Position numbers and translations under genes: made by a program
Source of the DNA: Burkholderia sp. NRF60-BP8
GTDB taxonomy: Bacteria > Pseudomonadota > Gammaproteobacteria > Burkholderiales > Burkholderiaceae
Direction of reading: 5' to 3'
Length of the DNA stretch: 64,000 bases
Assembly: GCF_001522585.2 (NCBI RefSeq)
Contig: NZ_CP013372.1
Location: forward strand, 248,001 to 312,000
Part shown: piece after piece, positions 1-64,000 of the stretch
How the letters are laid out: every line of letters begins with the position of its first letter
Position numbering within the stretch: the first letter of the stretch is position 1
Notes under the pieces: model-generated
Seen by the model: the letters and a program-made list of their open reading frames with translations, nothing else
Told to the model about the DNA's origin: nothing
Databases searched by the model: none

Positions 1-1
1 A

Positions 2-64
2 CCGGATTCGCAGGTGCTTGCGTATCGCGGTATCGATGCGCGAGCGGCCTGCGGACGGCCATAA
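2..64 (+). CDS. 3' end of a gene entering from the left (partial)
   Basis: The second forward frame is open from the window edge to a TAA at 62-64 and is followed directly by a strong terminator hairpin. The twenty codons visible are too few to identify a family. The call rests only on the stop codon sitting just before the terminator, so it could also be chance. Confidence 0.3.
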   Translation, partial: PDSQVLAYRGIDARAACGRP

Positions 65-94
65 AAAAGCGAAGGGATTGCTCCCTTCGCTTTT
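65..94. terminator. Bidirectional rho-independent terminator
   Basis: A perfect 13-bp stem (65-77 with 82-94) closes a 4-nt loop. The stem ends in four A on the left and four T on the right, so it can stop transcription in both directions. It lies 32 bp beyond the stop of the minus-strand adhesin gene and just after the possible forward gene end at 64. Confidence 0.85.
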
Positions 95-125
95 GTCGCG
101 ACGATTGCGCGGCCGACCTCGACGC

Positions 126-3100
126 TTACCAGTAGAACCCGCCGCCGACCACCGCGCCGACCGTGCCGCGGCTGCTCGTGTTCGCCGATGCCTTGATCGT
201 CCACTTGCCGTCGCGGGTCATGTACGACACGCCGAGCGCGCTGCCGTACTCGCCGCCGTAGGTGCTGCCCGCCATCGCGACGAACGTGCGTCCCGGCTGC
301 GTCGATTGCGGCAGCCCGGCCACGGCCATCGCCGCGGCCACGCCGCCCATCGCATCCTGGCGCGCGCTGTGCACCGAGTTCTGCATCTGCTGCACGTTGA
401 CCGCATCGGTCGGCGCCGTGCCGGCCGCGACGTTCGTGATCTGCCGTTCGTTGCCGGCCGAGCCGACCGACACCGCGTTGTCGCGATCCGCGAGCGAGCC
501 CGCGCCGAGCGCCACCGCGTTGTTGCCCGACGCGTTCGCGCCCTGGCCGACGGCCGTACCGCCGTCGCCGCTCGCGATCGAGCCCTGGCCGATGGCCGTG
601 CCGTTGTTCCCGCTCGCGTTCGATCCGGCGCCGATGGCGGTGGCGTTGCCGCTCGACGCGGCCGCGCCGTTGCCGAGCGCCGTGCCGTTGCTGCCGGATG
701 CATCGGCGCCCGCGCCGAGCTGCACGCTGCCGTCACCGCTGCCGACCGGATCGAAGCTGCCCGAGCCGTTGCCGGGGCCGCCCGGATTGCCCGGCACGCC
801 GCCCGATTCCAGCCCCGTCACGCGATCGTCGATGTCGGAGAAACGGCTCTCGAAATCCTGCTGCATCGCGTACAGCTGGCCGCCGTTCACCGCATCCATG
901 CTGCCTGCCGCGATCAGCCCCGGCGCGACGTTGTGCAGCACCGTGCCGCCCACGCCGCCGAAGGTCGCGCTGCCGAGCGAGAGGTCGTCGTAAGTCACGG
1001 CCGCGATTTCCTTGCCGGTGTAGTCGATCAGGCCCGTCGCCTTTAGCTGCGCGATCGTCACCGCATCGTCGTCGTTCACGCCGTTGGCGACGCCGCTCAA
1101 CGTGCGTGCACCGCCGGTGCCGGCGAAGTTCACCGACGCGCCGCCCGTTGCCGCGCCGACCGTGATCGCGCCCGTTGCCGCGTCCTGCTGGACGAGGCCG
1201 ATCTGGCCCGCCGCGAGCCGGGCGTCGAGGGTAGCAATGTCGGTCTGGTTGGTCGCGATGTCCGACGCGTTTCGTGCAACGGCCTCGTTCGTCGTGTGAA
1301 GCTGGTCGCCCGTGACGGCGTCGGTGCTGCCTGCCGCAACGTCGCCGTTCGACAGACCCGTCAGCTTGCGCGCACCGGCCGTGCCGGCGAAGTTCACCGC
1401 CGCGCCGTCGGTGTTCGCGCCGACCGTCAGGTCGGCACCCGCGCCCGCCTGCTGGACGAGGCCGATCGAGCCGCTGTTCATGTCGCTGCGGATCTGCGTG
1501 ATCGACGTTTCGTTGCTCGTCACGCGTTGATCGAGGCTGGCGACGTTGACGTTCGTCGTGTGCAGCTGGTCGCCCGTGACGGCGTCGGTGCTGCCTGCGG
1601 CGATGTCACCGTTCGCGACGCCCGTCAGCTTGCGCGCACCGGCCGTGCCGGTGAAGTTCACCGCCGCGCCGTCGGTATTTGCGCCCACCGTCAGATCGGC
1701 ACCCGCGCCCGTTTGCTGGACGAGACCGATCGTGCCGCTCGACAGGTCGCCGAGTTGCGTGTTGATCGTGTCGATGTCGGTGGTGTTCTTTGCGATATTC
1801 GCTTCGTTTACCGTTACGCGGCTGTCGACTGCCGTCACGCGGCCGTCGACGGCGGTCACACGACCGTCGATGTTCGTCACCTGCGTGCCGAGGCCCGCGA
1901 TATCGGAAGCGTTCTGTGCCACGTCCTGATTCGTCGCATGAAGCTGGTCACCCGTGACGGCGTCGCTGCTGCCCGCGGCGATGTCGCCGTTTGCAAGGCC
2001 CGTCAGCTTGCGCGCGCCGGCCGTGCCGGCGAAATTCACCGCCGCACCGTCGGTGTTCGCGCCCACCGTCAGATCGGCACCCGCGCCCGCTTGCTGGACG
2101 AGACCGATCGTGCCGCTCGACAGGTCACTGAGCTGCGTGTTGATCGTGTCGATGTCGGTGGTGTTCTTTGCGATGTTTGCTTGGTTCACCGTTACGCGTC
2201 CGTCGACTGCCGTCACGCGACCATCGATGGTCGTCACGCGGTTATCGACGTTCGTCACCTGCGTGCCGAGGCCGGCGATGTCGGAGGCGTTCTGTGCCAC
2301 GTCCTGATTCGTCGCATGAAGCTGGTCGCCCGTGACGGCGTCGGTGCTGCCCGCGGCGATGTCGCCGTTTGCGAGGCCCGTCAGCTTGCGCGCGCCGGCC
2401 GCGCCGGTGAAGTTCACCGCTGCACCGTCGGTGTTCGCGCCGACCGACAGATCGGCGCCTGCGCTTGCCTGCTGGACGAGACCGATCGTGCCGCTCGACA
2501 GGTCGCCGAGTTGCGTGTTGATCGCCGTAATGTCGGTGGCGTTCTTCGTGATGTTCGCTTCGTTCACCGTTACGCGGCTGTCGACTGCCGTCACGCGGCC
2601 GTCGACGGCGGTCACACGACCGTCGATGTTCGTCACCTGCGTGCCGAGGCCGGCGATGTCGGAGGCGTTCTGTGCCACGTCCTGATTCGTCGCATGAAGC
2701 TGATCGCCGGTGACGGCATCGGTGCTGCCCGCGGCGATGTCGCCGTTTGCGAGGCCCGTCAGCTTGCGCGCACCGGCCGTGCCGGCGAAGTTCACCGCCG
2801 CACCGTCGGTGTTCGCGCCGACCGCGAGATCGGCATTCGCGCCCGCTTGCTGGACAAGACCGGCCGCGCCGCTCGACAGGTCGCCGATCTGCGTGTTGAT
2901 CGCCGTAATGTCGGTGGTGTTCTTCGTGATGTTCGCTTCGTTCACGGTCACACGACCGTCGAGATTCGTCACTTGCGTGCCGAGGCCAGCGATGTCGGAA
3001 GCGTTTTGCGCCATTCCTTGATTCGTCGCATGAAGCTGGTCGCCCGTGACGGCATCGGTGCTGCCCGCTGCGATATCGCCGTTTGCGAGGCCCGTCAGCT

Positions 3101-4400
3101 TGCGCGCACCGGCCGTGCCGGCGAAATTCACCGCCGCACCGTCGGTGTTCGCGCCGACCGTCAGATCGGCGCCCGTGCCTGCCTGCTGAACCAGGCCGAT
3201 CGCACCGCTGTTCAGGTCATTGCTGATCTGCGTGATGGATGCTTCGTTGTTCGTGACACGACGGTCGATGTTCGTGACGTCCGCGCCGAGATTCGCGATG
3301 TCCGTCGCGTTCGCGGCGATGTTGCCGTTCGCGGCCGTCAGCGCGCCGTCGAGCGCACCGAGCGCGCCGCCGACGGTCGTCTGCGTGCCGCCGTTCGCGA
3401 GGGCGTACGTCGGTCCGGTCACGGCACCTGTATCCGTATCGATCGCCGCGCCGCCGCCCAGCGCCTTCACGACCGGCGCGAGCTGCGACACGTTCACGGC
3501 GTCGGTGTCTTTCGTGCCGGCCCCCATGTTGACGATCTGGCGCTGCGTCGTGGCCGAGCCGACCGAGATCGTGTCGTTGCGGGTCGCTGTCGAGTTCGTA
3601 CCGAGCGCCATGGCATTCGTGACATTGGCGCCGACATTGGCGTTGTTGCCGATCGCGACGGAGTTGGTTGCCCCGGCCGAGACACCGGCGAGGTTGCCCA
3701 GTGCAACGGCGCCGCCTGCCCGCGCCGACGCCTGATTGCCCAACGCGGTACTGGAACTTGCCGTGGCGCTTGCCAGACGGCCGAGTGCGACCGAACCGGA
3801 ACCCGTCGCGGTCGCCGACGAGCCGACAGCCAGGACCGACGTTCCATTTGCCGTTGCGTTGTTTCCGATTGCGGTTGCCCCCGTGCCGCCGGTCGCGGTC
3901 GAGTCATTGCCGATCGCGATCGCGCCCGTCGGGCCGGTCGCCATTGCAAGGCGGCCGAAGGCCATCGAACCGGTGCCGGTCGCGGTCGCGCCGGAGCCGA
4001 GTGCCAGGACCGACGTGCCGTTTGCGGTGGCGCTGTTGCCGATTGCGATCGCGGCGGTTCCCGAGGCCGATGCAACCGATCCGCCGGTCGTAGCCGGCAG
4101 TACCTTGATATAGGTATCGTCCACGGCATCCGCCATCGGCGTGATCGATCGCGATTGCGCGCCGCTCGGCGGCACGATCGTGCATTCGCTCGCGGTACTC
4201 GTGTCGCTTGCCTGTTCGCTGTCCGTCGGGCAAACCTCGGCTGCCGTCGCCGCACCGAAGGGAGCACCGAGCGCGACCACTACCGCGACGGCGGAGAGCG
4301 CCGCGCGTGCCGAACCCTTGGACTGCGACTTGGCGGTTTCCGCGACGGCGGTCCACGTGCAGGTCGCGGCGTTCCAGATGTTTCGGTAGGTCTTGTTCAT
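126..4400 (-). CDS. Trimeric autotransporter adhesin (YadA/BpaC-like)
   Basis: This surface adhesin of about 1424 residues secretes itself by a type V mechanism as a homotrimer. It begins with an extended signal peptide region ([10 protein letters not shown]) and a cleavage region near ATAAEV. Next come YadA-head repeats of the AIGNxATAxG type, then a long stalk of repeated modules alternating coiled coils (VTxVDGRVT) with [18 protein letters not shown] connectors, then a second short head block, and a C-terminal YadA anchor ending in FYW. The start at 4400 is chosen because an AAGGAG site precedes it and because the ESPR begins there. An in-frame ATG 57 bases upstream is unlikely. The gene stands alone between a terminator and a small hypothetical gene. 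Likely roles are host attachment, autoaggregation or serum resistance; the ligand cannot be read from sequence. Confidence 0.95.
1290..3210 (-). repeat. Tandem repeats encoding the adhesin stalk
   Basis: Within the adhesin gene, long units recur almost identically. The connector coding segment is found near 1560, 1938, 2316 and 2694, spaced about 378 bp (126 codons), with shorter units at each end (near 1300 and 3030). Such arrays change length by recombination, so stalk length probably varies between strains, and short-read assemblies may collapse it. Confidence 0.8.
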
Positions 4401-4542
4401 GTCCTTACTCCTTTCAGTGTGTTGGGTATCTGAAATCATGGTAAGGATCGGACCCATCCGAATCTGTCGTCCCGGGCTGAATCGCCGCGGCGGTGCTGTA
4501 GGACTAGCCCTACGTCCTGATCCTGCGCACCGCGCCTGCGGG

Positions 4543-5001
4543 TTACGCCACCGCTTCGCCGGCAGCCACCGGCGACTGCATGCGGCCCGCGACCACGCGA
4601 TGCAGGCGCTCCCAGGCCTGCCGATAGCGATAGCGCGGCACCGCCGCGAGCTGTTCGTCGTACACGATCAGCACGCACTCGACGGCCGCGGCTTCGTGGT
4701 CGAGCAGCCGCCACGGCTCGCCGCGCTCCGCGCGCAGGTTGCATTCCGCCAGTGCGTCGTCGGCGTGCCGGTAGAGGTCGATATTTGCGCCCGCGCCGGT
4801 CTCGGCGCGCAGAAAGAATGCCATGTAGACCGCCCGCATCAGGCACACTGCCTGGTCGAAGCAACCGTTGCCCGAGCGCAGTAACGCCAGCGCCATGTGA
4901 GCTTCCAGCGACACGGCGCGCACCTGTTCCGTCGATAGCGGAAGCAGCATGATCTTCGTCAGCGAGGAATGGCCGCGTTTGCGCGAACCGGCTTTCTTCA
5001 T
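4543..5001 (-). CDS. Conserved small hypothetical protein
   Basis: A 152-residue protein, mostly helical, with no signal peptide or membrane segment. The N-terminus is basic ([10 protein letters not shown]) and is followed by a helical core; I see no recognisable catalytic motif or helix-turn-helix. A GAAAGGAAA ribosome site precedes the ATG. It lies between the adhesin and the hybrid kinase on the same strand, so it could help control the adhesin, but only position suggests this. I do not recognise the family with confidence. Confidence 0.7.
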
Positions 5002-5123
5002 CGGGCGATTTCCTTTCGCATCGTTCCGCTGCCGGACGCATCGCGACGGCGGCGGCCGCGCGCGGTCGATGCGGAATCCGCGAGCGTCTTGCCATCCTAG
5101 GGATGCGGGCGGGACGCGGCGAT

Positions 5124-5140
5124 CAGCCCAGTCTGATTTT
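5124..5140. promoter_or_regulatory. Recurrent CAGCCCAGTCTGATTTT motif, copy 1
   Basis: The intergenic sequence contains the core CCCAGTCTGA followed by an AT run. The same core recurs at 9524-9544 and, with one change, at 13928-13948, each time between genes. This copy is about 120 bp upstream of the small gene starting at 5001 and just past the hybrid kinase stop. It may be a binding site of one of the local response regulators. Confidence 0.4.
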
Positions 5141-5160
5141 TGAAGCGAGGCGCGCGGCGT

Positions 5161-8142
5161 TCAGGGCGAGGGCGTCAGCCCGGTGCGTCGTCGCAGCGCG
5201 TCGTGCGCGACGCGTTCGGTCGCGGCGAGCAGCGACGCGAGCGACGCGGTGTCGCCGGCCCGCGCGGCGTCCTGCATCGTGCCGACCGCATCGGCCGCCG
5301 CATGCTCGTGGATCGTCGCGAACGCGCCGCGCAGCGCATGCAGCTCGTCGCGCAGCGTCCGAAGATCTTCTTTTGCGAGCGCGGCACGGATCGCCGCGAG
5401 CGAACGCTCGACGCTGTCGGTCAGCAGCGCCTGGACTTCCGGCGGCAGCGGACCGTCCGCGAGATCGGCCAGCGACGACGCGCGCGGTCGGGCTACGTCG
5501 GCGAGATTCGCGAAGCGCCGCACCGTGCGGTCGATCGTGTCGAGCAGCACGGGCTTGACCAGCACGTCGACCATGCCCGCTTCCGCGCACCGTGCCCGCT
5601 CTTCCGCGCTCGCATGCGCGGTGCTCGCCACCACCGGCAGATCAGGGTATTGCGCACGCAGCGCCCGCGCCAGCGTGTAGCCGTCCATGCCGGGCATGTT
5701 GAGGTCGGTGATGACGAGGTCGTAGCGCGCATCCGCGCAGCGGCGCAGCGCGGACGCACCGTCTTCGGCTGTCTGCGCTTCGTAGCCGAGCGCGACGAGC
5801 TGGCTTTGCTGGAGCGTGCGGTTGACCGGATGATCGTCGACCACCAGCACGCGGGCGGCGAGCGCCGGCCGCGCGGCCGCGTCTTGCTCGCGCGTATCGT
5901 CCTGCGCGGCTTCGTCGGCGCTGGCCGCCCGCAGCGGCAGCGTGACGACGAAGGTGCTGCCGTCGCCCGGTTCGCTCTTCACGTCGATCGTGCCGTCCAT
6001 CATCGTTGCGAGCCGCTTCGTCAGCGCGAGGCCGAGCCCGGTGCCGCCGAAGCGGCGCGTGATCGACGTGTCGGCCTGCGTGAACGGCTTGAACAGCGCC
6101 GCGCGCTGCGCGTCGGTCATCCCGATGCCGGTATCGCTGACGCCGATCACGACCGGCGACTCAGGATCGGCATCGTCGCGCAGATAGACCTCGAGCGTCA
6201 CGTCGCCGTCGCTCGTGAACTTGATCGCGTTCGATACGAGGTTCGCGGCAATCTGCCGGATGCGGGTCGGGTCGCCGATGTAGCGCGGCGCAAGCGCATC
6301 GTCGACGATCACGTCGAACTGCAGCCCCTTCGCCGCGGCGAGCGGCTCGAACATCGCGCCGGTCTGCCGGATCGTGTCCGCGAGATCGAACGGGATCGCT
6401 TCCAGCGACATCTGGCCGGCCTCGATCTTCGACAGGTCGAGGATGTCGTTGATCAGCCCGAGCAGCGTCGACGACGCGCCTTCGACCGTATGCAGCCGCT
6501 CGCCCTGCGTCGCCGACAGCGGCTCGCGGCCGATCAGCTCCAGGTTGCCGAGGATCGCGTTCAGCGGCGTGCGGATCTCGTGGCTCATCGTCGCGAGGAA
6601 CGCGGATTTCGCGTCGTTGGCCGCATCGGCCGCGCGCCGTGCTTCGTCGAGATGGCGTTCGATCGCCTTCTGCGACGTGATGTCGGACACGTTGCACAGC
6701 AGCACGTCCGCGTCGCGATAGCGCGTGCGCACGAGCGTGGCGAGCAGGTCGACGGTGTCGCCGTGCGCGGTCGGCAGCGCGACGTGCAGGTCGGGCTGCC
6801 ACGCGTTCGCGCCGGGCGAGCGGTCGAAGCGTGCGAACAGCCTGGCGGCGAGCGACGGCGCGCCGGCAGCGGCGCGCGCGTCGTACGCGCGCATCGTGTC
6901 GTTCTGCAGCAGCACCGCGCCGTCGTCGAGCGACAGCAGCGCGATGCCGGCCGGCGCGGCTTCGACGATCGTGCGGTTCAGTTTCTCGCTGTCGACGATG
7001 CGCCGCGTGCGTGCGTCGTCGGGCTTCAGCACGCGGCGGTCGAACAGCACGAGCAGCGTCCACGCGAAGCCGAGCGCGAGCGTCATCAGCGCCGCATACC
7101 AGCCGACGCGCGCGGCGAGCGCGGCCAGCATTGAGCGCGTCGAAAACGACTGGACGAGCGTCCAGTCGGTACCGGGGATGCGCTGGCTGACGGTGAAATA
7201 CCCCGCGCGATGCGTGCGCAGCGGGCCGTCGGCGGGCGCGGCGCGCGCGGCGTCGGCGAGCCGCTCGACCACAGTCGCCGATGCGTCGCCCCGTTCCGCC
7301 GCGCCGGCGCGCAGCACCACGCGGCCGGCGGTATCGGCGACGATCGCGGCGTCGTCCTGTTCGATTCCGGCGAGCCGTTCGCACAGCAGGTTCGTGGGCA
7401 GCGTCGAGATGAACACGACGCGCGGCTGCCCGGCGTCGTACACGGTGCCGACCAGCCGGAACACGTCGCGCTGCTGGACCGGGTCGTGCGCGGGCGCGTG
7501 CCACACGTAGCGGCCGGCCGGCGCGGGCGGGAGGTCCCCGGCGACCTTGCCGAGCAGCGCGGCGACGTCTGCCGCGCCGGTGGCCGCCAGCGGATCGGCG
7601 GCGGGCCGGGGAATGATCAGCGCGAAATGGCGGTCGGCGTCGTACGCGTAACCGGCGATCGCGCGATCGGCCTCCTGTTTCGCGACGTACGCGCCGACGC
7701 GGTAGGTCATCTCGCTCGACATCGCGAGATCGCGCGCATACGACGCGGCGGGCCGCCCGGCGGACAGGTCGGCGACGGCGAGCACCGGCGTGAAGCGCGG
7801 GCTGCCTTGCAGCACGAGCCGGCCGTTACCGGCGGCGAGTTGTGCCGCAAGCGCGGGATCGGTCGCGCGCGTGTTCCAGACCGCTTCCTCGTGCGTGACC
7901 AGCGTGTCCATGCCGGTCGTGCGCAGGTTGAACTCGAAGCGAACGAAGAACTGGCGCACCGCGAACTGCGTGTAGCGCTCCTGCACGTAGTCCTTGCCCA
8001 TCGCGTACAGCAGCGTGCCGCTGGCGGCCAGCGCGGCGAGCGTCACGCCGATGCCGCCCGCATACAGCAGCGTGCGCTGGCGGCGCCCGACGGGCGTGCG
8101 GGAGGCGGGGCGGCTGCGGTCGGAGGCGGCGCGATGATCCAT
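5161..8142 (-). CDS. BvgS/RcsC-like hybrid sensor histidine kinase
   Basis: A 993-residue inner-membrane sensor. Order: TM helix about 26-48; a large periplasmic sensing domain to about 340 resembling CHASE4-type modules; second TM about 347-367; PAS-like segment about 385-490; HisKA with phospho-acceptor His521 in MSHEIRTPLN; HATPase_c with DTGIGM and GGTGLGL boxes (to about 737); receiver with Asp813 in DLNMPGMDG and the Lys of VKP; and a C-terminal Hpt domain with His935 in HALRG. It therefore carries a complete internal His-Asp-His phosphorelay. No canonical output partner adjoins it: the OmpR-type protein encoded upstream on the same strand lacks the phospho-acceptor Asp. The input signal is unknown. 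Confidence 0.93.
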   Translation of the reverse strand: MDHRAASDRSRPASRTPVGRRQRTLLYAGGIGVTLAALAASGTLLYAMGKDYVQERYTQFAVRQFFVRFEFNLRTTGMDTLVTHEEAVWNTRATDPALAAQLAAGNGRLVLQGSPRFTPVLAVADLSAGRPAASYARDLAMSSEMTYRVGAYVAKQEADRAIAGYAYDADRHFALIIPRPAADPLAATGAADVAALLGKVAGDLPPAPAGRYVWHAPAHDPVQQRDVFRLVGTVYDAGQPRVVFISTLPTNLLCERLAGIEQDDAAIVADTAGRVVLRAGAAERGDASATVVERLADAARAAPADGPLRTHRAGYFTVSQRIPGTDWTLVQSFSTRSMLAALAARVGWYAALMTLALGFAWTLLVLFDRRVLKPDDARTRRIVDSEKLNRTIVEAAPAGIALLSLDDGAVLLQNDTMRAYDARAAAGAPSLAARLFARFDRSPGANAWQPDLHVALPTAHGDTVDLLATLVRTRYRDADVLLCNVSDITSQKAIERHLDEARRAADAANDAKSAFLATMSHEIRTPLNAILGNLELIGREPLSATQGERLHTVEGASSTLLGLINDILDLSKIEAGQMSLEAIPFDLADTIRQTGAMFEPLAAAKGLQFDVIVDDALAPRYIGDPTRIRQIAANLVSNAIKFTSDGDVTLEVYLRDDADPESPVVIGVSDTGIGMTDAQRAALFKPFTQADTSITRRFGGTGLGLALTKRLATMMDGTIDVKSEPGDGSTFVVTLPLRAASADEAAQDDTREQDAAARPALAARVLVVDDHPVNRTLQQSQLVALGYEAQTAEDGASALRRCADARYDLVITDLNMPGMDGYTLARALRAQYPDLPVVASTAHASAEERARCAEAGMVDVLVKPVLLDTIDRTVRRFANLADVARPRASSLADLADGPLPPEVQALLTDSVERSLAAIRAALAKEDLRTLRDELHALRGAFATIHEHAAADAVGTMQDAARAGDTASLASLLAATERVAHDALRRRTGLTPSP

Positions 8143-8337
8143 CGTGGCACGGGCGGTCGGAAGGTTTCGCCATGATAAGGGAGACCGATCGTGTCGCGGT
8201 GTAGTGATTGGGGGCGCGCCGAAGGAGGCACGCCGGGAGCCGGCCTTCAGGCGCCGAGCGCACCCGGCCGGCGATTGGCCGGCGGCGCAATGGCGGCGAG
8301 CTGGGCCGGCGCGCGAGCGGCCGCGGCCGGCCGGCGC

Positions 8338-9177
8338 TTATCCGGCCGGGCGTGGCTCGGGGCCAGGCCTGTTTTCGTGTGCGGATATGGCGTCGTGTTC
8401 GCTCCCCGGCTCACATTCGACGAGCCGGTAGCCATATCCGTACACGGTCATCAGCCGCAGCCCATAGCGGCCGTCGAGCTTGAGCCGCCCGCGCAGGTTC
8501 GTGATGTGCGTATCGAGGCGGCGGCTCGACACCGCGACGAGCGAGCCCCACACGAGCTGGCTCAGGTGCGGGCGCGACAGCGGCCGGCCCAGGTTCATGA
8601 ACAGCGCGGTCGCGATCTGGAAATGCTTCTCGGTGAGCACGTGTTCGGTGCCGTCGACGCATATCGTGCGATTGGCGGTGTCGAATTCAAAGCAGCCGAT
8701 GCGCCAGTGACGCTGGTGCGTCGTCCGGTAGTGCGACCACCGCAGCCACGTGGACATGCTCGACACGATCGTTTCGGCCGGCGATGCGTATGGCAGGTAT
8801 TCGTTCGCGCCGGCGTCGAACGCGATCGCCCGCGCGCCGTCGTCGTCGTGCTGGCTGGTCACGAGCAACGGCATTGACACGGCGAAGCGCGCGCGCAGCG
8901 TGCGGACCGCCTCCGCGGTGCGGTAGCACGGCGTTTCGCATTGCACGACGATGAGGTCGAACGGTCGCATGTCGCACGCAGCGAGCAGGTCGGGCAGGTA
9001 TTCGAAGCGCACGGGGCGGTAGCCCGCGCGGCGCAGCACGTCGTTGATCCGCAGGCGGTCGTAACCGTGACCCGCGCGCCGCAGGCGATCGTCGAATGCG
9101 TGACGCGACGGATGATCGATCGTCAGGATGCCGATCGACAGCGTCGATGCGTCGTTCGTCACGAGCGGCGCGTGCAT
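8338..9177 (-). CDS. OmpR-family DNA-binding regulator with degenerate receiver
   Basis: With the start at 9177 (MHAPL) the protein has 279 residues. An N-terminal receiver-like domain (about 13-135) is followed by a winged-helix Trans_reg_C domain (about 150-250) with TEKHFQIATAL, SRRLDTHITNLRGRL and TVYGYGYRL signatures. The position expected to hold the phosphorylated Asp reads FDLIVVQCE, so Gln79 replaces it, and the conserved Lys-Pro is Leu-Pro. This implies control without phosphorylation. An open frame continues 336 bases upstream, but its composition looks non-coding, so I reject the longer start. The ribosome site is weak, leaving the start somewhat uncertain. Confidence 0.85.
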   Translation of the reverse strand: MHAPLVTNDASTLSIGILTIDHPSRHAFDDRLRRAGHGYDRLRINDVLRRAGYRPVRFEYLPDLLAACDMRPFDLIVVQCETPCYRTAEAVRTLRARFAVSMPLLVTSQHDDDGARAIAFDAGANEYLPYASPAETIVSSMSTWLRWSHYRTTHQRHWRIGCFEFDTANRTICVDGTEHVLTEKHFQIATALFMNLGRPLSRPHLSQLVWGSLVAVSSRRLDTHITNLRGRLKLDGRYGLRLMTVYGYGYRLVECEPGSEHDAISAHENRPGPEPRPAG

Positions 9178-9829
9178 CGCTCGTGCCGGTGGCGGGTGCG
9201 CGTGAGCGGCGCCCCCGGACGGCGTGCGCGGGTGCGTCGACGGGTCGTGGCGGCGCGGCCGCCGCCGGGTGCGGCGCTGTCGCGGCGGTCGTCCGGTGAA
9301 GCGGAAGCGGCTTCGACAGGCCCGCTTCGTGCGAACAAGGAAGAGATCATGGACGGGCTCGATGCGCGCATGACATTCGATCGGCGAACGCCGCGCGAAA
9401 AAGATCCCGCCACGCGGGCGGGATGAATATCGACTATCTATCTCTGGAAACCACGGCATGCCCGCATTCGGGTCATGACAGGCATACCGTGGAATGATTG
9501 TCGTCATGCGCATGCAGCGTGTGAATCAGCCCAGTCTGAAATTGCAACCAACCGCGCGTCGTTGTCGATCGCGCGTGATCCACCCGCCGCGCGCGTATTT
9601 GCAAGTTTCAGACCGGGCCGATCGGTTGCGCACGCAGAATCGGACCACGCGCAGCGGCTTCTTGCCGACAATGCCGGACGCGACGCATAACCGGTATCGG
9701 ACTTGCCGCATGCCGGAGGCGTTGTGCGTCCGGTACGCTGTGCCGTTCCATGGCGGCGGATGTCGCGCGGTATCTTCGCTGTGCGGCCTGCTGTCTCCGG
9801 GCTGCGCGCCGCCCTTGCTTGCCATCACC
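9178..9829. other. Divergent intergenic region between two regulatory units
   Basis: This 652-bp stretch separates the minus-strand OmpR-type regulator from the plus-strand kinase. Open frames crossing it have biased, arginine-rich translations typical of GC-rich shadows. It holds one copy of the CCCAGTCTGA motif (9524-9544) and a stretch of lower GC around 9420-9480, which are the likely promoter regions. No RNA gene was recognised. Confidence 0.5.
9524..9544. promoter_or_regulatory. Recurrent CCCAGTCTGA motif, copy 2
   Basis: AATCAGCCCAGTCTGAAATT shares 13 consecutive bases with the copy at 5124 (CAGCCCAGTCTGA). It lies about 285-305 bp upstream of the kinase start at 9830 and about 350 bp upstream of the divergent regulator. 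Confidence 0.4.
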
Positions 9830-11254
9830 ATGAAATCATCCGTTCGCGCCGCGCTGTGTTGCGCATGGCTGGCGCTGAGCGTTGCCGGCACCGCGCTCGT
9901 CGTGTCGCGCGCGGCCGGCGACGCGTATGACCGCTTCTTCCAGGATTCGAGCATCGCGATACGCGTGCTCGGCCAGAAGGCCGCGCAGCACGAAGCGATG
10001 CTCGCGACGCTCGGCGCGACCGCGTTGTCCGCGCCGCCGCCGCACATGCTCGACACGCTGCGCACGCGGATGCCCCAGCTCGACGGGCTCGAGTTCCGGC
10101 CGCCGGGTGCGGGCCGGCACGATGCCAGTCTCGCCGTTCGACGCTCGCCGCCGCGCGATGCCACGATGTTCTCGATCGAATTCGCCGGCGACGGTTACTG
10201 GCTCGCCGCCGATTCCGGCTGGGCCGTGCGGATCGACCCGGGGCAACTGCTGGCGCCGGGCGACTGGCCCGATTCGCTGGCATCCGCGGCGCTGCATCTG
10301 CAAGGGCGCGCGTTCGAGCTGCTGCATCGCGACGCGCCGGCCACGCCGTTCGGCTGGACGATGCACGTCGAAAAACACCTGCCTGCACGACCGCAGGCGT
10401 ATGTGCTGACGACGACGCGCACGCTCACGGCGGCCGACCTGCCGTGGCTGTCGATCGCGCTGTGGAATGTCGTGGCCGCGCTGCTGGTGCTGGGCGCGCT
10501 CGGCGCGTGGCGGCTGCGCGACGCGCGTCGCCGCGAGCACGCCCGCGCGCGGCTCGACGGCGTGACGCGCCTCGATACGCTCGGCGAAATGGCGGCCGGC
10601 CTCGCGCATGAGCTGAACCAGCCGCTGACCGCGATCGTCACGCACACGCGCGCAGCCGAGCGGATGCTCGATACGCCGTCGGAGCGCGACAGCGTGCGCC
10701 GTGCGTTGCAGACGAGCGTCGCGCAGGCGAAGCGCGCCGCGGCGATTCTCGACCGCCTGCGCACCGCGATGACGTCGAGCCGCGACGACGCGCGCCGTGC
10801 GCTCGATCCGGACGCGCTGATGGCGTCGCTGCTGTTCCTGCACGCGGACGACGCGGCGCGCGAGCACGTCGCGCTGACGTGGCGCAACGCGGCGCCGCGC
10901 GCCCGGCCGCTGGCCGATCCGGTCGCGGTCGAGCAGATCCTGCACAACCTGATCCGCAACGCGCGCGACGCGCTGGCAGGTGCGCCGCGCGGCGAGATCC
11001 GCGTGAGCGGTGCACGCGACGGCCGGCATTACCGGTTCAGTGTGACCGACACCGGGCCGGGCGTGCCGGACGACGCGCTGCCGCGGCTGTTCGAGCCGTT
11101 CTTCACGACGCGCACGGACGGGCTCGGCCTCGGGCTGCCGTTGTGCGACACGCTCGCGCAGCGTCAGGACGGCGCGCTGACCATTCGGAACCTGCCGTCC
11201 GGCGGTGCCGAGGCGGTGCTGTTGCTGCCGATGGCGCGGGAGGGGCATGGATGA
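9830..11254 (+). CDS. Membrane sensor histidine kinase (DctB/FixL type)
   Basis: A 474-residue kinase starting at MKSSVRAAL. It has an N-terminal TM helix, a periplasmic segment of about 180 residues, a second TM near LSIALWNVVAALLVL, then HisKA with the acceptor His in GLAHELNQPLTAI, and HATPase_c with IRNARDAL, DTGPGVP and DGLGLGLPL boxes. The HELNQP form of the H-box is typical of DctB-like kinases that signal to FixJ/DctD regulators. Its last four bases overlap the start of the regulator gene (ATGA), so the two are translated together. The upstream frame extension to 9494 is arginine-rich and not credible as protein. Confidence 0.92.
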   Translation: MKSSVRAALCCAWLALSVAGTALVVSRAAGDAYDRFFQDSSIAIRVLGQKAAQHEAMLATLGATALSAPPPHMLDTLRTRMPQLDGLEFRPPGAGRHDASLAVRRSPPRDATMFSIEFAGDGYWLAADSGWAVRIDPGQLLAPGDWPDSLASAALHLQGRAFELLHRDAPATPFGWTMHVEKHLPARPQAYVLTTTRTLTAADLPWLSIALWNVVAALLVLGALGAWRLRDARRREHARARLDGVTRLDTLGEMAAGLAHELNQPLTAIVTHTRAAERMLDTPSERDSVRRALQTSVAQAKRAAAILDRLRTAMTSSRDDARRALDPDALMASLLFLHADDAAREHVALTWRNAAPRARPLADPVAVEQILHNLIRNARDALAGAPRGEIRVSGARDGRHYRFSVTDTGPGVPDDALPRLFEPFFTTRTDGLGLGLPLCDTLAQRQDGALTIRNLPSGGAEAVLLLPMAREGHG

Positions 11255-11895
11255 GCACGCATGAAGCCATGCATCCGCCGGAGGCCGGGTCCGTCGTCGC
11301 GATCGTCGACGACGACGAAGCCGTGCGCGACGGCCTCGCGCTGCTGCTGTGGACCGTCGGCTTGCGCACCCGCCGTTTCGCCGATGCGCACGCGTTTCTC
11401 GCGGAAGCCGACGACAGCACGCTCGGCTGCGTGCTGCTCGACCTGCGGATGCCGGGGATGAGCGGGCTCGACGCGCTCGATTGTCTCGCCGGCCGGCGCA
11501 TCCTGCCGGTGATCGTGCTGACCGGCCATGGCAACGTCGATGCGTGCCGGCGTGCGTTCAAGCGCGGCGCGTGCGATTTCCTGCGCAAGCCGGTCGACGA
11601 CGACGAACTGATCGACGTGGTCCAGCAGGCGCTGCGCGGGCACGCGGACCGGCGCGACGGCGACGCGGCGGAACAGGTCCGCGCGAGCCGGATGGCGACG
11701 CTGAGCGCGCGCGAGCGCGACGTGCTCGACGGCATCGTGCGCGGCGGCAGCAACAAGGCAATCGCGCGCGATCTCGGGCTGTCGCCGCGCACGGTCGAGA
11801 CGTATCGCGCGAACCTGTTCGACAAATTGCAGGTCGCGTCACTCGTCGAGCTGGTGCGCGACTACGCGGCGCTCGCGGGCGTATCGGCGACGTAG
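11251..11895 (+). CDS. FixJ/TtrR-family response regulator
   Basis: A 214-residue regulator. The receiver occupies about 15-130 with acidic pocket DDDEA, phospho-acceptor in LLDLRMPGMSG, the switch Thr in VLTGHG, and Lys in LRKPVDD. A LuxR/FixJ helix-turn-helix follows (about 150-205: LSARERDVLDGIVRGGSNKAIA and LSPRTVETYRANLFDKL). It is the cognate output of the kinase it overlaps. Targets are not visible; the carbonic anhydrase gene downstream is separated by 278 bp. Confidence 0.93.
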   Translation: MSTHEAMHPPEAGSVVAIVDDDEAVRDGLALLLWTVGLRTRRFADAHAFLAEADDSTLGCVLLDLRMPGMSGLDALDCLAGRRILPVIVLTGHGNVDACRRAFKRGACDFLRKPVDDDELIDVVQQALRGHADRRDGDAAEQVRASRMATLSARERDVLDGIVRGGSNKAIARDLGLSPRTVETYRANLFDKLQVASLVELVRDYAALAGVSAT

Positions 11896-12173
11896 CGGCG
11901 CGACGATGCCGCGGCGCAGGAGCGGAAGCGGCTCGACACGCGGTGTCCCTACGTCGTGCGATTTCGCAACGCGAGTCGGGTCGCGTCCGGCCTGACTCGC
12001 GGCAAGGACCGAATCGCGCGCCCGACCGCGATTCCCGCGCGGAACGAACGTGGGCACGTTGTGCTCCGTGATGACCGCTTACCCCGATTTTTTCCGCCAC
12101 GCCCGCGCGGCCGGTTTCGACCGACTCGCATCGAGCGTGGCATCGCTTTGTTTTTTCAGTAGAGAGCATTCGA

Positions 12174-12953
12174 ATGAATACGACCCGAATCACGATGATC
12201 CGGCTTGCCGCGGCGGCGCTGTTCGCGACGACGGCGATCGCGCCCGGCGCGCATGCGGCCGATGCGCCGGCATCGGCGCCTGCCGCGCCGACCGATCATG
12301 GCTTCGACTACGATCACCAGCGCGAGTGGCATCTCGAATCCGGCGACGCGCAGTCGCCGGTCGCGATCGATTCCGCAACGGTCAAGCGCGCGACGCGCTA
12401 CGAGGACGAGAACGTCGCGATCGACGTGCATATCGCCGACACCCGCGCGAAGGCGATCGACAACGGCCATACGATCCAGATCGTGCTGGCCGGCGGCAGC
12501 GCGACGATCCGCGGGCGGCATTTCCGGCTTCAGCAGATTCATTTCCACGCGCCGGCAGAGCATACGCTCGACGGTCGCAGCTATCCGATCGAGGGGCATT
12601 TCGTGTTCCGCTCGCAGGACGGGCGGCTGGCCGTCGTCGCGGTGTTTTATCGCACCGGCAGCGAGAACGCGCAGTTCGCGGCGGTGATGGATGCGCTGCG
12701 CGGCGCGGATACCGCGAGCGTGCCATCGTTCCACGCAGCCGCGCTGATGCCGAGCAGAGTGAAAACCTACTACCACTACCTCGGTTCGCTCACGACGCCG
12801 CCGCTGACCGAGAACGTCGAATGGTACGTGCTGGACGAGCCGGTCGAGTTGTCGGCGGACGACATCACCGCATTCCGGATGCGTTACTCGCACAACGCGC
12901 GCGTGGTTCAACCGTTGAACGGCCGGCCGCTGCTGCGTTACGACGCGAAGTAA
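12174..12953 (+). CDS. Periplasmic alpha-carbonic anhydrase
   Basis: A 259-residue zinc enzyme that interconverts carbon dioxide and bicarbonate. A signal peptide ends near GAHAAD (about residue 29). The zinc ligands are visible as the two His of QIHFHAPAEH and the His of EGHFVFRS, and the TTPPLTE motif of the family is present near residue 205. Length fits secreted bacterial alpha enzymes. It is probably monocistronic, since a perfect 26-nt palindrome follows the stop codon. Confidence 0.94.
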   Translation: MNTTRITMIRLAAAALFATTAIAPGAHAADAPASAPAAPTDHGFDYDHQREWHLESGDAQSPVAIDSATVKRATRYEDENVAIDVHIADTRAKAIDNGHTIQIVLAGGSATIRGRHFRLQQIHFHAPAEHTLDGRSYPIEGHFVFRSQDGRLAVVAVFYRTGSENAQFAAVMDALRGADTASVPSFHAAALMPSRVKTYYHYLGSLTTPPLTENVEWYVLDEPVELSADDITAFRMRYSHNARVVQPLNGRPLLRYDAK

Positions 12954-12958
12954 GCGCC

Positions 12959-12984
12959 GCGCCTCCGTAGCGCTACGGAGGCGC
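12959..12984. terminator. Perfect palindrome after the carbonic anhydrase gene
   Basis: A 26-nt perfect inverted repeat (halves 12959-12971 and 12972-12984, centre GTAGCGCTAC) sits 6 bp past the stop. It has no following T run, so it may act as a 3' stabilising hairpin or a weak terminator, or as a protein-binding site upstream of the outer-membrane protein gene. Confidence 0.5.
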
Positions 12985-13067
12985 CACCCGTTCGCGTACG
13001 GGTTCAGCGTGCATGACGAATTTCCTACGATGGCGTGATCTCCTCTCATCGTTCAGGAAGTCACGTC

Positions 13068-13778
13068 ATGATCAAGTCTATCGCCCTCCCGTCGTCGCTC
13101 GCACTGCTGTTCTCGGGCGCGGCATTCGCCGATACGGTCGCACCGGAAACGAAAAAGCAGGACCCGAGCGACGCGGGTTACTACGCGACCGCGCGCGTCA
13201 TCGGCGCGTTTGACAACGCCGTGAACATGGAGCTGACGAGCCCGCGTGTGACGAGCCGCATCGGCGGCCCGGACGGGCAGGATCGCGTGACGGGCTCGGT
13301 CGCGGGCGGCTACCAGTTCGGTAACGGCTGGCGCGCGGAAGGCGAATACGTGTTCAAGCGCTCCGGCAACTTCGTCAGCTACTGGGCGCCGTTCGACGCG
13401 AACGCGAACGAATTCCATGTGTCGTCGCAGCGGCTGATGCTCAACGGCTATCGCGACTTCGACCTGGGGCGTGGTTTATCGGTGTACGGCACGCTCGGCG
13501 TCGGTGTCGCGATCGTGTCGGCCGAAGGCTGGCAGGGCAACGACACGCGTCGCTTCGCGTCGAAGACGCAGACCAACCTCGCGTATTCGGCCGGCGCGGG
13601 CGTGAGCTATGCGATCAACAAGCGTTTCACGATCGACGTCGGATATCGCTATGTCGACATGGGCAACGTCGAGACGGGCTTCAACACGTTCGTGAACCGC
13701 GTGTCGGCGCGCGACGAGCAACTGAAGTCGAAGCTGTCGTCGAACGAAGTGTTCATCGGGCTGCGCGGGCGGTTCTGA
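13068..13778 (+). CDS. Outer-membrane beta-barrel protein (opacity/OmpA-barrel-like)
   Basis: A 236-residue protein with a signal peptide cut after GAAFA, alternating hydrophobic strands and a C-terminal Phe (GLRGRF) recognised by the BAM machinery. Strand patterns such as GYQFGNGWRAEGEYVFKR and FTIDVGYRYVDMGN match eight-stranded COG3637-type barrels. The start at 13068 is preferred because a CAGGAAG ribosome site precedes it and the signal peptide begins there. Function is unknown; small barrels of this type act in adhesion or envelope stability. Confidence 0.85.
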   Translation: MIKSIALPSSLALLFSGAAFADTVAPETKKQDPSDAGYYATARVIGAFDNAVNMELTSPRVTSRIGGPDGQDRVTGSVAGGYQFGNGWRAEGEYVFKRSGNFVSYWAPFDANANEFHVSSQRLMLNGYRDFDLGRGLSVYGTLGVGVAIVSAEGWQGNDTRRFASKTQTNLAYSAGAGVSYAINKRFTIDVGYRYVDMGNVETGFNTFVNRVSARDEQLKSKLSSNEVFIGLRGRF

Positions 13779-13927
13779 GCGCCACGCGGTCTTGTCGCGA
13801 ACGCGCGGCGTCGCGCGTTCGTTTCCGCAACTGTGAGGCCGCGCATCGGTATCCGGCCGGAACGTGCGATGGCGCATCGTGAAGGGGCCGGAAACGAAAT
13901 TGCGTCGACGCGCATCGTTGCCGCTCG

Positions 13928-13948
13928 AATAAGCCCAGTCCGATTTAC
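13928..13948. promoter_or_regulatory. Recurrent CCCAGTCYGA motif, copy 3
   Basis: AATAAGCCCAGTCCGATTTA matches the copies at 5124 and 9524 with one change in the core. It lies about 100 bp upstream of the gene starting at 14045. Confidence 0.35.
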
Positions 13949-14044
13949 TCGGGATATCCCCTACGGCGATACTCGAAGCCAATCAATTTACTCACGGGAG
14001 CACGGATTGGCGCGGCGGATGTCGGGCGATCCGTCGTCGACATC

Positions 14045-14887
14045 ATGGGCATGCAAGACATCGAAGGACGCTTCGCGTTGCCGCTCGTGCGGCCTTTTTC
14101 AGATCTGCCGCCGCCGTTCGGGCGCCGCCGCAGGCCGTTCGTCACAAGCAGGCAGCCGAAGCCGGGCGTGTTCGACCTGAGCGGCACGCGCGAGGCGCCG
14201 GTGCCCGCCGCCGTGCGCGCGGCGGATTTCGGTTCGGACAACAAGCCGTGGGTGAAGCCGCGTCCGGCACGCCGGGGATGGCAGCCGACGGTGCTGACGC
14301 TGGTGGCCGGTCTCATACTGGGTTCCGTGGGCCTGGCGGGCGCGCACGCGTTTCATGGCGGCAGGCGCGCCCCGGCGCGAAACACCGTTTATCAGGCGGC
14401 GATCGCGACGACGCCGGCCCGGAGCGAGACGGCACCCGTGATCGTGCCTGCTGACCCGGACGACGCGCCGGGCACTGCAGCCGCGGCGGCTGCCGCGGTA
14501 ATCGGCGCACGGGCGGCCGCACGCGATGAAGCCGCGCCGATGCCGGGTGCATCGGCCGCGACGCCTTCCGAGCGGAAATCCGCGAGCACGGCGCGCAGGA
14601 AATCGGTGCGCCCGGAAACCGCGCGCGAGCGTCTCGCCGCGGCGGCTCCCGCGTCGGGCGCGGCATCGCGCACGCATGCCGAGCGTCAGGACGACGCATC
14701 GTCGGCCGCGTCCCGGCCGGCTCATGCCGCCGTCGGCATGACCGCCTCGGAGTTCAAGCAATGGCTCGCCGAAACGCGCGAGCCGGCGCGTGCGGCATCG
14801 GCCGACGTGTCGCCGGGCACGGATCTGCAGGTGGCGTTGCCGAGTCACACCCGTCTCGTCGAAGCCGGTAGCGCAGGTACGCAATGA
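14045..14887 (+). CDS. Hypothetical single-pass membrane protein
   Basis: A 280-residue protein with a basic cytoplasmic N-terminus, one transmembrane helix around 81-99 (VLTLVAGLILGSVGLAGAHAF) and a low-complexity Ala/Pro/Arg-rich periplasmic tail. There is no recognisable domain. Its stop overlaps the start of the MarC-family gene by four bases, so the two are translationally coupled. A second ATG six bases downstream is an equally possible start. Confidence 0.6.
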   Translation: MGMQDIEGRFALPLVRPFSDLPPPFGRRRRPFVTSRQPKPGVFDLSGTREAPVPAAVRAADFGSDNKPWVKPRPARRGWQPTVLTLVAGLILGSVGLAGAHAFHGGRRAPARNTVYQAAIATTPARSETAPVIVPADPDDAPGTAAAAAAAVIGARAAARDEAAPMPGASAATPSERKSASTARRKSVRPETARERLAAAAPASGAASRTHAERQDDASSAASRPAHAAVGMTASEFKQWLAETREPARAASADVSPGTDLQVALPSHTRLVEAGSAGTQ

Positions 14888-15552
14888 CGTTCGACCGCCT
14901 GATCCCCGAAATCCTGTTCGGCTTCATGGGCCTCGTCGGCATCATCAATCCGTTCGGGATGGCATTCGTGTTTCTCGAGCGCACGCAGTCGCTGACCGAG
15001 CCCGAACGCGCGCTGCTGTCGAAAAAGCTCGGGCGAAACGTTTTCTTCACGCTGCTCGTGATCTTCTTCGTTGGCGCGCCGATGCTGAACTTCTTCGGCA
15101 TCTCGATGGAAGCGTTGCGAATCGGCGGCGGCTTCGCGGTGGCCGTGGCCGGCTGGTCGATGCTGAATGCGCCGGATGTCTCGACCGACGCGTCGATGGC
15201 GCAGGGCAGCGATTTCCCGAATATGATGTCGCGCGCGTTTTTTCCGATGACGGTGCCGCTCACGATCGGCCCCGGCTCGATCGCGGCCGGTATCGCGCTG
15301 CATGCGAACCGTTCGCACGGCGTGAAGGATTATGTGCTGTCCGGCGTGATCTCGGTGGCGGTCGCGGCGCTGGTCGCGTTCGCGATCTGGCAGATCTACA
15401 GCCGTGCGACGACGCTGGCGCGCTATCTCGGCAGCGAAGGGACGAAGGTCGCGATGCGCGTCTCCGCGTTCCTGCTGCTGTGCGTGGGCGTGCAGATCAT
15501 GCTGACGGGATTGGCGGCATTCGCGCAGATGCTGGGCGGGCACGCGGGGTGA
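14884..15552 (+). CDS. MarC/UPF0056-family integral membrane protein
   Basis: A 222-residue protein with about six transmembrane helices; the opening FGFMGLVGIINPFGMAFVFL, with its conserved NPFG, and the later PMTVPLTIGPGSIAAG segment are hallmarks of the MarC family. Transport activity has been proposed for the family but not proven, and early links to multiple antibiotic resistance were not upheld. It overlaps the upstream gene by four bases. Confidence 0.88.
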   Translation: MTFDRLIPEILFGFMGLVGIINPFGMAFVFLERTQSLTEPERALLSKKLGRNVFFTLLVIFFVGAPMLNFFGISMEALRIGGGFAVAVAGWSMLNAPDVSTDASMAQGSDFPNMMSRAFFPMTVPLTIGPGSIAAGIALHANRSHGVKDYVLSGVISVAVAALVAFAIWQIYSRATTLARYLGSEGTKVAMRVSAFLLLCVGVQIMLTGLAAFAQMLGGHAG

Positions 15553-15868
15553 GGGATCCCGGCAACGGCCGATCACGCGTCTGAACCGCGTGGGAGCATG
15601 AATTTCTCGAGTCGATTGTTGCTGACGTCGGTGTGTTCGTGCGTCAAATCCGATCAGGGGCCGCCATGCGAACCAGCGTGACGAGCGATTGACGACGATC
15701 TTGATACGAAAGCCCTCCAGGTAGCCGAACCCGGAATGGACAAGGCTGATTTGTTCCGAGAGGCAATCAAGACGTTCGTGCGTGTCCGGGAGATCTTGCC
15801 GATGCTGCCCGTCGCATTACGCCAGCGACGACGGAAGCTACTCGGGACAGGCCTGATTCTTGCCGCGG
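15553..15868. other. Convergent intergenic region
   Basis: Between the forward MarC gene and the reverse ion-channel gene. A short forward frame from 15736 ([15 protein letters not shown]) looks briefly protein-like and then runs into the channel gene as an arginine-rich shadow, so it is at most a gene remnant. No terminator with a T run was seen. Confidence 0.4.
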
Positions 15869-16735
15869 CTATCGCGCGTGGCGACCTTTGGCGGGCACGC
15901 TGCGGTGCGCATGGGTGTCCGGCGCACGTTGCGCGGGAAGCGCGACGCCGCAGTGCGGGCAGCACGGCCCGTTGCCGTCGCTTGACCGCGTGTTCGCCCT
16001 GTTGCGCTCCATCGCCGAGGCAACGAGTTCGGCGCCCATGATCCCGGTCGGAAACGCGATGATCCCGTAGCCGAGCAGGATCGCGCAGGACGTGATCAAC
16101 CGGCCGAGCGGCGTGACGGGTGTCAGGTCGCCGTAGCCGGTCGTGCTCATCGTCACGGCCGCCCAGTAGACGCCTACCGGAATGCTCGTGATCCCGTGCT
16201 CGGGCCCTTCGACCAGAAAGATCACGGTGCCGAGAATCACGACGAGCACGAACATCCCGCCGATGAACACGAAGATCTTGCGCCGCGCGCGCGTGAGCGC
16301 CCGGATCAGCATCTGCCCTTCCTCGAGATAGATCGACAGCCCGAGGATGCGGAACACGCGCAGCAGACGCAGCAGCCGCACGTCGATCAGCGCGTGCAGG
16401 CCGGGGAAGAAGAACGCGAGATAGGTCGGCAGCACCGACACGAGATCGACGATGCCGAAGAAGCTGCGCGCATACGCGACCGGCTTCTTCGCGGTGCAGA
16501 GGCGCAGCAGATACTCGGCGGAAAACAGCAGCGTGAACGCCCATTCGGCCGCGTAGAGCGCGTGGCCGTATTGCTGGTGCAGTTCCTGCACGCTGTCGGC
16601 CATCACGACGAGCACGCTCGCGACGATGAGCACGAGCACCGCGATGTCGAGCTTGCGCAGGAACGAAGGGCGGCGCGCGACATGCGCGACGGCATCGCGC
16701 GCCGTATCGAAGGAGGACTGGATCAGCGAAATCAT
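15869..16735 (-). CDS. Voltage-gated-type potassium channel
   Basis: A 288-residue membrane protein with the six-helix ion_trans fold. S4 carries regularly spaced arginines ([14 protein letters not shown]) and the pore loop holds the TTGYGDLTP potassium selectivity filter. The C-terminus has a short cysteine pair pattern (CCPHCG) that could bind metal. The start at 16735 (MISLIQSS) is chosen because the upstream extension looks non-coding. It is a single gene transcribed away from the H-NS region. Confidence 0.92.
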
Positions 16736-17066
16736 GTGCCGCAGTGTACGGACGGCATCTGGCCGGGCCAATCGGACCTGTCCGATATGAGCTGTATTAG
16801 CCGGCCTCGATCTTATTTCGTGCCCTGTTTCCACGGATGCGCCGGAAACCATCAACGTTGACGCCATGGTGCGTCCCGAGTTGGTGCCGCTCAGCCTATC
16901 GGTGCCGTTCTAAGTCTTTAACGCATGTGCTTCGCAAATTTGCACCGAGCCATATCAGTGCTCATCGAGCGTAGTCCCGAGACACTGTGCGCTGTGCCCG
17001 CTCAATGCAACTGATATGCCCTGCGCGCACGACATGAGACGGGACAGAAAACCACGCGGTGTCCCT

Positions 17067-17369
17067 CTAGACCTGTTCGATCAGGAATCGCTCGCGTTTT
17101 TTCCCCTTGATCCAGCCGGGTTCGCGACCGCGGCCACTCCACGTCGCGCCTGTTTTCGGATCGCGATACCGGGCCGGGATACGACGTTGGCCGACCTGCG
17201 GGGCGGAGGCACTGCGCCGACGCCCAAAGACCTGCTCGGGGGTCAGCGCGTATTCGGCCACACGCGCGCGAACTTCCGCGAGAACGATGTCAAGCTCAGC
17301 CAGGCGGGCCTGTTCTGCTTGTTCTCTGAGCTGTTCAGCTTGCGCCTTCAATTCGAGATACGTTGGCAT
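17067..17369 (-). CDS. H-NS-family nucleoid protein
   Basis: A 100-residue DNA-binding protein. Residues 1-50 form the oligomerising coiled coil, and the C-terminal part holds the DNA-contact segment YRDPKTGATWSGRGREPGW found in betaproteobacterial H-NS proteins (BpH3/Bv3F type). An AGGAGTC ribosome site precedes the ATG. Such proteins silence AT-rich, horizontally acquired DNA. It stands at the left edge of the mosaic region, so it may control the neighbouring accessory clusters. Confidence 0.9.
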   Translation of the reverse strand: MPTYLELKAQAEQLREQAEQARLAELDIVLAEVRARVAEYALTPEQVFGRRRSASAPQVGQRRIPARYRDPKTGATWSGRGREPGWIKGKKRERFLIEQV

Positions 17370-17701
17370 CGAATCGACTCCTATCGGATGAGCTCGCGTC
17401 GAAACTGGAAAAGATCGGCGCGTACGACCGATTAAACCGGCTCGCGAAAGCGAGGGTGCGTGCGTTCAAATGAATTGTCGCGGAAAACCTCACGCTTCTG
17501 ACCTCCATAGTCTCGTAGTTGACGATGCGTGGTTCTGCAGCAAACACTGCATCGGCTGGCCGGTGAACGATATGCGGCGACATCGCAAATCGATTGCGTA
17601 GCGATTGAGCGGGTTTTGGCGTGCGGTGTTACCGCTTTTGAGTAGGTTGATCCCGTTGAGGCTCAGTGCCGAGGTGATCATGGTCATGAAGAGGTGGACG
17701 C
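17370..17701. other. Intergenic region with possible gene remnant
   Basis: The reverse strand has a 65-codon frame at 17490-17687 whose translation (starting MTMITSALSLNGINLL) looks more natural than its surroundings, but it matches no family I know. It may be a leftover of a mobile-element gene. The promoter of the H-NS gene must also lie here. Confidence 0.35.
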
Positions 17702-18262
17702 ATGGAACGCCCCGAGAAGGCTGACTATACGAACGAGCAGTGTTCGCTGTCGCCCGACGAATGCTCGGCGCTGCAAGCGCGCGTGCGGCGAGCAGAACAG
17801 GAAGTCGGTCGATTGCACAATCGCCTTGAGCTGAAAACCCAGGAACTGGCTAACTTGACCCGTGCAATTGTCGATTCTTCCGTCAGCCATTGCGATGTCG
17901 AGGCGCGATTGCAACGCGAGCTTCACGCGGTGTGCACGGGCATGGGCGGAACCACAATGCCAATGTCTGGTTTGCCCCTTCAAGCTGATTCGCCCGGCAA
18001 GCTTGTCACGGTCGAATTGCCTTATACGACAACGATCTTGGGCGTGTTGTTCGAGAGCATGTTCACGTTTTGGGCCGATTGTGATCCTCGACGCCTGCCC
18101 AAATCGTCGACCGTGGCGCGTGCCATCGACGAGCGACTTGGGTTTTCTGCTCAGGCCAATGGCGAAGCGTCACGCAGTGCTCAGGCTTATGCATCTGCGA
18201 TTCGGCCGGACTGGGTGAAAGACACCGATCGCCGACATCATCGCGCGGGCCCGCGCATGTAG
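17702..18262 (+). CDS. Hypothetical protein with N-terminal coiled coil
   Basis: A 186-residue soluble protein. Residues 15-60 form a heptad-rich coiled coil (CSALQARVRRAEQEVGRLHNRLE); a second region, 100-165, is predicted globular (LPYTTTILGVLFESMF and DCDPRRLPKSSTVARAIDE). A strong AAGAGGTGG ribosome site supports the start. Codon use is less GC-biased than the genes on its left. I do not recognise the family; an accessory DNA-associated role is only a guess from its neighbours. Confidence 0.65.
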   Translation: MERPEKADYTNEQCSLSPDECSALQARVRRAEQEVGRLHNRLELKTQELANLTRAIVDSSVSHCDVEARLQRELHAVCTGMGGTTMPMSGLPLQADSPGKLVTVELPYTTTILGVLFESMFTFWADCDPRRLPKSSTVARAIDERLGFSAQANGEASRSAQAYASAIRPDWVKDTDRRHHRAGPRM

Positions 18263-18268
18263 CGCGTT

Positions 18269-18300
18269 CGCGCCGGGCGGGTGTGTTCAAACCCGGCGCG
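18269..18300. terminator. GC-rich hairpin between convergent genes
   Basis: A 9-bp perfect stem (18269-18277 with 18292-18300) surrounds a 14-nt loop between the forward hypothetical gene and the reverse luxI-type gene. No T run follows, so termination is only possible. Confidence 0.4.
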
Positions 18301-18417
18301 GCGCGCAATTTCGCCGAAATGCCGCCAGTTTCTGGTCGGAAACGGTGTTTGACACCGGCCAGCGGCCTTTCAATGACCGCTGGTATCGGGCGGGGGCACG
18401 GACATCGAAAGTGCGAC

Positions 18418-19074
18418 TCACGTGGGATGGGCGCCGAGCCATGTCACGGCGGCCAAAAGCTCGTGCGCGTCGCACCCCAGATTCGTGAACGTCGATCGCG
18501 TGAGTTCGATTGCGCCAATCAGGTAGGCTGGACGACCTGCGGTTTCGACAGTGTTGACGACTTGGAGCGCCAGACCGCAACGCTGGTAAAGTCGTGCCAC
18601 GGCACGTGTCATGGCACCGATGACGCATGTGGCGCCCAGTGACGCGGCGATTGCGAGAATCGAAGGAAACAGCTGCATTCCAGTTGATGCGCGCATGATC
18701 GGGTTTGCCCCGCAGCGGGCGGCAAACCGCGACAGTTCCCAGACCGTGGGTGCGCGTGGCAAGTCTAGAGCCGCTGAAGGCGCGCACAGTGTCTGGAGCA
18801 AATACGGCTGTGTGGTCGGTATCAATCGTGCACACCCGCAAATGTGCTGAGCCTGATCGACCGAGACGACGTGAATCGTACGACCCCGATCAAACTGATC
18901 CCATTCGGTCAGGCTCGTCGCGTCCGCTCCGGGTAACTGCCAACCCAGTCGACCTACAAAGACGTCGTAGCGGAACACGCCGAGGCGGCGATGCATCATG
19001 GTTGGCATGTCGTCGAAACTGCCAGCGAAGATGGATGGCACGATTTTCCCCTCAAACAAAATAGCCGATGCCAC
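18418..19074 (-). CDS. LuxI-family acyl-homoserine-lactone synthase
   Basis: This enzyme makes an acyl-homoserine-lactone signal from S-adenosylmethionine and an acyl donor. The family-invariant residues are present: Arg35, Phe39 and Trp45 (RYDVFVGRLGW), the EWDQFD acidic set (Glu57, Asp59, Asp62), Arg83 in GCARLIPT, and Glu113/Arg116 in VWELSRF. Length is 218 residues if the GTG at 19074 is used. In-frame alternatives are a GTG at 19041 and an ATG at 19008; the latter would remove the usual N-terminal strand. A lux-box-like site lies at 19100-19119. The cognate LuxR-type gene is upstream on the same strand. Acyl-chain length cannot be predicted. Confidence 0.93.
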   Translation of the reverse strand: MASAILFEGKIVPSIFAGSFDDMPTMMHRRLGVFRYDVFVGRLGWQLPGADATSLTEWDQFDRGRTIHVVSVDQAQHICGCARLIPTTQPYLLQTLCAPSAALDLPRAPTVWELSRFAARCGANPIMRASTGMQLFPSILAIAASLGATCVIGAMTRAVARLYQRCGLALQVVNTVETAGRPAYLIGAIELTRSTFTNLGCDAHELLAAVTWLGAHPT

Positions 19075-19099
19075 GCTATCAAGCGCGTGAGGTGAGGGG

Positions 19100-19119
19100 A
19101 ACTAGTTAGGTGGGGAGGT
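19100..19119 (-). promoter_or_regulatory. Lux-box-like operator upstream of luxI-type gene
   Basis: On the minus strand the site reads ACCTCCCCACCTAACTAGTT, with the CT-N12-AG spacing of lux boxes at positions 3-4 and 17-18. It matches the box at 30567-30586 at 14 of 20 positions. If bound LuxR activates from the usual position near -42, transcription would begin around 19067, which favours the GTG at 19041 or the ATG at 19008 as start codon. Confidence 0.6.
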
Positions 19120-19293
19120 GCGACGCCGATGAAGTTGACAGGACGCCCGTAGCGAGTCGCCCTCGCGACGCATGCGATTGTGCGGGCACGCGCGGGTAAG
19201 CCCGAATGTGCTGATGGCGCCACGAGTCCACAATGAGGCCGGTCGATGATGGGGCGGCCGGCAGGAACTGCCGCATACGGTCCTGCTGGCCGC

Positions 19294-20082
19294 TTACACC
19301 TGGATCAAGCCGGTTGTGACGGCATGCACAGCTGCCGCGGTTCGACTGTTGATGCCCAGAATCTTCATCGCTTCGGCGATATGGTAGTCAACGGTATGGG
19401 GCGATATGCCAACAATGGAGGCGATCGCCCATGACGATTTACCCCGGGCAACCCACGCAAGGCACTCTTGTTGGCGCGGGGAGAGTTCAAGCGCCGGCTC
19501 AGGCCGATGGGGCTTCATCAATCGATGGAGCTCTTGATGAAAGAGCGCGCCTATTAAGCTCGCGAGCCGCATGTGGACTTCTGTCTTGATCTCCGGTGAC
19601 GGACTGGCGAGATTCACCAGCAGGATGTCGCCGTTGGTCTCGCGAAGCGGGATACTCACGCCACTGGTTAATCCCGCGTCGCGTGCCTCACCGAGCACGC
19701 GTTGCTCGATGCGATTCAAGCCTCTGATGTCGGCCCATCGATAGGGTGTGGCACGGGCAAACGCCATCCGATGGACCGGATCGACCGGACCGTAGTCTCG
19801 TTGCGCGTAATGGGCGACCCAATGATCCGGATAGCGTGCGCAAAGCGTCTCGACCGCCATCGCGCGGCCGTTTCCCGTGTGTCTTCGTGAGACTCGGCTG
19901 ATGGCAAAGCGTGGGAAGCCCAACGAAGCGGACACGTCACCGAACAACTTCAGCAAAGACGACAGGTCCACGGTATTGAGAAAGGCGGTGGCCAGCGGTA
20001 CCCATCGGCCGGCCAGGCCTGATGTTAAAGGCTGCGGTACGGTGGGTGTGTCACCCGCGCCGCGTTGACAGACTCGATCCAC
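19294..20082 (-). CDS. LuxR-family quorum-sensing regulator
   Basis: The autoinducer domain keeps the ligand-pocket residues of TraR/LasR: Trp and Tyr in HWVAHY, Asp-Pro in PVDPVH, Trp in PYRWADI and the Gly of SGVSIPL. The C-terminal helix-turn-helix is typical (LSPRQQECL, GKSSWAIA, SPHTVDYHI). No ATG fits: the frame stays open to 20337 with a non-coding look. A GTG at 20082 gives 262 residues, a GTG at 19971 gives 225 but would trim the first helix (PLATAFLNTVDLSSLL). I use 20082, with real uncertainty. It probably responds to the signal of the adjacent synthase and acts on the two lux-box-like sites. Confidence 0.88.
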   Translation of the reverse strand: MDRVCQRGAGDTPTVPQPLTSGLAGRWVPLATAFLNTVDLSSLLKLFGDVSASLGFPRFAISRVSRRHTGNGRAMAVETLCARYPDHWVAHYAQRDYGPVDPVHRMAFARATPYRWADIRGLNRIEQRVLGEARDAGLTSGVSIPLRETNGDILLVNLASPSPEIKTEVHMRLASLIGALFHQELHRLMKPHRPEPALELSPRQQECLAWVARGKSSWAIASIVGISPHTVDYHIAEAMKILGINSRTAAAVHAVTTGLIQV

Positions 20083-20374
20083 TGGAGGCCCTCGGAGGAA
20101 CTTCGCGCACTGGTGCGCGGCGCGGTGGCCGGATGTGCGTCGTTTTGGATTGAAGCAGCACAATGCGTGGCGATTGCAGGTGGCGCATGTTCTGCTATTG
20201 ACCAATCGATCGCCATGCAAAAAGCAAGTGTAGTCGCTTGCAGCCGTATCACAGCCATAAAAATGTAATGTTTTGATACATCGACCCGCGCACTCGCGTA
20301 TATCACGTCGATCCGCGGCTGCATGGCATGAGGCCATGGGCTTCCAGGGGCGATCGGGTGTGGAGTGTGCGCAT

Positions 20375-21304
20375 CTAATGAATCAGCAATGCGGCAGCTG
20401 AAAATCCCCCTACGCCCTGCGCATAGAGCACCAAGGGGGCGCCTTGCGCGATTGGGCCGCAGTCAGCCAGGTTGATAAACGGGTCGCTTACGGTAACGTG
20501 TGCGATACGGGAAAAATTGTGCGCGAAAAGGCGCTCGGGTGGCAGACCCATCGATTGGACGAGACGCCGCCACGCAGGCTGATTCAGATGAGGCGGCAAG
20601 ATGCGATCGAGCTCGGAGAGCGCAATGTGTGCATCCTGGGCGACTTTCGTGATGAGCTTTCGCGCGACGAGCTGGTACTGCGCAAGGAAACTCGCTTCGA
20701 CCTGCCCTAGCATTCCGCGCCAGCCGCGACCGCTCGCATGCGTGGCCAGTGCGACGAGGCGATTGGTGCGCGCGTGGCGCTCGATCAACGCGGCGAATGC
20801 GCCGTCGCCGAGCAGCCCTGACGCGCCCATCGCACGTTCGGTCTCCATAGGCATCACGTCCGCCCCGACGAGCAGTACACGATGAACGGCGGGATGAGCG
20901 ATGAACATTGCACGAATGATGCGCAACGCACCGAGCGAGGACGCACAGTGTTGCTGGGCAAACGGGAACGACGGGACGCCTACAAGGCGGAAATACTCGC
21001 ATAGCTGCCGCGGCAAAGACACCGGCGGCGGCGTGATGCTACCCTGCAGCGTGTGAGTGTAGACCAGGCAGTCGATTGACTCGCGGGTGATTGGTGCATT
21101 GCGCAGCAGCGAGTCGACCGCTTGGATCGCGAGGCTGAAGGCACTTTGCCCGCGTGCCACGTGAAAATTGCGTACGCCGGCCTGCTCGAGCTTTGCCACT
21201 ACAGCAGCGGGTTGGCCGGTGCGACGTGCCCAGTGGCGAACGGAGTCGACATGTTCCGGAAGATGGTAGGCGACACACGGGATGCCGATTGTGGTGTCTA
21301 CCAT
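20375..21304 (-). CDS. KAS-III-like condensing enzyme, active type (PqsC-like)
   Basis: A 309-residue thiolase-fold protein of the FabH family. The catalytic set is intact: Cys120 in QQHCASS, His239 in LPPHLNQPAW and Asn263 in AHNFSR. It is the last gene of the long minus-strand operon, and its start overlaps the end of the preceding gene by 7 bp. That preceding gene is a related protein lacking the Cys, so the two resemble the PqsC/PqsB heterodimer that joins an acyl group to a beta-keto substrate in alkylquinolone synthesis. Sequence is closest, within this window, to the protein at 26941-27876 (shared THT-Q, ADV and DPFIN segments). Substrate unknown. Confidence 0.87.
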   Translation of the reverse strand: MVDTTIGIPCVAYHLPEHVDSVRHWARRTGQPAAVVAKLEQAGVRNFHVARGQSAFSLAIQAVDSLLRNAPITRESIDCLVYTHTLQGSITPPPVSLPRQLCEYFRLVGVPSFPFAQQHCASSLGALRIIRAMFIAHPAVHRVLLVGADVMPMETERAMGASGLLGDGAFAALIERHARTNRLVALATHASGRGWRGMLGQVEASFLAQYQLVARKLITKVAQDAHIALSELDRILPPHLNQPAWRRLVQSMGLPPERLFAHNFSRIAHVTVSDPFINLADCGPIAQGAPLVLYAQGVGGFSAAALLIH

Positions 21305-22341
21305 GAGGAGTTCGCGCCAAGGGAGCGCGCGAGCAAAGGCGCACTATGTGCGTCGAGTAGCGCGCAGCCTACGTAGCCGCATGATGCGATATTCCATAGC
21401 AAGACGGTGTGCTGTGATGGGAAGGTATGCGTCTGGGCCATGCTCGTCAATTGTTCGATTGAATCCGCTGCACCGAGATTCGCATCGTGCGTGTGCACGC
21501 CTGCAAGCGAGGCGATGCCGAGTTCCTGCTGCAGTGCAGCTGCAAGCGCATGCGTGTGGCATTGTCCGACGGCGATGACGTCGCACGGGGCAATCGCGTG
21601 TTTTTCGAGCAGCGTGGCGATCAATTGCAGCATCGTTTGAAGTAGACGTGGGTCAGGATGCGCGTGGCGATGCGGCGAGTCGCCGCTTGGTGCCGGACAA
21701 GGATGGGTTTGAGCGTCGATGAGGCGCAAGCCGCGCGTGCTCGCACCAAAGCGTTCCAGAAGGAGGGCGGCGGCTGCGTCCCCTTGCAGTGGGCCCGTTC
21801 CAGTGTGGCGAGAAAACGGTGCCACCCACTTCTCTGCGGCAGCAATCAGGATCGTACGTAGGTCGCGTTCGGCGACGAACAGGTCCTGCGCCAGTCGTAA
21901 GGCCGTGAATGGGGCAGTGCTGCCCTGCTGCGAGATCGAGAACGAAAAACACGGGCTGCGCGGGGCGCCTACAACGCTTGCCAGACGCCCCGCGGTTGTT
22001 GTCGAGATATGTTCGTCAACACTGCTGTGGCAAAAAATGACGACGTCAACCGAGGCGGCAGCGCGAGGCCGAGCGGCACAGATCGCCCGCGTGACATATG
22101 CCGCAAGCCCAGACAGATCGGTGGTGTGGGCGATCGGCGCACGCAGGGACCTCTCCCTCGGACCGATACGAGGCATTGCTGTCGGCCCGAACGGTGTGCA
22201 TTCGGTGCGCCACAAGGCCATCCATGCATCCCAGCCGGTAAGCGGCCTCGTCGTGGTGGGCTCCATGGCCGATACCTGTTCGTCGAGCTTCACGACGGGC
22301 GGCACGTAGGAGCACAGTGCGGTGACGACCGGGGGCATCAT
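21298..22341 (-). CDS. KAS-III-like partner lacking the catalytic cysteine (PqsB-like)
   Basis: A 347-residue thiolase-fold protein. In the segment aligning with QQHCASSLGALR of its partner it reads QQGSTAPFTALR, so Ser141 stands where the nucleophilic Cys should be. A His-rich stretch (GQCHTHALAAAL) and an Asn (DANLGAADS) occupy the later catalytic positions. Loss of the Cys argues for a structural or chain-length-setting role in a heterodimer with the product of the next gene. Adjacent ATGs at 22341 and 22338 both fit; the start overlaps the GNAT gene stop. Confidence 0.8.
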   Translation of the reverse strand: MMPPVVTALCSYVPPVVKLDEQVSAMEPTTTRPLTGWDAWMALWRTECTPFGPTAMPRIGPRERSLRAPIAHTTDLSGLAAYVTRAICAARPRAAASVDVVIFCHSSVDEHISTTTAGRLASVVGAPRSPCFSFSISQQGSTAPFTALRLAQDLFVAERDLRTILIAAAEKWVAPFSRHTGTGPLQGDAAAALLLERFGASTRGLRLIDAQTHPCPAPSGDSPHRHAHPDPRLLQTMLQLIATLLEKHAIAPCDVIAVGQCHTHALAAALQQELGIASLAGVHTHDANLGAADSIEQLTSMAQTHTFPSQHTVLLWNIASCGYVGCALLDAHSAPLLARSLGANSSW

Positions 22342-22931
22342 ATTGGCGTCGGAAAGCTTAGGTCCTGCGGGAGCAGGTCGTAGAGCAGACGTCCCATGCG
22401 TTGGCCGTCGATGACATGGCAATCGCGTTGCAAACCGATAAGGCGAAACCCCAAACGTGCGAGCAGTCGCTGTGATCGAATATTGCGTTGCGCCGCCCAC
22501 GCGCTAATGCAATGCAGTTTATCGCGCTCGAAACCTTCTCGAAGCACCTGTCCCGAAGCTGCGAGTGTTATGTTCGCGCATGCGGCGCGAGTGGGGTCGC
22601 GCAGCACCCAGAAGGAGCCGAGACCAAACCGGTGAGTAACATCGCTGATCGCGACCAGTCCGCTTGGGCGGTTCGTGCCGCGTACGCCAAATACGCGTAG
22701 CCGATGTCGATCACTTTGCGCCATCGCCTGGACCGCCAGTAAGGAAAGCGATTGTCGACCGAGGCCAAAGTCAAACCACTGCGCAATGGCCGGACGCGCA
22801 AGCCAATCGGCGATATCGCGCATATCGTCACAATTTGCTTCGCGCAGCCAGCACTCACGTGGCGACGTCGCGGATCTAACCGAATGGGGTTCGCACGCGC
22901 GGCGATGGCGGGAGCATTGGTGCGCATTCAT
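22338..22931 (-). CDS. GNAT-family N-acetyltransferase
   Basis: A 197-residue protein of the Acetyltransf_3-like (RimJ/RimL) type: REANCDDMRDIADWLARPA at the front, then FGVRGTNRPSGLVAISDV, a beta-bulge region, and ISAWAAQRNIRSQRLLARLGFRLIG near the end, where Asn and Arg contact coenzyme A. It overlaps the genes on both sides by four bases, so it belongs to the same translationally coupled operon. A likely task is N-acylation of an amine made by the PLP decarboxylase step, but this is inferred from context. Confidence 0.83.
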   Translation of the reverse strand: MNAHQCSRHRRACEPHSVRSATSPRECWLREANCDDMRDIADWLARPAIAQWFDFGLGRQSLSLLAVQAMAQSDRHRLRVFGVRGTNRPSGLVAISDVTHRFGLGSFWVLRDPTRAACANITLAASGQVLREGFERDKLHCISAWAAQRNIRSQRLLARLGFRLIGLQRDCHVIDGQRMGRLLYDLLPQDLSFPTPI

Positions 22932-24046
22932 GTCGATGCGCCGCTGTTGGAGTCGGACGTATGTCGATCCGTGAGCTGAGCGAGCGCCGTATCGACACGC
23001 ATGAGCAACATCGCGAACCAATGACATGTCGTCAGGCGCGCCGCGGGCGGTAACCCTGAGACATAGCCGTGTGCGCCGCAAAGTTGAACTAGCTCATGGG
23101 TGAGCTCCATGGATTCGGCTGCAATGTGACGGACCAGCTGGCGCACGAGTGCGGTTGATATGTTCGGCTCGGCAAGCGTGAGCGCACGCAAGAAGAGATG
23201 CGTGCCTTGCGTTGCAATGAGCATGTCGGCCAGCCGCGTGGCCACGCGCTGATGCAGCATGATCGGCTTGCGAAATGCGCGTCGCTCGGCTCCGTAGCGC
23301 AGTGCAAATGCAACGTCGTGCTGCATGGCGCCGCTGAGCAAGGCCGACACGTACAGGGCGATGTTGGTGAGCCATATCTGGGACGGAGAATCACTTTGCG
23401 CGCCACACTGATCGATCGAGGCGAGTGGGGCGGCACACAGTGTGCCGTTGCAGCGCCATTGCTCAAGAGAAAGAGCGCCAAGCACAACGAGGCGGCGGCG
23501 GCATGCCTCAGCATCCCCGTGGGCCGAGTCGATGAGGGCGAGACCGCGGGCGTGCGGTGCGAGCATCAGCGTTGCAACGAGCGCGCAATCTTGATCGTGC
23601 AGATGCCAGAGCGTGGCGGCGTGAAAATCCGGCACCGTAAGCGCGATCGCGCACGTGCCGTTAAAGTAGTCACCGATGGGATGAGGCGCGAGCGCATCGA
23701 GCATGTCGTATGCGCGCAGCGTCATGAGCGCCGGAATGCTCTGAGTGAGTTGCGCGGCGCGTTCAATCGGGCCACAGGCCAACGTGCTTACAATACCGCA
23801 CAGATCGTGCTGGCCAATAGCCATACCGCCCAGGGCCGTCGGCAAAATCATGGTTCCCAGATCCAGCGAGCTTGCATGCGTGACGATATCGCGCCAGCCC
23901 GCTTGCGACGGCGGAGCAGCGAGCAAAGGCTCGAGCTGGTCTCGAGCGAAGCGTTGGCAGGCGGTGACGAGTGCGCGCTGATCGTCAGATATGGCCCATG
24001 TCGGCGGCACCAGATCGGACGATGATGGTATAGGGTTGCGCATCAT
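22928..24046 (-). CDS. Acyl-CoA-dehydrogenase-like protein lacking the catalytic Glu
   Basis: A 372-residue flavoprotein-fold protein: N-terminal helical domain (about 17-120), a short central beta domain, and a C-terminal helical domain with RYGAERRAFRKPIMLHQ and the LCGAHGYV segment. The usual C-terminal EGT segment that supplies the catalytic base is missing: after GYVSGLPP the sequence ends in a divergent helix. The second dehydrogenase of the cluster (29191-30450) does have it, so the two may form a mixed complex, as known for some mycobacterial FadE pairs. The start overlaps nothing; 33 bp separate it from the decarboxylase gene. Confidence 0.78.
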   Translation of the reverse strand: MMRNPIPSSSDLVPPTWAISDDQRALVTACQRFARDQLEPLLAAPPSQAGWRDIVTHASSLDLGTMILPTALGGMAIGQHDLCGIVSTLACGPIERAAQLTQSIPALMTLRAYDMLDALAPHPIGDYFNGTCAIALTVPDFHAATLWHLHDQDCALVATLMLAPHARGLALIDSAHGDAEACRRRLVVLGALSLEQWRCNGTLCAAPLASIDQCGAQSDSPSQIWLTNIALYVSALLSGAMQHDVAFALRYGAERRAFRKPIMLHQRVATRLADMLIATQGTHLFLRALTLAEPNISTALVRQLVRHIAAESMELTHELVQLCGAHGYVSGLPPAARLTTCHWFAMLLMRVDTALAQLTDRHTSDSNSGAST

Positions 24047-24079
24047 GGCTCTCTCCGTATTGGGTGTGAGTCATCGGTG

Positions 24080-25288
24080 TCAGACGAGCATCTCGATTGC
24101 TTCGGGATGGCTGAGGAAATCCCTGGGACTTGCCGAGCGCGCGTAGGCACCCGATTGCAGAACGACAACGAAGTCACCAATCTGAGCTTTGGGGAGCAGC
24201 ACGTCGTCGACGATGCGATCAAGCGGAGTGCACGAGCAGCCGACGATGTGACATCGCTCAGTTGGTGTATCGCCGAGCCGATTGCCGAGTACCACGGGGA
24301 AATTGCGGCGCAGTATCTGCCCGAAGTTGCCCGAGGCCGCGAGGTGGTGGTGCAGGCCGCCGTCGGTGACAAGGAAGGTGGTGCCGCGTGAAACTTTTCG
24401 ATCGATGACGCGGCATACATAGGCACCGGCCTCGCCGACCAGGTAGCGCCCGAATTCGAGCACGGGGCGCACACCGGGCAAAGCGCGTTGCATGCGCGAG
24501 AGCCAAGTGTGCATTGGCTGGGCGACGGCATCGAGATCGAGCGGCACTTCGCCTTCGAAATAGGGAATGCCAAAACCGCCGCCCAGATTCACGTACCGGG
24601 GCGGCAGTGGCAAATCGGATGCGAGCTTCATGACGAGCTCGGCACTGCGCCGCTGTGCTTCGACGATGGTAGCCGGGTGCAGGCACTGCGAACCCCAGAA
24701 GACGTGAAAGCCCGCCAGTGTCAGGTCACATGTGCCCAGTTCTTGCAGTAGTGCCGGGACCTGTTCGGTGTCGATGCCGAATTGAGTTGCTCCCCCACCC
24801 ATGCGCATGCCGGCATGCGTTATCTGAAAATCCGGGTTCACGCGAATTGTCACGTTCGGGCGCAGGCCCAGCTCCCAGCCAAGGGCTGCCACCAGATGCA
24901 GTTGGGTGAGCGATTCGATGTGCACGTTCACGCCGCTGGCCACTGCACACCGTAGCTCCTCACGTGTTTTGCCCGGACCTGCAAAGCCGATCTGATCAGG
25001 CGGCATGCCTGCGTTGAGTGCCGATGCCAACTCGGCGCCGGAGGCCACGTCAAAGCCGTCGATTCGCGTGGCCAGATGGTGTACGACAGCAGGCATTGGG
25101 TTGGCCTTGATCGAGTAATGCAACTGTATCGACGCTGGCAGTTTTGCACGCAACTGGCACACGCGGGCATCGATTGCGGCGCGCGCATAGACGAAAAACG
25201 GTGTGGAACCTGCACGATTGGCAAGCCGTGTGACATCGATACTGTCGGCGAACAGGACGTCATGGCGGCGGGTCAATGATCGATTCAT
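24080..25288 (-). CDS. PLP-dependent decarboxylase, alanine-racemase fold (BtrK/DapDC-like)
   Basis: A 402-residue type III PLP enzyme. Lys61 in YSIKANP would form the Schiff base; glycine-rich phosphate-binding GGGFG, the HVFWGSQ loop, and the C-terminal VGCSCTPLD and GAYARSAS segments are all present. The CxC-type motif replaces the CDS of diaminopimelate decarboxylase, as in carrier-protein-linked decarboxylases such as BtrK and the exosortase-associated group (TIGR03099). The start overlaps the ligase gene stop by four bases, which links it to amino-acid loading. It probably decarboxylates an aminoacyl-ACP; the amino acid is unknown. Confidence 0.87.
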   Translation of the reverse strand: MNRSLTRRHDVLFADSIDVTRLANRAGSTPFFVYARAAIDARVCQLRAKLPASIQLHYSIKANPMPAVVHHLATRIDGFDVASGAELASALNAGMPPDQIGFAGPGKTREELRCAVASGVNVHIESLTQLHLVAALGWELGLRPNVTIRVNPDFQITHAGMRMGGGATQFGIDTEQVPALLQELGTCDLTLAGFHVFWGSQCLHPATIVEAQRRSAELVMKLASDLPLPPRYVNLGGGFGIPYFEGEVPLDLDAVAQPMHTWLSRMQRALPGVRPVLEFGRYLVGEAGAYVCRVIDRKVSRGTTFLVTDGGLHHHLAASGNFGQILRRNFPVVLGNRLGDTPTERCHIVGCSCTPLDRIVDDVLLPKAQIGDFVVVLQSGAYARSASPRDFLSHPEAIEMLV

Positions 25289-26895
25289 ATTGGCCTCGCT
25301 TCGTTGTTCGGCGCGCTCACGAGTGTGTCTCGCAAGGCTACGCGATCGAATTTGCCGTTGGCATTGCGCGGGATGTCCGTCTGAACGATGATGCGATGCG
25401 GCACCATGTAGCTGGGCAGGCGTTGCTTGCACCACGACAGCAGCGTTCGGGCGAGAAACGGCGTGACTGCCGGCACGACGACCAGCGTGATCGTCTCGCC
25501 GAGCGCATCATCGGGTACACCCACGGCAGCGACTTCGGAAACAAGACCACTTTCGTGGATGATTTCCTCGATTTCTTCCGGGCTAATCCGGTAGCCGGAA
25601 CTCTTGATTTGCGCGTCGTTGCGCGCAATGAAATACAGAAAGCCGTGCGCATCGCGTCGCACGAGGTCCCCAGACCAGACTGCGGTATCTGGCGCAGCCC
25701 CGCCAGGTTTATGCTCGGGCGAGGGACGATAGCGTTCAGAGGTTCGCGCTGCATCACCCCAGTAGCCCATCGTGACGCACGCGCCGACGTGTACAAGTTC
25801 GCCGGGTTCGTCAGGCGCACACGGCGAACCATCGGGGCGCACGACCAAGATGCGTGCATTGGGCACGGCCTTGCCGATCGAGTCAGGGCGGTGATCGACT
25901 TCGGCGGGGTCGAGGTAGGTCGAGCGGAACGCCTCGGTTAGACCATACATGAGGTAGGGTTTGGCATGTGGAAACAGCGCACGCAGGCCTTGCAGTACTG
26001 CCCTGGGCATGCGGCCACCGGTATTGGCAAAGTAGCGCAGCGTGGCGCGCGCGGCATCGGGCCAGCAAGCATGGGCCAGTTGCATCCACAATGGGGGCAC
26101 GCCCGTGATCGCGGTGATGTGCTCACGCGCGCAGGCCTCTATCACGTCTTGTGGGCAGAGGTAATTGACAAGGACAACGGTGGCGCCGCTTGCCCAGGCC
26201 GACGTGAGTTGGCTCAGGCCTGCATCGAAGCTAAGCGGTAGTACGGCCAGGATTCGATCGGCGTGCGTATGGTTCAGATAATGAGCGACGCTCCATGCCC
26301 CCTCGAGCAGGTTGCGGTGACTGAGCATGACGCCCTTGGGTCGTCCCGTCGAGCCGGATGTATAGAGAATGGCCGCGAGGTCCGTGTCAATGCCTGATGT
26401 CGGGACATCGGATGCTTTTCGTTGCGTGTCGATAGCCGCCCGAGCGAAGCATTCGCTCCAACGATGGACCCGTGCAGTCCCGTCGTATGTAGGTGCCATT
26501 TCATCGGGAGCATCTGTGAGGATCGTATGGGTGAGGGCGGGCGGCCCGTTCTCGGCTAGCAAGCGTGCACGCGTTGCGCTGGTAATCAGGCAGATCGCGC
26601 CGCAGTCGTGCAGGATATGTGCGACCTGTTGCGGTTTGAGCAGCGGATTGATCGGCACAAAAACGCAGCCTGCGGCGGCAATACCCAGCAGCGACACGAC
26701 GGTTTCGATGCGCTTTTCCAGAAAGATGCCGATACGTGCGCCAGGCGCGATGCCGAGCGAGGCGATCGCGTCGCCAAGTGCACATGCGCGCTCGGCAAGT
26801 TCCTGGTAGCTCAGGCGGATATCCCCGAATACGACCGCGTGCGAATCGGGTGCCTGATGTGCGGTTGCCAGCACGAGGTCAAGTATGTTTCGCAT
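25285..26895 (-). CDS. AMP-forming acyl/aminoacyl ligase (TIGR03098-like)
   Basis: A 536-residue ANL-superfamily enzyme with the P-loop LYTSGSTGRPKGVMLSH, YLMYGLTEAFRSTYL, the GDLVRRDAHG core and a C-terminal NANGKFDR Lys segment. The motif FVPINPLLKPQQVAHIL is characteristic of the ligases described in exosortase systems, where they also neighbour a PLP decarboxylase and an ACP. Here no exosortase is present. It likely activates an amino acid and loads it on the free ACP encoded at 28882-29160, since the enzyme has no carrier domain of its own. The start follows the KAS gene by 45 bp. Confidence 0.9.
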   Translation of the reverse strand: MRNILDLVLATAHQAPDSHAVVFGDIRLSYQELAERACALGDAIASLGIAPGARIGIFLEKRIETVVSLLGIAAAGCVFVPINPLLKPQQVAHILHDCGAICLITSATRARLLAENGPPALTHTILTDAPDEMAPTYDGTARVHRWSECFARAAIDTQRKASDVPTSGIDTDLAAILYTSGSTGRPKGVMLSHRNLLEGAWSVAHYLNHTHADRILAVLPLSFDAGLSQLTSAWASGATVVLVNYLCPQDVIEACAREHITAITGVPPLWMQLAHACWPDAARATLRYFANTGGRMPRAVLQGLRALFPHAKPYLMYGLTEAFRSTYLDPAEVDHRPDSIGKAVPNARILVVRPDGSPCAPDEPGELVHVGACVTMGYWGDAARTSERYRPSPEHKPGGAAPDTAVWSGDLVRRDAHGFLYFIARNDAQIKSSGYRISPEEIEEIIHESGLVSEVAAVGVPDDALGETITLVVVPAVTPFLARTLLSWCKQRLPSYMVPHRIIVQTDIPRNANGKFDRVALRDTLVSAPNNEARPI

Positions 26896-26940
26896 GGTGT
26901 GGAATGGCGTCGTCGGGTTGAGGAAGTTGCTCGGTGTTCG

Positions 26941-27876
26941 TCAATGACGAATCACCAGGGCGCCGAAGCAGCCGGCCATACCACTAGAAAAAAGCAACGA
27001 CCATTCACCGGCCTGCTGGTTGCGACAGGTCTCGAAATTGATGAACGGATCCGCACCGAATGCGTGGCCGACCGTGCCGAAATTCGCGATGAATAGCCGC
27101 GCCTCGGGAATGGTGAGCATTCCCATCAACCGTGCCCAGCCGGGGAGATTGACGTGGTGAGGCAATACGTGCGCGATGTCATCCGGTGCGATGTTTGCCT
27201 GACGAATAGCTGCGCGCATGGTGGTAAAGGCCGACCAGTAGTACCGATCGTCGGGAATCGGCTGCAAAGTGTCGTCCGTCCCGCGAAAGAAGCGCGCATC
27301 GGTATATAGATGCAAGCTGGCGATGACGTTGTGTCCGGCCCCTCGTTCAAGTAGCAACGCGCATGCGCCGTCGCTATGCAGCGCCAGGTCCCCAATCGCA
27401 CGAAGTCGATCGCAGCCCGAACCAATGACGTCCGCACACACGATGATGGCGCGCTCGATAGTGGGGTATCGCGCCGCAAGCGCAAGCAGTATCCGGATGG
27501 CTGCCATCGGAGACACGCACTGCTGCTGCGTGACGGAGAACGTCAATGCCCGGTTCAGTCCGCAATGGCGTTGAATGTAATGGGCTGTACTGGCAGGTGG
27601 CGCGAGCGCGCTCGTCTGTATCGTATGCGTGTGAATGAGGGCATCGACTGTTGAGCGCGGTGTGGCGGTTTCGCGCAAAAGTGTCGTGATAGCACGTACG
27701 GCCAGATTTGCTGGGGACCCACCCTCGGCGTCGTGGAACTGCCCCACACCGTGATCGCGTAGCGCACGAGCGCTCGCGTCAGACAGACCGCAACGTTCGA
27801 CCCACTGATTTACGTGTACGGTTTGAGCCGGCAGACTGTGGGCGACCGCGGAAAGTGAGAAGGGACTCGTTCTCAT
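26941..27876 (-). CDS. KAS-III-like condensing enzyme, active type (second copy)
   Basis: A 311-residue FabH-family protein with an intact catalytic set: Cys120 in QQQCVSP, His241 in LPHHVNLPGW and Asn265 in IANFGTVGHAFGADPFIN. The start at 27876 overlaps the preceding gene by four bases (ATGA). The preceding gene again encodes a Cys-less relative, repeating the arrangement at 20375-22341. Identity with the first active copy is visible over the whole length but low, so the duplication is old or the two pairs were specialised for different substrates. Confidence 0.87.
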   Translation of the reverse strand: MRTSPFSLSAVAHSLPAQTVHVNQWVERCGLSDASARALRDHGVGQFHDAEGGSPANLAVRAITTLLRETATPRSTVDALIHTHTIQTSALAPPASTAHYIQRHCGLNRALTFSVTQQQCVSPMAAIRILLALAARYPTIERAIIVCADVIGSGCDRLRAIGDLALHSDGACALLLERGAGHNVIASLHLYTDARFFRGTDDTLQPIPDDRYYWSAFTTMRAAIRQANIAPDDIAHVLPHHVNLPGWARLMGMLTIPEARLFIANFGTVGHAFGADPFINFETCRNQQAGEWSLLFSSGMAGCFGALVIRH

Positions 27877-28898
27877 AATGGTGCTTCGCAGAATTGAAGA
27901 ATCGCACAGGCGACTTGGCCGTGAAATCCCGTAGACCATACAAGCAGATGTTGGCCATCGCGAGGCGAAACAGCCCGCGTGAGGCTATCAAGACGCGCAG
28001 GTGTGTGTGCTGCGCAAAGGTGGCCGGGCGTGTCATCTGCGAGCCAGATGCGCTCAAGCGGCAAGTCACCGTGCGCACAGATACTGCGCAATAGTCGGTT
28101 ATCCGTCTTCGCTGGGACAATCCAGTCCATTTGTGTGGCCTGACAGGCAGCTCGTGCCAGCGCCTTGTTGATGGCGCCGATAAGCGTGGCGGAATCGACA
28201 GGCGTTGCGATGACGCTGGAGCTGCTGGGCGTGGCCGGCGTACAGATGGTCAGGCCGCGCACGCGCCAGCCAGGTGTCGGATGGCGTGTGAGGAGAGCGG
28301 CAGCGGCTCCATCGGCGAGGCGCGTGTGTAAGTCAACGTACCGAGAAAAGGGCGGAAGCCAGCGCTCGGCCGCGACAATCAGGACGGTATTGAACTCGGT
28401 GTCCGCATCCATCATGGCTAGCGTCAGATCGAGCGCCGTTGCAAACGAGACGTCCTGAAGCTGCCCGATCGCGAATGGCGGGCGACGCGATGCAAGCTCG
28501 TGATGCAAACGTCCCGCACAGGACAATGCCAGATCGTGTTCGAAGCTGGTCGAGCAAACGATGATTTGGTCTGGCCGGGGAAGTTGTGAGGCACCGTCAT
28601 ACAACAGGCGTGCCGCGCGTAGTGCCATGTCGGACAGTGAAAGAGTCGACTCGGCTACGACGAGCTCGTCTGAAGGCGTAGGCGGCGAAGGCGCCTTTGG
28701 AGCGCGTTGGGGATCACATTCGTTACGCCAGCGCAGTGTATCGCTATAGACCGCTTGCATCACGGAATCAAGCGGGCATTGCCACAGTGGCGAGCTCACG
28801 TCGGTGCGTATAGGGTGCGCGCTGCGTGCGAATGGGATGTACTGAGCGGTCGCGACGATCCTGGGCGCCGGAACCCAGGACTCAGTTCGAGGGAACAT
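27873..28898 (-). CDS. KAS-III-like partner lacking the catalytic cysteine (second copy)
   Basis: A 341-residue thiolase-fold protein. The segment aligning with the active-site loop reads QLQDVSFATALDL, so Asp149 replaces the Cys. The AAERWLPPFSRYVDLHTRLADGAAAALL segment strongly resembles that of the other Cys-less protein (AAEKWVAPFSRHTG then GDAAAALLL), showing that the two inactive proteins are paralogous. It overlaps the end of the ACP gene by 17 bp and the start of its active partner by four, so the pair is made together. Confidence 0.8.
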   Translation of the reverse strand: MFPRTESWVPAPRIVATAQYIPFARSAHPIRTDVSSPLWQCPLDSVMQAVYSDTLRWRNECDPQRAPKAPSPPTPSDELVVAESTLSLSDMALRAARLLYDGASQLPRPDQIIVCSTSFEHDLALSCAGRLHHELASRRPPFAIGQLQDVSFATALDLTLAMMDADTEFNTVLIVAAERWLPPFSRYVDLHTRLADGAAAALLTRHPTPGWRVRGLTICTPATPSSSSVIATPVDSATLIGAINKALARAACQATQMDWIVPAKTDNRLLRSICAHGDLPLERIWLADDTPGHLCAAHTPARLDSLTRAVSPRDGQHLLVWSTGFHGQVACAILQFCEAPL

Positions 28899-29160
28899 GG
28901 GAGGCGACGAATGTAACCAGGTTTTCGAATCGCAGGAAGAGGTCGCTGCTCAGGTCTTCAGGGTCAAGCACAAACTTGAAGCGCTGCTCCACTTGCAGCA
29001 GGAGCTCGGTCATGTTCATCGAATCGACACCAATGTCGAAGAGGTTTGTGTCGTCCTCGATGAGCTCGGTGCTCAGATGCGTGCCGAGCGTTGACAGCAG
29101 ACAGGATTTGAGCGCGGTAGCAATATCGTCAGGGCGATTTGATACGGAATTGGATGTCAT
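28882..29160 (-). CDS. Acyl carrier protein
   Basis: A 92-residue free-standing carrier with Ser47 in FDIGVDSMNMTELL as the phosphopantetheine site. Acidic helix II follows (LLLQVEQRFKFVLDPEDL). A GGAGACG ribosome site precedes the ATG at 29160; the longer frame to 29184 is less likely. It is placed second in the operon and presumably carries the aminoacyl or acyl intermediates for the ligase, decarboxylase, dehydrogenases and condensing enzymes. A phosphopantetheinyl transferase is not encoded nearby. Confidence 0.92.
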   Translation of the reverse strand: MTSNSVSNRPDDIATALKSCLLSTLGTHLSTELIEDDTNLFDIGVDSMNMTELLLQVEQRFKFVLDPEDLSSDLFLRFENLVTFVASHVPSN

Positions 29161-29190
29161 GAACGTCTCCGGTATGAAGGGCAAGTGAGG

Positions 29191-30450
29191 TCATGCACGC
29201 GGCAACGCGGCTGAATGCGCAAGCGCGTCTGAGGTGGATTCCCACGGCAATTGCGGCGCGCGTAGGGCAGCGCTGGCGATCATCAGCCGCTGCATGTCGC
29301 CGGTACCTTCCATGATGTCGAACGCCTTGGCGTCTCGGCAGCATTGTTCGAGCGATGGACAATGCGCGATACCGCCGAGTCCAACGAGTGCGAGTGCGGT
29401 TCGAGTGACATGGGCTGTCGCGCGTGCGGCGTATGCCTTGGCCATCGAGGCATGCATGGCGCTCGGATGGCCCTGATCTGCGAGCCATGCTGCGTGATGA
29501 CAGAGCAGGCGCGCGGTCGTGATATGCCGATCGAGATCCAAAAGATGCACGTCGACGTCGCCGGGACTCCATCGCAGGTCGGCCGGATGTGAGCCCGATT
29601 CGAAATAGGTTGTGAGTTCGTCACGTACCCGTCGACACGTGCCGACCATCACTGCGGAGAGCAGCGGCCGAAAATAGTCCCATGACCGTTGCGCGCCGGA
29701 AAACGCATCGCTCAATGGCGCTTGGTCGTCGCGCGTGAGGCAAGCATCGTCAGGCACTTCGCAATCGCTGTACGACAGCACGGCCAGTTGGCTGGCCCGC
29801 AGCCCGGCCATATGTTCGACACGCATGACCGAGAACCCCGGGGCGTTGTGCTCGACGCGAAATGCCCGGATGCCGAAGCGGCCCGCGTTGCGGTTGATCG
29901 TTGCGAACGTGATGATCGTGTTCGCGCGCGCGCCGTTCGTGATGAAACATTTGGTGCCATTGAGCACCCAGCCGTGCGCGGTTTTGCGGGCCGACGTCCG
30001 CATGGCTGTTGCGTCGGACCCGCAATCGGGCTCCGTAATCGCAAATGCACCCCAGCGTGGCGCGTCGCTGTGAAAGCTCGCGAAGAATGCGGCCTGCTGT
30101 CGTTCGTTGGCGAGCGCGATAACCGGGGGCATGGCAAGTCCTGGGCCGGGCAGAGCCAGCGCGAGCGCGGCGTCCGCGTAGCCCAAATATTCCATCAGCA
30201 TCACGCGTGAGGTGAGCGATTGCACCCCGGGACATCCCCCGTATTGGCTCGGCACGAGATTCAGGTTCAAAGCACGGACCGTATCGCCTTGCCAGAACGT
30301 TGCGGGAATTTGTCCGGTACGGTTCGCTTCGTCGCGATGTGCGCGTATTTGCGCGCACAGTCGATCGAGGTCCAGCCCGGCGGCTGCCAGGGCCGCCTTA
30401 AGCGTTGCGACTTCATGGCGCGGATGTGGTATTTGCAGAGCGTCTGGCAT
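29191..30450 (-). CDS. Acyl-CoA dehydrogenase, catalytically complete
   Basis: The first gene of the operon, 419 residues from the ATG at 30450. It shows the flavin-binding FAITEPDCGSDATAMRTSA, the substrate-loop FITNGARANT, and the C-terminal AFDIMEGTGDMQRL with the catalytic Glu. It could desaturate an ACP-bound aminoacyl chain, as PltE and related enzymes do for prolyl carriers, or an ordinary acyl chain. Upstream in-frame ATGs at 30507 and 30549 exist; 30450 is preferred since transcription from the box at 30567-30586 would begin near 30534 and the protein would start where the family usually does. Confidence 0.88.
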   Translation of the reverse strand: MPDALQIPHPRHEVATLKAALAAAGLDLDRLCAQIRAHRDEANRTGQIPATFWQGDTVRALNLNLVPSQYGGCPGVQSLTSRVMLMEYLGYADAALALALPGPGLAMPPVIALANERQQAAFFASFHSDAPRWGAFAITEPDCGSDATAMRTSARKTAHGWVLNGTKCFITNGARANTIITFATINRNAGRFGIRAFRVEHNAPGFSVMRVEHMAGLRASQLAVLSYSDCEVPDDACLTRDDQAPLSDAFSGAQRSWDYFRPLLSAVMVGTCRRVRDELTTYFESGSHPADLRWSPGDVDVHLLDLDRHITTARLLCHHAAWLADQGHPSAMHASMAKAYAARATAHVTRTALALVGLGGIAHCPSLEQCCRDAKAFDIMEGTGDMQRLMIASAALRAPQLPWESTSDALAHSAALPRA

Positions 30451-30566
30451 GTCCGATCGTTCCGAATGGCGCACGCGCGCCGGCCGATGGCTTGGCATGG
30501 ACGACATGCTCGCGCGGCGTCCATACCGTGTGCCATGCAGCGTAGGCATCTGTGGGAAGGTTTGCT

Positions 30567-30586
30567 ACCTCCCAACCTAGGGAGGG
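30567..30586. promoter_or_regulatory. Lux-box-like operator at the head of the biosynthetic operon
   Basis: The site reads ACCTCCCAACCTAGGGAGGG on the plus strand, with CT-N12-AG spacing and a clear dyad (CCTCCC at 30568-30573, GGGAGG at 30580-30585). It lies 117 bp upstream of the operon's first ATG at 30450 and 105 bp upstream of the divergent GntR gene, so it could serve either side. It resembles the box before the luxI-type gene. Confidence 0.65.
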
Positions 30587-30690
30587 TGACGTCGGGTAAG
30601 GCATGCCGCAGATTTTCGCCAGCGGCGACAGGGATGCCCGATAATGGCGCCGATATTGGATGACGCTGGCCAACCACGGACGTAACTAAC

Positions 30691-31524
30691 ATGGCAGGAC
30701 GACAACGGACGACGCGTAAAACGCAATCTATGCCGCCGGACAAACGCGGCCCACGTACGACCAAGCGAGGCGATCAGGTGGCCGAGCTGATCAAGGGCTG
30801 GATTAACGACGGGCGGGTGCGTCCGGGCAAGCGCCTGAACAAGGAAGCTGAGCTACAGCAGATGTTCAACGTGAGCCGGGGCTCGATGCGCGATGCGCTC
30901 AAGGCGCTGGAAGTGCAGGGACTCGTGAGTCTCAGTACCGGCCCCGAGGGAGGCGCCACAATTACGCGTGTGCCGCTGGCGCGAGCGTTCCAAGCACTGC
31001 AGAACTATTTGTTCTTCGAGAACGTCACGCTCGAGGAGCTTTATGCGGTGCGACGCACGCTCGAGCCGATTGTCGCTGCGGGCGCAGTAGAGCACTTGAC
31101 AGATGCAGATTTCGAAGCACTCGAGCGCAGCATTTCAGTGTGCGAGCCGTTTGTGGCCGGCCACGAGCAGGCGCTCGATCAGCGCTGCGAGGATATTCAT
31201 TTTCACGACGTGCTGGCCGCGGCTCATCCGAACGCGTTTTTGCGGTGCCTTTGCCGGATCATCAATCAGATGCTGCACTCGCTGGTGATCGTGGCGGGCA
31301 ACGTCACGCAGCGTGACTATCAGGCGTTCGGCCGTACGACGCTCGCTGCGCACCGGGCAATCCTCGAGGCTGCACGGCGGCGCGACGCTCAGGCAGTGGA
31401 GCGCTTGATGGCCGCGCATATGGACGAGGCTGAGGCGCAACTGCGGAAAGTACATGCCGCGTTGAAGCAAAAGCTTGTGCTCGACTCCGAACTTGATACG
31501 CAGATGAGCCGCGACGCGTCCTGA
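30691..31524 (+). CDS. GntR-family regulator with FCD ligand domain (FadR subfamily)
   Basis: A 277-residue repressor-type protein. The winged helix is at about 28-95 (VAELIKGWINDGRVRPGKRL, FNVSRGSMRDALKALEVQGLV) and the all-helical FCD domain at about 115-255, with the metal-binding His and Asp positions present (DIHFHDVLAAAHPN, AHRAILEAARRRD). It is divergent from the biosynthetic operon and upstream of the XRE and importer genes. Candidate targets are the amidase/ABC importer operon, where such regulators are common, or the biosynthetic operon. Sequence alone cannot decide. Confidence 0.9.
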   Translation: MAGRQRTTRKTQSMPPDKRGPRTTKRGDQVAELIKGWINDGRVRPGKRLNKEAELQQMFNVSRGSMRDALKALEVQGLVSLSTGPEGGATITRVPLARAFQALQNYLFFENVTLEELYAVRRTLEPIVAAGAVEHLTDADFEALERSISVCEPFVAGHEQALDQRCEDIHFHDVLAAAHPNAFLRCLCRIINQMLHSLVIVAGNVTQRDYQAFGRTTLAAHRAILEAARRRDAQAVERLMAAHMDEAEAQLRKVHAALKQKLVLDSELDTQMSRDAS

Positions 31525-31918
31525 GGTGGTATCCACGAACAGCAGGGGCCGCCATCGCATGATCTGCGCATGCCCGCCGAAGTTCACGACATGTCAGTCA
31601 CAATGCGCCGGTTAATTACAATAAATGAACTAAAAGAGTGTCGAGGTGCTCATCGAGAGGGTACGTAGGCGGGGAGCTTGGAGGGAATTGCCGGGGTAAA
31701 CGCTGACATTTTGTCGCTTGACCAGGTGAGATATTCGATCGTAAATTTATGATAATAAATAGACGTCAAGATCGAAGCTGCGCGCGTACCGGTCCGACCG
31801 ATCTCCGTGGCGGTTCATCGCGTCAGGTCGAGGCCGGCGAGGTTCTATTCCAAGGCAGCGGCGATCGTTGGCGGACTGATTGTGAGTAACGACTGGCCGA
31901 TCGCCGCCGGCGAGAGGC
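31525..31918. other. AT-richer intergenic region
   Basis: Between the GntR gene and the convergent XRE gene. Composition drops near 31610-31630 and 31740-31760. A reverse frame at 31747-32028 overlaps the XRE gene and looks like a shadow. No gene or terminator with a T run was recognised. Confidence 0.4.
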
Positions 31919-32200
31919 TCATAGTTGTTGTTTGTGTGAGGCCGACGGGATCTGGCGAAGATCTGCTCGAGTCTCTGCTGCTCTAACCAATTGCGAGAGA
32001 GAGGTGTCGAGGGCCGCAGCAAGCGCAAGCAGAGCGTCGATCTTGGGGGCTATTTGGGCACGCTCGACCAAAGAGATCGTGTTCGGATGGACGTTGGCCC
32101 GCGTCGCGAGGCCCACTTGGGTGAGCCTCTTTGTTTGGCGACGTGTGCGAACTTCGTCTCCGAGGGCCTTGATAAAGTGCGCGGTGGTTGTGCTATTCAC
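31919..32200 (-). CDS. Small XRE-family transcriptional regulator (third of three)
   Basis: A 93-residue Cro/CI-type helix-turn-helix protein: GDEVRTRRQTKRLTQVGLATRANVHPNTISLVERAQIAP holds the DNA-binding helices, followed by a helix for dimerisation. It lacks the FSASARVNQYE recognition segment shared by the two XRE proteins upstream, so it probably reads another site. It starts 16 bp after the preceding XRE gene stop and is likely co-transcribed with it. Confidence 0.82.
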   Translation of the reverse strand: MNSTTTAHFIKALGDEVRTRRQTKRLTQVGLATRANVHPNTISLVERAQIAPKIDALLALAAALDTSLSQLVRAAETRADLRQIPSASHKQQL

Positions 32201-32216
32201 CGACGGGAGTGACGGG

Positions 32217-32543
32217 CTATTCTTGCGCGAGCGATTCTGCCGCGGCGACTAGGGCCCGCTTCTTTTCTTTGCTCAGTCGCCCAGCAATTAAGAGAAGGTT
32301 GGCCAGCAAGTCGTCCTCCTCGTACAGGAAGCTTGTCGGAATGAGAAGCGCTCGGGCAAGCCGCTGACTGGTCTGTACGGTTGGAGCATGCTTGCCCTTC
32401 TCGTACTGGTTGACGCGAGCGCTGGCGGAAAATTCATCGATGCCAGCCAGAATGCCAAGCTGTTCCTGGGTGAGGTCGGTACGCAACCGTGCCTGCTTCA
32501 GGCGTTTCGAAAACACAGAGGTGACGGTCGAGTCGCTGGACAT
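32217..32543 (-). CDS. XRE-family regulator, paralogue B
   Basis: A 108-residue helix-turn-helix protein. The region FSKRLKQARLRTDLTQEQLG then GIDEFSASARVNQYEKGKHAPT is almost identical to that of the protein encoded just upstream, so the two should bind the same sequence. The second half (IPTSFLYEEDDLLANLLLIAGRL) is a helical dimer segment. An operator palindrome sits 34 bp before its start codon. No signs of a peptidase or toxin partner. Confidence 0.88.
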   Translation of the reverse strand: MSSDSTVTSVFSKRLKQARLRTDLTQEQLGILAGIDEFSASARVNQYEKGKHAPTVQTSQRLARALLIPTSFLYEEDDLLANLLLIAGRLSKEKKRALVAAAESLAQE

Positions 32544-32577
32544 GCATCAAGTGTCCAGGAATCGATTGCCCGGTTTG

Positions 32578-32592
32578 CTAAGTAAATCTTAG
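32578..32592. promoter_or_regulatory. CTAAG-N5-CTTAG operator upstream of XRE gene B
   Basis: CTAAGTAAATCTTAG, a perfect 5+5 bp dyad with a 5-nt AT-rich centre. It lies between the two XRE paralogues and has the same form as three sites at 32948-33018. Confidence 0.75.
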
Positions 32593-32610
32593 TCATGGCA
32601 TTGTCGGGAA

Positions 32611-32946
32611 TCAGGAGGCGGCGGTTCGTGACAGTCGCTCGGCGTATTCGAGAAGTGCTTCTAGGCTGTCCTGCGGTAGCGGTGCGGCCACGACGAGAAG
32701 CCGCGCAAGGAGGTCATTGCTTTCATATAGGAAGCTGGTCGGGACGTGCAGTACTCGGGCGAGACGGTGGGCCGTCTGGAGCTTGGGTGCGTGTTTGCCG
32801 GTCTCGTACTGATTCACGCGTGCGCTCGCCGAGAATTCATCAATCCCGGCTTCGATGCCGAGCTGTTCCTGGCTCAGGCCCGAGCGTAGACGGGCCTCTC
32901 TGAGGCGCTTGGGAAAGATCGAGGATGTCGATGAGGTCCGACGCAT
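32611..32946 (-). CDS. XRE-family regulator, paralogue A
   Basis: A 111-residue helix-turn-helix protein, paralogous to the downstream gene: FPKRLREARLRSGLSQEQLG, GIDEFSASARVNQYETGKHAPK, then VPTSFLYESNDLLARLLVVAA. It is divergent from the importer operon, and three copies of the operator palindrome fill the space between them. The simplest reading is a repressor that controls itself and the importer genes, possibly in competition with paralogue B. Confidence 0.88.
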   Translation of the reverse strand: MRRTSSTSSIFPKRLREARLRSGLSQEQLGIEAGIDEFSASARVNQYETGKHAPKLQTAHRLARVLHVPTSFLYESNDLLARLLVVAAPLPQDSLEALLEYAERLSRTAAS

Positions 32947-32947
32947 C

Positions 32948-33018
32948 CTAAGAGTTTCTTAATTTTTAATGGACTTTTTGCTAAGTATTTCTTAGTCTGC
33001 AGGCTAAGCGTTACTTAG
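32948..33018. promoter_or_regulatory. Three tandem CTAAG-N5-CTTAG operators
   Basis: Sites at 32948-32962 (CTAAGAGTTTCTTAA, one mismatch), 32981-32995 (CTAAGTATTTCTTAG) and 33004-33018 (CTAAGCGTTACTTAG). Spacing start to start is 33 and 23 bp. They occupy the divergent region between XRE paralogue A and the importer permease gene, so a bound repressor could cover both promoters. Confidence 0.8.
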
Positions 33019-33127
33019 TCTGGGTGGCGACATGCGTCAGCTCTGTGTCGTCTTGGTGGGCTTCGCTGTCACGTGCCTAGCGCGGGCTGGGTGGGTTCGG
33101 CGGTCATTGAATACAGGATTTGGAGTA

Positions 33128-34003
33128 ATGGCGACGATCTTAAACATTCTTAGTTACGTTAGCGTGCTTACGCTTGTGGCATTGGGTCTTGCGATCGTGT
33201 TTGGCCTGATGGATATCGTGAACCTCGCGCATGCCGAGTGGGTGACGATGGGGGCTTACACATTGGCGGTTGCGCAGTCCGTGGGAGGTCAACACGCATT
33301 CTGGGCTGGGCTGCTCGCCGCGCCGATTGTCGGCGCGGGGCTCGGGTGGTGTCTCGAGCGCTTCGTCATCCGACTGCTCTATGACCGTCCACTGGATACG
33401 CTACTGGCGACCTACGCGGTCAGCCTGATCGTTCAGAGGGCGATCGAGTTGATCTTCGGCACTCAGCCGATGCTGGTCTATGCGCCGTTCAACGCAACCG
33501 TTGACGTACCGGGCGGCAGCTATCCTGCTTATCGGATGTTCGTGATCGGTGTGGCACTGGCTGCTACCGCTGGATGCTGGGTGCTGTTCACTCGGACGCG
33601 TTTTGGTACGAAGCTGCGTGCGGTCATTCAACATCCGGCGATGGCCGAAGCTGTCGGCATCAATACCAGAAGGCTGAATCGGGTGGCCTTTTGTGGTGGC
33701 GCCGCGCTCGCTTCGCTCGCCGGTGTTCTGGTGGCGCCCATGGTGTCGGTGGAGTCCCATCTCGGGGTGTCCTATCTTGCCAAGGCGTTCTTCGTGATCG
33801 TGCTGGGGGGGATCGGTTCGGTGGCCGGCAGCATACTCGGCAGCGCTTTTGTCGGCACGATCGAGACCTTGCTCAGCTATCGCGTCGATCCGTCACTCGC
33901 GTCGGCGATTGTCCTGATTGTATCCATTGTCCTGATTCGTTTCCGGCCACAGGGTCTGCTCCCCGGTTTTAGTGCGGCGCATCAGCTTCTCGGAAAGGGG
34001 TAA
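33128..34003 (+). CDS. Branched-chain amino-acid-type ABC importer permease (LivH type)
   Basis: A 291-residue inner-membrane permease with about eight helices. The start of the conserved motif GLAIVFGLMDIVNLAHAEWVTMGAY and the EAA-like loop NRVAFCGGAALASLAGVL identify the LivH/UrtB family. An ATG at 33128 follows a GGATTTGGAG site; the longer frame from 33032 lies partly in the operator region. It heads a five-gene importer set whose gene spacing is minimal, and which carries no periplasmic regulator. Confidence 0.92.
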   Translation: MATILNILSYVSVLTLVALGLAIVFGLMDIVNLAHAEWVTMGAYTLAVAQSVGGQHAFWAGLLAAPIVGAGLGWCLERFVIRLLYDRPLDTLLATYAVSLIVQRAIELIFGTQPMLVYAPFNATVDVPGGSYPAYRMFVIGVALAATAGCWVLFTRTRFGTKLRAVIQHPAMAEAVGINTRRLNRVAFCGGAALASLAGVLVAPMVSVESHLGVSYLAKAFFVIVLGGIGSVAGSILGSAFVGTIETLLSYRVDPSLASAIVLIVSIVLIRFRPQGLLPGFSAAHQLLGKG

Positions 34004-34007
34004 GGCA

Positions 34008-35081
34008 ATGTTCGACCGTTATTTTTCTCGTGCACGGACTTGGTTGTCACAGCCCGCCTTGAGCGGCAGCGATCTGTCTCCGGTTATGACCGGTTTTGCG
34101 ATCGTTGTGGCCGGCGCAATTCTGCCGTTTGTCGTTGGGGCGTATCAACTCACCGTGATACGCGATGCACTCGTTCTGGCGATATTGGCGCTCAGTTATG
34201 ACCTGCTGTGGGGGCGTGCCGGTGTACTGACGCTGGGTCACACGACCTTCTTCGGCATTGGAGCATACGGCTTCGCCGTGACTACGGTCCAGTTTGGGCA
34301 GACGCCGTTAGTCGGATTTCTCGCTGGCCTTGCCTGTGCTGCGGTCGCAGCGGCCGTTCTCGGTTACTTCTTGCTGTATGCAGGGGTGAGGCTGCATTTC
34401 TTTGCCATTCTCAGTATGGCGGTGTTGATTATCGCGCAGCAGCTTGCAACGAGCTGGCAGTCGGTAACAGGCGGTGACACGGGCTTGCTCGGTATTCCGG
34501 GGCTGTCCTTCCAGCTTGCGGGGCACACACTCGATTTGAGCGGTCCAGTCGCGTCCTGGTATGCCGTCGCGATAATCCTCGTTGCGCTGCTTGGGGTGGT
34601 GTGGCTGCTTTGTCGCAGCCGATACGGGAAGGTGCTCGCGGCGATCTCGACGAACGAATGGCGCGCGCTGGCGTGTGGATATCACACGTCCTGGCATCTC
34701 CTGTTGATGTTCATGGCCTCGGCGGTGTTGGCCGCGGTGGCGGGTTGCTTGATGGCAGCAACCGCCGGCGTTGTTGCGCCCGATGTGTTTTCACCGGTAT
34801 TGGCCACCGAAGTCATCCTCTGGGTTGCCATAGGCGGACGTGGCTCGCTGGGCGGTCCCGTGCTCGCCGCTGTCGGCCTGACGCTACTCAAGCATGGTGC
34901 GTCCAGTCTGAGCACACAGTGGTGGCCGCTTATTCTCGGCGCAGTTTTTCTTGCGTGCGTGCTTTGCCTGCCGAACGGTGTGCGTCTGGGGGACATGCTC
35001 AAGGGACTGCGTCAATTCACTGGAATATCGCTCAAGCGCATGCCGCGCTCTGGTGCGCGGCGCGTCGAAGGAGGGTCGTGA
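34008..35081 (+). CDS. Branched-chain amino-acid-type ABC importer permease (LivM type)
   Basis: A 357-residue permease, about ten helices, with the family motif LSYDLLWGRAGVLTLGHTTFFGIGAY and the EAA-like loop LLLMFMASAVLAAVAGCLMA. An AAGGGG site and five bases separate it from the LivH-type gene. It forms the second transmembrane half of the importer. Its stop shares one base with the next start. Confidence 0.92.
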   Translation: MFDRYFSRARTWLSQPALSGSDLSPVMTGFAIVVAGAILPFVVGAYQLTVIRDALVLAILALSYDLLWGRAGVLTLGHTTFFGIGAYGFAVTTVQFGQTPLVGFLAGLACAAVAAAVLGYFLLYAGVRLHFFAILSMAVLIIAQQLATSWQSVTGGDTGLLGIPGLSFQLAGHTLDLSGPVASWYAVAIILVALLGVVWLLCRSRYGKVLAAISTNEWRALACGYHTSWHLLLMFMASAVLAAVAGCLMAATAGVVAPDVFSPVLATEVILWVAIGGRGSLGGPVLAAVGLTLLKHGASSLSTQWWPLILGAVFLACVLCLPNGVRLGDMLKGLRQFTGISLKRMPRSGARRVEGGS

Positions 35082-35815
35082 TGGACGCGCCGATCATCAA
35101 AGGTGTCGGACTGTACCGTGCATTTGGCGGCATTAACGCGATTGCGGGCGTTGACGTAGAAATTGGCGCGCGAGACCTGCTTTGCGTCATCGGCCCGAAC
35201 GGTGCTGGAAAAAGCACGCTGGTCGGGCTGATGTCGGGCGCGATTGTGCCTGGGGCTGGCGAACTGTATCTCGCAGGTGAGCGAATGACCGGCCGACCGA
35301 TGTATCAATACTGCCGGCGCGGCGTCGTACGGAAATTCCAGGGAACAAATGTCTTCCAGATGATGAGCGTACGCGAGAACCTCGAAGTGGCTGCGCTCGG
35401 TGTGTCGAATCGACAGGCGTTTTCGATGCGGCACCTCGATGGCGTTCTCGAGCAAATCGGACTTGCCGCGCAAGCCGACATGTTGGCGATGCATCTGCCA
35501 CACGGCGAGCGCCAGTGGTTGGAAATCGGCATGGCGATGATGTGTCGCCCCGCATTGTTGCTGCTCGACGAGCCTGCTGCGGGTTTATCCGCCACTGATG
35601 CTCAGCGGCTTGTGCATCTCATCCACCGCCTGCGTGAGCAGTGTGCGGTACTTGCCATCGAACATGACCTGCGTTTCGTGCAATCGCTTAATTGCGAGAC
35701 GTGGGTTATGCACCGCGGGCAAATCGTTCGCCAAGGGCGCTACGACGACATTGCGAAGGACGAGGAAGTCCGACGCATTTATCTGGGGCAGGGGGCAAGT
35801 CATGCTGCACATTGA
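35081..35815 (+). CDS. ABC importer ATPase (LivG type)
   Basis: A 244-residue ATPase: Walker A GPNGAGKST, signature LPHGERQWLEIGMAM (the usual LSGG is LPHG, as often in LivG), Walker B LLLLDEPAAGL and the switch His in AIEHDLRF. The start is ATG 35081, overlapping the permease stop. Together with the LivF-type protein it energises import. Confidence 0.93.
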   Translation: MDAPIIKGVGLYRAFGGINAIAGVDVEIGARDLLCVIGPNGAGKSTLVGLMSGAIVPGAGELYLAGERMTGRPMYQYCRRGVVRKFQGTNVFQMMSVRENLEVAALGVSNRQAFSMRHLDGVLEQIGLAAQADMLAMHLPHGERQWLEIGMAMMCRPALLLLDEPAAGLSATDAQRLVHLIHRLREQCAVLAIEHDLRFVQSLNCETWVMHRGQIVRQGRYDDIAKDEEVRRIYLGQGASHAAH

Positions 35816-36557
35816 AAATCTGTCGGCCGGATACGGCGACATCGCTGTCTTGCACCAGATCACGCTTGCCGTTCAGCCCAACGAAGTGGTCGGGGTGCTC
35901 GGATGCAATGGAGCGGGAAAAACGACGCTTGTGAAGGCGATTATGGGCTTTTTGCCGCACGTGAGCGGAGCGGTTCGCTTTGGCGAGCACGTCATCAACG
36001 GCATGCGCGCGCATGAAATCGCTCGGCTGGGCATCGGGCTGGTGCCGCAGGGGCGATGGATTTTTCCGAAGCTCACGGTACGCGAGAATCTGATGATGGG
36101 AACCGCGGCGGCCGGCGACGCCGAGATTCTGGATGAGGTGTTCGAGTACTTCCCGATATTGAAAACGCGGCTCTCGCAACATGGCGGGACGTTGTCGGGC
36201 GGCGAGCAACAGGTACTGGCTATCGCGCGTGCGTTGTGTGGTCGACCGAAACTGTTGTTGCTGGACGAGCCTTCTGACGGCGTGCAACCCAATCTTGTCG
36301 AGCTGATCGGCGATGTAATCCCAGTGCTGTGCCGTCGTTCGAAGCTGGCGGTGCTGCTTGTCGAACAGAATCTTGACCTCGTGTTGCACTGCGCGCAGCG
36401 ATGCATTGTGCTCAAGAACGGGCGGCTCGCCCATGCGGGAAAGATCGAACCGCACCGCGGCACGGACAGCGCGCACCAGTTGGCCCAATTCTTGTCACCT
36501 GCTGCTGAACGAACGGCTGATTCGCAAGCGGCGTTCATTGAAAGAGAACCTACATGA
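35802..36557 (+). CDS. ABC importer ATPase (LivF type)
   Basis: A 251-residue ATPase with Walker A GCNGAGKTT, signature LSGGEQQVLAIARAL, Walker B LLLLDEPSDGV and switch His replaced by Gln in LVEQNLD, normal for LivF. It overlaps the LivG gene by 14 bp and ends inside the start of the binding-protein gene. The C-terminal extension beyond residue 230 is short and polar. Confidence 0.93.
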   Translation: MLHIENLSAGYGDIAVLHQITLAVQPNEVVGVLGCNGAGKTTLVKAIMGFLPHVSGAVRFGEHVINGMRAHEIARLGIGLVPQGRWIFPKLTVRENLMMGTAAAGDAEILDEVFEYFPILKTRLSQHGGTLSGGEQQVLAIARALCGRPKLLLLDEPSDGVQPNLVELIGDVIPVLCRRSKLAVLLVEQNLDLVLHCAQRCIVLKNGRLAHAGKIEPHRGTDSAHQLAQFLSPAAERTADSQAAFIEREPT

Positions 36558-37732
36558 ATCGACGTGACTTTTCGCGATCTGCCCTGTGGGGCGCGCTTGG
36601 GGCGTTCAGCGCCGCCGTTTGTCCGAACCTTGTCCGAGCAGCGGCGCCGATCAAGATCGGATTGCTTGCGCCGTTGAGCGGCCCACTTACCCGGGTCGGG
36701 GAAACCAATCGGCACTGTGCGATGCTCGCCGTTGAAGAAATCAACGCTGCTGGCGGACTGCTTGGGCGGCCGCTCGAACTGGCCGTCGAAGATACGCAGA
36801 TGTCGACGGCTGTGACGCTCGAGAAAGCCAGGCAGCTATTGATGCGTGACGAAGTGGCGATGCTCACAGGCATGGTGCTGCCGTCCGAGCGCGAGGCGGC
36901 GCTGCAGGCCGCTAAGACGGCCGCGCGTCTTGTCGTCTATCCGAATTTCGACGAGGGTCGCTGTGATCCGCTGTTGTTAAGTACTGGTCTGAGTGTTGCT
37001 CAGCGGGTCGAACCGCTCATTACGTGGCTCATGCGTGGTGGTGGAAAGAGTGTCAGCGCGGTCGTCTCGGACGTCGGCAGCAACCGCAAGGTGCTGGTGC
37101 CCGCGCTGGAGGCGGCCGTATCTCGCCACGGTGGCCGCTTGTTGAACGTGTACTGGTTGCCGTTCGGCACGCGCGATTATGGTGCCGTGCTTCAACGAAT
37201 TGCAGCACAGCAGCCGCAACTGGTATGGCACAGCATCGGCGATGATCCGGTCACGTTTGTCAAACAGTATCGGTCGTTTGCGATGAGGCCGCAGTTGGTC
37301 ACGGACATCGCGCACGAATCGCTATCGATTGCAACTGCGGGCGCATCAACGGGCGCCATCGGTGTGTCATCGTACTTTATGAGCATCGATAGCGCTGAAA
37401 ATCATCGCTTTCTTGCGCGCTACACCGCGCGCGTGGCCAACACCCGTGCGCCGCGGTTAGGCCCCTATGCGGTGATGCTGCCTCACGGGGAATGCACGTA
37501 CGCGGGTATTCGACTCTTTGCGCAGGCCGCGCAAGACGCTGGCAGCGTCGAGGTCATGCATGTCAAGGCGGCATTGTCGGGCATTTCGCTGAATTTGCCG
37601 CGCGGTAAGACGGGCGTGAGCCGAGTGGGCGATCACGTCACATGCATGACGCGCATCGCTCAGGCGCAGGCGGATAACAGCTTTGCGCTTTTGGATTTGG
37701 TCGGACCGATTTTACCGACGTGCCGGGGATAA
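36554..37732 (+). CDS. ABC importer periplasmic substrate-binding protein
   Basis: A 392-residue type I periplasmic binding protein with a twin-arginine-like signal (NRRDFSRSALWGALGAF). The mature part begins IKIGLLAPLSGPLTRVGETN, typical of the Peripla_BP_6 family that includes LivK, AmiC and UrtA. Placement before an amidase suggests binding of an amide, a urea-like compound or a short amino acid derivative. It overlaps the ATPase gene by four bases (ATGA). Confidence 0.9.
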   Translation: MNRRDFSRSALWGALGAFSAAVCPNLVRAAAPIKIGLLAPLSGPLTRVGETNRHCAMLAVEEINAAGGLLGRPLELAVEDTQMSTAVTLEKARQLLMRDEVAMLTGMVLPSEREAALQAAKTAARLVVYPNFDEGRCDPLLLSTGLSVAQRVEPLITWLMRGGGKSVSAVVSDVGSNRKVLVPALEAAVSRHGGRLLNVYWLPFGTRDYGAVLQRIAAQQPQLVWHSIGDDPVTFVKQYRSFAMRPQLVTDIAHESLSIATAGASTGAIGVSSYFMSIDSAENHRFLARYTARVANTRAPRLGPYAVMLPHGECTYAGIRLFAQAAQDAGSVEVMHVKAALSGISLNLPRGKTGVSRVGDHVTCMTRIAQAQADNSFALLDLVGPILPTCRG

Positions 37733-37784
37733 AGCGGTCACGACATCCCGTCATTACTTTGTCTATATCACTAAGGAGTGCGAT

Positions 37785-39203
37785 ATGAATGATATATCCA
37801 TGATGAGTGCAGAGACGTTGCTTGTCGAGTATCGACGTCATGCACTGTCGCCACGTGAGTGTATGGAGGCAGTGCTGGAGCGCATCCAGCGGTTTGATCC
37901 GCTCGTGAATTGCATGTGCAGCTTCCATGCAGATATGGCGCTGCAGGCAGCGCGCGAATCGGAGCAGCGCTGGATGCGCGGCGAGCCGCTCGGGCTACTC
38001 GATGGCGTGCCGGTATCGGTCAAGGATCTCATCGATGTACAAGGATTTCCGACGCGGTATGGCTCATTGACGAGCCCGGACACACTGCAACGTAGCGATG
38101 CGCCTGCGGTTTCGCGCCTGCGCCGTGCCGGGGCATTGTTGTTCGGAAAAACGACGACATCGGAATACGGCAACAAGATTGTGACGGACTCCCCGCTCAC
38201 CGGCATTACCCGCAATCCTTGGGATCGGCGCGTGACGCCGGGTGGCAGCAGCGGCGGCTCGTCAGTTGCGGTCGCACTTGGCATGGGTCCTTTGTCGCTG
38301 GCCACCGACGGCGGCGGGTCGGTTCGTGTGCCGGCGTGCTGGAGCGGCGTCGTAGGCTTTAAGCCCACGTTCGATCTCGTGCCGACCGGCGTAGCCGGCT
38401 CCTGGACGCGACTGTCCACGCTCGGGCCAATTGCACGCAATGTGCGTGACGCCGCGTTGATGCTCAGCGTTGCATCGGGAGTGCACGAGCCTTTGCGGTC
38501 AGAGTCAGTTCGCCCGGTGGACTATCGCATTGGACTGGAGGATGGCGTCGCCGGGCTGCGCGTGGCGTATTGCCCTGGCATTGCGGGCGTGACGGTCGAC
38601 CCCATGGTCGCTGCAAGTGTCGCGCAGGCCGCGGACGTGCTCAAGGCCTTGGGTGCGCACGTCGAGCAAGTCGATGTGAAGCCGCTGGCCAATTATCTGG
38701 ACAGTCGCATGCACGCGATTCAGTGGTCGGTGTTCTTTGCGCAACGTGCATGCGCGATGAGCGAGGCGCAACGTGCACAGCTCGACTCGGACGTACAGGT
38801 CCTTGTGCAGTCCGGTCTGCAAGTCACCGCGCCAGAACTTGCCGGTGCGTTGCGTGCACGTCATCTGCTGGGTGTCGAGATGGCCGCGTTCTTCGAGCGC
38901 TACGACTTGCTCGTGACACCGGTGTTTCATTGCGGCCCATTGCCGGTGCCCGGGTTGCCGAAGACACTGCTCACGGCACCTCAGCAGACATCGTGGTGCA
39001 ACCAGACCGGGCTGCCTGCCGCGAGCGTACCGTGCGGCCTGCCCGGTGGTTTGCCCACGGGGGTGCAGATCGTTGGGCGCCTGCACGCGGATGCACTCGT
39101 GCTGCGCGCCGCACGCGCCTACGAGTCGGCGCGCGGCGCGTTTCCCACGGCGCCCCTGTTTCAGGGTGAGCACGCGGCGGTAGCCACGGAGGTAACCCCG
39201 TGA
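37785..39203 (+). CDS. Amidase signature family hydrolase
   Basis: A 472-residue cytoplasmic hydrolase with the Ser-cisSer-Lys triad visible: Lys80 in VSVKDLID, the cis-Ser in GGSSGGSS (about 155) and the nucleophile Ser179 in TDGGGSVRVPA. It cleaves a carboxamide; GatA-like and indoleacetamide, allophanate or aryl-amide hydrolases share the fold, so the substrate is open. An AAGGAG site supports the start at 37785. The next gene overlaps it by four bases (GTGA). Confidence 0.92.
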   Translation: MNDISMMSAETLLVEYRRHALSPRECMEAVLERIQRFDPLVNCMCSFHADMALQAARESEQRWMRGEPLGLLDGVPVSVKDLIDVQGFPTRYGSLTSPDTLQRSDAPAVSRLRRAGALLFGKTTTSEYGNKIVTDSPLTGITRNPWDRRVTPGGSSGGSSVAVALGMGPLSLATDGGGSVRVPACWSGVVGFKPTFDLVPTGVAGSWTRLSTLGPIARNVRDAALMLSVASGVHEPLRSESVRPVDYRIGLEDGVAGLRVAYCPGIAGVTVDPMVAASVAQAADVLKALGAHVEQVDVKPLANYLDSRMHAIQWSVFFAQRACAMSEAQRAQLDSDVQVLVQSGLQVTAPELAGALRARHLLGVEMAAFFERYDLLVTPVFHCGPLPVPGLPKTLLTAPQQTSWCNQTGLPAASVPCGLPGGLPTGVQIVGRLHADALVLRAARAYESARGAFPTAPLFQGEHAAVATEVTP

Positions 39204-39745
39204 GCGTTCAAATCGCAAAGATCGTGGTGCATCTGGTTGAGCGGCGTGCCGAGTTGAGCGCCGCGATCTATCCAGCGCACCGCCAGGCCATTGCAGCTGC
39301 GATCCTGTCACGGCAGAACTGGCGAATAGATGATCCTCTTGAGCCTCTGTACGAGCTCGGTGCGGAGCTGGGGACGTCGCTGACCGAGCACGCCCGATGT
39401 GCACTGGGCGTGCAACGCGGGGCCATTCAAGTGTACGGCAAGGCCGCCTTGGTGGGCACGGCGGTGCCGCTCGAGTGTGCGGCCGCGCTGTTACATCCAC
39501 GAATGGGCAAGGCGATACGCGCCTGTCTACCGGGGACCACCTCGCTCATTCCGTCGGTCACGAAGCGCGGCGCCGCAGGTGCGTGTCTGGACATTCCGTT
39601 GCATGGCGCGGTTGACATGTGGAACTTCGATCACTTCGATACCGCGTCGCTGATTGTGCCGGATTCTCCTGCGCCGGATGAACTCGTGGTGGCCGTCGCA
39701 TTGGCCGAGCACGGTCGGCCGCTCGCGCGCGTCGTGTCCGCGTAG
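39200..39745 (+). CDS. AA_synth family protein (DUF1185)
   Basis: A 181-residue protein of Pfam AA_synth type, recognisable from AKIVVHLVERRAEL, the central VQRGAIQVYGKAALVG, and the SVTKRGAAGACLDIPLHG segment. The family has been linked to amino-acid metabolism without a defined reaction and often neighbours importer and amidase genes. The GTG start overlaps the amidase stop, so both are made together and likely act on the same substrate. Confidence 0.87.
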   Translation: MSVQIAKIVVHLVERRAELSAAIYPAHRQAIAAAILSRQNWRIDDPLEPLYELGAELGTSLTEHARCALGVQRGAIQVYGKAALVGTAVPLECAAALLHPRMGKAIRACLPGTTSLIPSVTKRGAAGACLDIPLHGAVDMWNFDHFDTASLIVPDSPAPDELVVAVALAEHGRPLARVVSA

Positions 39746-39797
39746 ACGCGTCGCCCCGGTTGCGCGCGATCGATTCGAACAACGAGGAGGAGAACCT

Positions 39798-40832
39798 ATG
39801 CGGAAGATAGTTTGGGGCTTGGTGCGCGCTTGCGCTGTTTCGGTTGGGATGTGGGGCATCCCGGGCGTCGTCCACGCCCAGTCTTCGGTATCGCTTTACG
39901 GTTTGATCGACGCCTTTGTTGGCGAAACGCATGCGCCAGGCGCCGCTGGCAGTGCCTGGCAGGTTGGCTCAGGCGGGATGACGACGTCATATTGGGGCGT
40001 GTCTGGATCGGAGGATCTTGGTCACGGCATGAAGGCGGTATTCACGCTGGAGAGTTTTTTCCGTGTCAACGCTGGTCAGCTCGGTTCATTCAATGGTCAG
40101 TCATTCTTCGGTCGCAATGCCTTTGTCGGACTGAGCGGAGGCTTTGGGGAAGTGACGGTCGGGCGCAATACGGCACCCCTGTTCGTCTCCACGTTACTCT
40201 TCAATCCGTTCGGTAACTCGTTCGCGTTCTCGCCGATGATCTCCCACGGATACCTGGGCTCCGCCATGGGGGCAGCTTCCGTGCAAAGCGATACGGCGAT
40301 CGACAGTTCGGTGTTGTATCAGACACCGGAGGTCGGCGGGCTCTCTGCAAGCCTGCTCTATAGCAATGCGGGTGTGGCTGGCCATGCTGGACAGGCGAAC
40401 TATAGTGCCAACGTCCTTTACTTCGCCGGCTCGTTTTCGGCAACGGCTGCGGTGCAAAGCTTGCACACAGCTTCGCTTTTTCTTAACGGTGCGACGGCAC
40501 AAACGGCATGGCTTGTCGGCGGTGCCTATCGGATCGACGCGACGAAGCTCATGTTCCAGTACGAGCGGGTGAGTAACAATAGCAACGTGACCGACGACAC
40601 CGTGCAGGTGGGAGCAAGCGCGCGATTCGGTATGGGCAGTATGCTGCTGTCGTGGGCGGGCACCCGTCGGCGTCCTGTCACCGGTTTCGACATCCGGTGG
40701 TCGACGTTCGCGCTGGGCTACGACTATCCACTGTCGAAGCGCACAGACATCTACGCGGCGTGGCGCTATGACACGATTACGCATGCCTCATCAGGAAATG
40801 GCGTCGGAGCCGGGGTGCGGGTGCGGTTTTGA
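39798..40832 (+). CDS. Outer-membrane porin of the Burkholderia general-porin family
   Basis: A 344-residue trimeric porin: signal peptide cut after VVHAQ, first strand SSVSLYGLIDAFVG, loop-3 region after GHGMKAVFTLESFF, the FFGRNAFVGLSGGFGEVTVGR segment, and C-terminal Phe in VRVRF. A GAGGAGGAG ribosome site gives the start. It closes the importer operon and probably admits its substrate across the outer membrane. Confidence 0.93.
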   Translation: MRKIVWGLVRACAVSVGMWGIPGVVHAQSSVSLYGLIDAFVGETHAPGAAGSAWQVGSGGMTTSYWGVSGSEDLGHGMKAVFTLESFFRVNAGQLGSFNGQSFFGRNAFVGLSGGFGEVTVGRNTAPLFVSTLLFNPFGNSFAFSPMISHGYLGSAMGAASVQSDTAIDSSVLYQTPEVGGLSASLLYSNAGVAGHAGQANYSANVLYFAGSFSATAAVQSLHTASLFLNGATAQTAWLVGGAYRIDATKLMFQYERVSNNSNVTDDTVQVGASARFGMGSMLLSWAGTRRRPVTGFDIRWSTFALGYDYPLSKRTDIYAAWRYDTITHASSGNGVGAGVRVRF

Positions 40833-40897
40833 TTTGCTATGCAAGCACGTCTAGTCGAAACGGATGTCGGTGCCTATACCTGGTTTGGTGATCCCAT

Positions 40898-41303
40898 TCA
40901 GCTGGTGCCGGCGCTCGTCGGCACTATCACGCTCAGTCCCGGCAGGTCCGCAAAATCCGGCACGTTCAGCGTCATCAGTGCGTAGCCGTGCTCAATCGCT
41001 TGCGAGGCAATCCACAGGTCGTTGCAGTGGGGCCGCGGCGAGCGGCCGGTTTGCTCGACGGCGGCGGCCAGCACGCCGAACGCGGCCGCGGTGTGGCGCG
41101 TGATGTCCAGCGCAGGCCGGCGCTCGAGGCGCAGATGCGCGGCGCGCGCTAGGCCGCATTCGCGCAGGACTGCACGCCGAACGCCAGTTCGCCGAGCAAG
41201 ATCGTCGAGATAAACACCGGCGTATCTCCGGCTGCATCGATCACCGCGCACGGCGCGACCATTCCGCCGGCGAGCCCGACCCCACGCAGCTGTCGATGAT
41301 CAC
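40898..41303 (-). pseudogene. Decayed PIN-domain (VapC-like) toxin
   Basis: Three reading frames each hold part of a PIN-domain toxin: VIIDSC near 41290, then DTPVFISTILLGELAFGV near 41170-41240, then CNDLWIASQAIEHGYALMTLNVPDFADLPGL near 40925-41020 with the late acidic residues. At least two frameshifts break the gene. It follows an equally damaged antitoxin on the same strand. Confidence 0.75.
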
Positions 41304-41551
41304 GCCCACGGGTCACGCACTCCGTATTCGAAGCCGGTGCGGCTGTCGTGTAGCCAACGGGCCGCGGCCTCGGCAACGATCATCGGCAGACCGGCGAGCG
41401 CCTGGGCGGCGTTCATCGCGGGTTCGGCGGGCATCAGGCGCGCGATCACGGTCTGGTTGCGTTCGACCACGATGGTCTCGCCTTAGCGGGCAACTCGGTC
41501 GAGAATCTGGCGGGTGTGGCGCGCCAGATCGGTGGCGGTGATGGTTGACAT
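41300..41551 (-). pseudogene. Decayed Phd/VapB-like antitoxin
   Basis: The reverse frame reads MSTITATDLARHTRQILDRVA then an in-frame TAA, then GETIVVERNQTVIARLMPAE and continues to a stop at 41300. This is the Phd/YefM antitoxin pattern with a nonsense mutation at about codon 23. It overlaps the start of the broken toxin. Confidence 0.75.
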
Positions 41552-41816
41552 GACAGCCTCCTGATACAGTGAATTCGTATTATGCGTATTTTCACGGCTC
41601 GAAGGCACGGTGAGTTGCGGCCCTTAGCACGCGCCTGATTTTCAGCCCGACGGTCTCTCTAGCCGGCGGAAGTTTCGTGTTCACGAACGGGCGCCGTCGG
41701 TTCGTGTGGTCGCGCGATCACGGAGCGCGCGTTACCGGTCAAGGGCGGGTCGACGCGTATTACCCCGGCTTCGGAATGCTCGAACGTATCGGGCATTTGG
41801 ATCTGGGGGGCATCCG

Positions 41817-41894
41817 ACATACCAAGTATTCATTTCATGGCGACATGAAAGTCGATTTCAGCCGGACATTGCGGCTTTAATTGCGGCGATGCCG
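41817..41894. repeat. Left copy of a diverged 80-bp repeat
   Basis: This segment (CATACCAAGTATTC through GGCGATGCCGC) matches 53771-53850 in the same orientation with roughly 80 percent identity by eye. It looks like a remnant of the same mobile element on both sides of a 12-kb segment. Confidence 0.6.
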
Positions 41895-42056
41895 CTGTTC
41901 TTAACTGAACAATTTTGCCATAGGTTTAGTGCCGCGCAATCGCGTTAAGAAGAAGGCATTCGAGAGACGGCGTCTAGCGAAATGAAGGGAACATATTAAG
42001 GGCTATGTTACCCTTCACTTCGTGACATCGAGCGAACGCCCCAAGCTTGTCGCTCA

Positions 42057-42093
42057 CACAACTAAAGTTGTGGCTATGTTTCAACTAAAGTTG
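42057..42093. promoter_or_regulatory. Tandem CAACT-AA-AGTTG dyads
   Basis: Two palindromes, CACAACTAAAGTTGTG at 42057-42072 and CAACTAAAGTTG at 42082-42093, with centres 23 bp apart. They lie between degraded sequence and the 3' end of the histidine kinase gene. The form suggests an operator of a lost or distant regulator. Confidence 0.4.
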
Positions 42094-42157
42094 TGTTCAG
42101 GCGGCTGGGCCGCATTGGCCAGACCTATCACACCTGAACGTTGGCTGTTCTCCCATC

Positions 42158-43273
42158 TCATGGCGCGGTCGGCAACGTGACGATGAATGTCGTTCCCTGA
42201 TGAGACGACGTGACCTGGATCTCGCCACCGTGCGCGTGCGCAATGCTCTGGCAGATGTACAGACCCAGCCCTACCCCGGCCGCGTGACCGTCGCGGTTGG
42301 GCGCGCGGGCTCGGGTCAGCGGATCAAACAGAGTGGGTAACAGTTCAGCCGCGATCGGCGTGCCGCCATTGAATACGCTCAGCGTCACGGCGTCATCGCC
42401 GCCATGGGCGCAGGCTAAGATTCGGCCATCGCCGTAGCGGGCGGCATTGACCAGCAGGTTCACCAGCAGCTGCTGGACCCGCCGGCGATCCCACGTCCCC
42501 GTGAGCACCCCATCGAGCCGCAGCTCCAGTTCAACGGCAGGAAACGCGGCCCGAACCTCGTCGGCCGCCTCGGCGACGAGCGCGCGCAGATCGGCGGCCT
42601 CAATGCGAAGTGGCAAGTTGTCGGTCAGGCGCGACTGCGTGAACACGAGTAGATCATCGAGCATCGCCTGTATACGCGTCGCCGCTCGCTCCACGATTCC
42701 GACGATTTTCTGGGACTGTTCGGGCTTGTCTGCCCCGTGACGGAGCACGTAGGCGCTACTGGCGATGGCGCTGAGGGGCGAGCGGAGGTCGTGTGCGAGC
42801 ACGGCCATAAACAGGTCTCGGCCGTGCTCGATGCGGCGGGCATAGGCTCGCACGGACTCGGCGAGGGCTTGATCGATCGCTTCGTTAAAGCGCGTCATCT
42901 CCTCCAATGCCAGGTCGGACGCGTCCGGCGCGACCTGCGCCCAGCGCCGCAGCACGGCGGCCCGCAAGGCCCGAAATTCCGCGACCAGATCGTTGATGTC
43001 GAACCCTTGCAGGACCCGTATGTCGGCATGGCCGCCCGCGGTGACGTTGAATGCCGACGACGGGTCGCGCGACCCGTGTGACTTCGCTTGCTGTTGAGCC
43101 GCGCTCTGCGGAACCCGCATGTTGGCTGCGATCGCGCTCAGAATCGCGGCGCCGGCGTCCCGCAGCTGGGGCTCGCTCAACGGATGGGCCTGCATGCTGA
43201 GGGATTTTGCGTAGTCGGACCATTCCCGGACCAGATCCGTGATGTTGGCCTCGATGAAATCGGCGAGCGTCAT
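42158..43273 (-). CDS. Soluble sensor histidine kinase with RsbRD-like N-terminus
   Basis: A 371-residue kinase without membrane helices. Residues 1-135 resemble the RsbRD helical sensor (FIEANITDLVREWSDYAKSL). HisKA follows with the acceptor His in AVLAHDLRSPLSAI, then HATPase_c with NAARYGDG, the Asn-poor FNGGTPIA loop and GVGLGLYICQSI. The start at 43273 fits this domain; the extension to 43345 does not look coding. No receiver gene adjoins it, so it is an orphan. Acquired-looking neighbours surround it. Confidence 0.9.
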   Translation of the reverse strand: MTLADFIEANITDLVREWSDYAKSLSMQAHPLSEPQLRDAGAAILSAIAANMRVPQSAAQQQAKSHGSRDPSSAFNVTAGGHADIRVLQGFDINDLVAEFRALRAAVLRRWAQVAPDASDLALEEMTRFNEAIDQALAESVRAYARRIEHGRDLFMAVLAHDLRSPLSAIASSAYVLRHGADKPEQSQKIVGIVERAATRIQAMLDDLLVFTQSRLTDNLPLRIEAADLRALVAEAADEVRAAFPAVELELRLDGVLTGTWDRRRVQQLLVNLLVNAARYGDGRILACAHGGDDAVTLSVFNGGTPIAAELLPTLFDPLTRARAPNRDGHAAGVGLGLYICQSIAHAHGGEIQVTSSHQGTTFIVTLPTAP

Positions 43274-43824
43274 GCGCGTCTCCAGTAATCCCAGGACGAG
43301 TCCTCTACGCGGCGCAGTGTAGACCGGACCGTAGGGATGCGCCATGAAGAAAAACCACGCTGTCAGGGTAAGAAAGGAGACAGTCGACTTTCGTGGGCGA
43401 GCTACAGTGTATCGATGAGCCCCCTTTTATCTGGCTAGCCCTGACCGCTGCCGGCACCGGCGAGGGACCTGCCCCGTGCAAACAGGGCCAGCCGGAGTCT
43501 AGTAAAGTTCAAACGATGCTGGTATTGAGCGGATGGCGGCAGCGAGTCACGTGTGCGATTCACGGACATCGTTTCACTTCTTGGTCGCCTTTTTCGTTCC
43601 GTGGTGGAGAGTAATGACAAGACAGGTCGGACCGGGATCCGCCAAACCTGAATAGCCCCTCGAGCTTCTAGCTCGCTAAGTAAATGAGGTGCGGGTCAGC
43701 GGACTTCATGGTGGGCCGCAGCGTATCAGGCTGCAACAAGCCCGGATATAAAGCTGCAACCCATCCTGTCGCAGTCAGAGCACACGAAAACCCTTCGCAA
43801 AGGGGAGGCGTTCATATAGAGAGG
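43274..43824. other. Intergenic region upstream of the orphan kinase
   Basis: Frames here are short and lack coding character. The kinase promoter must lie near its right flank of the gene. A short AT-rich stretch is found around 43370-43430. No RNA gene or repeat was recognised. Confidence 0.4.
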
Positions 43825-44070
43825 CTATGTCCGGTGTTTCAGGGGGCTGCTCCACCAGCCGCCACGCTGGCGCACCCATTCGACCCACGGCGAAGCGCTG
43901 GGCGGCCCGCCAAAGCCTTTCTGGTAGCGGATGACCGTCACATAGCGCAATGTAGTTCCGTCACTCCGGAACCCTCGCGGATCAAGGCTTCCGGCCCGTA
44001 ATTTGACGACATTATTTTGGTCTACGGGTGCGAAGAGACTTCGCGATGCGTCAAACACGTCGCCCTGCAT
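43825..44070 (-). CDS. Small hypothetical protein or gene fragment
   Basis: An 81-codon reverse frame from ATG 44070 (MQGDVFDASRSLFAP to SPLKHRT) has a more natural residue mix than the other frames here, with DQNNVVKLRAGSLDPRGF and WVEWVRQRGGWW. No clear ribosome site or family was seen. It may be the tail of a lost gene. Confidence 0.3.
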   Translation of the reverse strand: MQGDVFDASRSLFAPVDQNNVVKLRAGSLDPRGFRSDGTTLRYVTVIRYQKGFGGPPSASPWVEWVRQRGGWWSSPLKHRT

Positions 44071-44133
44071 TTTCAATTTGCGCGATAGTGACTCGGCAAT
44101 TTTCCGTACAATGGCGTCAGGAGGTGAGTGACC

Positions 44134-44403
44134 ATGGCTACCACACGATTTGAGGCCCGCATCGAAACGGATGTGCACGCGGCGATCCGGCGCGCTGCCG
44201 AGATTCAGGGGCGCACGATGTCCGATTTCGTCGTCTCGGCCGCCCGGGAGGCAGCGCAACGCGCGATTGCCGACGCGGAAGTGATCCGCCTGTCGGTCGC
44301 GGAATCGGAACGGTTCGCACACGCGATCCTGACGCCCGCCGAGCCGGTCGACGCGCTCAAGCGAACGATCGATCTTCACGATCAACTGCTGCGTAACGCA
44401 TGA
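44134..44403 (+). CDS. DUF1778 ribbon-helix-helix antitoxin (TacA-like)
   Basis: An 89-residue antitoxin. The N-terminal ribbon-helix-helix (TTRFEARIETDVHAAIRRAAEIQGRTMSDFVV) binds the operon promoter, and the C-terminal tail (LSVAESERFAHAILTP, PVDALKRTI) wraps the toxin. An AGGAGGTGAG ribosome site precedes the ATG at 44134. Its stop overlaps the toxin start by four bases, the usual layout. Confidence 0.92.
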   Translation: MATTRFEARIETDVHAAIRRAAEIQGRTMSDFVVSAAREAAQRAIADAEVIRLSVAESERFAHAILTPAEPVDALKRTIDLHDQLLRNA

Positions 44404-44897
44404 GCGGTGCGCAGTTGGTAGTGGCCGCCCTTGAGGCGGCTCATGATCGATCTCGATTCGCATGCGGCACGCCCGCGCTTGATCGATATCTGCGCGAGGT
44501 GGTTACGCAGGACGTACGCCGCAGGGTGGCCGCTTGTTTCGTGATGCTCGACGGCAACGTCGTCGCGGGCTACTACACACTGTCTGCCGCGAGCGTCGCG
44601 CTCACGGATTTGCCGCACGCCATCGCACGCAAGTTGCCCCGTTATCCTGCGATCCCGGCGATCCCGGTGGTGCGCATGGGGCGCCTGGCCGTCGATCAGG
44701 CATATCGCGGCAGGCGACTCGGCGCAGCGCTGCTGGTCAACGCGCTGCAACGTGCCGCAAAGTCCGAAATCGCTGCGGTGGCTCTGACGGTCGACGCAAA
44801 GGACGAAACGGCGGCGGCGTTCTACCGGCATTTCGGCTTCGCGCCGCTGACTAGCGACCCGCTGGCATTGTTCATGCCATTGGCAACGGTGAAGTAG
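44400..44897 (+). CDS. GNAT toxin (TacT-like)
   Basis: A 165-residue acetyltransferase of the TacT/AtaT group, which blocks translation by acetylating the amino group of charged tRNAs. The acetyl-CoA loop is seen at MGRLAVDQAYRGRRLGAALL, and the later VDAKDETAAAFYRHFGF with the catalytic Tyr and phosphate contacts is complete. Paired with an intact antitoxin, so probably functional. It may stabilise the surrounding acquired DNA. Confidence 0.92.
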   Translation: MSGAQLVVAALEAAHDRSRFACGTPALDRYLREVVTQDVRRRVAACFVMLDGNVVAGYYTLSAASVALTDLPHAIARKLPRYPAIPAIPVVRMGRLAVDQAYRGRRLGAALLVNALQRAAKSEIAAVALTVDAKDETAAAFYRHFGFAPLTSDPLALFMPLATVK

Positions 44898-44978
44898 CGG
44901 AAGCTATCCTGCGGGAAATGACGGAGTCGGTGATACTGGGCTACGGCGCGAGGCGTTTAAGGACGCGGTGAACGCACT

Positions 44979-45306
44979 GTGACGCAGCTCGATGTCGGGC
45001 AGGCCGCTTATGCCGGACTGCACCGTGAAATTGCCGATGTAGTTGCGTCGTCGCGCGAAGCGACGGCTCGCACGGTGAACGCCCTGATGACGGCGACATA
45101 TTGGGAGATCGGGCGACGAATCGTTGAGTTCGAGCAGGGCGGGAAGGGGCGGCCCGCTTATGGCGACGCGGTGATCCGCCGTTTGGGCGCCGGGCTGTCA
45201 GAGTGATTCGGTCGTGGTTTCGGATGGCGCAATCTCGCGCAGAGGCGAGCTTTTTACTTGACGTGGCCTGCAGACCGGATTGTGCAGACACTGTCCGCAC
45301 AATCCA
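44979..45306 (+). pseudogene. DUF1016 (YhcG-type) nuclease fragment with nonsense mutation
   Basis: The frame starts with a GTG and shows the DUF1016 N-terminal domain (VNALMTATYWEIGRRIVEFEQGGKGRPAYGDAVI). It meets a TGA at 45204, where the family has Arg, and then continues in frame as FGRGFGWRNLAQ and FYLTWPADRIVQTLS until homology is lost near 45306, at the edge of the IS3 remnant. Hence a point nonsense plus truncation by insertion. Confidence 0.75.
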
Positions 45307-45349
45307 CGCCCACCCGGATTGACCCTGCCTCGTTTTCACGTTCAGCATG

Positions 45350-45736
45350 TCATGCAGCGTCGCGTCGGGTTTCGTATTCGACGGGAGTGAGGTAGTCGAT
45401 CGACGTGTGCATGCGCTGCCGATTGTAATAGCCTTCGATCCAGTCGACGATGTCCAGGCGAGCCTGAGCGCGGGTTTCGTAGCGCGTTTGGTAAATGCGC
45501 TCGACCTTCAGAGTTTTAAAGAAGCTCTCCATCGGCGCGTTGTCCCACGCGTTGGCACGCCGGCTCATCGAGACTGTCATGCCGAATTCGGCGGCTAGAT
45601 TCCTATGTGCTCGACTGGCGTATTGGCTGCCCCTATCCGAATGCAGCAGTAATCCGGGCCTGGGTTTGCGTTGCCAGTATGCGCTGCGTAAGGCTTGGCA
45701 GACCAGATCCGACCGGACTCGAAAATGGCCACGCAT
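45350..45736 (-). pseudogene. IS3-family transposase, C-terminal remnant
   Basis: The 128 residues hold the end of an rve integrase domain: LLLHSDRGSQYASRAHR, the NAWDNAPMESFFKTLKVE block with the catalytic Glu, and YYNRQRMHTSIDYLTPVEYE. The N-terminal half, orfA and the first catalytic Asp are missing, so it is dead. Its outer end truncates the DUF1016 gene, and its inner end is 41 bp from the terpene synthase stop. Confidence 0.88.
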
Positions 45737-45776
45737 ATTCGGTCTGATTCGTGCCGAGCCTTCTTAAGGCTCTCAA

Positions 45777-46763
45777 TCAGAACTCGTCAACCACCCGATA
45801 TCGGTTAATCATCTGGTACCACTTCCACGGCCCCGACATCATGTATTCGAAGTCGGTGGCGAACTCTCGGACGCCAGTATCCGGATGCTGGCGCAAGCTG
45901 CTGCAGAGATCGGCCGTCTGCTGCATCTTTTCGCGGTGCATGTCGCAGGCACGTTGGATCGCGTGCTCCGCGGATATACCGTATTCGTGAGCCAGCACAT
46001 CCACGACGTTCCAGCGCAGTTGCCGGGGCGATTGCGCATCGCGCAGGTAGCTCGCGATGTCGTTGTCGATGCCGTACAGAAAATCGCCGAGCAGGTTCAG
46101 CTCGCGCAGCGCGGGGCTGCCCCAATGTGCGCTCGAAATCGGTCGGTCGCTGCCCATGTCGATCATCGACGCGAACAGGCTCGACCCGGCCGTGTTGCCG
46201 CGGATCACCAGGAAATCCTGCAACGTGGGCATGGTTCCCTTGACGCGGTAGCCGAGTTCGCACCCGTTGCCGTGCAGCCAGCGCAGGATACCCATGTCGA
46301 ATCGGTAGAGCTGCTCGCCAGTGGCGACCTTGTGCAGCCGAAGCAGGATGTCCTGCAACGCGACCCAATACGGTTCCTGAACGTCGAGGGGCTGCTGCGG
46401 CGCATCGGCGATTTTTTGGAAGCGGGCGAGATTGGCCGTCGTTTGCGAGAAATCGCCCCGGCTGGCCGGGCCTTCGAACCCGGACTCGTCGAACTGCAGG
46501 ATCCATGTGCACAGATGGCCGGCGGGTTCCAGCGTCTCGAACGGCATGCGCGGATAGCAGAGGGATGTCAGCAAGCCCGTTTGCGCCGCATGGAACAAGG
46601 TCCACTCGCGCTCCGTCCGTACCAACCCGAATTTCTGAACCCAGGCTTCGATGCTCGCGTCGAGTTGCGCACGCATGGGATTGACGTCCTGAAGCAGCGG
46701 GCAATAGCGCTCGGGAATCACCAGGGTGTCCGGCACTGGGGTGAGCTGGCGCGGATCATTCAT
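45777..46763 (-). CDS. Class I terpene synthase
   Basis: A 328-residue cyclase. The aspartate-rich metal site is Asp92-Glu93 to Glu97 in LQFDESGFE, and the NSE triad is Asn234, Ser238, Asp242 in NDIASYLRD; the terminal Arg-Tyr of NRYRVVDEF is also present. These bind three Mg ions and the diphosphate of the prenyl substrate. It is the last gene of the cluster; the ATG at 46763 overlaps the Rieske gene by eight bases and follows a GGAG site, so I prefer it to the GTG at 46772. Substrate (C15 or C20) and product are unknown. Confidence 0.87.
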   Translation of the reverse strand: MNDPRQLTPVPDTLVIPERYCPLLQDVNPMRAQLDASIEAWVQKFGLVRTEREWTLFHAAQTGLLTSLCYPRMPFETLEPAGHLCTWILQFDESGFEGPASRGDFSQTTANLARFQKIADAPQQPLDVQEPYWVALQDILLRLHKVATGEQLYRFDMGILRWLHGNGCELGYRVKGTMPTLQDFLVIRGNTAGSSLFASMIDMGSDRPISSAHWGSPALRELNLLGDFLYGIDNDIASYLRDAQSPRQLRWNVVDVLAHEYGISAEHAIQRACDMHREKMQQTADLCSSLRQHPDTGVREFATDFEYMMSGPWKWYQMINRYRVVDEF

Positions 46764-47838
46764 GGGCGGCACTCCGAGATGTCATGCGGGCAGGTTCAAT
46801 GCGCGGGACGCCGGGCCTGTTCGTCGTCACGCTGTCGACCGTCTCCATTTCCGGCGGATAAAACTGCGCCGCCCATTTCCGATATTCGAGGACGGAGCGA
46901 TCCATGGGCGTGGTGGCAGGGTGGGGCCGATGAGTCTTGTAGTCCCAGATGCGCTTGTCGCGCATGTTCTGCATGTGAAACCACGGTTCATAGAGTCTGA
47001 CGACGAGGGTGTTGAGCAGCAGGCGAAGCAGGCGTGGGAGGGCATCGAATGCAGCGATGCGGGCGACATGACTCCATCTGAGCGTCCATTTGGCCGGCCC
47101 GATCTGGGTGAAAGCGCCAAGCGTCCGGATTTCCAGTCCGATGCCGGGAAATTCGAGTTCACCGATCAGATAGCCAATGCCATACCAACTGGCGCGGAAG
47201 TTGAACGGCCACCGGTTCTCGTACATCGTCTTCGTGTAGGCAACCATAATGGGGCCATCGATCGTCACCTCCGGCATGACGGGCGCGCGGAAGTGATGAA
47301 CGTGCGCCATATGGCCCATGTCGGCGCCGTTTTCGGCCGAATCCTGCATATGTCCTGCGATGACCGTACAGCGGTACACGGTGCGGGAGAATTCCATGCT
47401 GTCGAAGGCCGGGATATCCCACATCGGTGGATTGCCGTCGAAGTCGTACCAGACCCACGCCATTCCACCGGTTTCACGCAAGTACCATCTGCTCAACCGC
47501 AGACCCGGCGATGGGGGTTCGTTTTTCGGGCGCAGGCACGCGCCATCGGGCCCGAACGCATAACCGTGAAAGGGGCAGACGAGGTTTTCGCCCTTCACTT
47601 TGCCGCCGTGGCCGAGGTGCGCACCGAAATGCGGACAATACGAATTGATTGCGTTCAGCACGCCGGATCGAGTCCGGTACAGCACGATTTCACCGTCGGC
47701 GAGCGGGAAGGTCCGTACCGCCCCCGACTTGACGTCGTGGCTGTAACACACCGCAAACCAGCCCCTCGGATACGGTTGGACGCTGCGCTTTTCGACCGTG
47801 ACGCAACGATGCTGGATAGGAATGGCCGGACAGTTCAT
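46756..47838 (-). CDS. Rieske non-heme iron oxygenase, copy 2
   Basis: A 360-residue oxygenase. The 2Fe-2S site is CPHFGAHLG and CPFHGYAF (two Cys, two His), and the mononuclear iron site is seen at DMGHMAHVHHF with the two His and an upstream Asp. It resembles the steroid-active KshA/cholesterol 7-desaturase group. It starts 15 bp after the other Rieske gene and shares its C-terminal KWAAQFYPP pattern. The likely substrate is the terpenoid made by the cluster. No dedicated ferredoxin or reductase gene is nearby. Confidence 0.88.
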   Translation of the reverse strand: MNCPAIPIQHRCVTVEKRSVQPYPRGWFAVCYSHDVKSGAVRTFPLADGEIVLYRTRSGVLNAINSYCPHFGAHLGHGGKVKGENLVCPFHGYAFGPDGACLRPKNEPPSPGLRLSRWYLRETGGMAWVWYDFDGNPPMWDIPAFDSMEFSRTVYRCTVIAGHMQDSAENGADMGHMAHVHHFRAPVMPEVTIDGPIMVAYTKTMYENRWPFNFRASWYGIGYLIGELEFPGIGLEIRTLGAFTQIGPAKWTLRWSHVARIAAFDALPRLLRLLLNTLVVRLYEPWFHMQNMRDKRIWDYKTHRPHPATTPMDRSVLEYRKWAAQFYPPEMETVDSVTTNRPGVPRIEPARMTSRSAAHE

Positions 47839-47852
47839 CTCGTCTCTCCCGT

Positions 47853-48896
47853 TCAGGTTTCGTTCACGCGCTCGAGGCCTCGACGGCTATCGGCGACGGA
47901 TTCATGGGCCGGGTAGAACTGGGCCGCCCAGCGTCGAAACGCCATGATGGGTCCGTCGCCGGGCACCAGCCTGGCTTCGTGGTTGTAGCGGCGGTGATTC
48001 CAGATCTTGATGTCGTTGCCGATCTGGTATCGGAACCACACCCTGAGCGCCAGCACCAGCGTATCCTGCAGCCCGCGTCGCAGCGGGCCTGGCCACCGGT
48101 CGAGCGCATCGACGTGAATGAAATTCAGTACCCGGGCGCGCCATTCGAGCGGTGCGGTCGGAACCGGGCAACTGAGCACCTTCAACTGCACGCGCAGCGT
48201 CGGCACGTCGATTTCGCCGATCATGTATCCGAGGCCGCAGTACGTGTTCCGGAAATGCAGCCACTGCCTGGAAGCGTGCGTCGTGATCTCGTACGTCAGT
48301 CTGGGACCCGCGGCCCGAAAGGCGCTGACCTGCGCGTCGGCAAACTGGTGAACGCGCACCAGATGCAACCTGTCGATGCCGTTTTCGGCGATGTCCTGTA
48401 CGTATCCGGGAATGTCGAAGGTGTTCCGGTCCGCGCGGGAGAACGCCCGGAGGTCGAGCTCCGGCACATCCCACGTGGGCGCCCGGCGTTCGGCGTCGTG
48501 CCACACGAACACCACGCCGTTGACTTCACGCAGCGGCCATTCGGTCAGTCGGGGGCCGCCGTGCAAGGGCGGGCTGTCTCGATCCGGCTGGCATTGTCCG
48601 CCCGGCGCAAAGGAAAGCCCGTGATACGGGCAGACGAGATGCTCGCCGTCGACCTTGCCGCCATGGCCGAGATGGGCGCCCAGATGCGGACAATACGGGC
48701 TGATGGCTTTGGCGGCGCCGGACTGCGTACGGTAGACGACAAGTTCGCCACCCATGAATGGAACGGTCTGTATGCGGCCTGGTTTGAGATCGCGGCTGAA
48801 GCACGCGCCGAACCAACCGTTCGGGTAGGGCAGCGGACTGCGCGCATCCACCACCGGGCTGTGTCGGGGCAAGATCGGGTAGGTCGGATTCCGCAT
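47853..48896 (-). CDS. Rieske non-heme iron oxygenase, copy 1
   Basis: A 347-residue paralogue of the following gene, with the cluster site CPHLGAHLG and CPYHGLSF and the iron site DRLHLVRVHQF. The start at 48896 follows a GGAGATG site; the longer frame to 49106 is arginine-rich and rejected. The duplication implies two oxidation steps, or two substrates, in the same pathway. It depends on electron-transfer partners encoded elsewhere. Confidence 0.88.
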   Translation of the reverse strand: MRNPTYPILPRHSPVVDARSPLPYPNGWFGACFSRDLKPGRIQTVPFMGGELVVYRTQSGAAKAISPYCPHLGAHLGHGGKVDGEHLVCPYHGLSFAPGGQCQPDRDSPPLHGGPRLTEWPLREVNGVVFVWHDAERRAPTWDVPELDLRAFSRADRNTFDIPGYVQDIAENGIDRLHLVRVHQFADAQVSAFRAAGPRLTYEITTHASRQWLHFRNTYCGLGYMIGEIDVPTLRVQLKVLSCPVPTAPLEWRARVLNFIHVDALDRWPGPLRRGLQDTLVLALRVWFRYQIGNDIKIWNHRRYNHEARLVPGDGPIMAFRRWAAQFYPAHESVADSRRGLERVNET

Positions 48897-48978
48897 GGGA
48901 CATCTCCGAATGCGACGGTTGCGCAAATGACTCGTCACGCGGCGCTCGAGGCTTGCCACGCGCCGGACGGCGAGCGGA

Positions 48979-49932
48979 TCAGGTATGCGGCGCGAGCGCC
49001 GATGCGGTGCCGTGCAGCAACTCGGCCGGCAGCGGAAAGACCGCTGTTTCACGCCGTCCGGCCATGGTTTCGATCTCCAGCGGTGTGTACGTCCGCAATG
49101 CCGCAATTACCTCGTCGACCAATGTTTCGGGTGCGGATGCACCCGACGTGATGCCCACGGTTGCGATGCCCTGGAACCACTGCGGCCCCAGCTCACCGGC
49201 ATCGGCGATCAAGTGGCTAGGGATGCCCGATTCGAGCGCGATCTCGTGCAGTCGTACGGTGTTCGAGCTGTAGCGGGCGCCAATCACCAGCATCAGTTCG
49301 ACTCTGCGGCAAAGCTCGCGTACGGCCGTTTGCCGGTTCTGCGTGGCATAACAGATGTCGTGGACATTCGGGCCGACGATGCCTGGATATCGCTGTTTGA
49401 GCGCGTAGATGATGTCGCGCGTGTCGTCCACGCTGAGTGTGGTCTGCGTGATATAGGCCAGCGGCGCGTCGGCGGCAAACGGCAGGGCCGCCACATCGGC
49501 CTTGCTTTCCACCAGGACCGTCGCGTCCGGTGCCTGGTCCAGCGTGCCGACGACTTCGGGGTGTCCGGCGTGCCCGATCAACACGACGGTCTTCCCTTGC
49601 GACGCATAACGCCGGGCCTGGACGTGAACCTTGGCGACGAGCGGGCAGGTGGCGTCGAGCACATGCAAGCCGCGCTGGCGCGCTTCTGCCTCCACCATTT
49701 GACCCACACCATGGGCACTGAACACGGTCACCGCCTGTTCGGGAATGTCGTCGAGGGACTCGACGAAGACTGCACCTTTGCGCTTGAGGCCGTCTACGAC
49801 TCGCCGGTTGTGGACGATTTCGTGCCGAACGTAGACGGGAGCACCGTATTTTTCCAGTGCCCGATCGACAATGTCGATTGCGCGTACGACTCCGGCGCAA
49901 AAGCCGCGAGGTTCGGCAAGGATGACGCGCAT
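48979..49932 (-). CDS. ispH: 4-hydroxy-3-methylbut-2-enyl diphosphate reductase
   Basis: A 317-residue 4Fe-4S enzyme that makes IPP and DMAPP in the last MEP step. The three cluster Cys are in GFCAGV, DATCPLV and [10 protein letters not shown]; the Thr-rich [10 protein letters not shown] and the [12 protein letters not shown] segment are conserved. A typical genome already carries a housekeeping copy, so this one is probably a cluster-dedicated booster of precursor supply. It lies between the prenyl-coupling enzyme and the Rieske genes, with about 50-80 bp to each. Confidence 0.95.
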
Positions 49933-49986
49933 GTTGAAATCTCCGGGAAAGGTGCGATATGTCGATAAACGCGGAACAGGGTGCCG

Positions 49987-50796
49987 TCATGGCCGACCGG
50001 CGAATCCATCCGCTGTCGCGTAAGAGCGTGGTTCTCTGCCGGCGCCGAGCGTTTGCTTCAGATTCAGCGCGGCGTGCCGCGCATTGATCAGCGGTTGTTC
50101 GCAAAAGCTGCGCGCGGGGCCTGGCGGCAGCGCGTCCAGGTACGCCTGCGCCAGTGCGAGCTCTCGCTCGACATAACCGAGCATCTCGGGCAAGCCCCAG
50201 CCGTGCGGCCAGAAATCGACCCCGCGCCCGGTGTCTTCGTCGCGATCGATCAGGATGTTGACGGCCTGCAGCGCGCGGCCGTATCCGATGGCGTCGGTAC
50301 GGTTGGTATCGGTGTGATTGAACCAGCCCCACAGATCGCTGAGTAGCAGTACCAGCGTGCCGGCCACCGCATAGGTATACCGGTTCAGGTCCTGCTCGGT
50401 CCGGATCGCGAAATCCGATTCGACCCAGTCCGCCATTCGCTCTGCCATGACGGAAAACGTGTCCAGTACGCGAGGCGCGATGTCGATCGGCGCGAGCGTG
50501 ACCCATTGGCCCAGTTGCAGCGAAACCGGCGGGAGAACGTCCTCATAGCCTTCAAATGCAGTCTGAAAATCCGCCGGGGAGAAATGGGTTTGCAGGATGG
50601 CGCTGACCCGCCGAAGCAAGCGAGCACGGTCCGCGGCGGCCATGGTCGGATGATCCTCGATTTCGTCGATGCCGCGCATGCACAGGTAGGCGCACGACGC
50701 CGCCTCGTTCAGCCTGGGCGGCAGGCCGACTACGGGCAGATACCATGTCTTGCTGTACTGCCGGATCATGTCATGGGCTTTCGAGAGCGGAACCAT
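49987..50796 (-). CDS. Squalene/phytoene-synthase-family prenyl-coupling enzyme
   Basis: A 269-residue all-helical protein with two aspartate-rich sites: Asp44 to Asp48 in RGIDEIEDHP and Asp184 to Asp188 in NILIDRDEDTGRG, which bind the diphosphates of two prenyl units. The family couples two FPP or GGPP molecules head to head. It could supply a C30 skeleton; however a class I terpene synthase in the same operon points to a short-chain product, so a modified role is possible. No prenyl-transferase gene for chain elongation is present. Confidence 0.85.
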   Translation of the reverse strand: MVPLSKAHDMIRQYSKTWYLPVVGLPPRLNEAASCAYLCMRGIDEIEDHPTMAAADRARLLRRVSAILQTHFSPADFQTAFEGYEDVLPPVSLQLGQWVTLAPIDIAPRVLDTFSVMAERMADWVESDFAIRTEQDLNRYTYAVAGTLVLLLSDLWGWFNHTDTNRTDAIGYGRALQAVNILIDRDEDTGRGVDFWPHGWGLPEMLGYVERELALAQAYLDALPPGPARSFCEQPLINARHAALNLKQTLGAGREPRSYATADGFAGRP

Positions 50797-50847
50797 CTTT
50801 TTCTCCCGGTGGGAAGGAAAGGTTGCGGGCCAAGGGTTGCGGCAGGG

Positions 50848-52767
50848 TTAGGACACCAGGCTCATGCGCGTCATTGTTCGGGGCGAACGACAAGAGGCGG
50901 CGACGTCATTGAAAAAGCGATCGATGGATCGCACCAGCCCATCGACATCGAGGCCGCAGGCGGCCAGCAGCATGGCCGGGTCGCCATGCTCGATGAACTG
51001 GTCCGGCAGGCCGAGTTGTAATACGGGAATCGGCACACGATGCGCGGCCAGCACTTCCAGACAGGCGGAACCCGCACCACCGGCGATGCAACCTTCCTCT
51101 ACCGTGACGAGTACGTCGTGCTGGTCGGCGAGGGTACGCACCAGGTCGATATCCAGCGGTCTGATGAAGCGAATGTTCGCCACCGTGGCATCCAGTTGCT
51201 TGCCGGCTTTCAGTCCAGCCCCCACCATGGAGCCGAAAGCCAGGATTGCGATGCGGGCGCCTGGTGGCTGCGACGAGGTACGTATCACCGCGCCCTTGCC
51301 GATCGGGATGGGCTGCATCTCTCGAACGGGCGGCACGCCGGGGCCGCAGCCGCGCGGATAGCGCACGGCCGCGGGACCATCGTGATCGAGCGCGGTATGC
51401 AGCATCTGGCGGCACTCGTTTTCGTCCGCCGGCGCCATGAGAACGAGATCCTGGATGCATCGCAGGAACGCAATGTCGAACGCACCCATGTGGGTCGCGC
51501 CGTCCGCGCCGATGATGCCTGCCCGGTCGATCGCAAACGTGACCGGCAGCCGTTGGATCGCGATGTCGTGGATCAACTGGTCGTATCCGCGCTGCAGGAA
51601 CGTCGAGTAGATCGCTACCACGGGTTTCAGTCCGTCGGCCGCCAGCCCGCCGGCGAACGTGATCGCGTGCTGCTCGGCGATGCCGACGTCGAAATAGCGG
51701 TCCGGGAAGCGTCGTTCGAAGTCGACCAGCCCCGACCCTTCACGCATCGCCGGGGTGATCGCCACGACACGGCCATCGCGTTCGGCCTCGTCGCACAGCC
51801 AGTTGCCGAACACCTGCGTGTAAGTCGGCTTTCCGGGGGGCGAGGGCGGCACGATACCCACGTCGGGATCGAATTTGCCGGGGCCGTGATACAGGACGGG
51901 ATCCTTCTCCGCAAGCGCATAGCCGCGCCCCTTGCGGGTGATGACGTGGAGCGGTTGGGGCCCCTTGAGCGTGCGCATCGTTTCGAGTGCGGGAATAAAC
52001 GCGTCGAGATCGTGGCCGTCGATCGGGCCGACGTAATTGAAGCCGAATTCCTCGAACAGCGTGGCAGGCAGCAGCGCCCCCTTCACTTGTGCCTCGAGTC
52101 GGTGTGCGGCGCCCGCGAGAGGCGCCGGCATGGCTTGCAGCACCGACTTCGCCTCTGCCTTCCGTCGATTGAGAAAACGGTTCGCCGTCAGCTTTGCGAT
52201 GCAGTCTCGCGGCGCGCCTACCGTGGGCGAAATCGACATGTCGTTGTCGTTCAGCACGACGAGAAGGCGCAGGTCCTTGCATCCCGCCAGGTTGTTCATC
52301 GCCTCGAAAGCGATGCCGGCGCTCAACGCGCCGTCGCCGATCACCGCCACGCAATGCCGCGCTTCGCCGTTGATCCGGGTGGCATGCGCCATGCCGAGCA
52401 CGGCGGAGATCGACGTGCCGGAGTGCGCGGTGCCGAACGCGTCGTACAGCGATTCGCTGCGACGCGGAAAACCGGAAATGCCGCCGCCTTGCCGCAGTGT
52501 CTCCATTGCATCGCGCCGACCAGTCAGGATCTTGTGCGGATAGGACTGGTGACCGACGTCCCAGACGATGCGATCGCGCGGCGTATCGAATATGTAGTGC
52601 AGCGCGATGGCCAGTTCGACGGAACCGAGATTGGAGGCGAGATGCCTGCCGGTGGCGGCGACGCTGTGCAGCACGAAATCGCGCAGTTGGGTCGCGAGGT
52701 CAGGCAATTGTGCGCGCGCGAGCTTCCTGAGGTCGGCCGGCGTGTCGATTGCACTCAAGGCATCCAT
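50848..52767 (-). CDS. dxs: 1-deoxy-D-xylulose-5-phosphate synthase
   Basis: A 639-residue thiamine-diphosphate enzyme that joins pyruvate and glyceraldehyde 3-phosphate in the first, rate-limiting MEP step. Shown by [15 protein letters not shown], the TPP motif [16 protein letters not shown] to NDND, and the [13 protein letters not shown] segment. The start at 52767 (MDALSAID) matches the family; the longer frame to 52932 is rejected. As the first gene of the cluster it provides precursor flux. Confidence 0.95.
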
Positions 52768-53456
52768 GTCCGTATCCCGGGGTGATAGGGGCGGCGGGTT
52801 ATGGCGATGCCGACAGGAGGGCGGCACGTGGCTGGAACACGGCGTCATCGAGCCGAACGCGCGCGTGAATTTCGCCAAGCAGCGGGCCGGGCTGGTGCAC
52901 GTGGGTTTTGGTATCGGCCCCAAGCTGAGCACCGTTTGAGTCCGCCAGAATCAGTATTTTTTTCATTTACTTTCACCTGAATGCGATTCGCTATTCAAAA
53001 AATAGCTGCCTTCGAAAATGGAATTCGATTCGGCAGGGTGCAATGCAATGCAACATATTTTCTTCGGAATTGGATATTAAATTCCCGCGACCAACATGAA
53101 GCCGAAAATTGCGTTCGTGCCATTATTGAAATGGAAAGCGAGGCGATTCGAAACGAGCCATATCATTACCCATATGCAGACTGCCCTCCGATGACGCCGC
53201 CCCGTTACGAACAGGCAGGCGGTGGTTGCTGTGCACGTTGTAAATCAGGAAGCGTTTCCGTTAGACAACGGTTTACAAGTCGGAACGATCTGCGTTGGCT
53301 CTTTATTGAATTTATGTTTGGTTAAATCTAGGAGGGCGATTCGTGAATGTCAAGAATCAAACATCATCTGATTTTGTAATAATGAACAGGGAGGCGCATG
53401 TGGGATTTATTATGTAGTCGCCATATTTTTGGAGTTTTATACAATTCCAGAGGTCG
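52768..53456. other. AT-rich promoter region upstream of the terpenoid cluster
   Basis: A 690-bp stretch of markedly lower GC, with T-rich blocks around 52950-52970, 53040-53080 and 53330-53450. A 114-codon forward frame at 52981-53325 lacks coding features. The composition marks the region as foreign and as a likely H-NS target. The cluster promoter presumably lies within it. Confidence 0.5.
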
Positions 53457-53571
53457 ATGAATTTCGCGAAACGATCACCCGGTTCGGAAGACGATATGGC
53501 AGACAGCTACGCCTCGTCCCTTGCGACCATTCACAAGACCCTGGCCCTGTCTCGTTTCCACGTACAGCAAG

Positions 53572-53652
53572 TCATGCGGCGATCAACGCGGCCTCGTAGT
53601 CGACAGGGGTATGGAAGTCGATGGAGGTGTGCAGGCGTTGCCGATTGTAACG
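53572..53652 (-). pseudogene. IS3-family transposase tail, second remnant
   Basis: The reverse frame reads YNRQRLHTSIDFHTPVDYEA then a stop: the last 26 codons of a relative of the transposase at 45350-45736. Homology extends past the stop (CTCGTTTCCACGTACAGC against CTCGTTTTCACGTTCAGC), to the presumed element end. The rest of the element is gone. Confidence 0.75.
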
Positions 53653-53770
53653 ACCGAATACTAACGCTCGGCACTGTCCAAGAAATCCAAGCGGTTCAGG
53701 TGGATATCTGAATCCAGGTATGACAAGGCTTGTAATGCCTAGGTCGAAATCTCCGCACTTGAACGCACCG

Positions 53771-53850
53771 GCATACCGAGTATTCGGTTCATGGCGATAT
53801 GGAAGTAGATTTCAGCTGGACATTGGGGCTTCAATTTGCGCCGATGCCGC
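53771..53850. repeat. Right copy of the diverged 80-bp repeat
   Basis: CATACCGAGTATTCGGTTC through GCGCCGATGCCGC, matching 41817-41894 directly. With the IS3 remnant just before it, it mirrors the repeat and IS remnant pair on the left of the terpenoid cluster. Confidence 0.6.
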
Positions 53851-54128
53851 CACCCTAACAGTCCGCTGGTTAGCCTAGGCAGCGGGCCCTGATAGTGCCG
53901 GGACCGGGCACAGGCCCGCGCATTGTTGGTGTTTGTGGACAATGCGACGAGCCGGTTCGGATGCGGTACTTCACGCAAACTGAATCGACCTTCAGCTGTT
54001 TCGGAGCGACGTGAGCAGGCATCGAGCGGCGCGGCAAACCGGGGTCGGCCACTGACACGGTTCAACGGACAGGCAAACGTTTGAGTCGAACTGATCTCAA
54101 TCGGCGATACAGAGCCAACCCGACGGGA

Positions 54129-54151
54129 AAACCCGTCTACAAGACGGGTTT
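54129..54151. terminator. Hairpin upstream of the type IV secretion operon
   Basis: A perfect 9-bp stem (AAACCCGTC with GACGGGTTT) and 5-nt loop. Downstream bases on the plus strand are not T-rich; on the minus strand a short T run follows. It separates the mobile-element debris from the secretion operon. Confidence 0.45.
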
Positions 54152-54374
54152 GGGTCAGTGCTTACCGGCTGCTTGAATACCCTCGTGTTCCCGCCATCGT
54201 TTGCGCGGGTCCGACAGCGAGGGGGCAGATCATGCGCGTGAACGACAATATGGACCAGATACCGGTGCGCGGCCGAGCCGAGAGTGCGACTGTCATTCGG
54301 ACGGCCGGTACGCCCGTATTGATGATATGTCGACGCGATAATATCAGCGCGCGCCGCACGAGTGGAGATGGGCG

Positions 54375-55022
54375 ATGACCACGCAAGACTTCGTGGCGAT
54401 GGCTCAGCAGTGTGCGCCTGCCGTCGCCCCGCAGACGTTGGCTGCCATTGTACGAATCGAATCGGGATTCAATCCCTACGCTATCGGTGTTGTCCATGGC
54501 CGTTTGGTGAGACAGCCTCGGCGCGAGGACGAAGCGATCGCCACGGTCAAGGCATTGCAAGCGGCGGGGTGGAACTACAGCGCCGGCCTCGCGCAAATCA
54601 ATCGCGACAACTGGTCTCGTTACGGATTGACCGCGAGGACCGTCTTCGACGTCTGTCGGAACCTGAGCGTTGGTGCGGCTATTCTTCGGGCATGTTTTCT
54701 GCGGGCTCGCCCTATTCATGCCCATCCACAAGAGGCGTTGCGCGCTGCGCTGTCGTGCTATGCGAGCGGGAATTTCGTAACCGGTTTTCGCGTCGGATAT
54801 GTGCGACGGATTACGGAAGCAGCGGCGTCGGGCGACACTTTCGTTCCTGCGCTGACGTCATCTGCAAAGCCGATTCCGGTGATACGCGACCGTGTGACTG
54901 GGTCTCGGGCTGAGAGCCGCGGGCGCTCGACTCCTGTGTCTCCTCCATCCTCGAACCCGAACGACGACACAGCGCGAAGCCAAAATAACGGTGGAGTCGA
55001 AGGCAGTGCCGTTATTTTCTGA
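54375..55022 (+). CDS. virB1: VirB1 lytic transglycosylase
   Basis: A 215-residue peptidoglycan hydrolase that opens the wall for secretion-channel assembly. The SLT domain (about 1-150) has the catalytic Glu in RIESGFNPYA and the GLAQINRDNW segment. A signal peptide is absent from the visible start, as in many VirB1 proteins of plasmid systems. The C-terminal tail is polar and serine-rich. It begins the operon, with a GGAGATGGG ribosome site. Confidence 0.9.
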   Translation: MTTQDFVAMAQQCAPAVAPQTLAAIVRIESGFNPYAIGVVHGRLVRQPRREDEAIATVKALQAAGWNYSAGLAQINRDNWSRYGLTARTVFDVCRNLSVGAAILRACFLRARPIHAHPQEALRAALSCYASGNFVTGFRVGYVRRITEAAASGDTFVPALTSSAKPIPVIRDRVTGSRAESRGRSTPVSPPSSNPNDDTARSQNNGGVEGSAVIF

Positions 55023-55058
55023 GTAAGGAAGGTGGAATTCGGCTGGATGGAGTGCATT

Positions 55059-55400
55059 ATGAAATCTGTATTCCTAATTAGCATAAGCGACGTGAGACTG
55101 AGAAAAACGTGTGTTGCGTGGATCTCGTCGAATTGGCGCCGCATTGCAGTGCTCGGCGTGCTCGTCATGGCAACCCCTCCGGCATCTGCACAACTCAGTC
55201 AGGTCAATACCTTGCTGATCACTATTCAGAACACGTTGCTCGGTGTGGGCGGGGTGGTGTGTTCGATTTCCATCATCTGGGCCGGCTTCAAAATGATGTT
55301 TCAGCACGCCCGGTTTGGCGATATCGCGCATGTTTTCATCGGCGGCCTTTTCGTTGGCTGCGCAACGGTCATTGCTGGCATGTTGATTCCGACGGCCTAA
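55059..55400 (+). CDS. virB2: VirB2 major pilin
   Basis: A 113-residue pre-pilin: a long signal sequence cut near PASAQ, then two hydrophobic helices separated by a short polar loop (LGVGGVVCSISIIWAGFKMMF and IAHVFIGGLFVGCATVIAGMLI). Size and pattern fit VirB2. An upstream ATG at 55032 is possible, but the GGAG before 55059 is closer. Confidence 0.87.
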   Translation: MKSVFLISISDVRLRKTCVAWISSNWRRIAVLGVLVMATPPASAQLSQVNTLLITIQNTLLGVGGVVCSISIIWAGFKMMFQHARFGDIAHVFIGGLFVGCATVIAGMLIPTA

Positions 55401-55419
55401 CGTGAACACGGAGCTGATT

Positions 55420-55740
55420 GTGAACACACTCTCCGACCCCGTATTCAAAGGCTGCACGCGGCCAGCGATGCTATGGGGCGTTCCACTTGTACCGCTGTTG
55501 ATGGTCGCTGGCGGCATGCTGATCCCGGCAATCTGGGTATTGATGGCGAGTGCGCCTTTGGGTGTCGCAATCGTACTGTTGATCATTCCCGTGTTCGCGA
55601 CGATGCGCATGATTACGCGTCAGGACGACCAACGTCTCGCTCAGCGCATGCTACGCGTGAAAATGAGACTGTGCCAGCGCAACCGGCGCTTCTGGGGCGC
55701 GCATGCCTATGCGCCGATCCGATTGAAGGCGCGAGGGTGA
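55420..55740 (+). CDS. virB3: VirB3 inner-membrane protein
   Basis: A 106-residue protein with the family opening SDPVFKGCTRPAML and two membrane helices, VPLLMVAGGMLI and GVAIVLLIIPVF. The GTG at 55420 is preferred because a GGAG lies six bases before it; another GTG at 55402 would add six residues. It anchors VirB4 to the membrane. Confidence 0.87.
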   Translation: MNTLSDPVFKGCTRPAMLWGVPLVPLLMVAGGMLIPAIWVLMASAPLGVAIVLLIIPVFATMRMITRQDDQRLAQRMLRVKMRLCQRNRRFWGAHAYAPIRLKARG

Positions 55741-55741
55741 C

Positions 55742-58222
55742 ATGAGCACACCGTCGGCACACGCAACCCTCGTACCGCGCGAAGTGGTGCTCGCAGATTT
55801 CATCCCATTTTCGTCGCATGTCACGGACCGCGTGATTCGCACACGCGAGGGTGACTATATACAAATCTGGAAAATTCCCGGGATTGCATTCGAGACGGCC
55901 GATCCTGCCGATATTCTCGCGCGCCATGTCACCTTCAATCAGCTGGTGCGCAATCTGCCGGGTGGCCACGTCGCGCTATGGACGCATCGGCTGCGGCGGC
56001 GTACCGCGGACAGGTTCGAGACGACCTATCTCAACCGATTCTGTCAGGACTTGGCTGAGCGCTACTACGCGAGCTTTGCCGGTTACACGATGATGACCAA
56101 CGAGCTCTACGTGAGCGTCGTATATCGTCCTCACCGGACGCGATTGGGGCGGCTGTTCAGCCGTGCAGCACGCCGTACAGTTGACGACATTCAGCGCGAT
56201 CAGCAAGACGCATTGCGTGCGTTGGCCGATATCGCCGCGCAGATCGAGACTGGTCTCAAACCGTGGTCGCCATGCGCGCTCGGTGTGTATGAACGCCGCG
56301 ATCCATTGACCAAGCGGCTCTGTCGCTATTCCGCCGCGCTCGAGATGCTTGGTTACCTAGTCAACGGAACGTGGGAGGCGGTACCGGTTGGATACGGTCG
56401 AATTTGCGACACTTTACCAACCTCGCGCCTGTTCTTCCACCGTGAGAAGCTCGAGATCCGCACACCTACGCGCACCCGCTATGCGGCGTTGCTCGACCTG
56501 AAGGACTATCCGGAGCAAACCGAGCCAGGCATGCTCAATGGATTGCTCTACGGCGACTTCGAGTACATCGAAACGCAAAGCTTTACCGTGCTTGACCGTC
56601 CCAGTGCCAAGGAGGCGCTCGAGCGCCAGCGCAACCAACTGATTGCGGGAGATGACGTTGCTGTCTCGCAAATCGAGGCAATGGATCAAGCCGCGAACGA
56701 TCTCGTCAATGGCGATTTCGTTTTGGGCGAGTACCACTACACGTTGGCTGTGCTGGGAGATACCTTGGATGAGGTAGTGCGGCATGTCGCCCAAGCACGA
56801 ACGAAGCTTGCAGACGCCGGCTTCCAGAGTGCGCTCATTGATCTGGTCGCCGATGCTGCGTGGTTCGCGCAGTGCCCCGGCAACTGGCGATACCGACCGC
56901 GAGAGGCGAAGCTCACATCACGCAACTTTTGCGCGATGGCCAGTTTGCATAATTTCGCGACTGGAAAGCGAGAGGGTAATCCGTGGGGCGAAGCTATCAC
57001 GATTGTCAAAACGCCCAGCGGGCAACCGCTCTATCTGAATTTTCACGCGACGCCCGAGAAAGTCGACTCAAACGACGAGAAGGCGCTTGCCAACACGCAG
57101 ATCATCGGCCGAGCCGGTGCAGGCAAGACTGTGCTTGAACTGTTTCTGCTCGCGATGGCAATGAAGTACGGTGTGATGGGCGTGCTCTTCGACAAGGACC
57201 GAGGAGCGGAAATCGGGATTCGCGCCATGGGTGGTCAATACACGGTATTTCACCGTGGTGAGCCCACCGGCATGAACCCGTTCCAGTTGGAAGCGGACGA
57301 GGCGACACACAGTTTTTGGATACGTCTCGTGTGCAAGCTGGTCGACAACGGAGTACCGCTGTCCGCGAAGGATGAGCTCGATATCTCTCGCGCGATCCGG
57401 GAGGTTGCACGCATGGATCGATCGCTGCGTCGGTTGTCCATGGTCAGGCAACTGTTGCCAAACGTTGGAGATAACAGTCTTCATGCGCGGCTTGCCAAAT
57501 GGTGCGCCGGCGGGCGCCTCGGGTGGGTGCTCGATAACCCGGTTGACCGGATTGATCTAGATGCGCACCGATTGTTCGGTTTTGACGACACAGAACTGCT
57601 CGACGATCCGGAGGTATGTGCGCCACTGACGATGGTGCTGCTGCATCTGACCGAACGCCTGATCGATGGGCGGCGTTTCATCTATGTGATGACGGAGTTC
57701 TGGAAGCGCCTGCGCGACCCGGTGTTCAGCGAGTTTGCCAACGACAAGCAAAAGACCATTCGCAAGCAAAACGGCCTAGGTATTTTCGATACCCAGTCCC
57801 CTGCGGATGTGCTTAGCAGTCCAATCTCTCGTGCGCTTGTAGAGCAGACGGCTACATTTTTCTTCCTCCCCAACCCGAGCGCAGATCACGATGATTATGT
57901 CCACGGTTTCAAGCTGACCGAAGCAGAATTCAACATTGTGAGACGCATGGGTGAGCACAGCCGGCTGTTCTTGGTCAAGCAGGGTCATCGTTCGGCAATC
58001 GGGCGACTCGATCTCTCGGGAATGGGCGACGTGCTCGATGTCCTGTCGGGCACGTCAGACAATGTTGCGTTGCTCAATACGATCCGGGCCAAGGTCGGGG
58101 ACGACCCCGATATGTGGTTGCCGCGCTTTCATGATGCCCTGACTGCTCGCCGGCGCCAGACGAGTGCGTTTCAAACCGCATTGTCGAGCACCGCTACACA
58201 CGTGCAAGGTGGTGTTCTATGA
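55742..58222 (+). CDS. virB4: VirB4 ATPase
   Basis: An 826-residue ATPase that powers pilus and channel assembly. The N-terminal CagE/TrbE-like domain fills about 1-400; Walker A is IIGRAGAGKTVLEL (Lys near 461). The later NDKQKTIRKQNG and the final ATPase segment are conserved. The Walker B segment reads IYVMTEFWKRL, where the usual Asp-Glu is Thr-Glu. It overlaps the virB6 start by four bases. Confidence 0.93.
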   Translation: MSTPSAHATLVPREVVLADFIPFSSHVTDRVIRTREGDYIQIWKIPGIAFETADPADILARHVTFNQLVRNLPGGHVALWTHRLRRRTADRFETTYLNRFCQDLAERYYASFAGYTMMTNELYVSVVYRPHRTRLGRLFSRAARRTVDDIQRDQQDALRALADIAAQIETGLKPWSPCALGVYERRDPLTKRLCRYSAALEMLGYLVNGTWEAVPVGYGRICDTLPTSRLFFHREKLEIRTPTRTRYAALLDLKDYPEQTEPGMLNGLLYGDFEYIETQSFTVLDRPSAKEALERQRNQLIAGDDVAVSQIEAMDQAANDLVNGDFVLGEYHYTLAVLGDTLDEVVRHVAQARTKLADAGFQSALIDLVADAAWFAQCPGNWRYRPREAKLTSRNFCAMASLHNFATGKREGNPWGEAITIVKTPSGQPLYLNFHATPEKVDSNDEKALANTQIIGRAGAGKTVLELFLLAMAMKYGVMGVLFDKDRGAEIGIRAMGGQYTVFHRGEPTGMNPFQLEADEATHSFWIRLVCKLVDNGVPLSAKDELDISRAIREVARMDRSLRRLSMVRQLLPNVGDNSLHARLAKWCAGGRLGWVLDNPVDRIDLDAHRLFGFDDTELLDDPEVCAPLTMVLLHLTERLIDGRRFIYVMTEFWKRLRDPVFSEFANDKQKTIRKQNGLGIFDTQSPADVLSSPISRALVEQTATFFFLPNPSADHDDYVHGFKLTEAEFNIVRRMGEHSRLFLVKQGHRSAIGRLDLSGMGDVLDVLSGTSDNVALLNTIRAKVGDDPDMWLPRFHDALTARRRQTSAFQTALSSTATHVQGGVL

Positions 58223-59370
58223 ATGGCCTCTTCAGCGCGGTGGGCGGTACGCTCGAAAATGGTATGCACACGTACGTGAGCGATGCATCGTCTGCGTTGT
58301 CGTCCGCGTTAGTACCCGCGGCTACCACGGGAGTGGTGATCTGGGTTCTCGCGTATGGCATGGCAGTGATTCGCGGAGAGGCACACGAGCCGGTGCCGGC
58401 ATTTGCGTGGCGAGGTATGAAAGTCGTCATCACGCTCGCGTTTGCGCTAAGTGCGGGGCTGTACCAGTCCCAGGTCGTCAGTGCCGTGAGCGAGACGACA
58501 ACCGGCGTCGCCCAGGCAATTCAGACAGCAGCCGTTCGTACCGGCGCAGGAAATGTTGGATGCGGGTCAGTAGAACAAGCGAGCGAGGCAAGCGAGCATG
58601 CTGTGGGCATTTATCGGACGCTCGATTGCTACGATCGGCAGCTTAACCTCGTGGTCGACGCCTATTTCGACAAAGCGACCCATGAAGGTCTGAGCATGAG
58701 CGGCATCGTCGCAGGTATCGGCGACCTCGCTTGTGGTCTGGTTGCCGCCTTCGGGGGCGCAATCTTTCTGATGGTGCTCGGCGTCGAAGTGATGATGGCA
58801 CGCATGCTGCTCGACCTCGTACTTGCGCTGGGTCCCATATTCATTGCGTGTGGAGCATTTAGTCCTACTGTTAGATTTTTCGAAGCATGGACTGCCAAGC
58901 TCGTGAACTATGCGCTGTTGCAAGTGTTGGTTGCGGCTTTTCTTGGTCTCGCGCTCGCAGCGTTCTCGGCCAACCTCGCACCGTTTCAAGTAACGACTGC
59001 TGATCCGGACGCTTCTGCCGATGCGTTGGCCGCTGCCGCCCGTCAAGCACTTCAAGCAAGCGCCCCGTGGGCGGCGGCTTTCGGCATGTTTGTTACATCC
59101 ATGCTATTGGCGACGATTGGGTGGCAGTTGCCGGCTGTGGCTTCGGGGCTTGCGGGCGGTGCGACTGTCTCAGGCTTTGGAGCGTTTGTCGCCGGCTACG
59201 CATCCAGACAGGCGGCCGGTGCGATGGCCTTCGCACTGCGCAGTGCAAACCGAAACGCGTCTTCCGGCGGTCAAATATCTAGGCCTGGCGCATTAGTGAG
59301 CACCGTCTCGCCGCATCCTCCCGCCTATCAACGGGCTGCACGCGAGCAGCTTGACCGTGCGCACGACTGA
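58219..59370 (+). CDS. virB6: VirB6 inner-membrane channel protein
   Basis: A 383-residue TrbL/VirB6-family protein with about six helices, including LDLVLALGPIFIACGAF followed by FEAWTAKLVNYALLQVLV, with the invariant Trp. A central periplasmic loop with two Cys (GNVGCGSVEQ, LDCYDR) may form a disulfide. Here it precedes virB5, the reverse of the Agrobacterium order. Confidence 0.9.
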   Translation: MNGLFSAVGGTLENGMHTYVSDASSALSSALVPAATTGVVIWVLAYGMAVIRGEAHEPVPAFAWRGMKVVITLAFALSAGLYQSQVVSAVSETTTGVAQAIQTAAVRTGAGNVGCGSVEQASEASEHAVGIYRTLDCYDRQLNLVVDAYFDKATHEGLSMSGIVAGIGDLACGLVAAFGGAIFLMVLGVEVMMARMLLDLVLALGPIFIACGAFSPTVRFFEAWTAKLVNYALLQVLVAAFLGLALAAFSANLAPFQVTTADPDASADALAAAARQALQASAPWAAAFGMFVTSMLLATIGWQLPAVASGLAGGATVSGFGAFVAGYASRQAAGAMAFALRSANRNASSGGQISRPGALVSTVSPHPPAYQRAAREQLDRAHD

Positions 59371-59385
59371 ACAGGAAGCGAAGCC

Positions 59386-60093
59386 ATGAAGCGATACCTA
59401 TTCACGCATGTACTGATGAGCGTCATTGTCGCGGGCTCGGCGTCGTTTATTGAGCCGGCGAAAGCGGAAATCTATTCGGTCTATGACGAAAAGAACGTCG
59501 CCCAGGCGATCGCGATGGTCGGGCAGCTCAAACAACAAGTGCAGCAGGAGATGGCGTTGTACCGCTCAATGAGCGGCGCGCGCGGCTTTGGTGCGTTGCT
59601 GGATAGACCGGGGGTGGTCAATGCGTTGCCGGGCAATTGGCAAAGCGTGTATGCAGCGATTCGCGAGGGAGGGTATGCCGGATTGACTGGTCCGGCCCAG
59701 GCGCTGCGTGCGCAAAGCAAGCTCTACGACTGTGAAGATCAGCATGGCATCGATCAGCGAATTTGTCAGCGTGCATTAAACAAGCCATTTCAGGATAAGG
59801 CACTTGGCCTGCAGGCATATCAGACCGAGCTTGCCGAACTCGACCGGATTGAACGTCTGATGCGGCACATCGATACGACACGGGATCCGAAGGGTATCGC
59901 GGAACTGCAAGCACGAATCCAGTCGGAGAGTGTGGCAGTCGGCAACGAAATGACGAAGTTGCAGATGTTCAAGATGCTCGCGGAAACCGAGGATCGCTTG
60001 ATTACCGAGCAGCAGACTGAACTGCTTCTTAAGCGAGCGGGCAACACGCGGCGACTTCAGGATCAGATGGTGCCGATCACGTTTGGTCGATAA
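59386..60093 (+). CDS. virB5: VirB5 minor pilin
   Basis: A 235-residue periplasmic protein with a signal peptide cut near PAKAE. Long helices, such as AIAMVGQLKQQVQQEMALYRSM and IERLMRHIDTTRD, match the VirB5/TraC helical bundle found at the pilus tip. A two-Cys pair (YDCEDQHGIDQRICQ) is visible. It follows virB6 by 15 bp and precedes the small lipoprotein gene. Confidence 0.88.
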   Translation: MKRYLFTHVLMSVIVAGSASFIEPAKAEIYSVYDEKNVAQAIAMVGQLKQQVQQEMALYRSMSGARGFGALLDRPGVVNALPGNWQSVYAAIREGGYAGLTGPAQALRAQSKLYDCEDQHGIDQRICQRALNKPFQDKALGLQAYQTELAELDRIERLMRHIDTTRDPKGIAELQARIQSESVAVGNEMTKLQMFKMLAETEDRLITEQQTELLLKRAGNTRRLQDQMVPITFGR

Positions 60094-60104
60094 GGAGAAC
60101 TGCA

Positions 60105-60278
60105 ATGACGCGACGCCGGATGATATGCGTGCTTATCGGGCTGAGCATGTCGATGTCCGGATGCAGCGGTGTGCCGTCCAGGCTCGTGCTACCCGATGGA
60201 GCTCACCGCGTACCGGTCAATCAGCAACTGCCGGTGCCGCCGGGGGCGAACCTGCGGCTGGAAGGAGCTTGTCCGTGA
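60105..60278 (+). CDS. virB7: VirB7-like small lipoprotein
   Basis: A 57-residue protein with signal sequence and lipobox MSGCS (Cys near residue 20), followed by a polar proline-rich tail ending EGACP. A GGAGAAC site precedes the ATG. Its place between virB5 and virB8 and its size fit VirB7, which pairs with VirB9 in the outer-membrane core. The second Cys near the C-terminus could form that disulfide. Its stop overlaps the virB8 start. Confidence 0.8.
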   Translation: MTRRRMICVLIGLSMSMSGCSGVPSRLVLPDGAHRVPVNQQLPVPPGANLRLEGACP

Positions 60279-60979
60279 ACGATCAAAGCGATTATCGGCG
60301 TGCGCTTGATTTTGAGGCGTCGCTCACCGCGTTGCAGGCATGCTCCGAGCGTCGCGCATGGCAAGTGGCGTTTGCCGCCGTTATTGTTGCGGTCGGTTCG
60401 GTAGCGGCGCTTGCCGTGATGATGCCGTTTTATCGCGTGGTGCCGTTGCCTATCGAGGTGAACAAGCTCACCGGCGAGGCGCAATTCATCGAGGTGCTCG
60501 ACGCAAAACGCGTGCCGCTGCGTGAGATCGAAGATAAGCACTGGGTCGAAGTCTATGTACGCACTCGCGAGCGCTACGACTGGGGACTGTTGCAAATGGA
60601 TTATGACCGTGTCCTGGATATGAGCGACGAATCGGTCGCGCGCGCATATCGTCAAATCTATAGCGGTCCGAACGCGTTGGATCAGCAACTGGGCGCGTCA
60701 GTTCAATACCGCACCCGAATAGTGTCGACGACGCTCGTGCCCGACGAGCCGGGACATGCTGTCGTGCATCTCGAGCGCACGGTGCGCAAGAATGGCATCG
60801 ATACCGGTGAGCCAGCAAAGCGCTTTGTTATTACGCTCGCCTTTACCTACCGCCCCACGGTGCTGGTGCGGGAACGTTCGGCCATCGAAAATCCATTCGG
60901 CTTCAAGGTGACGGCGTACAGCCGAGATGCGGAGGATACGCCACCTGCTCCACAGGCCGGTGCAGGAGCTGGCCGATGA
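60275..60979 (+). CDS. virB8: VirB8 inner-membrane assembly protein
   Basis: A 234-residue bitopic protein: one helix at about 28-55 (WQVAFAAVIVAVGSVAALAVMM) and a periplasmic NTF2-like domain with VYVRTRERYDW and the C-terminal FVITLAFTYRPTVLVRERSAIENPFGFKVTAY segment. A GTG start overlaps the virB7 stop (GTGA); the frame upstream lies inside virB7. It links inner and outer core parts. Confidence 0.9.
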   Translation: MNDQSDYRRALDFEASLTALQACSERRAWQVAFAAVIVAVGSVAALAVMMPFYRVVPLPIEVNKLTGEAQFIEVLDAKRVPLREIEDKHWVEVYVRTRERYDWGLLQMDYDRVLDMSDESVARAYRQIYSGPNALDQQLGASVQYRTRIVSTTLVPDEPGHAVVHLERTVRKNGIDTGEPAKRFVITLAFTYRPTVLVRERSAIENPFGFKVTAYSRDAEDTPPAPQAGAGAGR

Positions 60980-61800
60980 ATACGCTCGCGACCATGGCGA
61001 TCCTGTTGGCGTGCTTTGCGGCGCAAGCAGTCGACGCACACATCATGCCGGACTGGACGCGCGATGCCAGGGTGCGCAAAGTGCGTTATGTGCCGGACGA
61101 AGTCGTGCGCATTATCGCGCAGCGCGGCTTTGCCACCCACGTCGAGCTGGATCCGACCGAGCACATTCTTGTGGTTGCGCCAGGGGACCGCGACGGTTGG
61201 TATGTGGTAGCCAATCGGGGAGACCATGACGTTTATCTGAAGCCGAAACTCGCCGCTCATGACACGAATCTGATTGTCCGGACCGATCGGCGCAGCTACA
61301 GTTTTGATCTTCTCGTTCTGCCCCTGAAAGCGCGCTTTGGCAACGCGCACGAGATGTACCGGGTAAGTTTCGTGTACCCGGACACCGCTGCGTCGGATAC
61401 GTCTATTGCCGCGCGCTTGGCGTGTTTGCAGAAACGGCTGTCTCAGCCGTCCGTCGTGCGTAACGCCGCGTACTCGATGCAGGTCATGCCACATGCAGAG
61501 GATATCGCACCGTCCGCAGTATGGGACGACGGTCGCTTTACGTACATTCGAATCCCCAACAATCGTCGTATACCCGCGATCTTCCGAATCGAGGACGATG
61601 ACACCGAACGCGTGGTGGACAAGCACATGGACCGTGATGTGGTGGTCGTCCACGAGCTTGCTCGCCGACTCGTGTTGCGTCTGGGCGATGAGGCGGTTGG
61701 TTTGTGGAACGACGCATTCGACATTGATGGCGTCGCGCCGCGGCACGGTGTGACGGTCGACGGCGTGCGCCGCACGCTGCGGAGTCGCGAACATGACTGA
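60976..61800 (+). CDS. virB9: VirB9 outer-core protein
   Basis: A 274-residue periplasmic protein with signal peptide cut near AVDAH. The N-terminal domain has VRYVPDEVVRIIAQRGFATHVELD, and the CagX C-terminal domain has WDDGRFTYIRIPNNRRIPAIF, the typical motif for VirB10 and VirB7 binding. It overlaps virB8 by four bases and virB10 by eight. Confidence 0.92.
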   Translation: MNTLATMAILLACFAAQAVDAHIMPDWTRDARVRKVRYVPDEVVRIIAQRGFATHVELDPTEHILVVAPGDRDGWYVVANRGDHDVYLKPKLAAHDTNLIVRTDRRSYSFDLLVLPLKARFGNAHEMYRVSFVYPDTAASDTSIAARLACLQKRLSQPSVVRNAAYSMQVMPHAEDIAPSAVWDDGRFTYIRIPNNRRIPAIFRIEDDDTERVVDKHMDRDVVVVHELARRLVLRLGDEAVGLWNDAFDIDGVAPRHGVTVDGVRRTLRSREHD

Positions 61801-63016
61801 GGACACTTCGCCCAACGGCGCAGCGACGGACGACAGGATCCGTCGCAACAGCTCGGCAGATATGGATACAGATACAGGATCCGAATCGTCTGTCATGCTC
61901 GATCGCGGCATGCCCAGCCTGGATGGGTTCGGGCGACGATCGTTCATCAACTGGCTAGTACCGCTCGCGATCATCGTACTTGCGCTAATAGGCGCGGTCT
62001 GGACAGTTCATGGTGTGCTCGCTCACCGAGACGAGGCTGCGCGTGCGCGCCGCAGTGCGCTCCATGCGCGAGGCGCACACGAAAAGGTGTTCGACGAGGT
62101 GCCGGCACTTGCCGAGCCTGCATCGGCTGCTGCTATGCCTATACCGGCGCCAGCACCGGCCGCGGTACAGCCTGCGCCGTCCAGTGATCGTGCTGCTCCG
62201 TTACGCAGCTACTACGACGCGCCGTTGCTTGCCGTTGGGGCCAGCAATGGGCAAATGGCAGACGCGAGCGAGAGTGAGTCAGCTTCCCCCAGTATTTTGC
62301 CCGTACATGCGGACCAGCCGCCGTCGAATGCGACTGCCGGTATGGCCGAGGAGCGGGCGAAACCCTTCTCACAGCCGCTGTCTCAGGTGCTCACGCCGAC
62401 GCGCATGCCAAAGATGATGGCAGCGTTTATCGGCAACCGCAGTTTGCTACTCGCTCAGGGCACAAAGATCGATTGCGCGGGCGACACCGCGTTCGATTCC
62501 ACCCAGGCAGGTATATCGACTTGCACGGTCGCACGTAACGTCTATTCCGACGACGGGCGCGTGGTGCTGATCGAGCGCGGCTCGCAAATTAATTGCGAAT
62601 ATCGTGCGAATCTTGCGCCTGGGCAACGACGTGTATTTATTCTGTCAGCACGAATTGCTACGCCGCACGGGGTAGCCGTACAGATCGATTCGCCGGTAGC
62701 CGATGCACTGGGCCGCATGGGTATGGATGGATCGATCGAGAATCACTGGGGCGCGCGCGTGGGCGCGGCGATGATGCTCGGACTGAGCCACGATGCGATC
62801 GGTTATCTGGCCACGCGCGGCGGCAATGGCAACGGCACGATTGTCTACCAGAACACACAGGCGCAAGGCAGCGACATGGCCACACGCGTACTCGATCAGA
62901 CCATCAATATTGCCCCGACGCTCAGGCAACATCAGGGTACCGAGTTTACGATTGTCCTTGCTCGCGATCTGGACTTCAGCTCGGTTTATGCACTGGAGCC
63001 GGAGGGGGGGCGATGA
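61793..63016 (+). CDS. virB10: VirB10 channel-core protein
   Basis: A 407-residue protein of the TrbI family: cytoplasmic N-terminus, one inner-membrane helix at about 60-80 (LVPLAIIVLALIGAVWTVHG), a proline-rich periplasmic linker, and a C-terminal barrel with LLAQGTKIDCAG, NVYSDDGRVVLIERGSQI and a final hydrophobic helix pair for the outer membrane (VGAAMMLGLSHD region). It spans both membranes and passes the ATP signal outward. It overlaps virB11 by four bases. Confidence 0.92.
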   Translation: MTEDTSPNGAATDDRIRRNSSADMDTDTGSESSVMLDRGMPSLDGFGRRSFINWLVPLAIIVLALIGAVWTVHGVLAHRDEAARARRSALHARGAHEKVFDEVPALAEPASAAAMPIPAPAPAAVQPAPSSDRAAPLRSYYDAPLLAVGASNGQMADASESESASPSILPVHADQPPSNATAGMAEERAKPFSQPLSQVLTPTRMPKMMAAFIGNRSLLLAQGTKIDCAGDTAFDSTQAGISTCTVARNVYSDDGRVVLIERGSQINCEYRANLAPGQRRVFILSARIATPHGVAVQIDSPVADALGRMGMDGSIENHWGARVGAAMMLGLSHDAIGYLATRGGNGNGTIVYQNTQAQGSDMATRVLDQTINIAPTLRQHQGTEFTIVLARDLDFSSVYALEPEGGR

Positions 63017-64000
63017 AGGCGTTCGACGCAACACGTCAGCCGCAAACCGATCGCGTAGCCGATGCGATGTCGGTATTGCCCGACGATGCATCGGTGACGG
63101 AGCTGATGCGTTCATTCGCACCGTTGCTCGACGACGAAGCCGTAACGGAGCTCGTGATCAACCGACCACGGCGTATTCTGACCGAAACCCATCGCGGGTG
63201 GCAGGCACACGATTTACCGGAACTTGATTTCGAACGACTCATGGCGTTCGCCGTGGCGATTGCCACATTGACGAATCAGGGCGTCTCGACCGAGCATCCG
63301 CTGCTTTCCGCGCTATTACCGGATAACGCGCGCCTCCAACTCGTGGTGCCGCCCGTGGTTCCGCCGCGGACGGTATCGATCACGATCAGGCGCCCGAGCG
63401 CCGATGAAAAGACGCTTGAGTGCCATCGTGCCGACGGCATGTTTGAGGACACGGTTTGGCGACACGTTGATGGTCTCGGCAAGACAGGCTTAGCGTTGCG
63501 CGGAGCCGATCGGATGCTCGTCGAGCGGCTCGAAGCGCGTGATTTTTCCGCCTTCTTTGAAAGCGCCGTGCGAGCACGCCGCAATATTGTCATTGTCGGA
63601 AGCACGGGCTCCGGCAAGACGAGCTTTATGCGCAGCTTGTGCCGATACCTGAGCGCAACCGAGCGCATCGTGACGATCGAAGACGTACGCGAGCTGTTCA
63701 TTCGGCATCTCGAAAACTGCGTCCATCTCCTCTATAGCAAAGGCGCTCAGGGGCGCGCACACATAACGCCTGCAGATTTGATTGCCTGCGCCATGCGCAT
63801 GCGTCCCGACCGGGTGTTGCTTGCCGAGCTCCGCGGGGCGGAAGCGTACGACTTCCTGAAGCTTTTGACCACCGGGCACGCCGGCTCGATGACGAGTTTT
63901 CATGCGTCCAGTGCGGGCATTGCCATCGAGCGTTTTGCGCTCATGGCGAAGGAGCATCCCGAGGCAGCCGCCTGGGACATTGCTTCGCTCAAGCGTGTGC
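63013..64000 (+). CDS. virB11: VirB11 ATPase (truncated by window end)
   Basis: The first 329 residues of a hexameric traffic ATPase. The N-terminal domain (about 1-165) is followed by Walker A IVGSTGSGKTSF (Lys near 202), the Asp box VTIEDVREL, Walker B RVLLAELRGAEAYDFLKLL and the His box TGHAGSMTSFHA. The ATG overlaps the virB10 stop (ATGA). Family length is about 340, so only a few C-terminal residues are missing. Confidence 0.93.
   Translation, partial: MKAFDATRQPQTDRVADAMSVLPDDASVTELMRSFAPLLDDEAVTELVINRPRRILTETHRGWQAHDLPELDFERLMAFAVAIATLTNQGVSTEHPLLSALLPDNARLQLVVPPVVPPRTVSITIRRPSADEKTLECHRADGMFEDTVWRHVDGLGKTGLALRGADRMLVERLEARDFSAFFESAVRARRNIVIVGSTGSGKTSFMRSLCRYLSATERIVTIEDVRELFIRHLENCVHLLYSKGAQGRAHITPADLIACAMRMRPDRVLLAELRGAEAYDFLKLLTTGHAGSMTSFHASSAGIAIERFALMAKEHPEAAAWDIASLKRV

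Follow-up and report, generated by a model that had tools for sequence, protein, structure and literature searches.

The window analysed here, a 64,000-nucleotide stretch of the genome of Burkholderia sp. NRF60-BP8, contains an operon of ten genes on the minus strand, adjoined by luxR and luxI genes, together with a divergently oriented regulator and an uptake arm (Table 1). Pfam, NCBIfam and profile searches bore out the ten genes with the coordinates and families that had been assigned to them in an earlier, sequence-only reading. That reading also held that four-base overlaps join most neighbours, which turned out to be overstated: six of the nine junctions overlap (-17, -4, -4, -4, -4 and -7 bases), four of the nine by exactly four bases, and three are short gaps (30, 45 and 33 bases). 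The KAS-III-like proteins are named KC where they carry the active-site Cys; KB stands for the other member of each pair, which is Cys-less in the window. KB2 has no Pfam hit, and the possibility that it is an unrelated protein was ruled out by NCBIfam and by searching solved structures with a profile, where its best PDB match is ChlB3.

Table 1. Features of the operon and its surroundings in the window
Feature	Position	Strand	Basis or remark
LuxI-type AHL synthase, XenI2-like	18418..19074	-	PF00765, 58.5 bits vs cut-off 24
Putative lux-type box upstream of luxI, ACCTCCCCACCTAACTAGTT	19100..19119	-	Alignment with conserved boxes of other loci
LuxR-type regulator (ORF)	19294..20337	-	PF03472 + PF00196
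KC2, second KAS-III-like protein, predicted acyltransferase, Cys120/His269/Asp274	20375..21304	-
KB2, second KAS-III-like partner, without active-site Cys in the window	21298..22341	-
GNAT N-acyltransferase	22338..22931	-	PF13302
ACAD2, divergent ACAD-like partner without C-terminal EGT Glu	22928..24046	-
PLP decarboxylase, BtrK-like	24080..25288	-	TIGR03099; best PDB match BtrK
Adenylating ligase, predicted L-Asp side-chain activation	25285..26895	-	TIGR03098 above NCBIfam cut-off
KC1, KAS-III-like, predicted acyltransferase, Cys120/His271/Asp276	26941..27876	-
KB1, KAS-III-like partner without active-site Cys	27873..28898	-
Free acyl carrier protein (ACP)	28882..29160	-	PF00550
ACAD1, acyl-CoA-dehydrogenase-like flavoenzyme, catalytic-type Glu (EGT)	29191..30450	-	PF00441/PF02770/PF02771
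Conserved TACGCT, -10-like (CCTACGCT)	30539..30544	-	35 bp from palindrome centre
20-bp lux-type palindrome, operon promoter, CCCTCCCTAGGTTGGGAGGT	30567..30586	-	Leave-one-out matrix
Divergent GntR/FCD regulator	30691..31524	+	Co-inherited with operon
Uptake arm	33032..40832	+	Two LIV/urea-type permeases, binding protein, amidase, PF06684 protein, porin

The operon was found at 31 loci, 27 in Burkholderiaceae and four in Comamonadaceae, the latter representing a variant of it. All ten genes stand in the same order at 24 of the 27 Burkholderiaceae loci, the other three (L037, L050 and L053) stopping at contig edges, and the gene set is therefore far beyond chance. The luxR-luxI genes lie downstream at 26 of the 27 loci with enough sequence. 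The operon occurs in 23 of 398 sampled Burkholderiaceae genomes (~6%) and in 10 of 65 Burkholderia genomes. For the residue counts given below (those for ACAD2 and KB2 apart), a row was used if it reached 70% of the length of the window protein, or 60% in the case of luxI; row counts are partly non-independent, because KC1 is the same in L038 and L058, and L046 and L047 look alike in their identities.

Quorum-sensing control of the operon, as proposed from the adjoining luxI and luxR genes, is supported by lux-type promoter boxes. The operon palindrome is the top match in all 26 sequences searched (the window and 25 loci, none of them from Comamonadaceae and L050 and L059 not among them) with a leave-one-out matrix, for which sites were initially picked by a consensus pattern and scored with self and identical sites excluded and near relatives kept. 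Matches of at least 14 bits in 568,158 bases fall in operon promoters (30 matches) and luxI promoters (nine matches), and nowhere else. The -10-like element CCTACGCT is present in 24/26 sequences, its distance from the box centre being 34-36 bp. The luxI box reaches at least 14 bits in 9/26 sequences, and in an alignment of the window and 22 loci L057 has none. In the window, the putative luxI box scores 3.6 with the operon-box matrix, below the 95% point of 200 shuffles (9.3; median 0.4, maximum 14.0), so that its recognition rests on position and alignment. In the luxR ORF, PF03472 begins at residue 128, and the true start is probably downstream of 20337. All 27 luxI rows retain nine residues typical of LuxI proteins.

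Of the two luxI genes in P. xenovorans LB400, the copy on chromosome 3, to which the window luxI is 43% identical, adjoins the operon. Since XenI2 is reported to be on chromosome 3, this copy is, by elimination, xenI2. The XenI2/XenR2 system of Paraburkholderia makes 3-hydroxy-C8-HSL and is repressed by BxeR, and in plant-associated members of the genus it has been described as a second AHL system; the available text of that report names no biosynthetic target for it (PMC3742214). Among the strains reported to have XenI2 are P. graminis C4D1M and P. phytofirmans PsJN (PMC3742214), of which C4D1M (L059) has the operon, while PsJN is not included in the set of 31 loci. The operon is thus a concrete, direct candidate target of a XenI2/XenR2-type switch, with a LuxR-type box that some of the loci also have at luxI.

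The sequence-only reading had an amino acid loaded onto the free ACP and then decarboxylated, and this part is supported by the BtrK-like enzyme, the TIGR03098/TIGR03099 matches and PF00550. The ligase code, DASGNGMRSK, equals that of AfcQ at 10/10 positions, and the whole protein is 48% identical to AfcQ of the same genome. The afc genes of this genome are the right ones for comparison, because AfcQ has Arg311/Lys503, AfcL Cys111 and AfcK Ser40, matching the numbering of the AFC paper (PMC12186527). The Arg of the code, which belongs to an acidic-amino-acid pocket of the AfcQ/VinN type (Arg331 of VinN), is kept in 31/31 rows (the interrupted L058 copy having been left out), and the carrier Ser47 of the ACP in 32/32. 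The decarboxylase has BtrK as its best PDB match (E 1.6e-68) and retains the PLP Lys in 30/31 rows; the exception is the L034 copy, which is split. AfcQ activates L-Asp in vitro, and AfcP decarboxylates the carrier-bound Asp (PMC12186527). With a ligase code identical to that of L-Asp-activating AfcQ and a BtrK-like decarboxylase, the ACP should, as predicted from sequence, carry beta-alanine.

The oxidation step proposed earlier is plausible in view of the ACAD Pfam domains and of the catalytic-type Glu of ACAD1, which is kept in 27/27 rows (three short copies, in L059, L062 and L063, were left out). ACAD2 has the ACAD fold by its predicted model, and the C-terminal EGT is missing in 15/15 rows, the L045 row having an EGT in mid-sequence. 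Among the ORFs of the afc and bol stretches, ACAD1 has no match at E 1e-3.

The two KAS-III-like pairs, each comprising one Cys-bearing and one Cys-less protein, stood up to closer analysis, with the exception of KB2 of two Comamonadaceae loci. The Cys, His and Asp residues listed in Table 1 are all kept in 32/32 KC1 rows and in 29/29 KC2 rows, the common motif being an invariant Cys plus [G/A]H-x4-D, and Cys plus H-x4-D is also common to AfcO and AfcL. The Cys-His-Asn triad of FabH is absent, as the Asn position is occupied by His in all 32 KC1 rows and all 29 KC2 rows (the latter placed via the KC1 alignment), while 28/32 KC1 rows keep His at the place of the FabH His. By alignment, on which the assignment of the putative catalytic His and Asp is based, the Cys/His/Asp pattern of ChlB3/CerJ-type acyltransferases is present in the KC proteins. 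In the tree, a branch supported 99/99 separates KB1, KB2, AfcR and its bol relative from KC1, KC2 and AfcO (the labels BolPlike and BolMlike being probably swapped); AfcL is found on a branch of length 6.66, which makes its placement unsafe. The closest PDB relatives of KC1 are 7vyu (NatS) and PqsC. The predicted model of KB1 (mean pLDDT 70, residues 16-84 below 50) leans towards the acyltransferase ChlB3, which is among the rows above PqsBC in a structural ranking where rows within 1 Z count as tied, the Z gap being just 2.6; when sorted by E-value, the Foldseek matches are headed by FabH entries.

The KB2 column corresponding to the active-site Cys is empty of Cys in 12/14 rows. The two remaining rows, from Comamonadaceae loci L060 and L062, place a Cys there in the joint KC alignment, and these two proteins may have the residue; in another alignment it sits one column away. 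In the tree, of which L060 and L062 are the sole Comamonadaceae rows, their second pair joins the AfcO/AfcR-like rows and not the Burkholderiaceae second pair, and it may have been exchanged.

The remark that no described pathway with this set of genes is known holds for the whole set (we found no report of the ten-gene cluster in the open-licence PMC literature) but not for its core, which is common to the afc and bol clusters. The afc cluster (AFC-BC11, Burkholderia cepacia complex) likewise has a ligase with the identical code, a free ACP, a PLP decarboxylase, Cys-bearing and Cys-less KAS-III-like proteins (AfcO and AfcR), a KAS-III-like acyltransferase, AfcL, with the same GH-x4-D, and a proposed dehydrogenase step (PMC12186527). 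Unlike afc, the ten genes lack the FAAL (AfcA), citrate synthase (AfcS), O-methyltransferase (AfcT) and glycosyltransferase (the search covered the ten genes and part of the rest of the window), their two pairs are each adjacent, whereas AfcO and AfcR are separated by AfcP-AfcQ, and luxRI adjoins them. We rejected the idea that the operon is the afc cluster under another name, as contig C3 of the genome carries an afc locus of its own and the operon's decarboxylase is just 27% identical to AfcP. The bol cluster (bolagladins, Burkholderia gladioli) shares the BolO ligase, the BolN decarboxylase, the BolC ACP, the ACAD BolQ and two KAS-III-like proteins, but it leads into a tetramodular NRPS, and in its KAS-III-like proteins Ser (BolM) or Thr (BolP) takes the place of Cys (PMC7756342); the operon shows neither trait. 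The window ligase is 47% identical to BolO of a likely bol locus (genome G014). With its AfcQ/VinN-type ligase, its ACP and BtrK-like decarboxylase and its proteins of the AfcO/AfcR group, the operon looks like a new variant on the afc/bolagladin theme.

We favour, with a probability of roughly 60%, the view that the operon is LuxR/AHL-controlled and serves the biosynthesis of a small amide derived from beta-alanine or dehydro-beta-alanine. LuxR with its AHL would bind the 20-bp box at 30567-30586 and turn the operon on, and a related box would drive luxI. The order of steps that we infer begins with the ligase, which would adenylate the side-chain carboxylate of L-Asp and load it onto the ACP, perhaps adding more than one unit, as with AfcQ; the BtrK-like enzyme would then remove the alpha-carboxylate to give beta-alanyl-ACP. 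Either the GNAT or one of the KAS-III-like pairs would acylate the amine, and ACAD1 would introduce a double bond, with ACAD2 as a probably non-catalytic partner. Finally, the second KC/KB pair would take an acyl chain onto its Cys and hand it to a nucleophile, releasing the product. The acyl donor and the release step are without an assigned gene, since the ten include neither a fatty acyl-AMP ligase of the afc type nor a thioesterase or NRPS. The ten-gene assembly line thus appears to turn aspartate into a beta-alanine-type amide, and suggests that the genomes carrying the operon encode a new family of small amides. A further prediction is that KAS-III-like proteins form amides in pairs; this is relevant to AfcO and AfcR of AFC-BC11, for which the available text of the AFC paper leaves the exact roles open (PMC12186527).

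The sequence-only reading had instead taken the pairs for PqsBC-like condensing enzymes, which would form C-C bonds and lead to an N-containing ketone or heterocycle. PqsBC of alkylquinolone synthesis in Pseudomonas condenses an acyl chain with 2-aminobenzoylacetate. Like PqsBC, the pairs consist of adjacent Cys-bearing and Cys-less proteins, and KC1 matches PqsC in the PDB search. However, the active-site pattern of the KC proteins differs from that of FabH, the pairs, of which there are two, are closer to AfcO/AfcR, the ChlB3 rank of the KB1 model leans the same way, and the ten genes include neither anthranilate genes nor a malonyl-loading or reductive gene. The active site and the AfcO/AfcR grouping led us to drop PqsBC-type condensation as the leading model, and we consider it improbable. 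Amide formation by the KC/KB pairs is likelier, given that they fall together with AfcO/AfcR and carry a Cys/His/Asp-type signature also present in the acyltransferase AfcL, which takes up the beta-alanyl chain and passes it to an amine (PMC12186527).

The same logic might also operate on another acidic amino acid, e.g. with L-Glu giving 4-aminobutyryl-ACP, since the decarboxylase is closer to TIGR03098-linked relatives (44-55% identical) than to AfcP, and BtrK, the nearest solved enzyme, acts on glutamyl-ACP; the ligase code shared with Asp-activating AfcQ speaks against it and makes this variant unlikely. Supply of an aminoacyl group by the trio to an exosortase/exopolysaccharide system is suggested by the NCBIfam names of TIGR03098 and TIGR03099, both matched above cut-off, and by an RNA-seq study of LB400 that proposes potential control of exopolysaccharide excretion by xenI2/xenR2 (PMC10902836). 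Yet no exosortase (PF09721) matches in the whole genome, on which ground we rejected the link; moreover, AfcQ of B. arboris and a likely BolO pass TIGR03098 too, and at code position 236, where the window ligase has Ala, 26/29 TIGR03098 relatives (class-level genomes) have Tyr. We regard this alternative as very improbable.

The divergent GntR and the first permease of the urea/amide-type importer are co-inherited with the operon. KC1 and these two genes, for which co-occurrence with the operon was counted, are present in exactly the same 10/65 Burkholderia genomes, and at the family level 23 of the 24 GntR carriers have the operon, the remaining one retaining remnants of it. On the other hand, Comamonadaceae loci have the operon and luxRI with no uptake arm in the available flank, and no lux-type box of at least 9 bits lies at the arm in the window. 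That the GntR, ABC importer and amidase are mere neighbours in the same genomic block, functionally unlinked to the operon, has in our estimate only slightly less than an even chance. A closed circuit, in which the AHL switch would trigger synthesis of the amide by heteromeric amide synthases of the KAS-III-like type, while the urea/amide-type importer, amidase(s) and GntR would retrieve, degrade and sense the same compound, making it a degradable second signal, or a public good, on top of AHL quorum sensing, is a tentative idea and rather doubtful; if true, heteromeric amide synthases would also account for AfcO/AfcR and the corresponding bol pair. In the uptake arm, one ATPase was recognized by Pfam and a second by eye.

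The ten minus-strand genes delineated by the sequence-only reading, with luxR and luxI downstream of them, were confirmed in the window at the positions proposed there. They encode two acyl-CoA-dehydrogenase-like proteins (ACAD1 and ACAD2), an ACP, a ligase, a decarboxylase, a GNAT protein, and two pairs of KAS-III-like proteins, each with a member carrying an active-site Cys (KC1, KC2) and a Cys-less partner (KB1, KB2). Neighbouring genes overlap at six of the nine junctions and are separated at the other three by gaps of 30-45 bases. The window comes from a Burkholderia cenocepacia-like genome, and among plasmid-collection records the nearest is NZ_CP091013.1, with a 98.4% match over the full 13.6 kb.

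Operon genes and divergent arm in the window (starts of the ten operon genes chosen by overlap)
Feature	Position	Strand or orientation
ACAD1	start 30450	-
ACP	start 29160	-
KB1	start 28898	-
KC1	start 27876	-
Ligase	start 26895	-
Decarboxylase	start 25288	-
ACAD2	start 24046	-
GNAT	start 22931	-
KB2	start 22341	-
KC2	start 21304	-
GntR, ABC importer, amidase, PF06684 and porin genes	30691-40832	divergent from operon

The operon proved to be conserved. Scanning of genome contigs with the KC1 alignment yielded 31 loci, 27 of them from Burkholderia, Paraburkholderia, Caballeronia, Trinickia and Pararobbsia, and four from the Comamonadaceae (Mitsuaria, Pelomonas, Roseateles and Paracidovorax). The same ten-gene order is found in 24 of the 27 Burkholderiaceae loci, and the other three (L037, L050 and L053) stop at contig edges. 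Three of the 24 complete-order loci contain a broken gene: in B. cenocepacia NCTC13227 (L034, 13119-15584) about 2.5 kb of intervening DNA splits the decarboxylase gene, in locus L059 ACAD1 is in two pieces, and in L058, from a metagenome assembly, the ligase has an in-frame stop. In the four Comamonadaceae loci (L060-L063) the remaining operon genes keep the Burkholderiaceae order, the KB2 position of L063 having matched KB1 at 28%; ACAD1 follows luxI in the two loci with enough sequence, and all four have an additional gene, about 1.4 kb long, between KC1 and the ligase. This gene encodes a MATE transporter in the two loci searched against Pfam, hinting at export of the product. Past KC2, luxR and luxI are present in 26 of the 27 loci with enough sequence, a count that leaves out L034, L037, L050 and L053, which have too little sequence there; locus L042 has neither gene within the 3.4 kb available. 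KC1 was found in 23 of 398 family genomes (E 1e-60) and in 10 of 65 Burkholderia genomes (identity of at least 65%).

The ligase passes TIGR03098 and the decarboxylase TIGR03099, both models being named for exosortase systems, and no exosortase was found in the strain's own genome. TIGR03098 is also passed by an AfcQ and a likely BolO, of the AFC-BC11 (afc) and bolagladin (bol) clusters, respectively. The strain's own genome has an afc locus (L070/L071), in which KC-like AfcO, AfcP, AfcQ and KB-like AfcR stand in a row, and its AfcQ Arg311/Lys503, AfcL Cys111 and AfcK Ser40 agree with the numbering of the AFC paper. The ligase and AfcQ share 48% identity, and their ten code residues, at positions known from adenylation-domain work and placed by motif, read DASGNGMRSK in both. 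The closest solved structure to the decarboxylase is BtrK, and the PLP-site residues are kept. According to passages of the AFC paper, L-Asp is activated by AfcQ, carried by AfcK and decarboxylated on the carrier by AfcP (PMC12186527). Passages on bolagladin biosynthesis propose the same type of logic and report that deletion of the dehydrogenase gene bolQ gave beta-alanine in place of dehydro-beta-alanine (PMC7756342). In our judgement the ten-gene system works like this afc/bol core; its identity as the afc cluster itself was rejected. The earlier statement that no described pathway with this set was known survives for the exact combination (two pairs, GNAT, two ACADs and luxRI), which was not found in the titles, abstracts and passages seen of the papers listed by searches of the open-licence PMC literature, but not for the core. 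Among class-level genomes, 29 TIGR03098 ligases (L081-L108, L110) have the code DYSANGMRSK or a close one and keep the AfcQ Arg, with a decarboxylase match at 24 of the 29 loci; such pairs may be omega-aminoacyl-ACP makers too. One Burkholderia genome (G047) has further ligase/decarboxylase/KAS-III-like sets besides the operon, at L068 (contig C157, 22000-41999) and L069 (contig C66, 101000-120999).

In the KAS-III-like pairs, the Cys is kept in all 32 KC1 and all 29 KC2 rows, and at the same column of the joint alignments it is absent from all 14 KB1 rows and from 12 of 14 KB2 rows, the two exceptions coming from the Comamonadaceae loci L060 and L062. The position of the FabH His is occupied by His in 28/32 KC1 and 17/29 KC2 rows, while that of the Asn in FabH's Cys-His-Asn triad holds an invariant His, followed five residues on by an invariant Asp; this His-x4-Asp pattern is common to AfcO and AfcL. 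Passages of the AFC paper give a Cys/His/Asp triad for both proteins and show AfcL accepting the beta-alanyl chain and handing it to an amine (PMC12186527), and we infer by alignment that the His and Asp of this triad match the His-x4-Asp residues. In an unrooted tree a branch with support 99/99 sets the KC rows and AfcO apart from AfcR, the bol relative of AfcR and every KB row, so that the pair looks older than its own duplication, and AfcO/AfcR look like its single-pair form. Among the structures nearest to the KB1 model are ChlB3, NatS, DpsC and CerJ, with PqsBC slightly lower. KC-like proteins also accompany an ACP and acyl-CoA dehydrogenases at plasmid loci of Rahnella (L073), Streptomyces (L074) and Agrobacterium vitis (L075), the latter two including a BtrK-like decarboxylase; together they form a broader family of such clusters. 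Of the dehydrogenase-like proteins, ACAD1 keeps the Glu of EGT in 27/27 rows, and ACAD2 lacks the C-terminal EGT in 15/15 rows and has the ACAD fold in its predicted model. The operon contains three cases of an intact protein with a degenerate relative, which suggests that these form heteromers.

In support of quorum-sensing control, the operon promoter, between GntR and ACAD1, contains in the window the 20-bp lux-type palindrome CCCTCCCTAGGTTGGGAGGT. It is followed by CCTACGCT in 24 of 26 sequences, the centre of TACGCT lying 34-36 bp from that of the palindrome, a spacing close to that of LuxR-activated promoters. With a leave-one-out matrix the site ranked first in all 26 sequences (the window and 25 loci), and all matches of at least 14 bits in 568,158 bases, both strands, fell in promoters of the operon (30) or of luxI (9). 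A related box was found at luxI promoters by alignment of the window with 22 loci; the window's own luxI box is weak (3.6 bits). The environmental strain Paraburkholderia xenovorans LB400 (L052) has two luxI genes, of which one lies on its second contig and the other adjoins the operon on chromosome 3; since a review passage assigns to chromosome 3 of LB400 the XenI2/R2 system, which both produces 3-hydroxy-C8-HSL and responds to it (PMC3742214), the luxI of this locus is, by elimination, xenI2. The same source states that the orphan LuxR BxeR represses xenI2/R2 (PMC3742214), and RNA-seq work has suggested that this system may target exopolysaccharide (PMC10902836).

The divergent arm encodes a GntR/FCD protein, urea/LIV-type permeases, ATPases, a UrtA-like binding protein, an amidase, a PF06684 protein and a porin. 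GntR and the first permease are co-inherited with the operon: KC1, GntR (at least 79%) and the first permease (at least 81%) occur in exactly the same 10 of 65 Burkholderia genomes, giving for KC1 and GntR a Fisher p of 5.6e-12 with relatedness ignored; in three of the ten carriers the permease match has one internal TGA. Of the 398 family genomes, 24 carry GntR and 23 carry KC1, each of the 23 having GntR as well. The GntR genome without KC1 (G286) keeps the arm, luxR, luxI and pieces of ACAD1 and KC2 (L111, 9276-12781), and its locus is an operon remnant. In 25 of the 27 Burkholderiaceae loci GntR has another amidase gene, a second one, next to it; the window has no amidase gene at that place. 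Between GntR and the importer the window has three small XRE-type regulators (31919-32946), and similar genes were seen by eye near the importer in locus L038 and in LB400.
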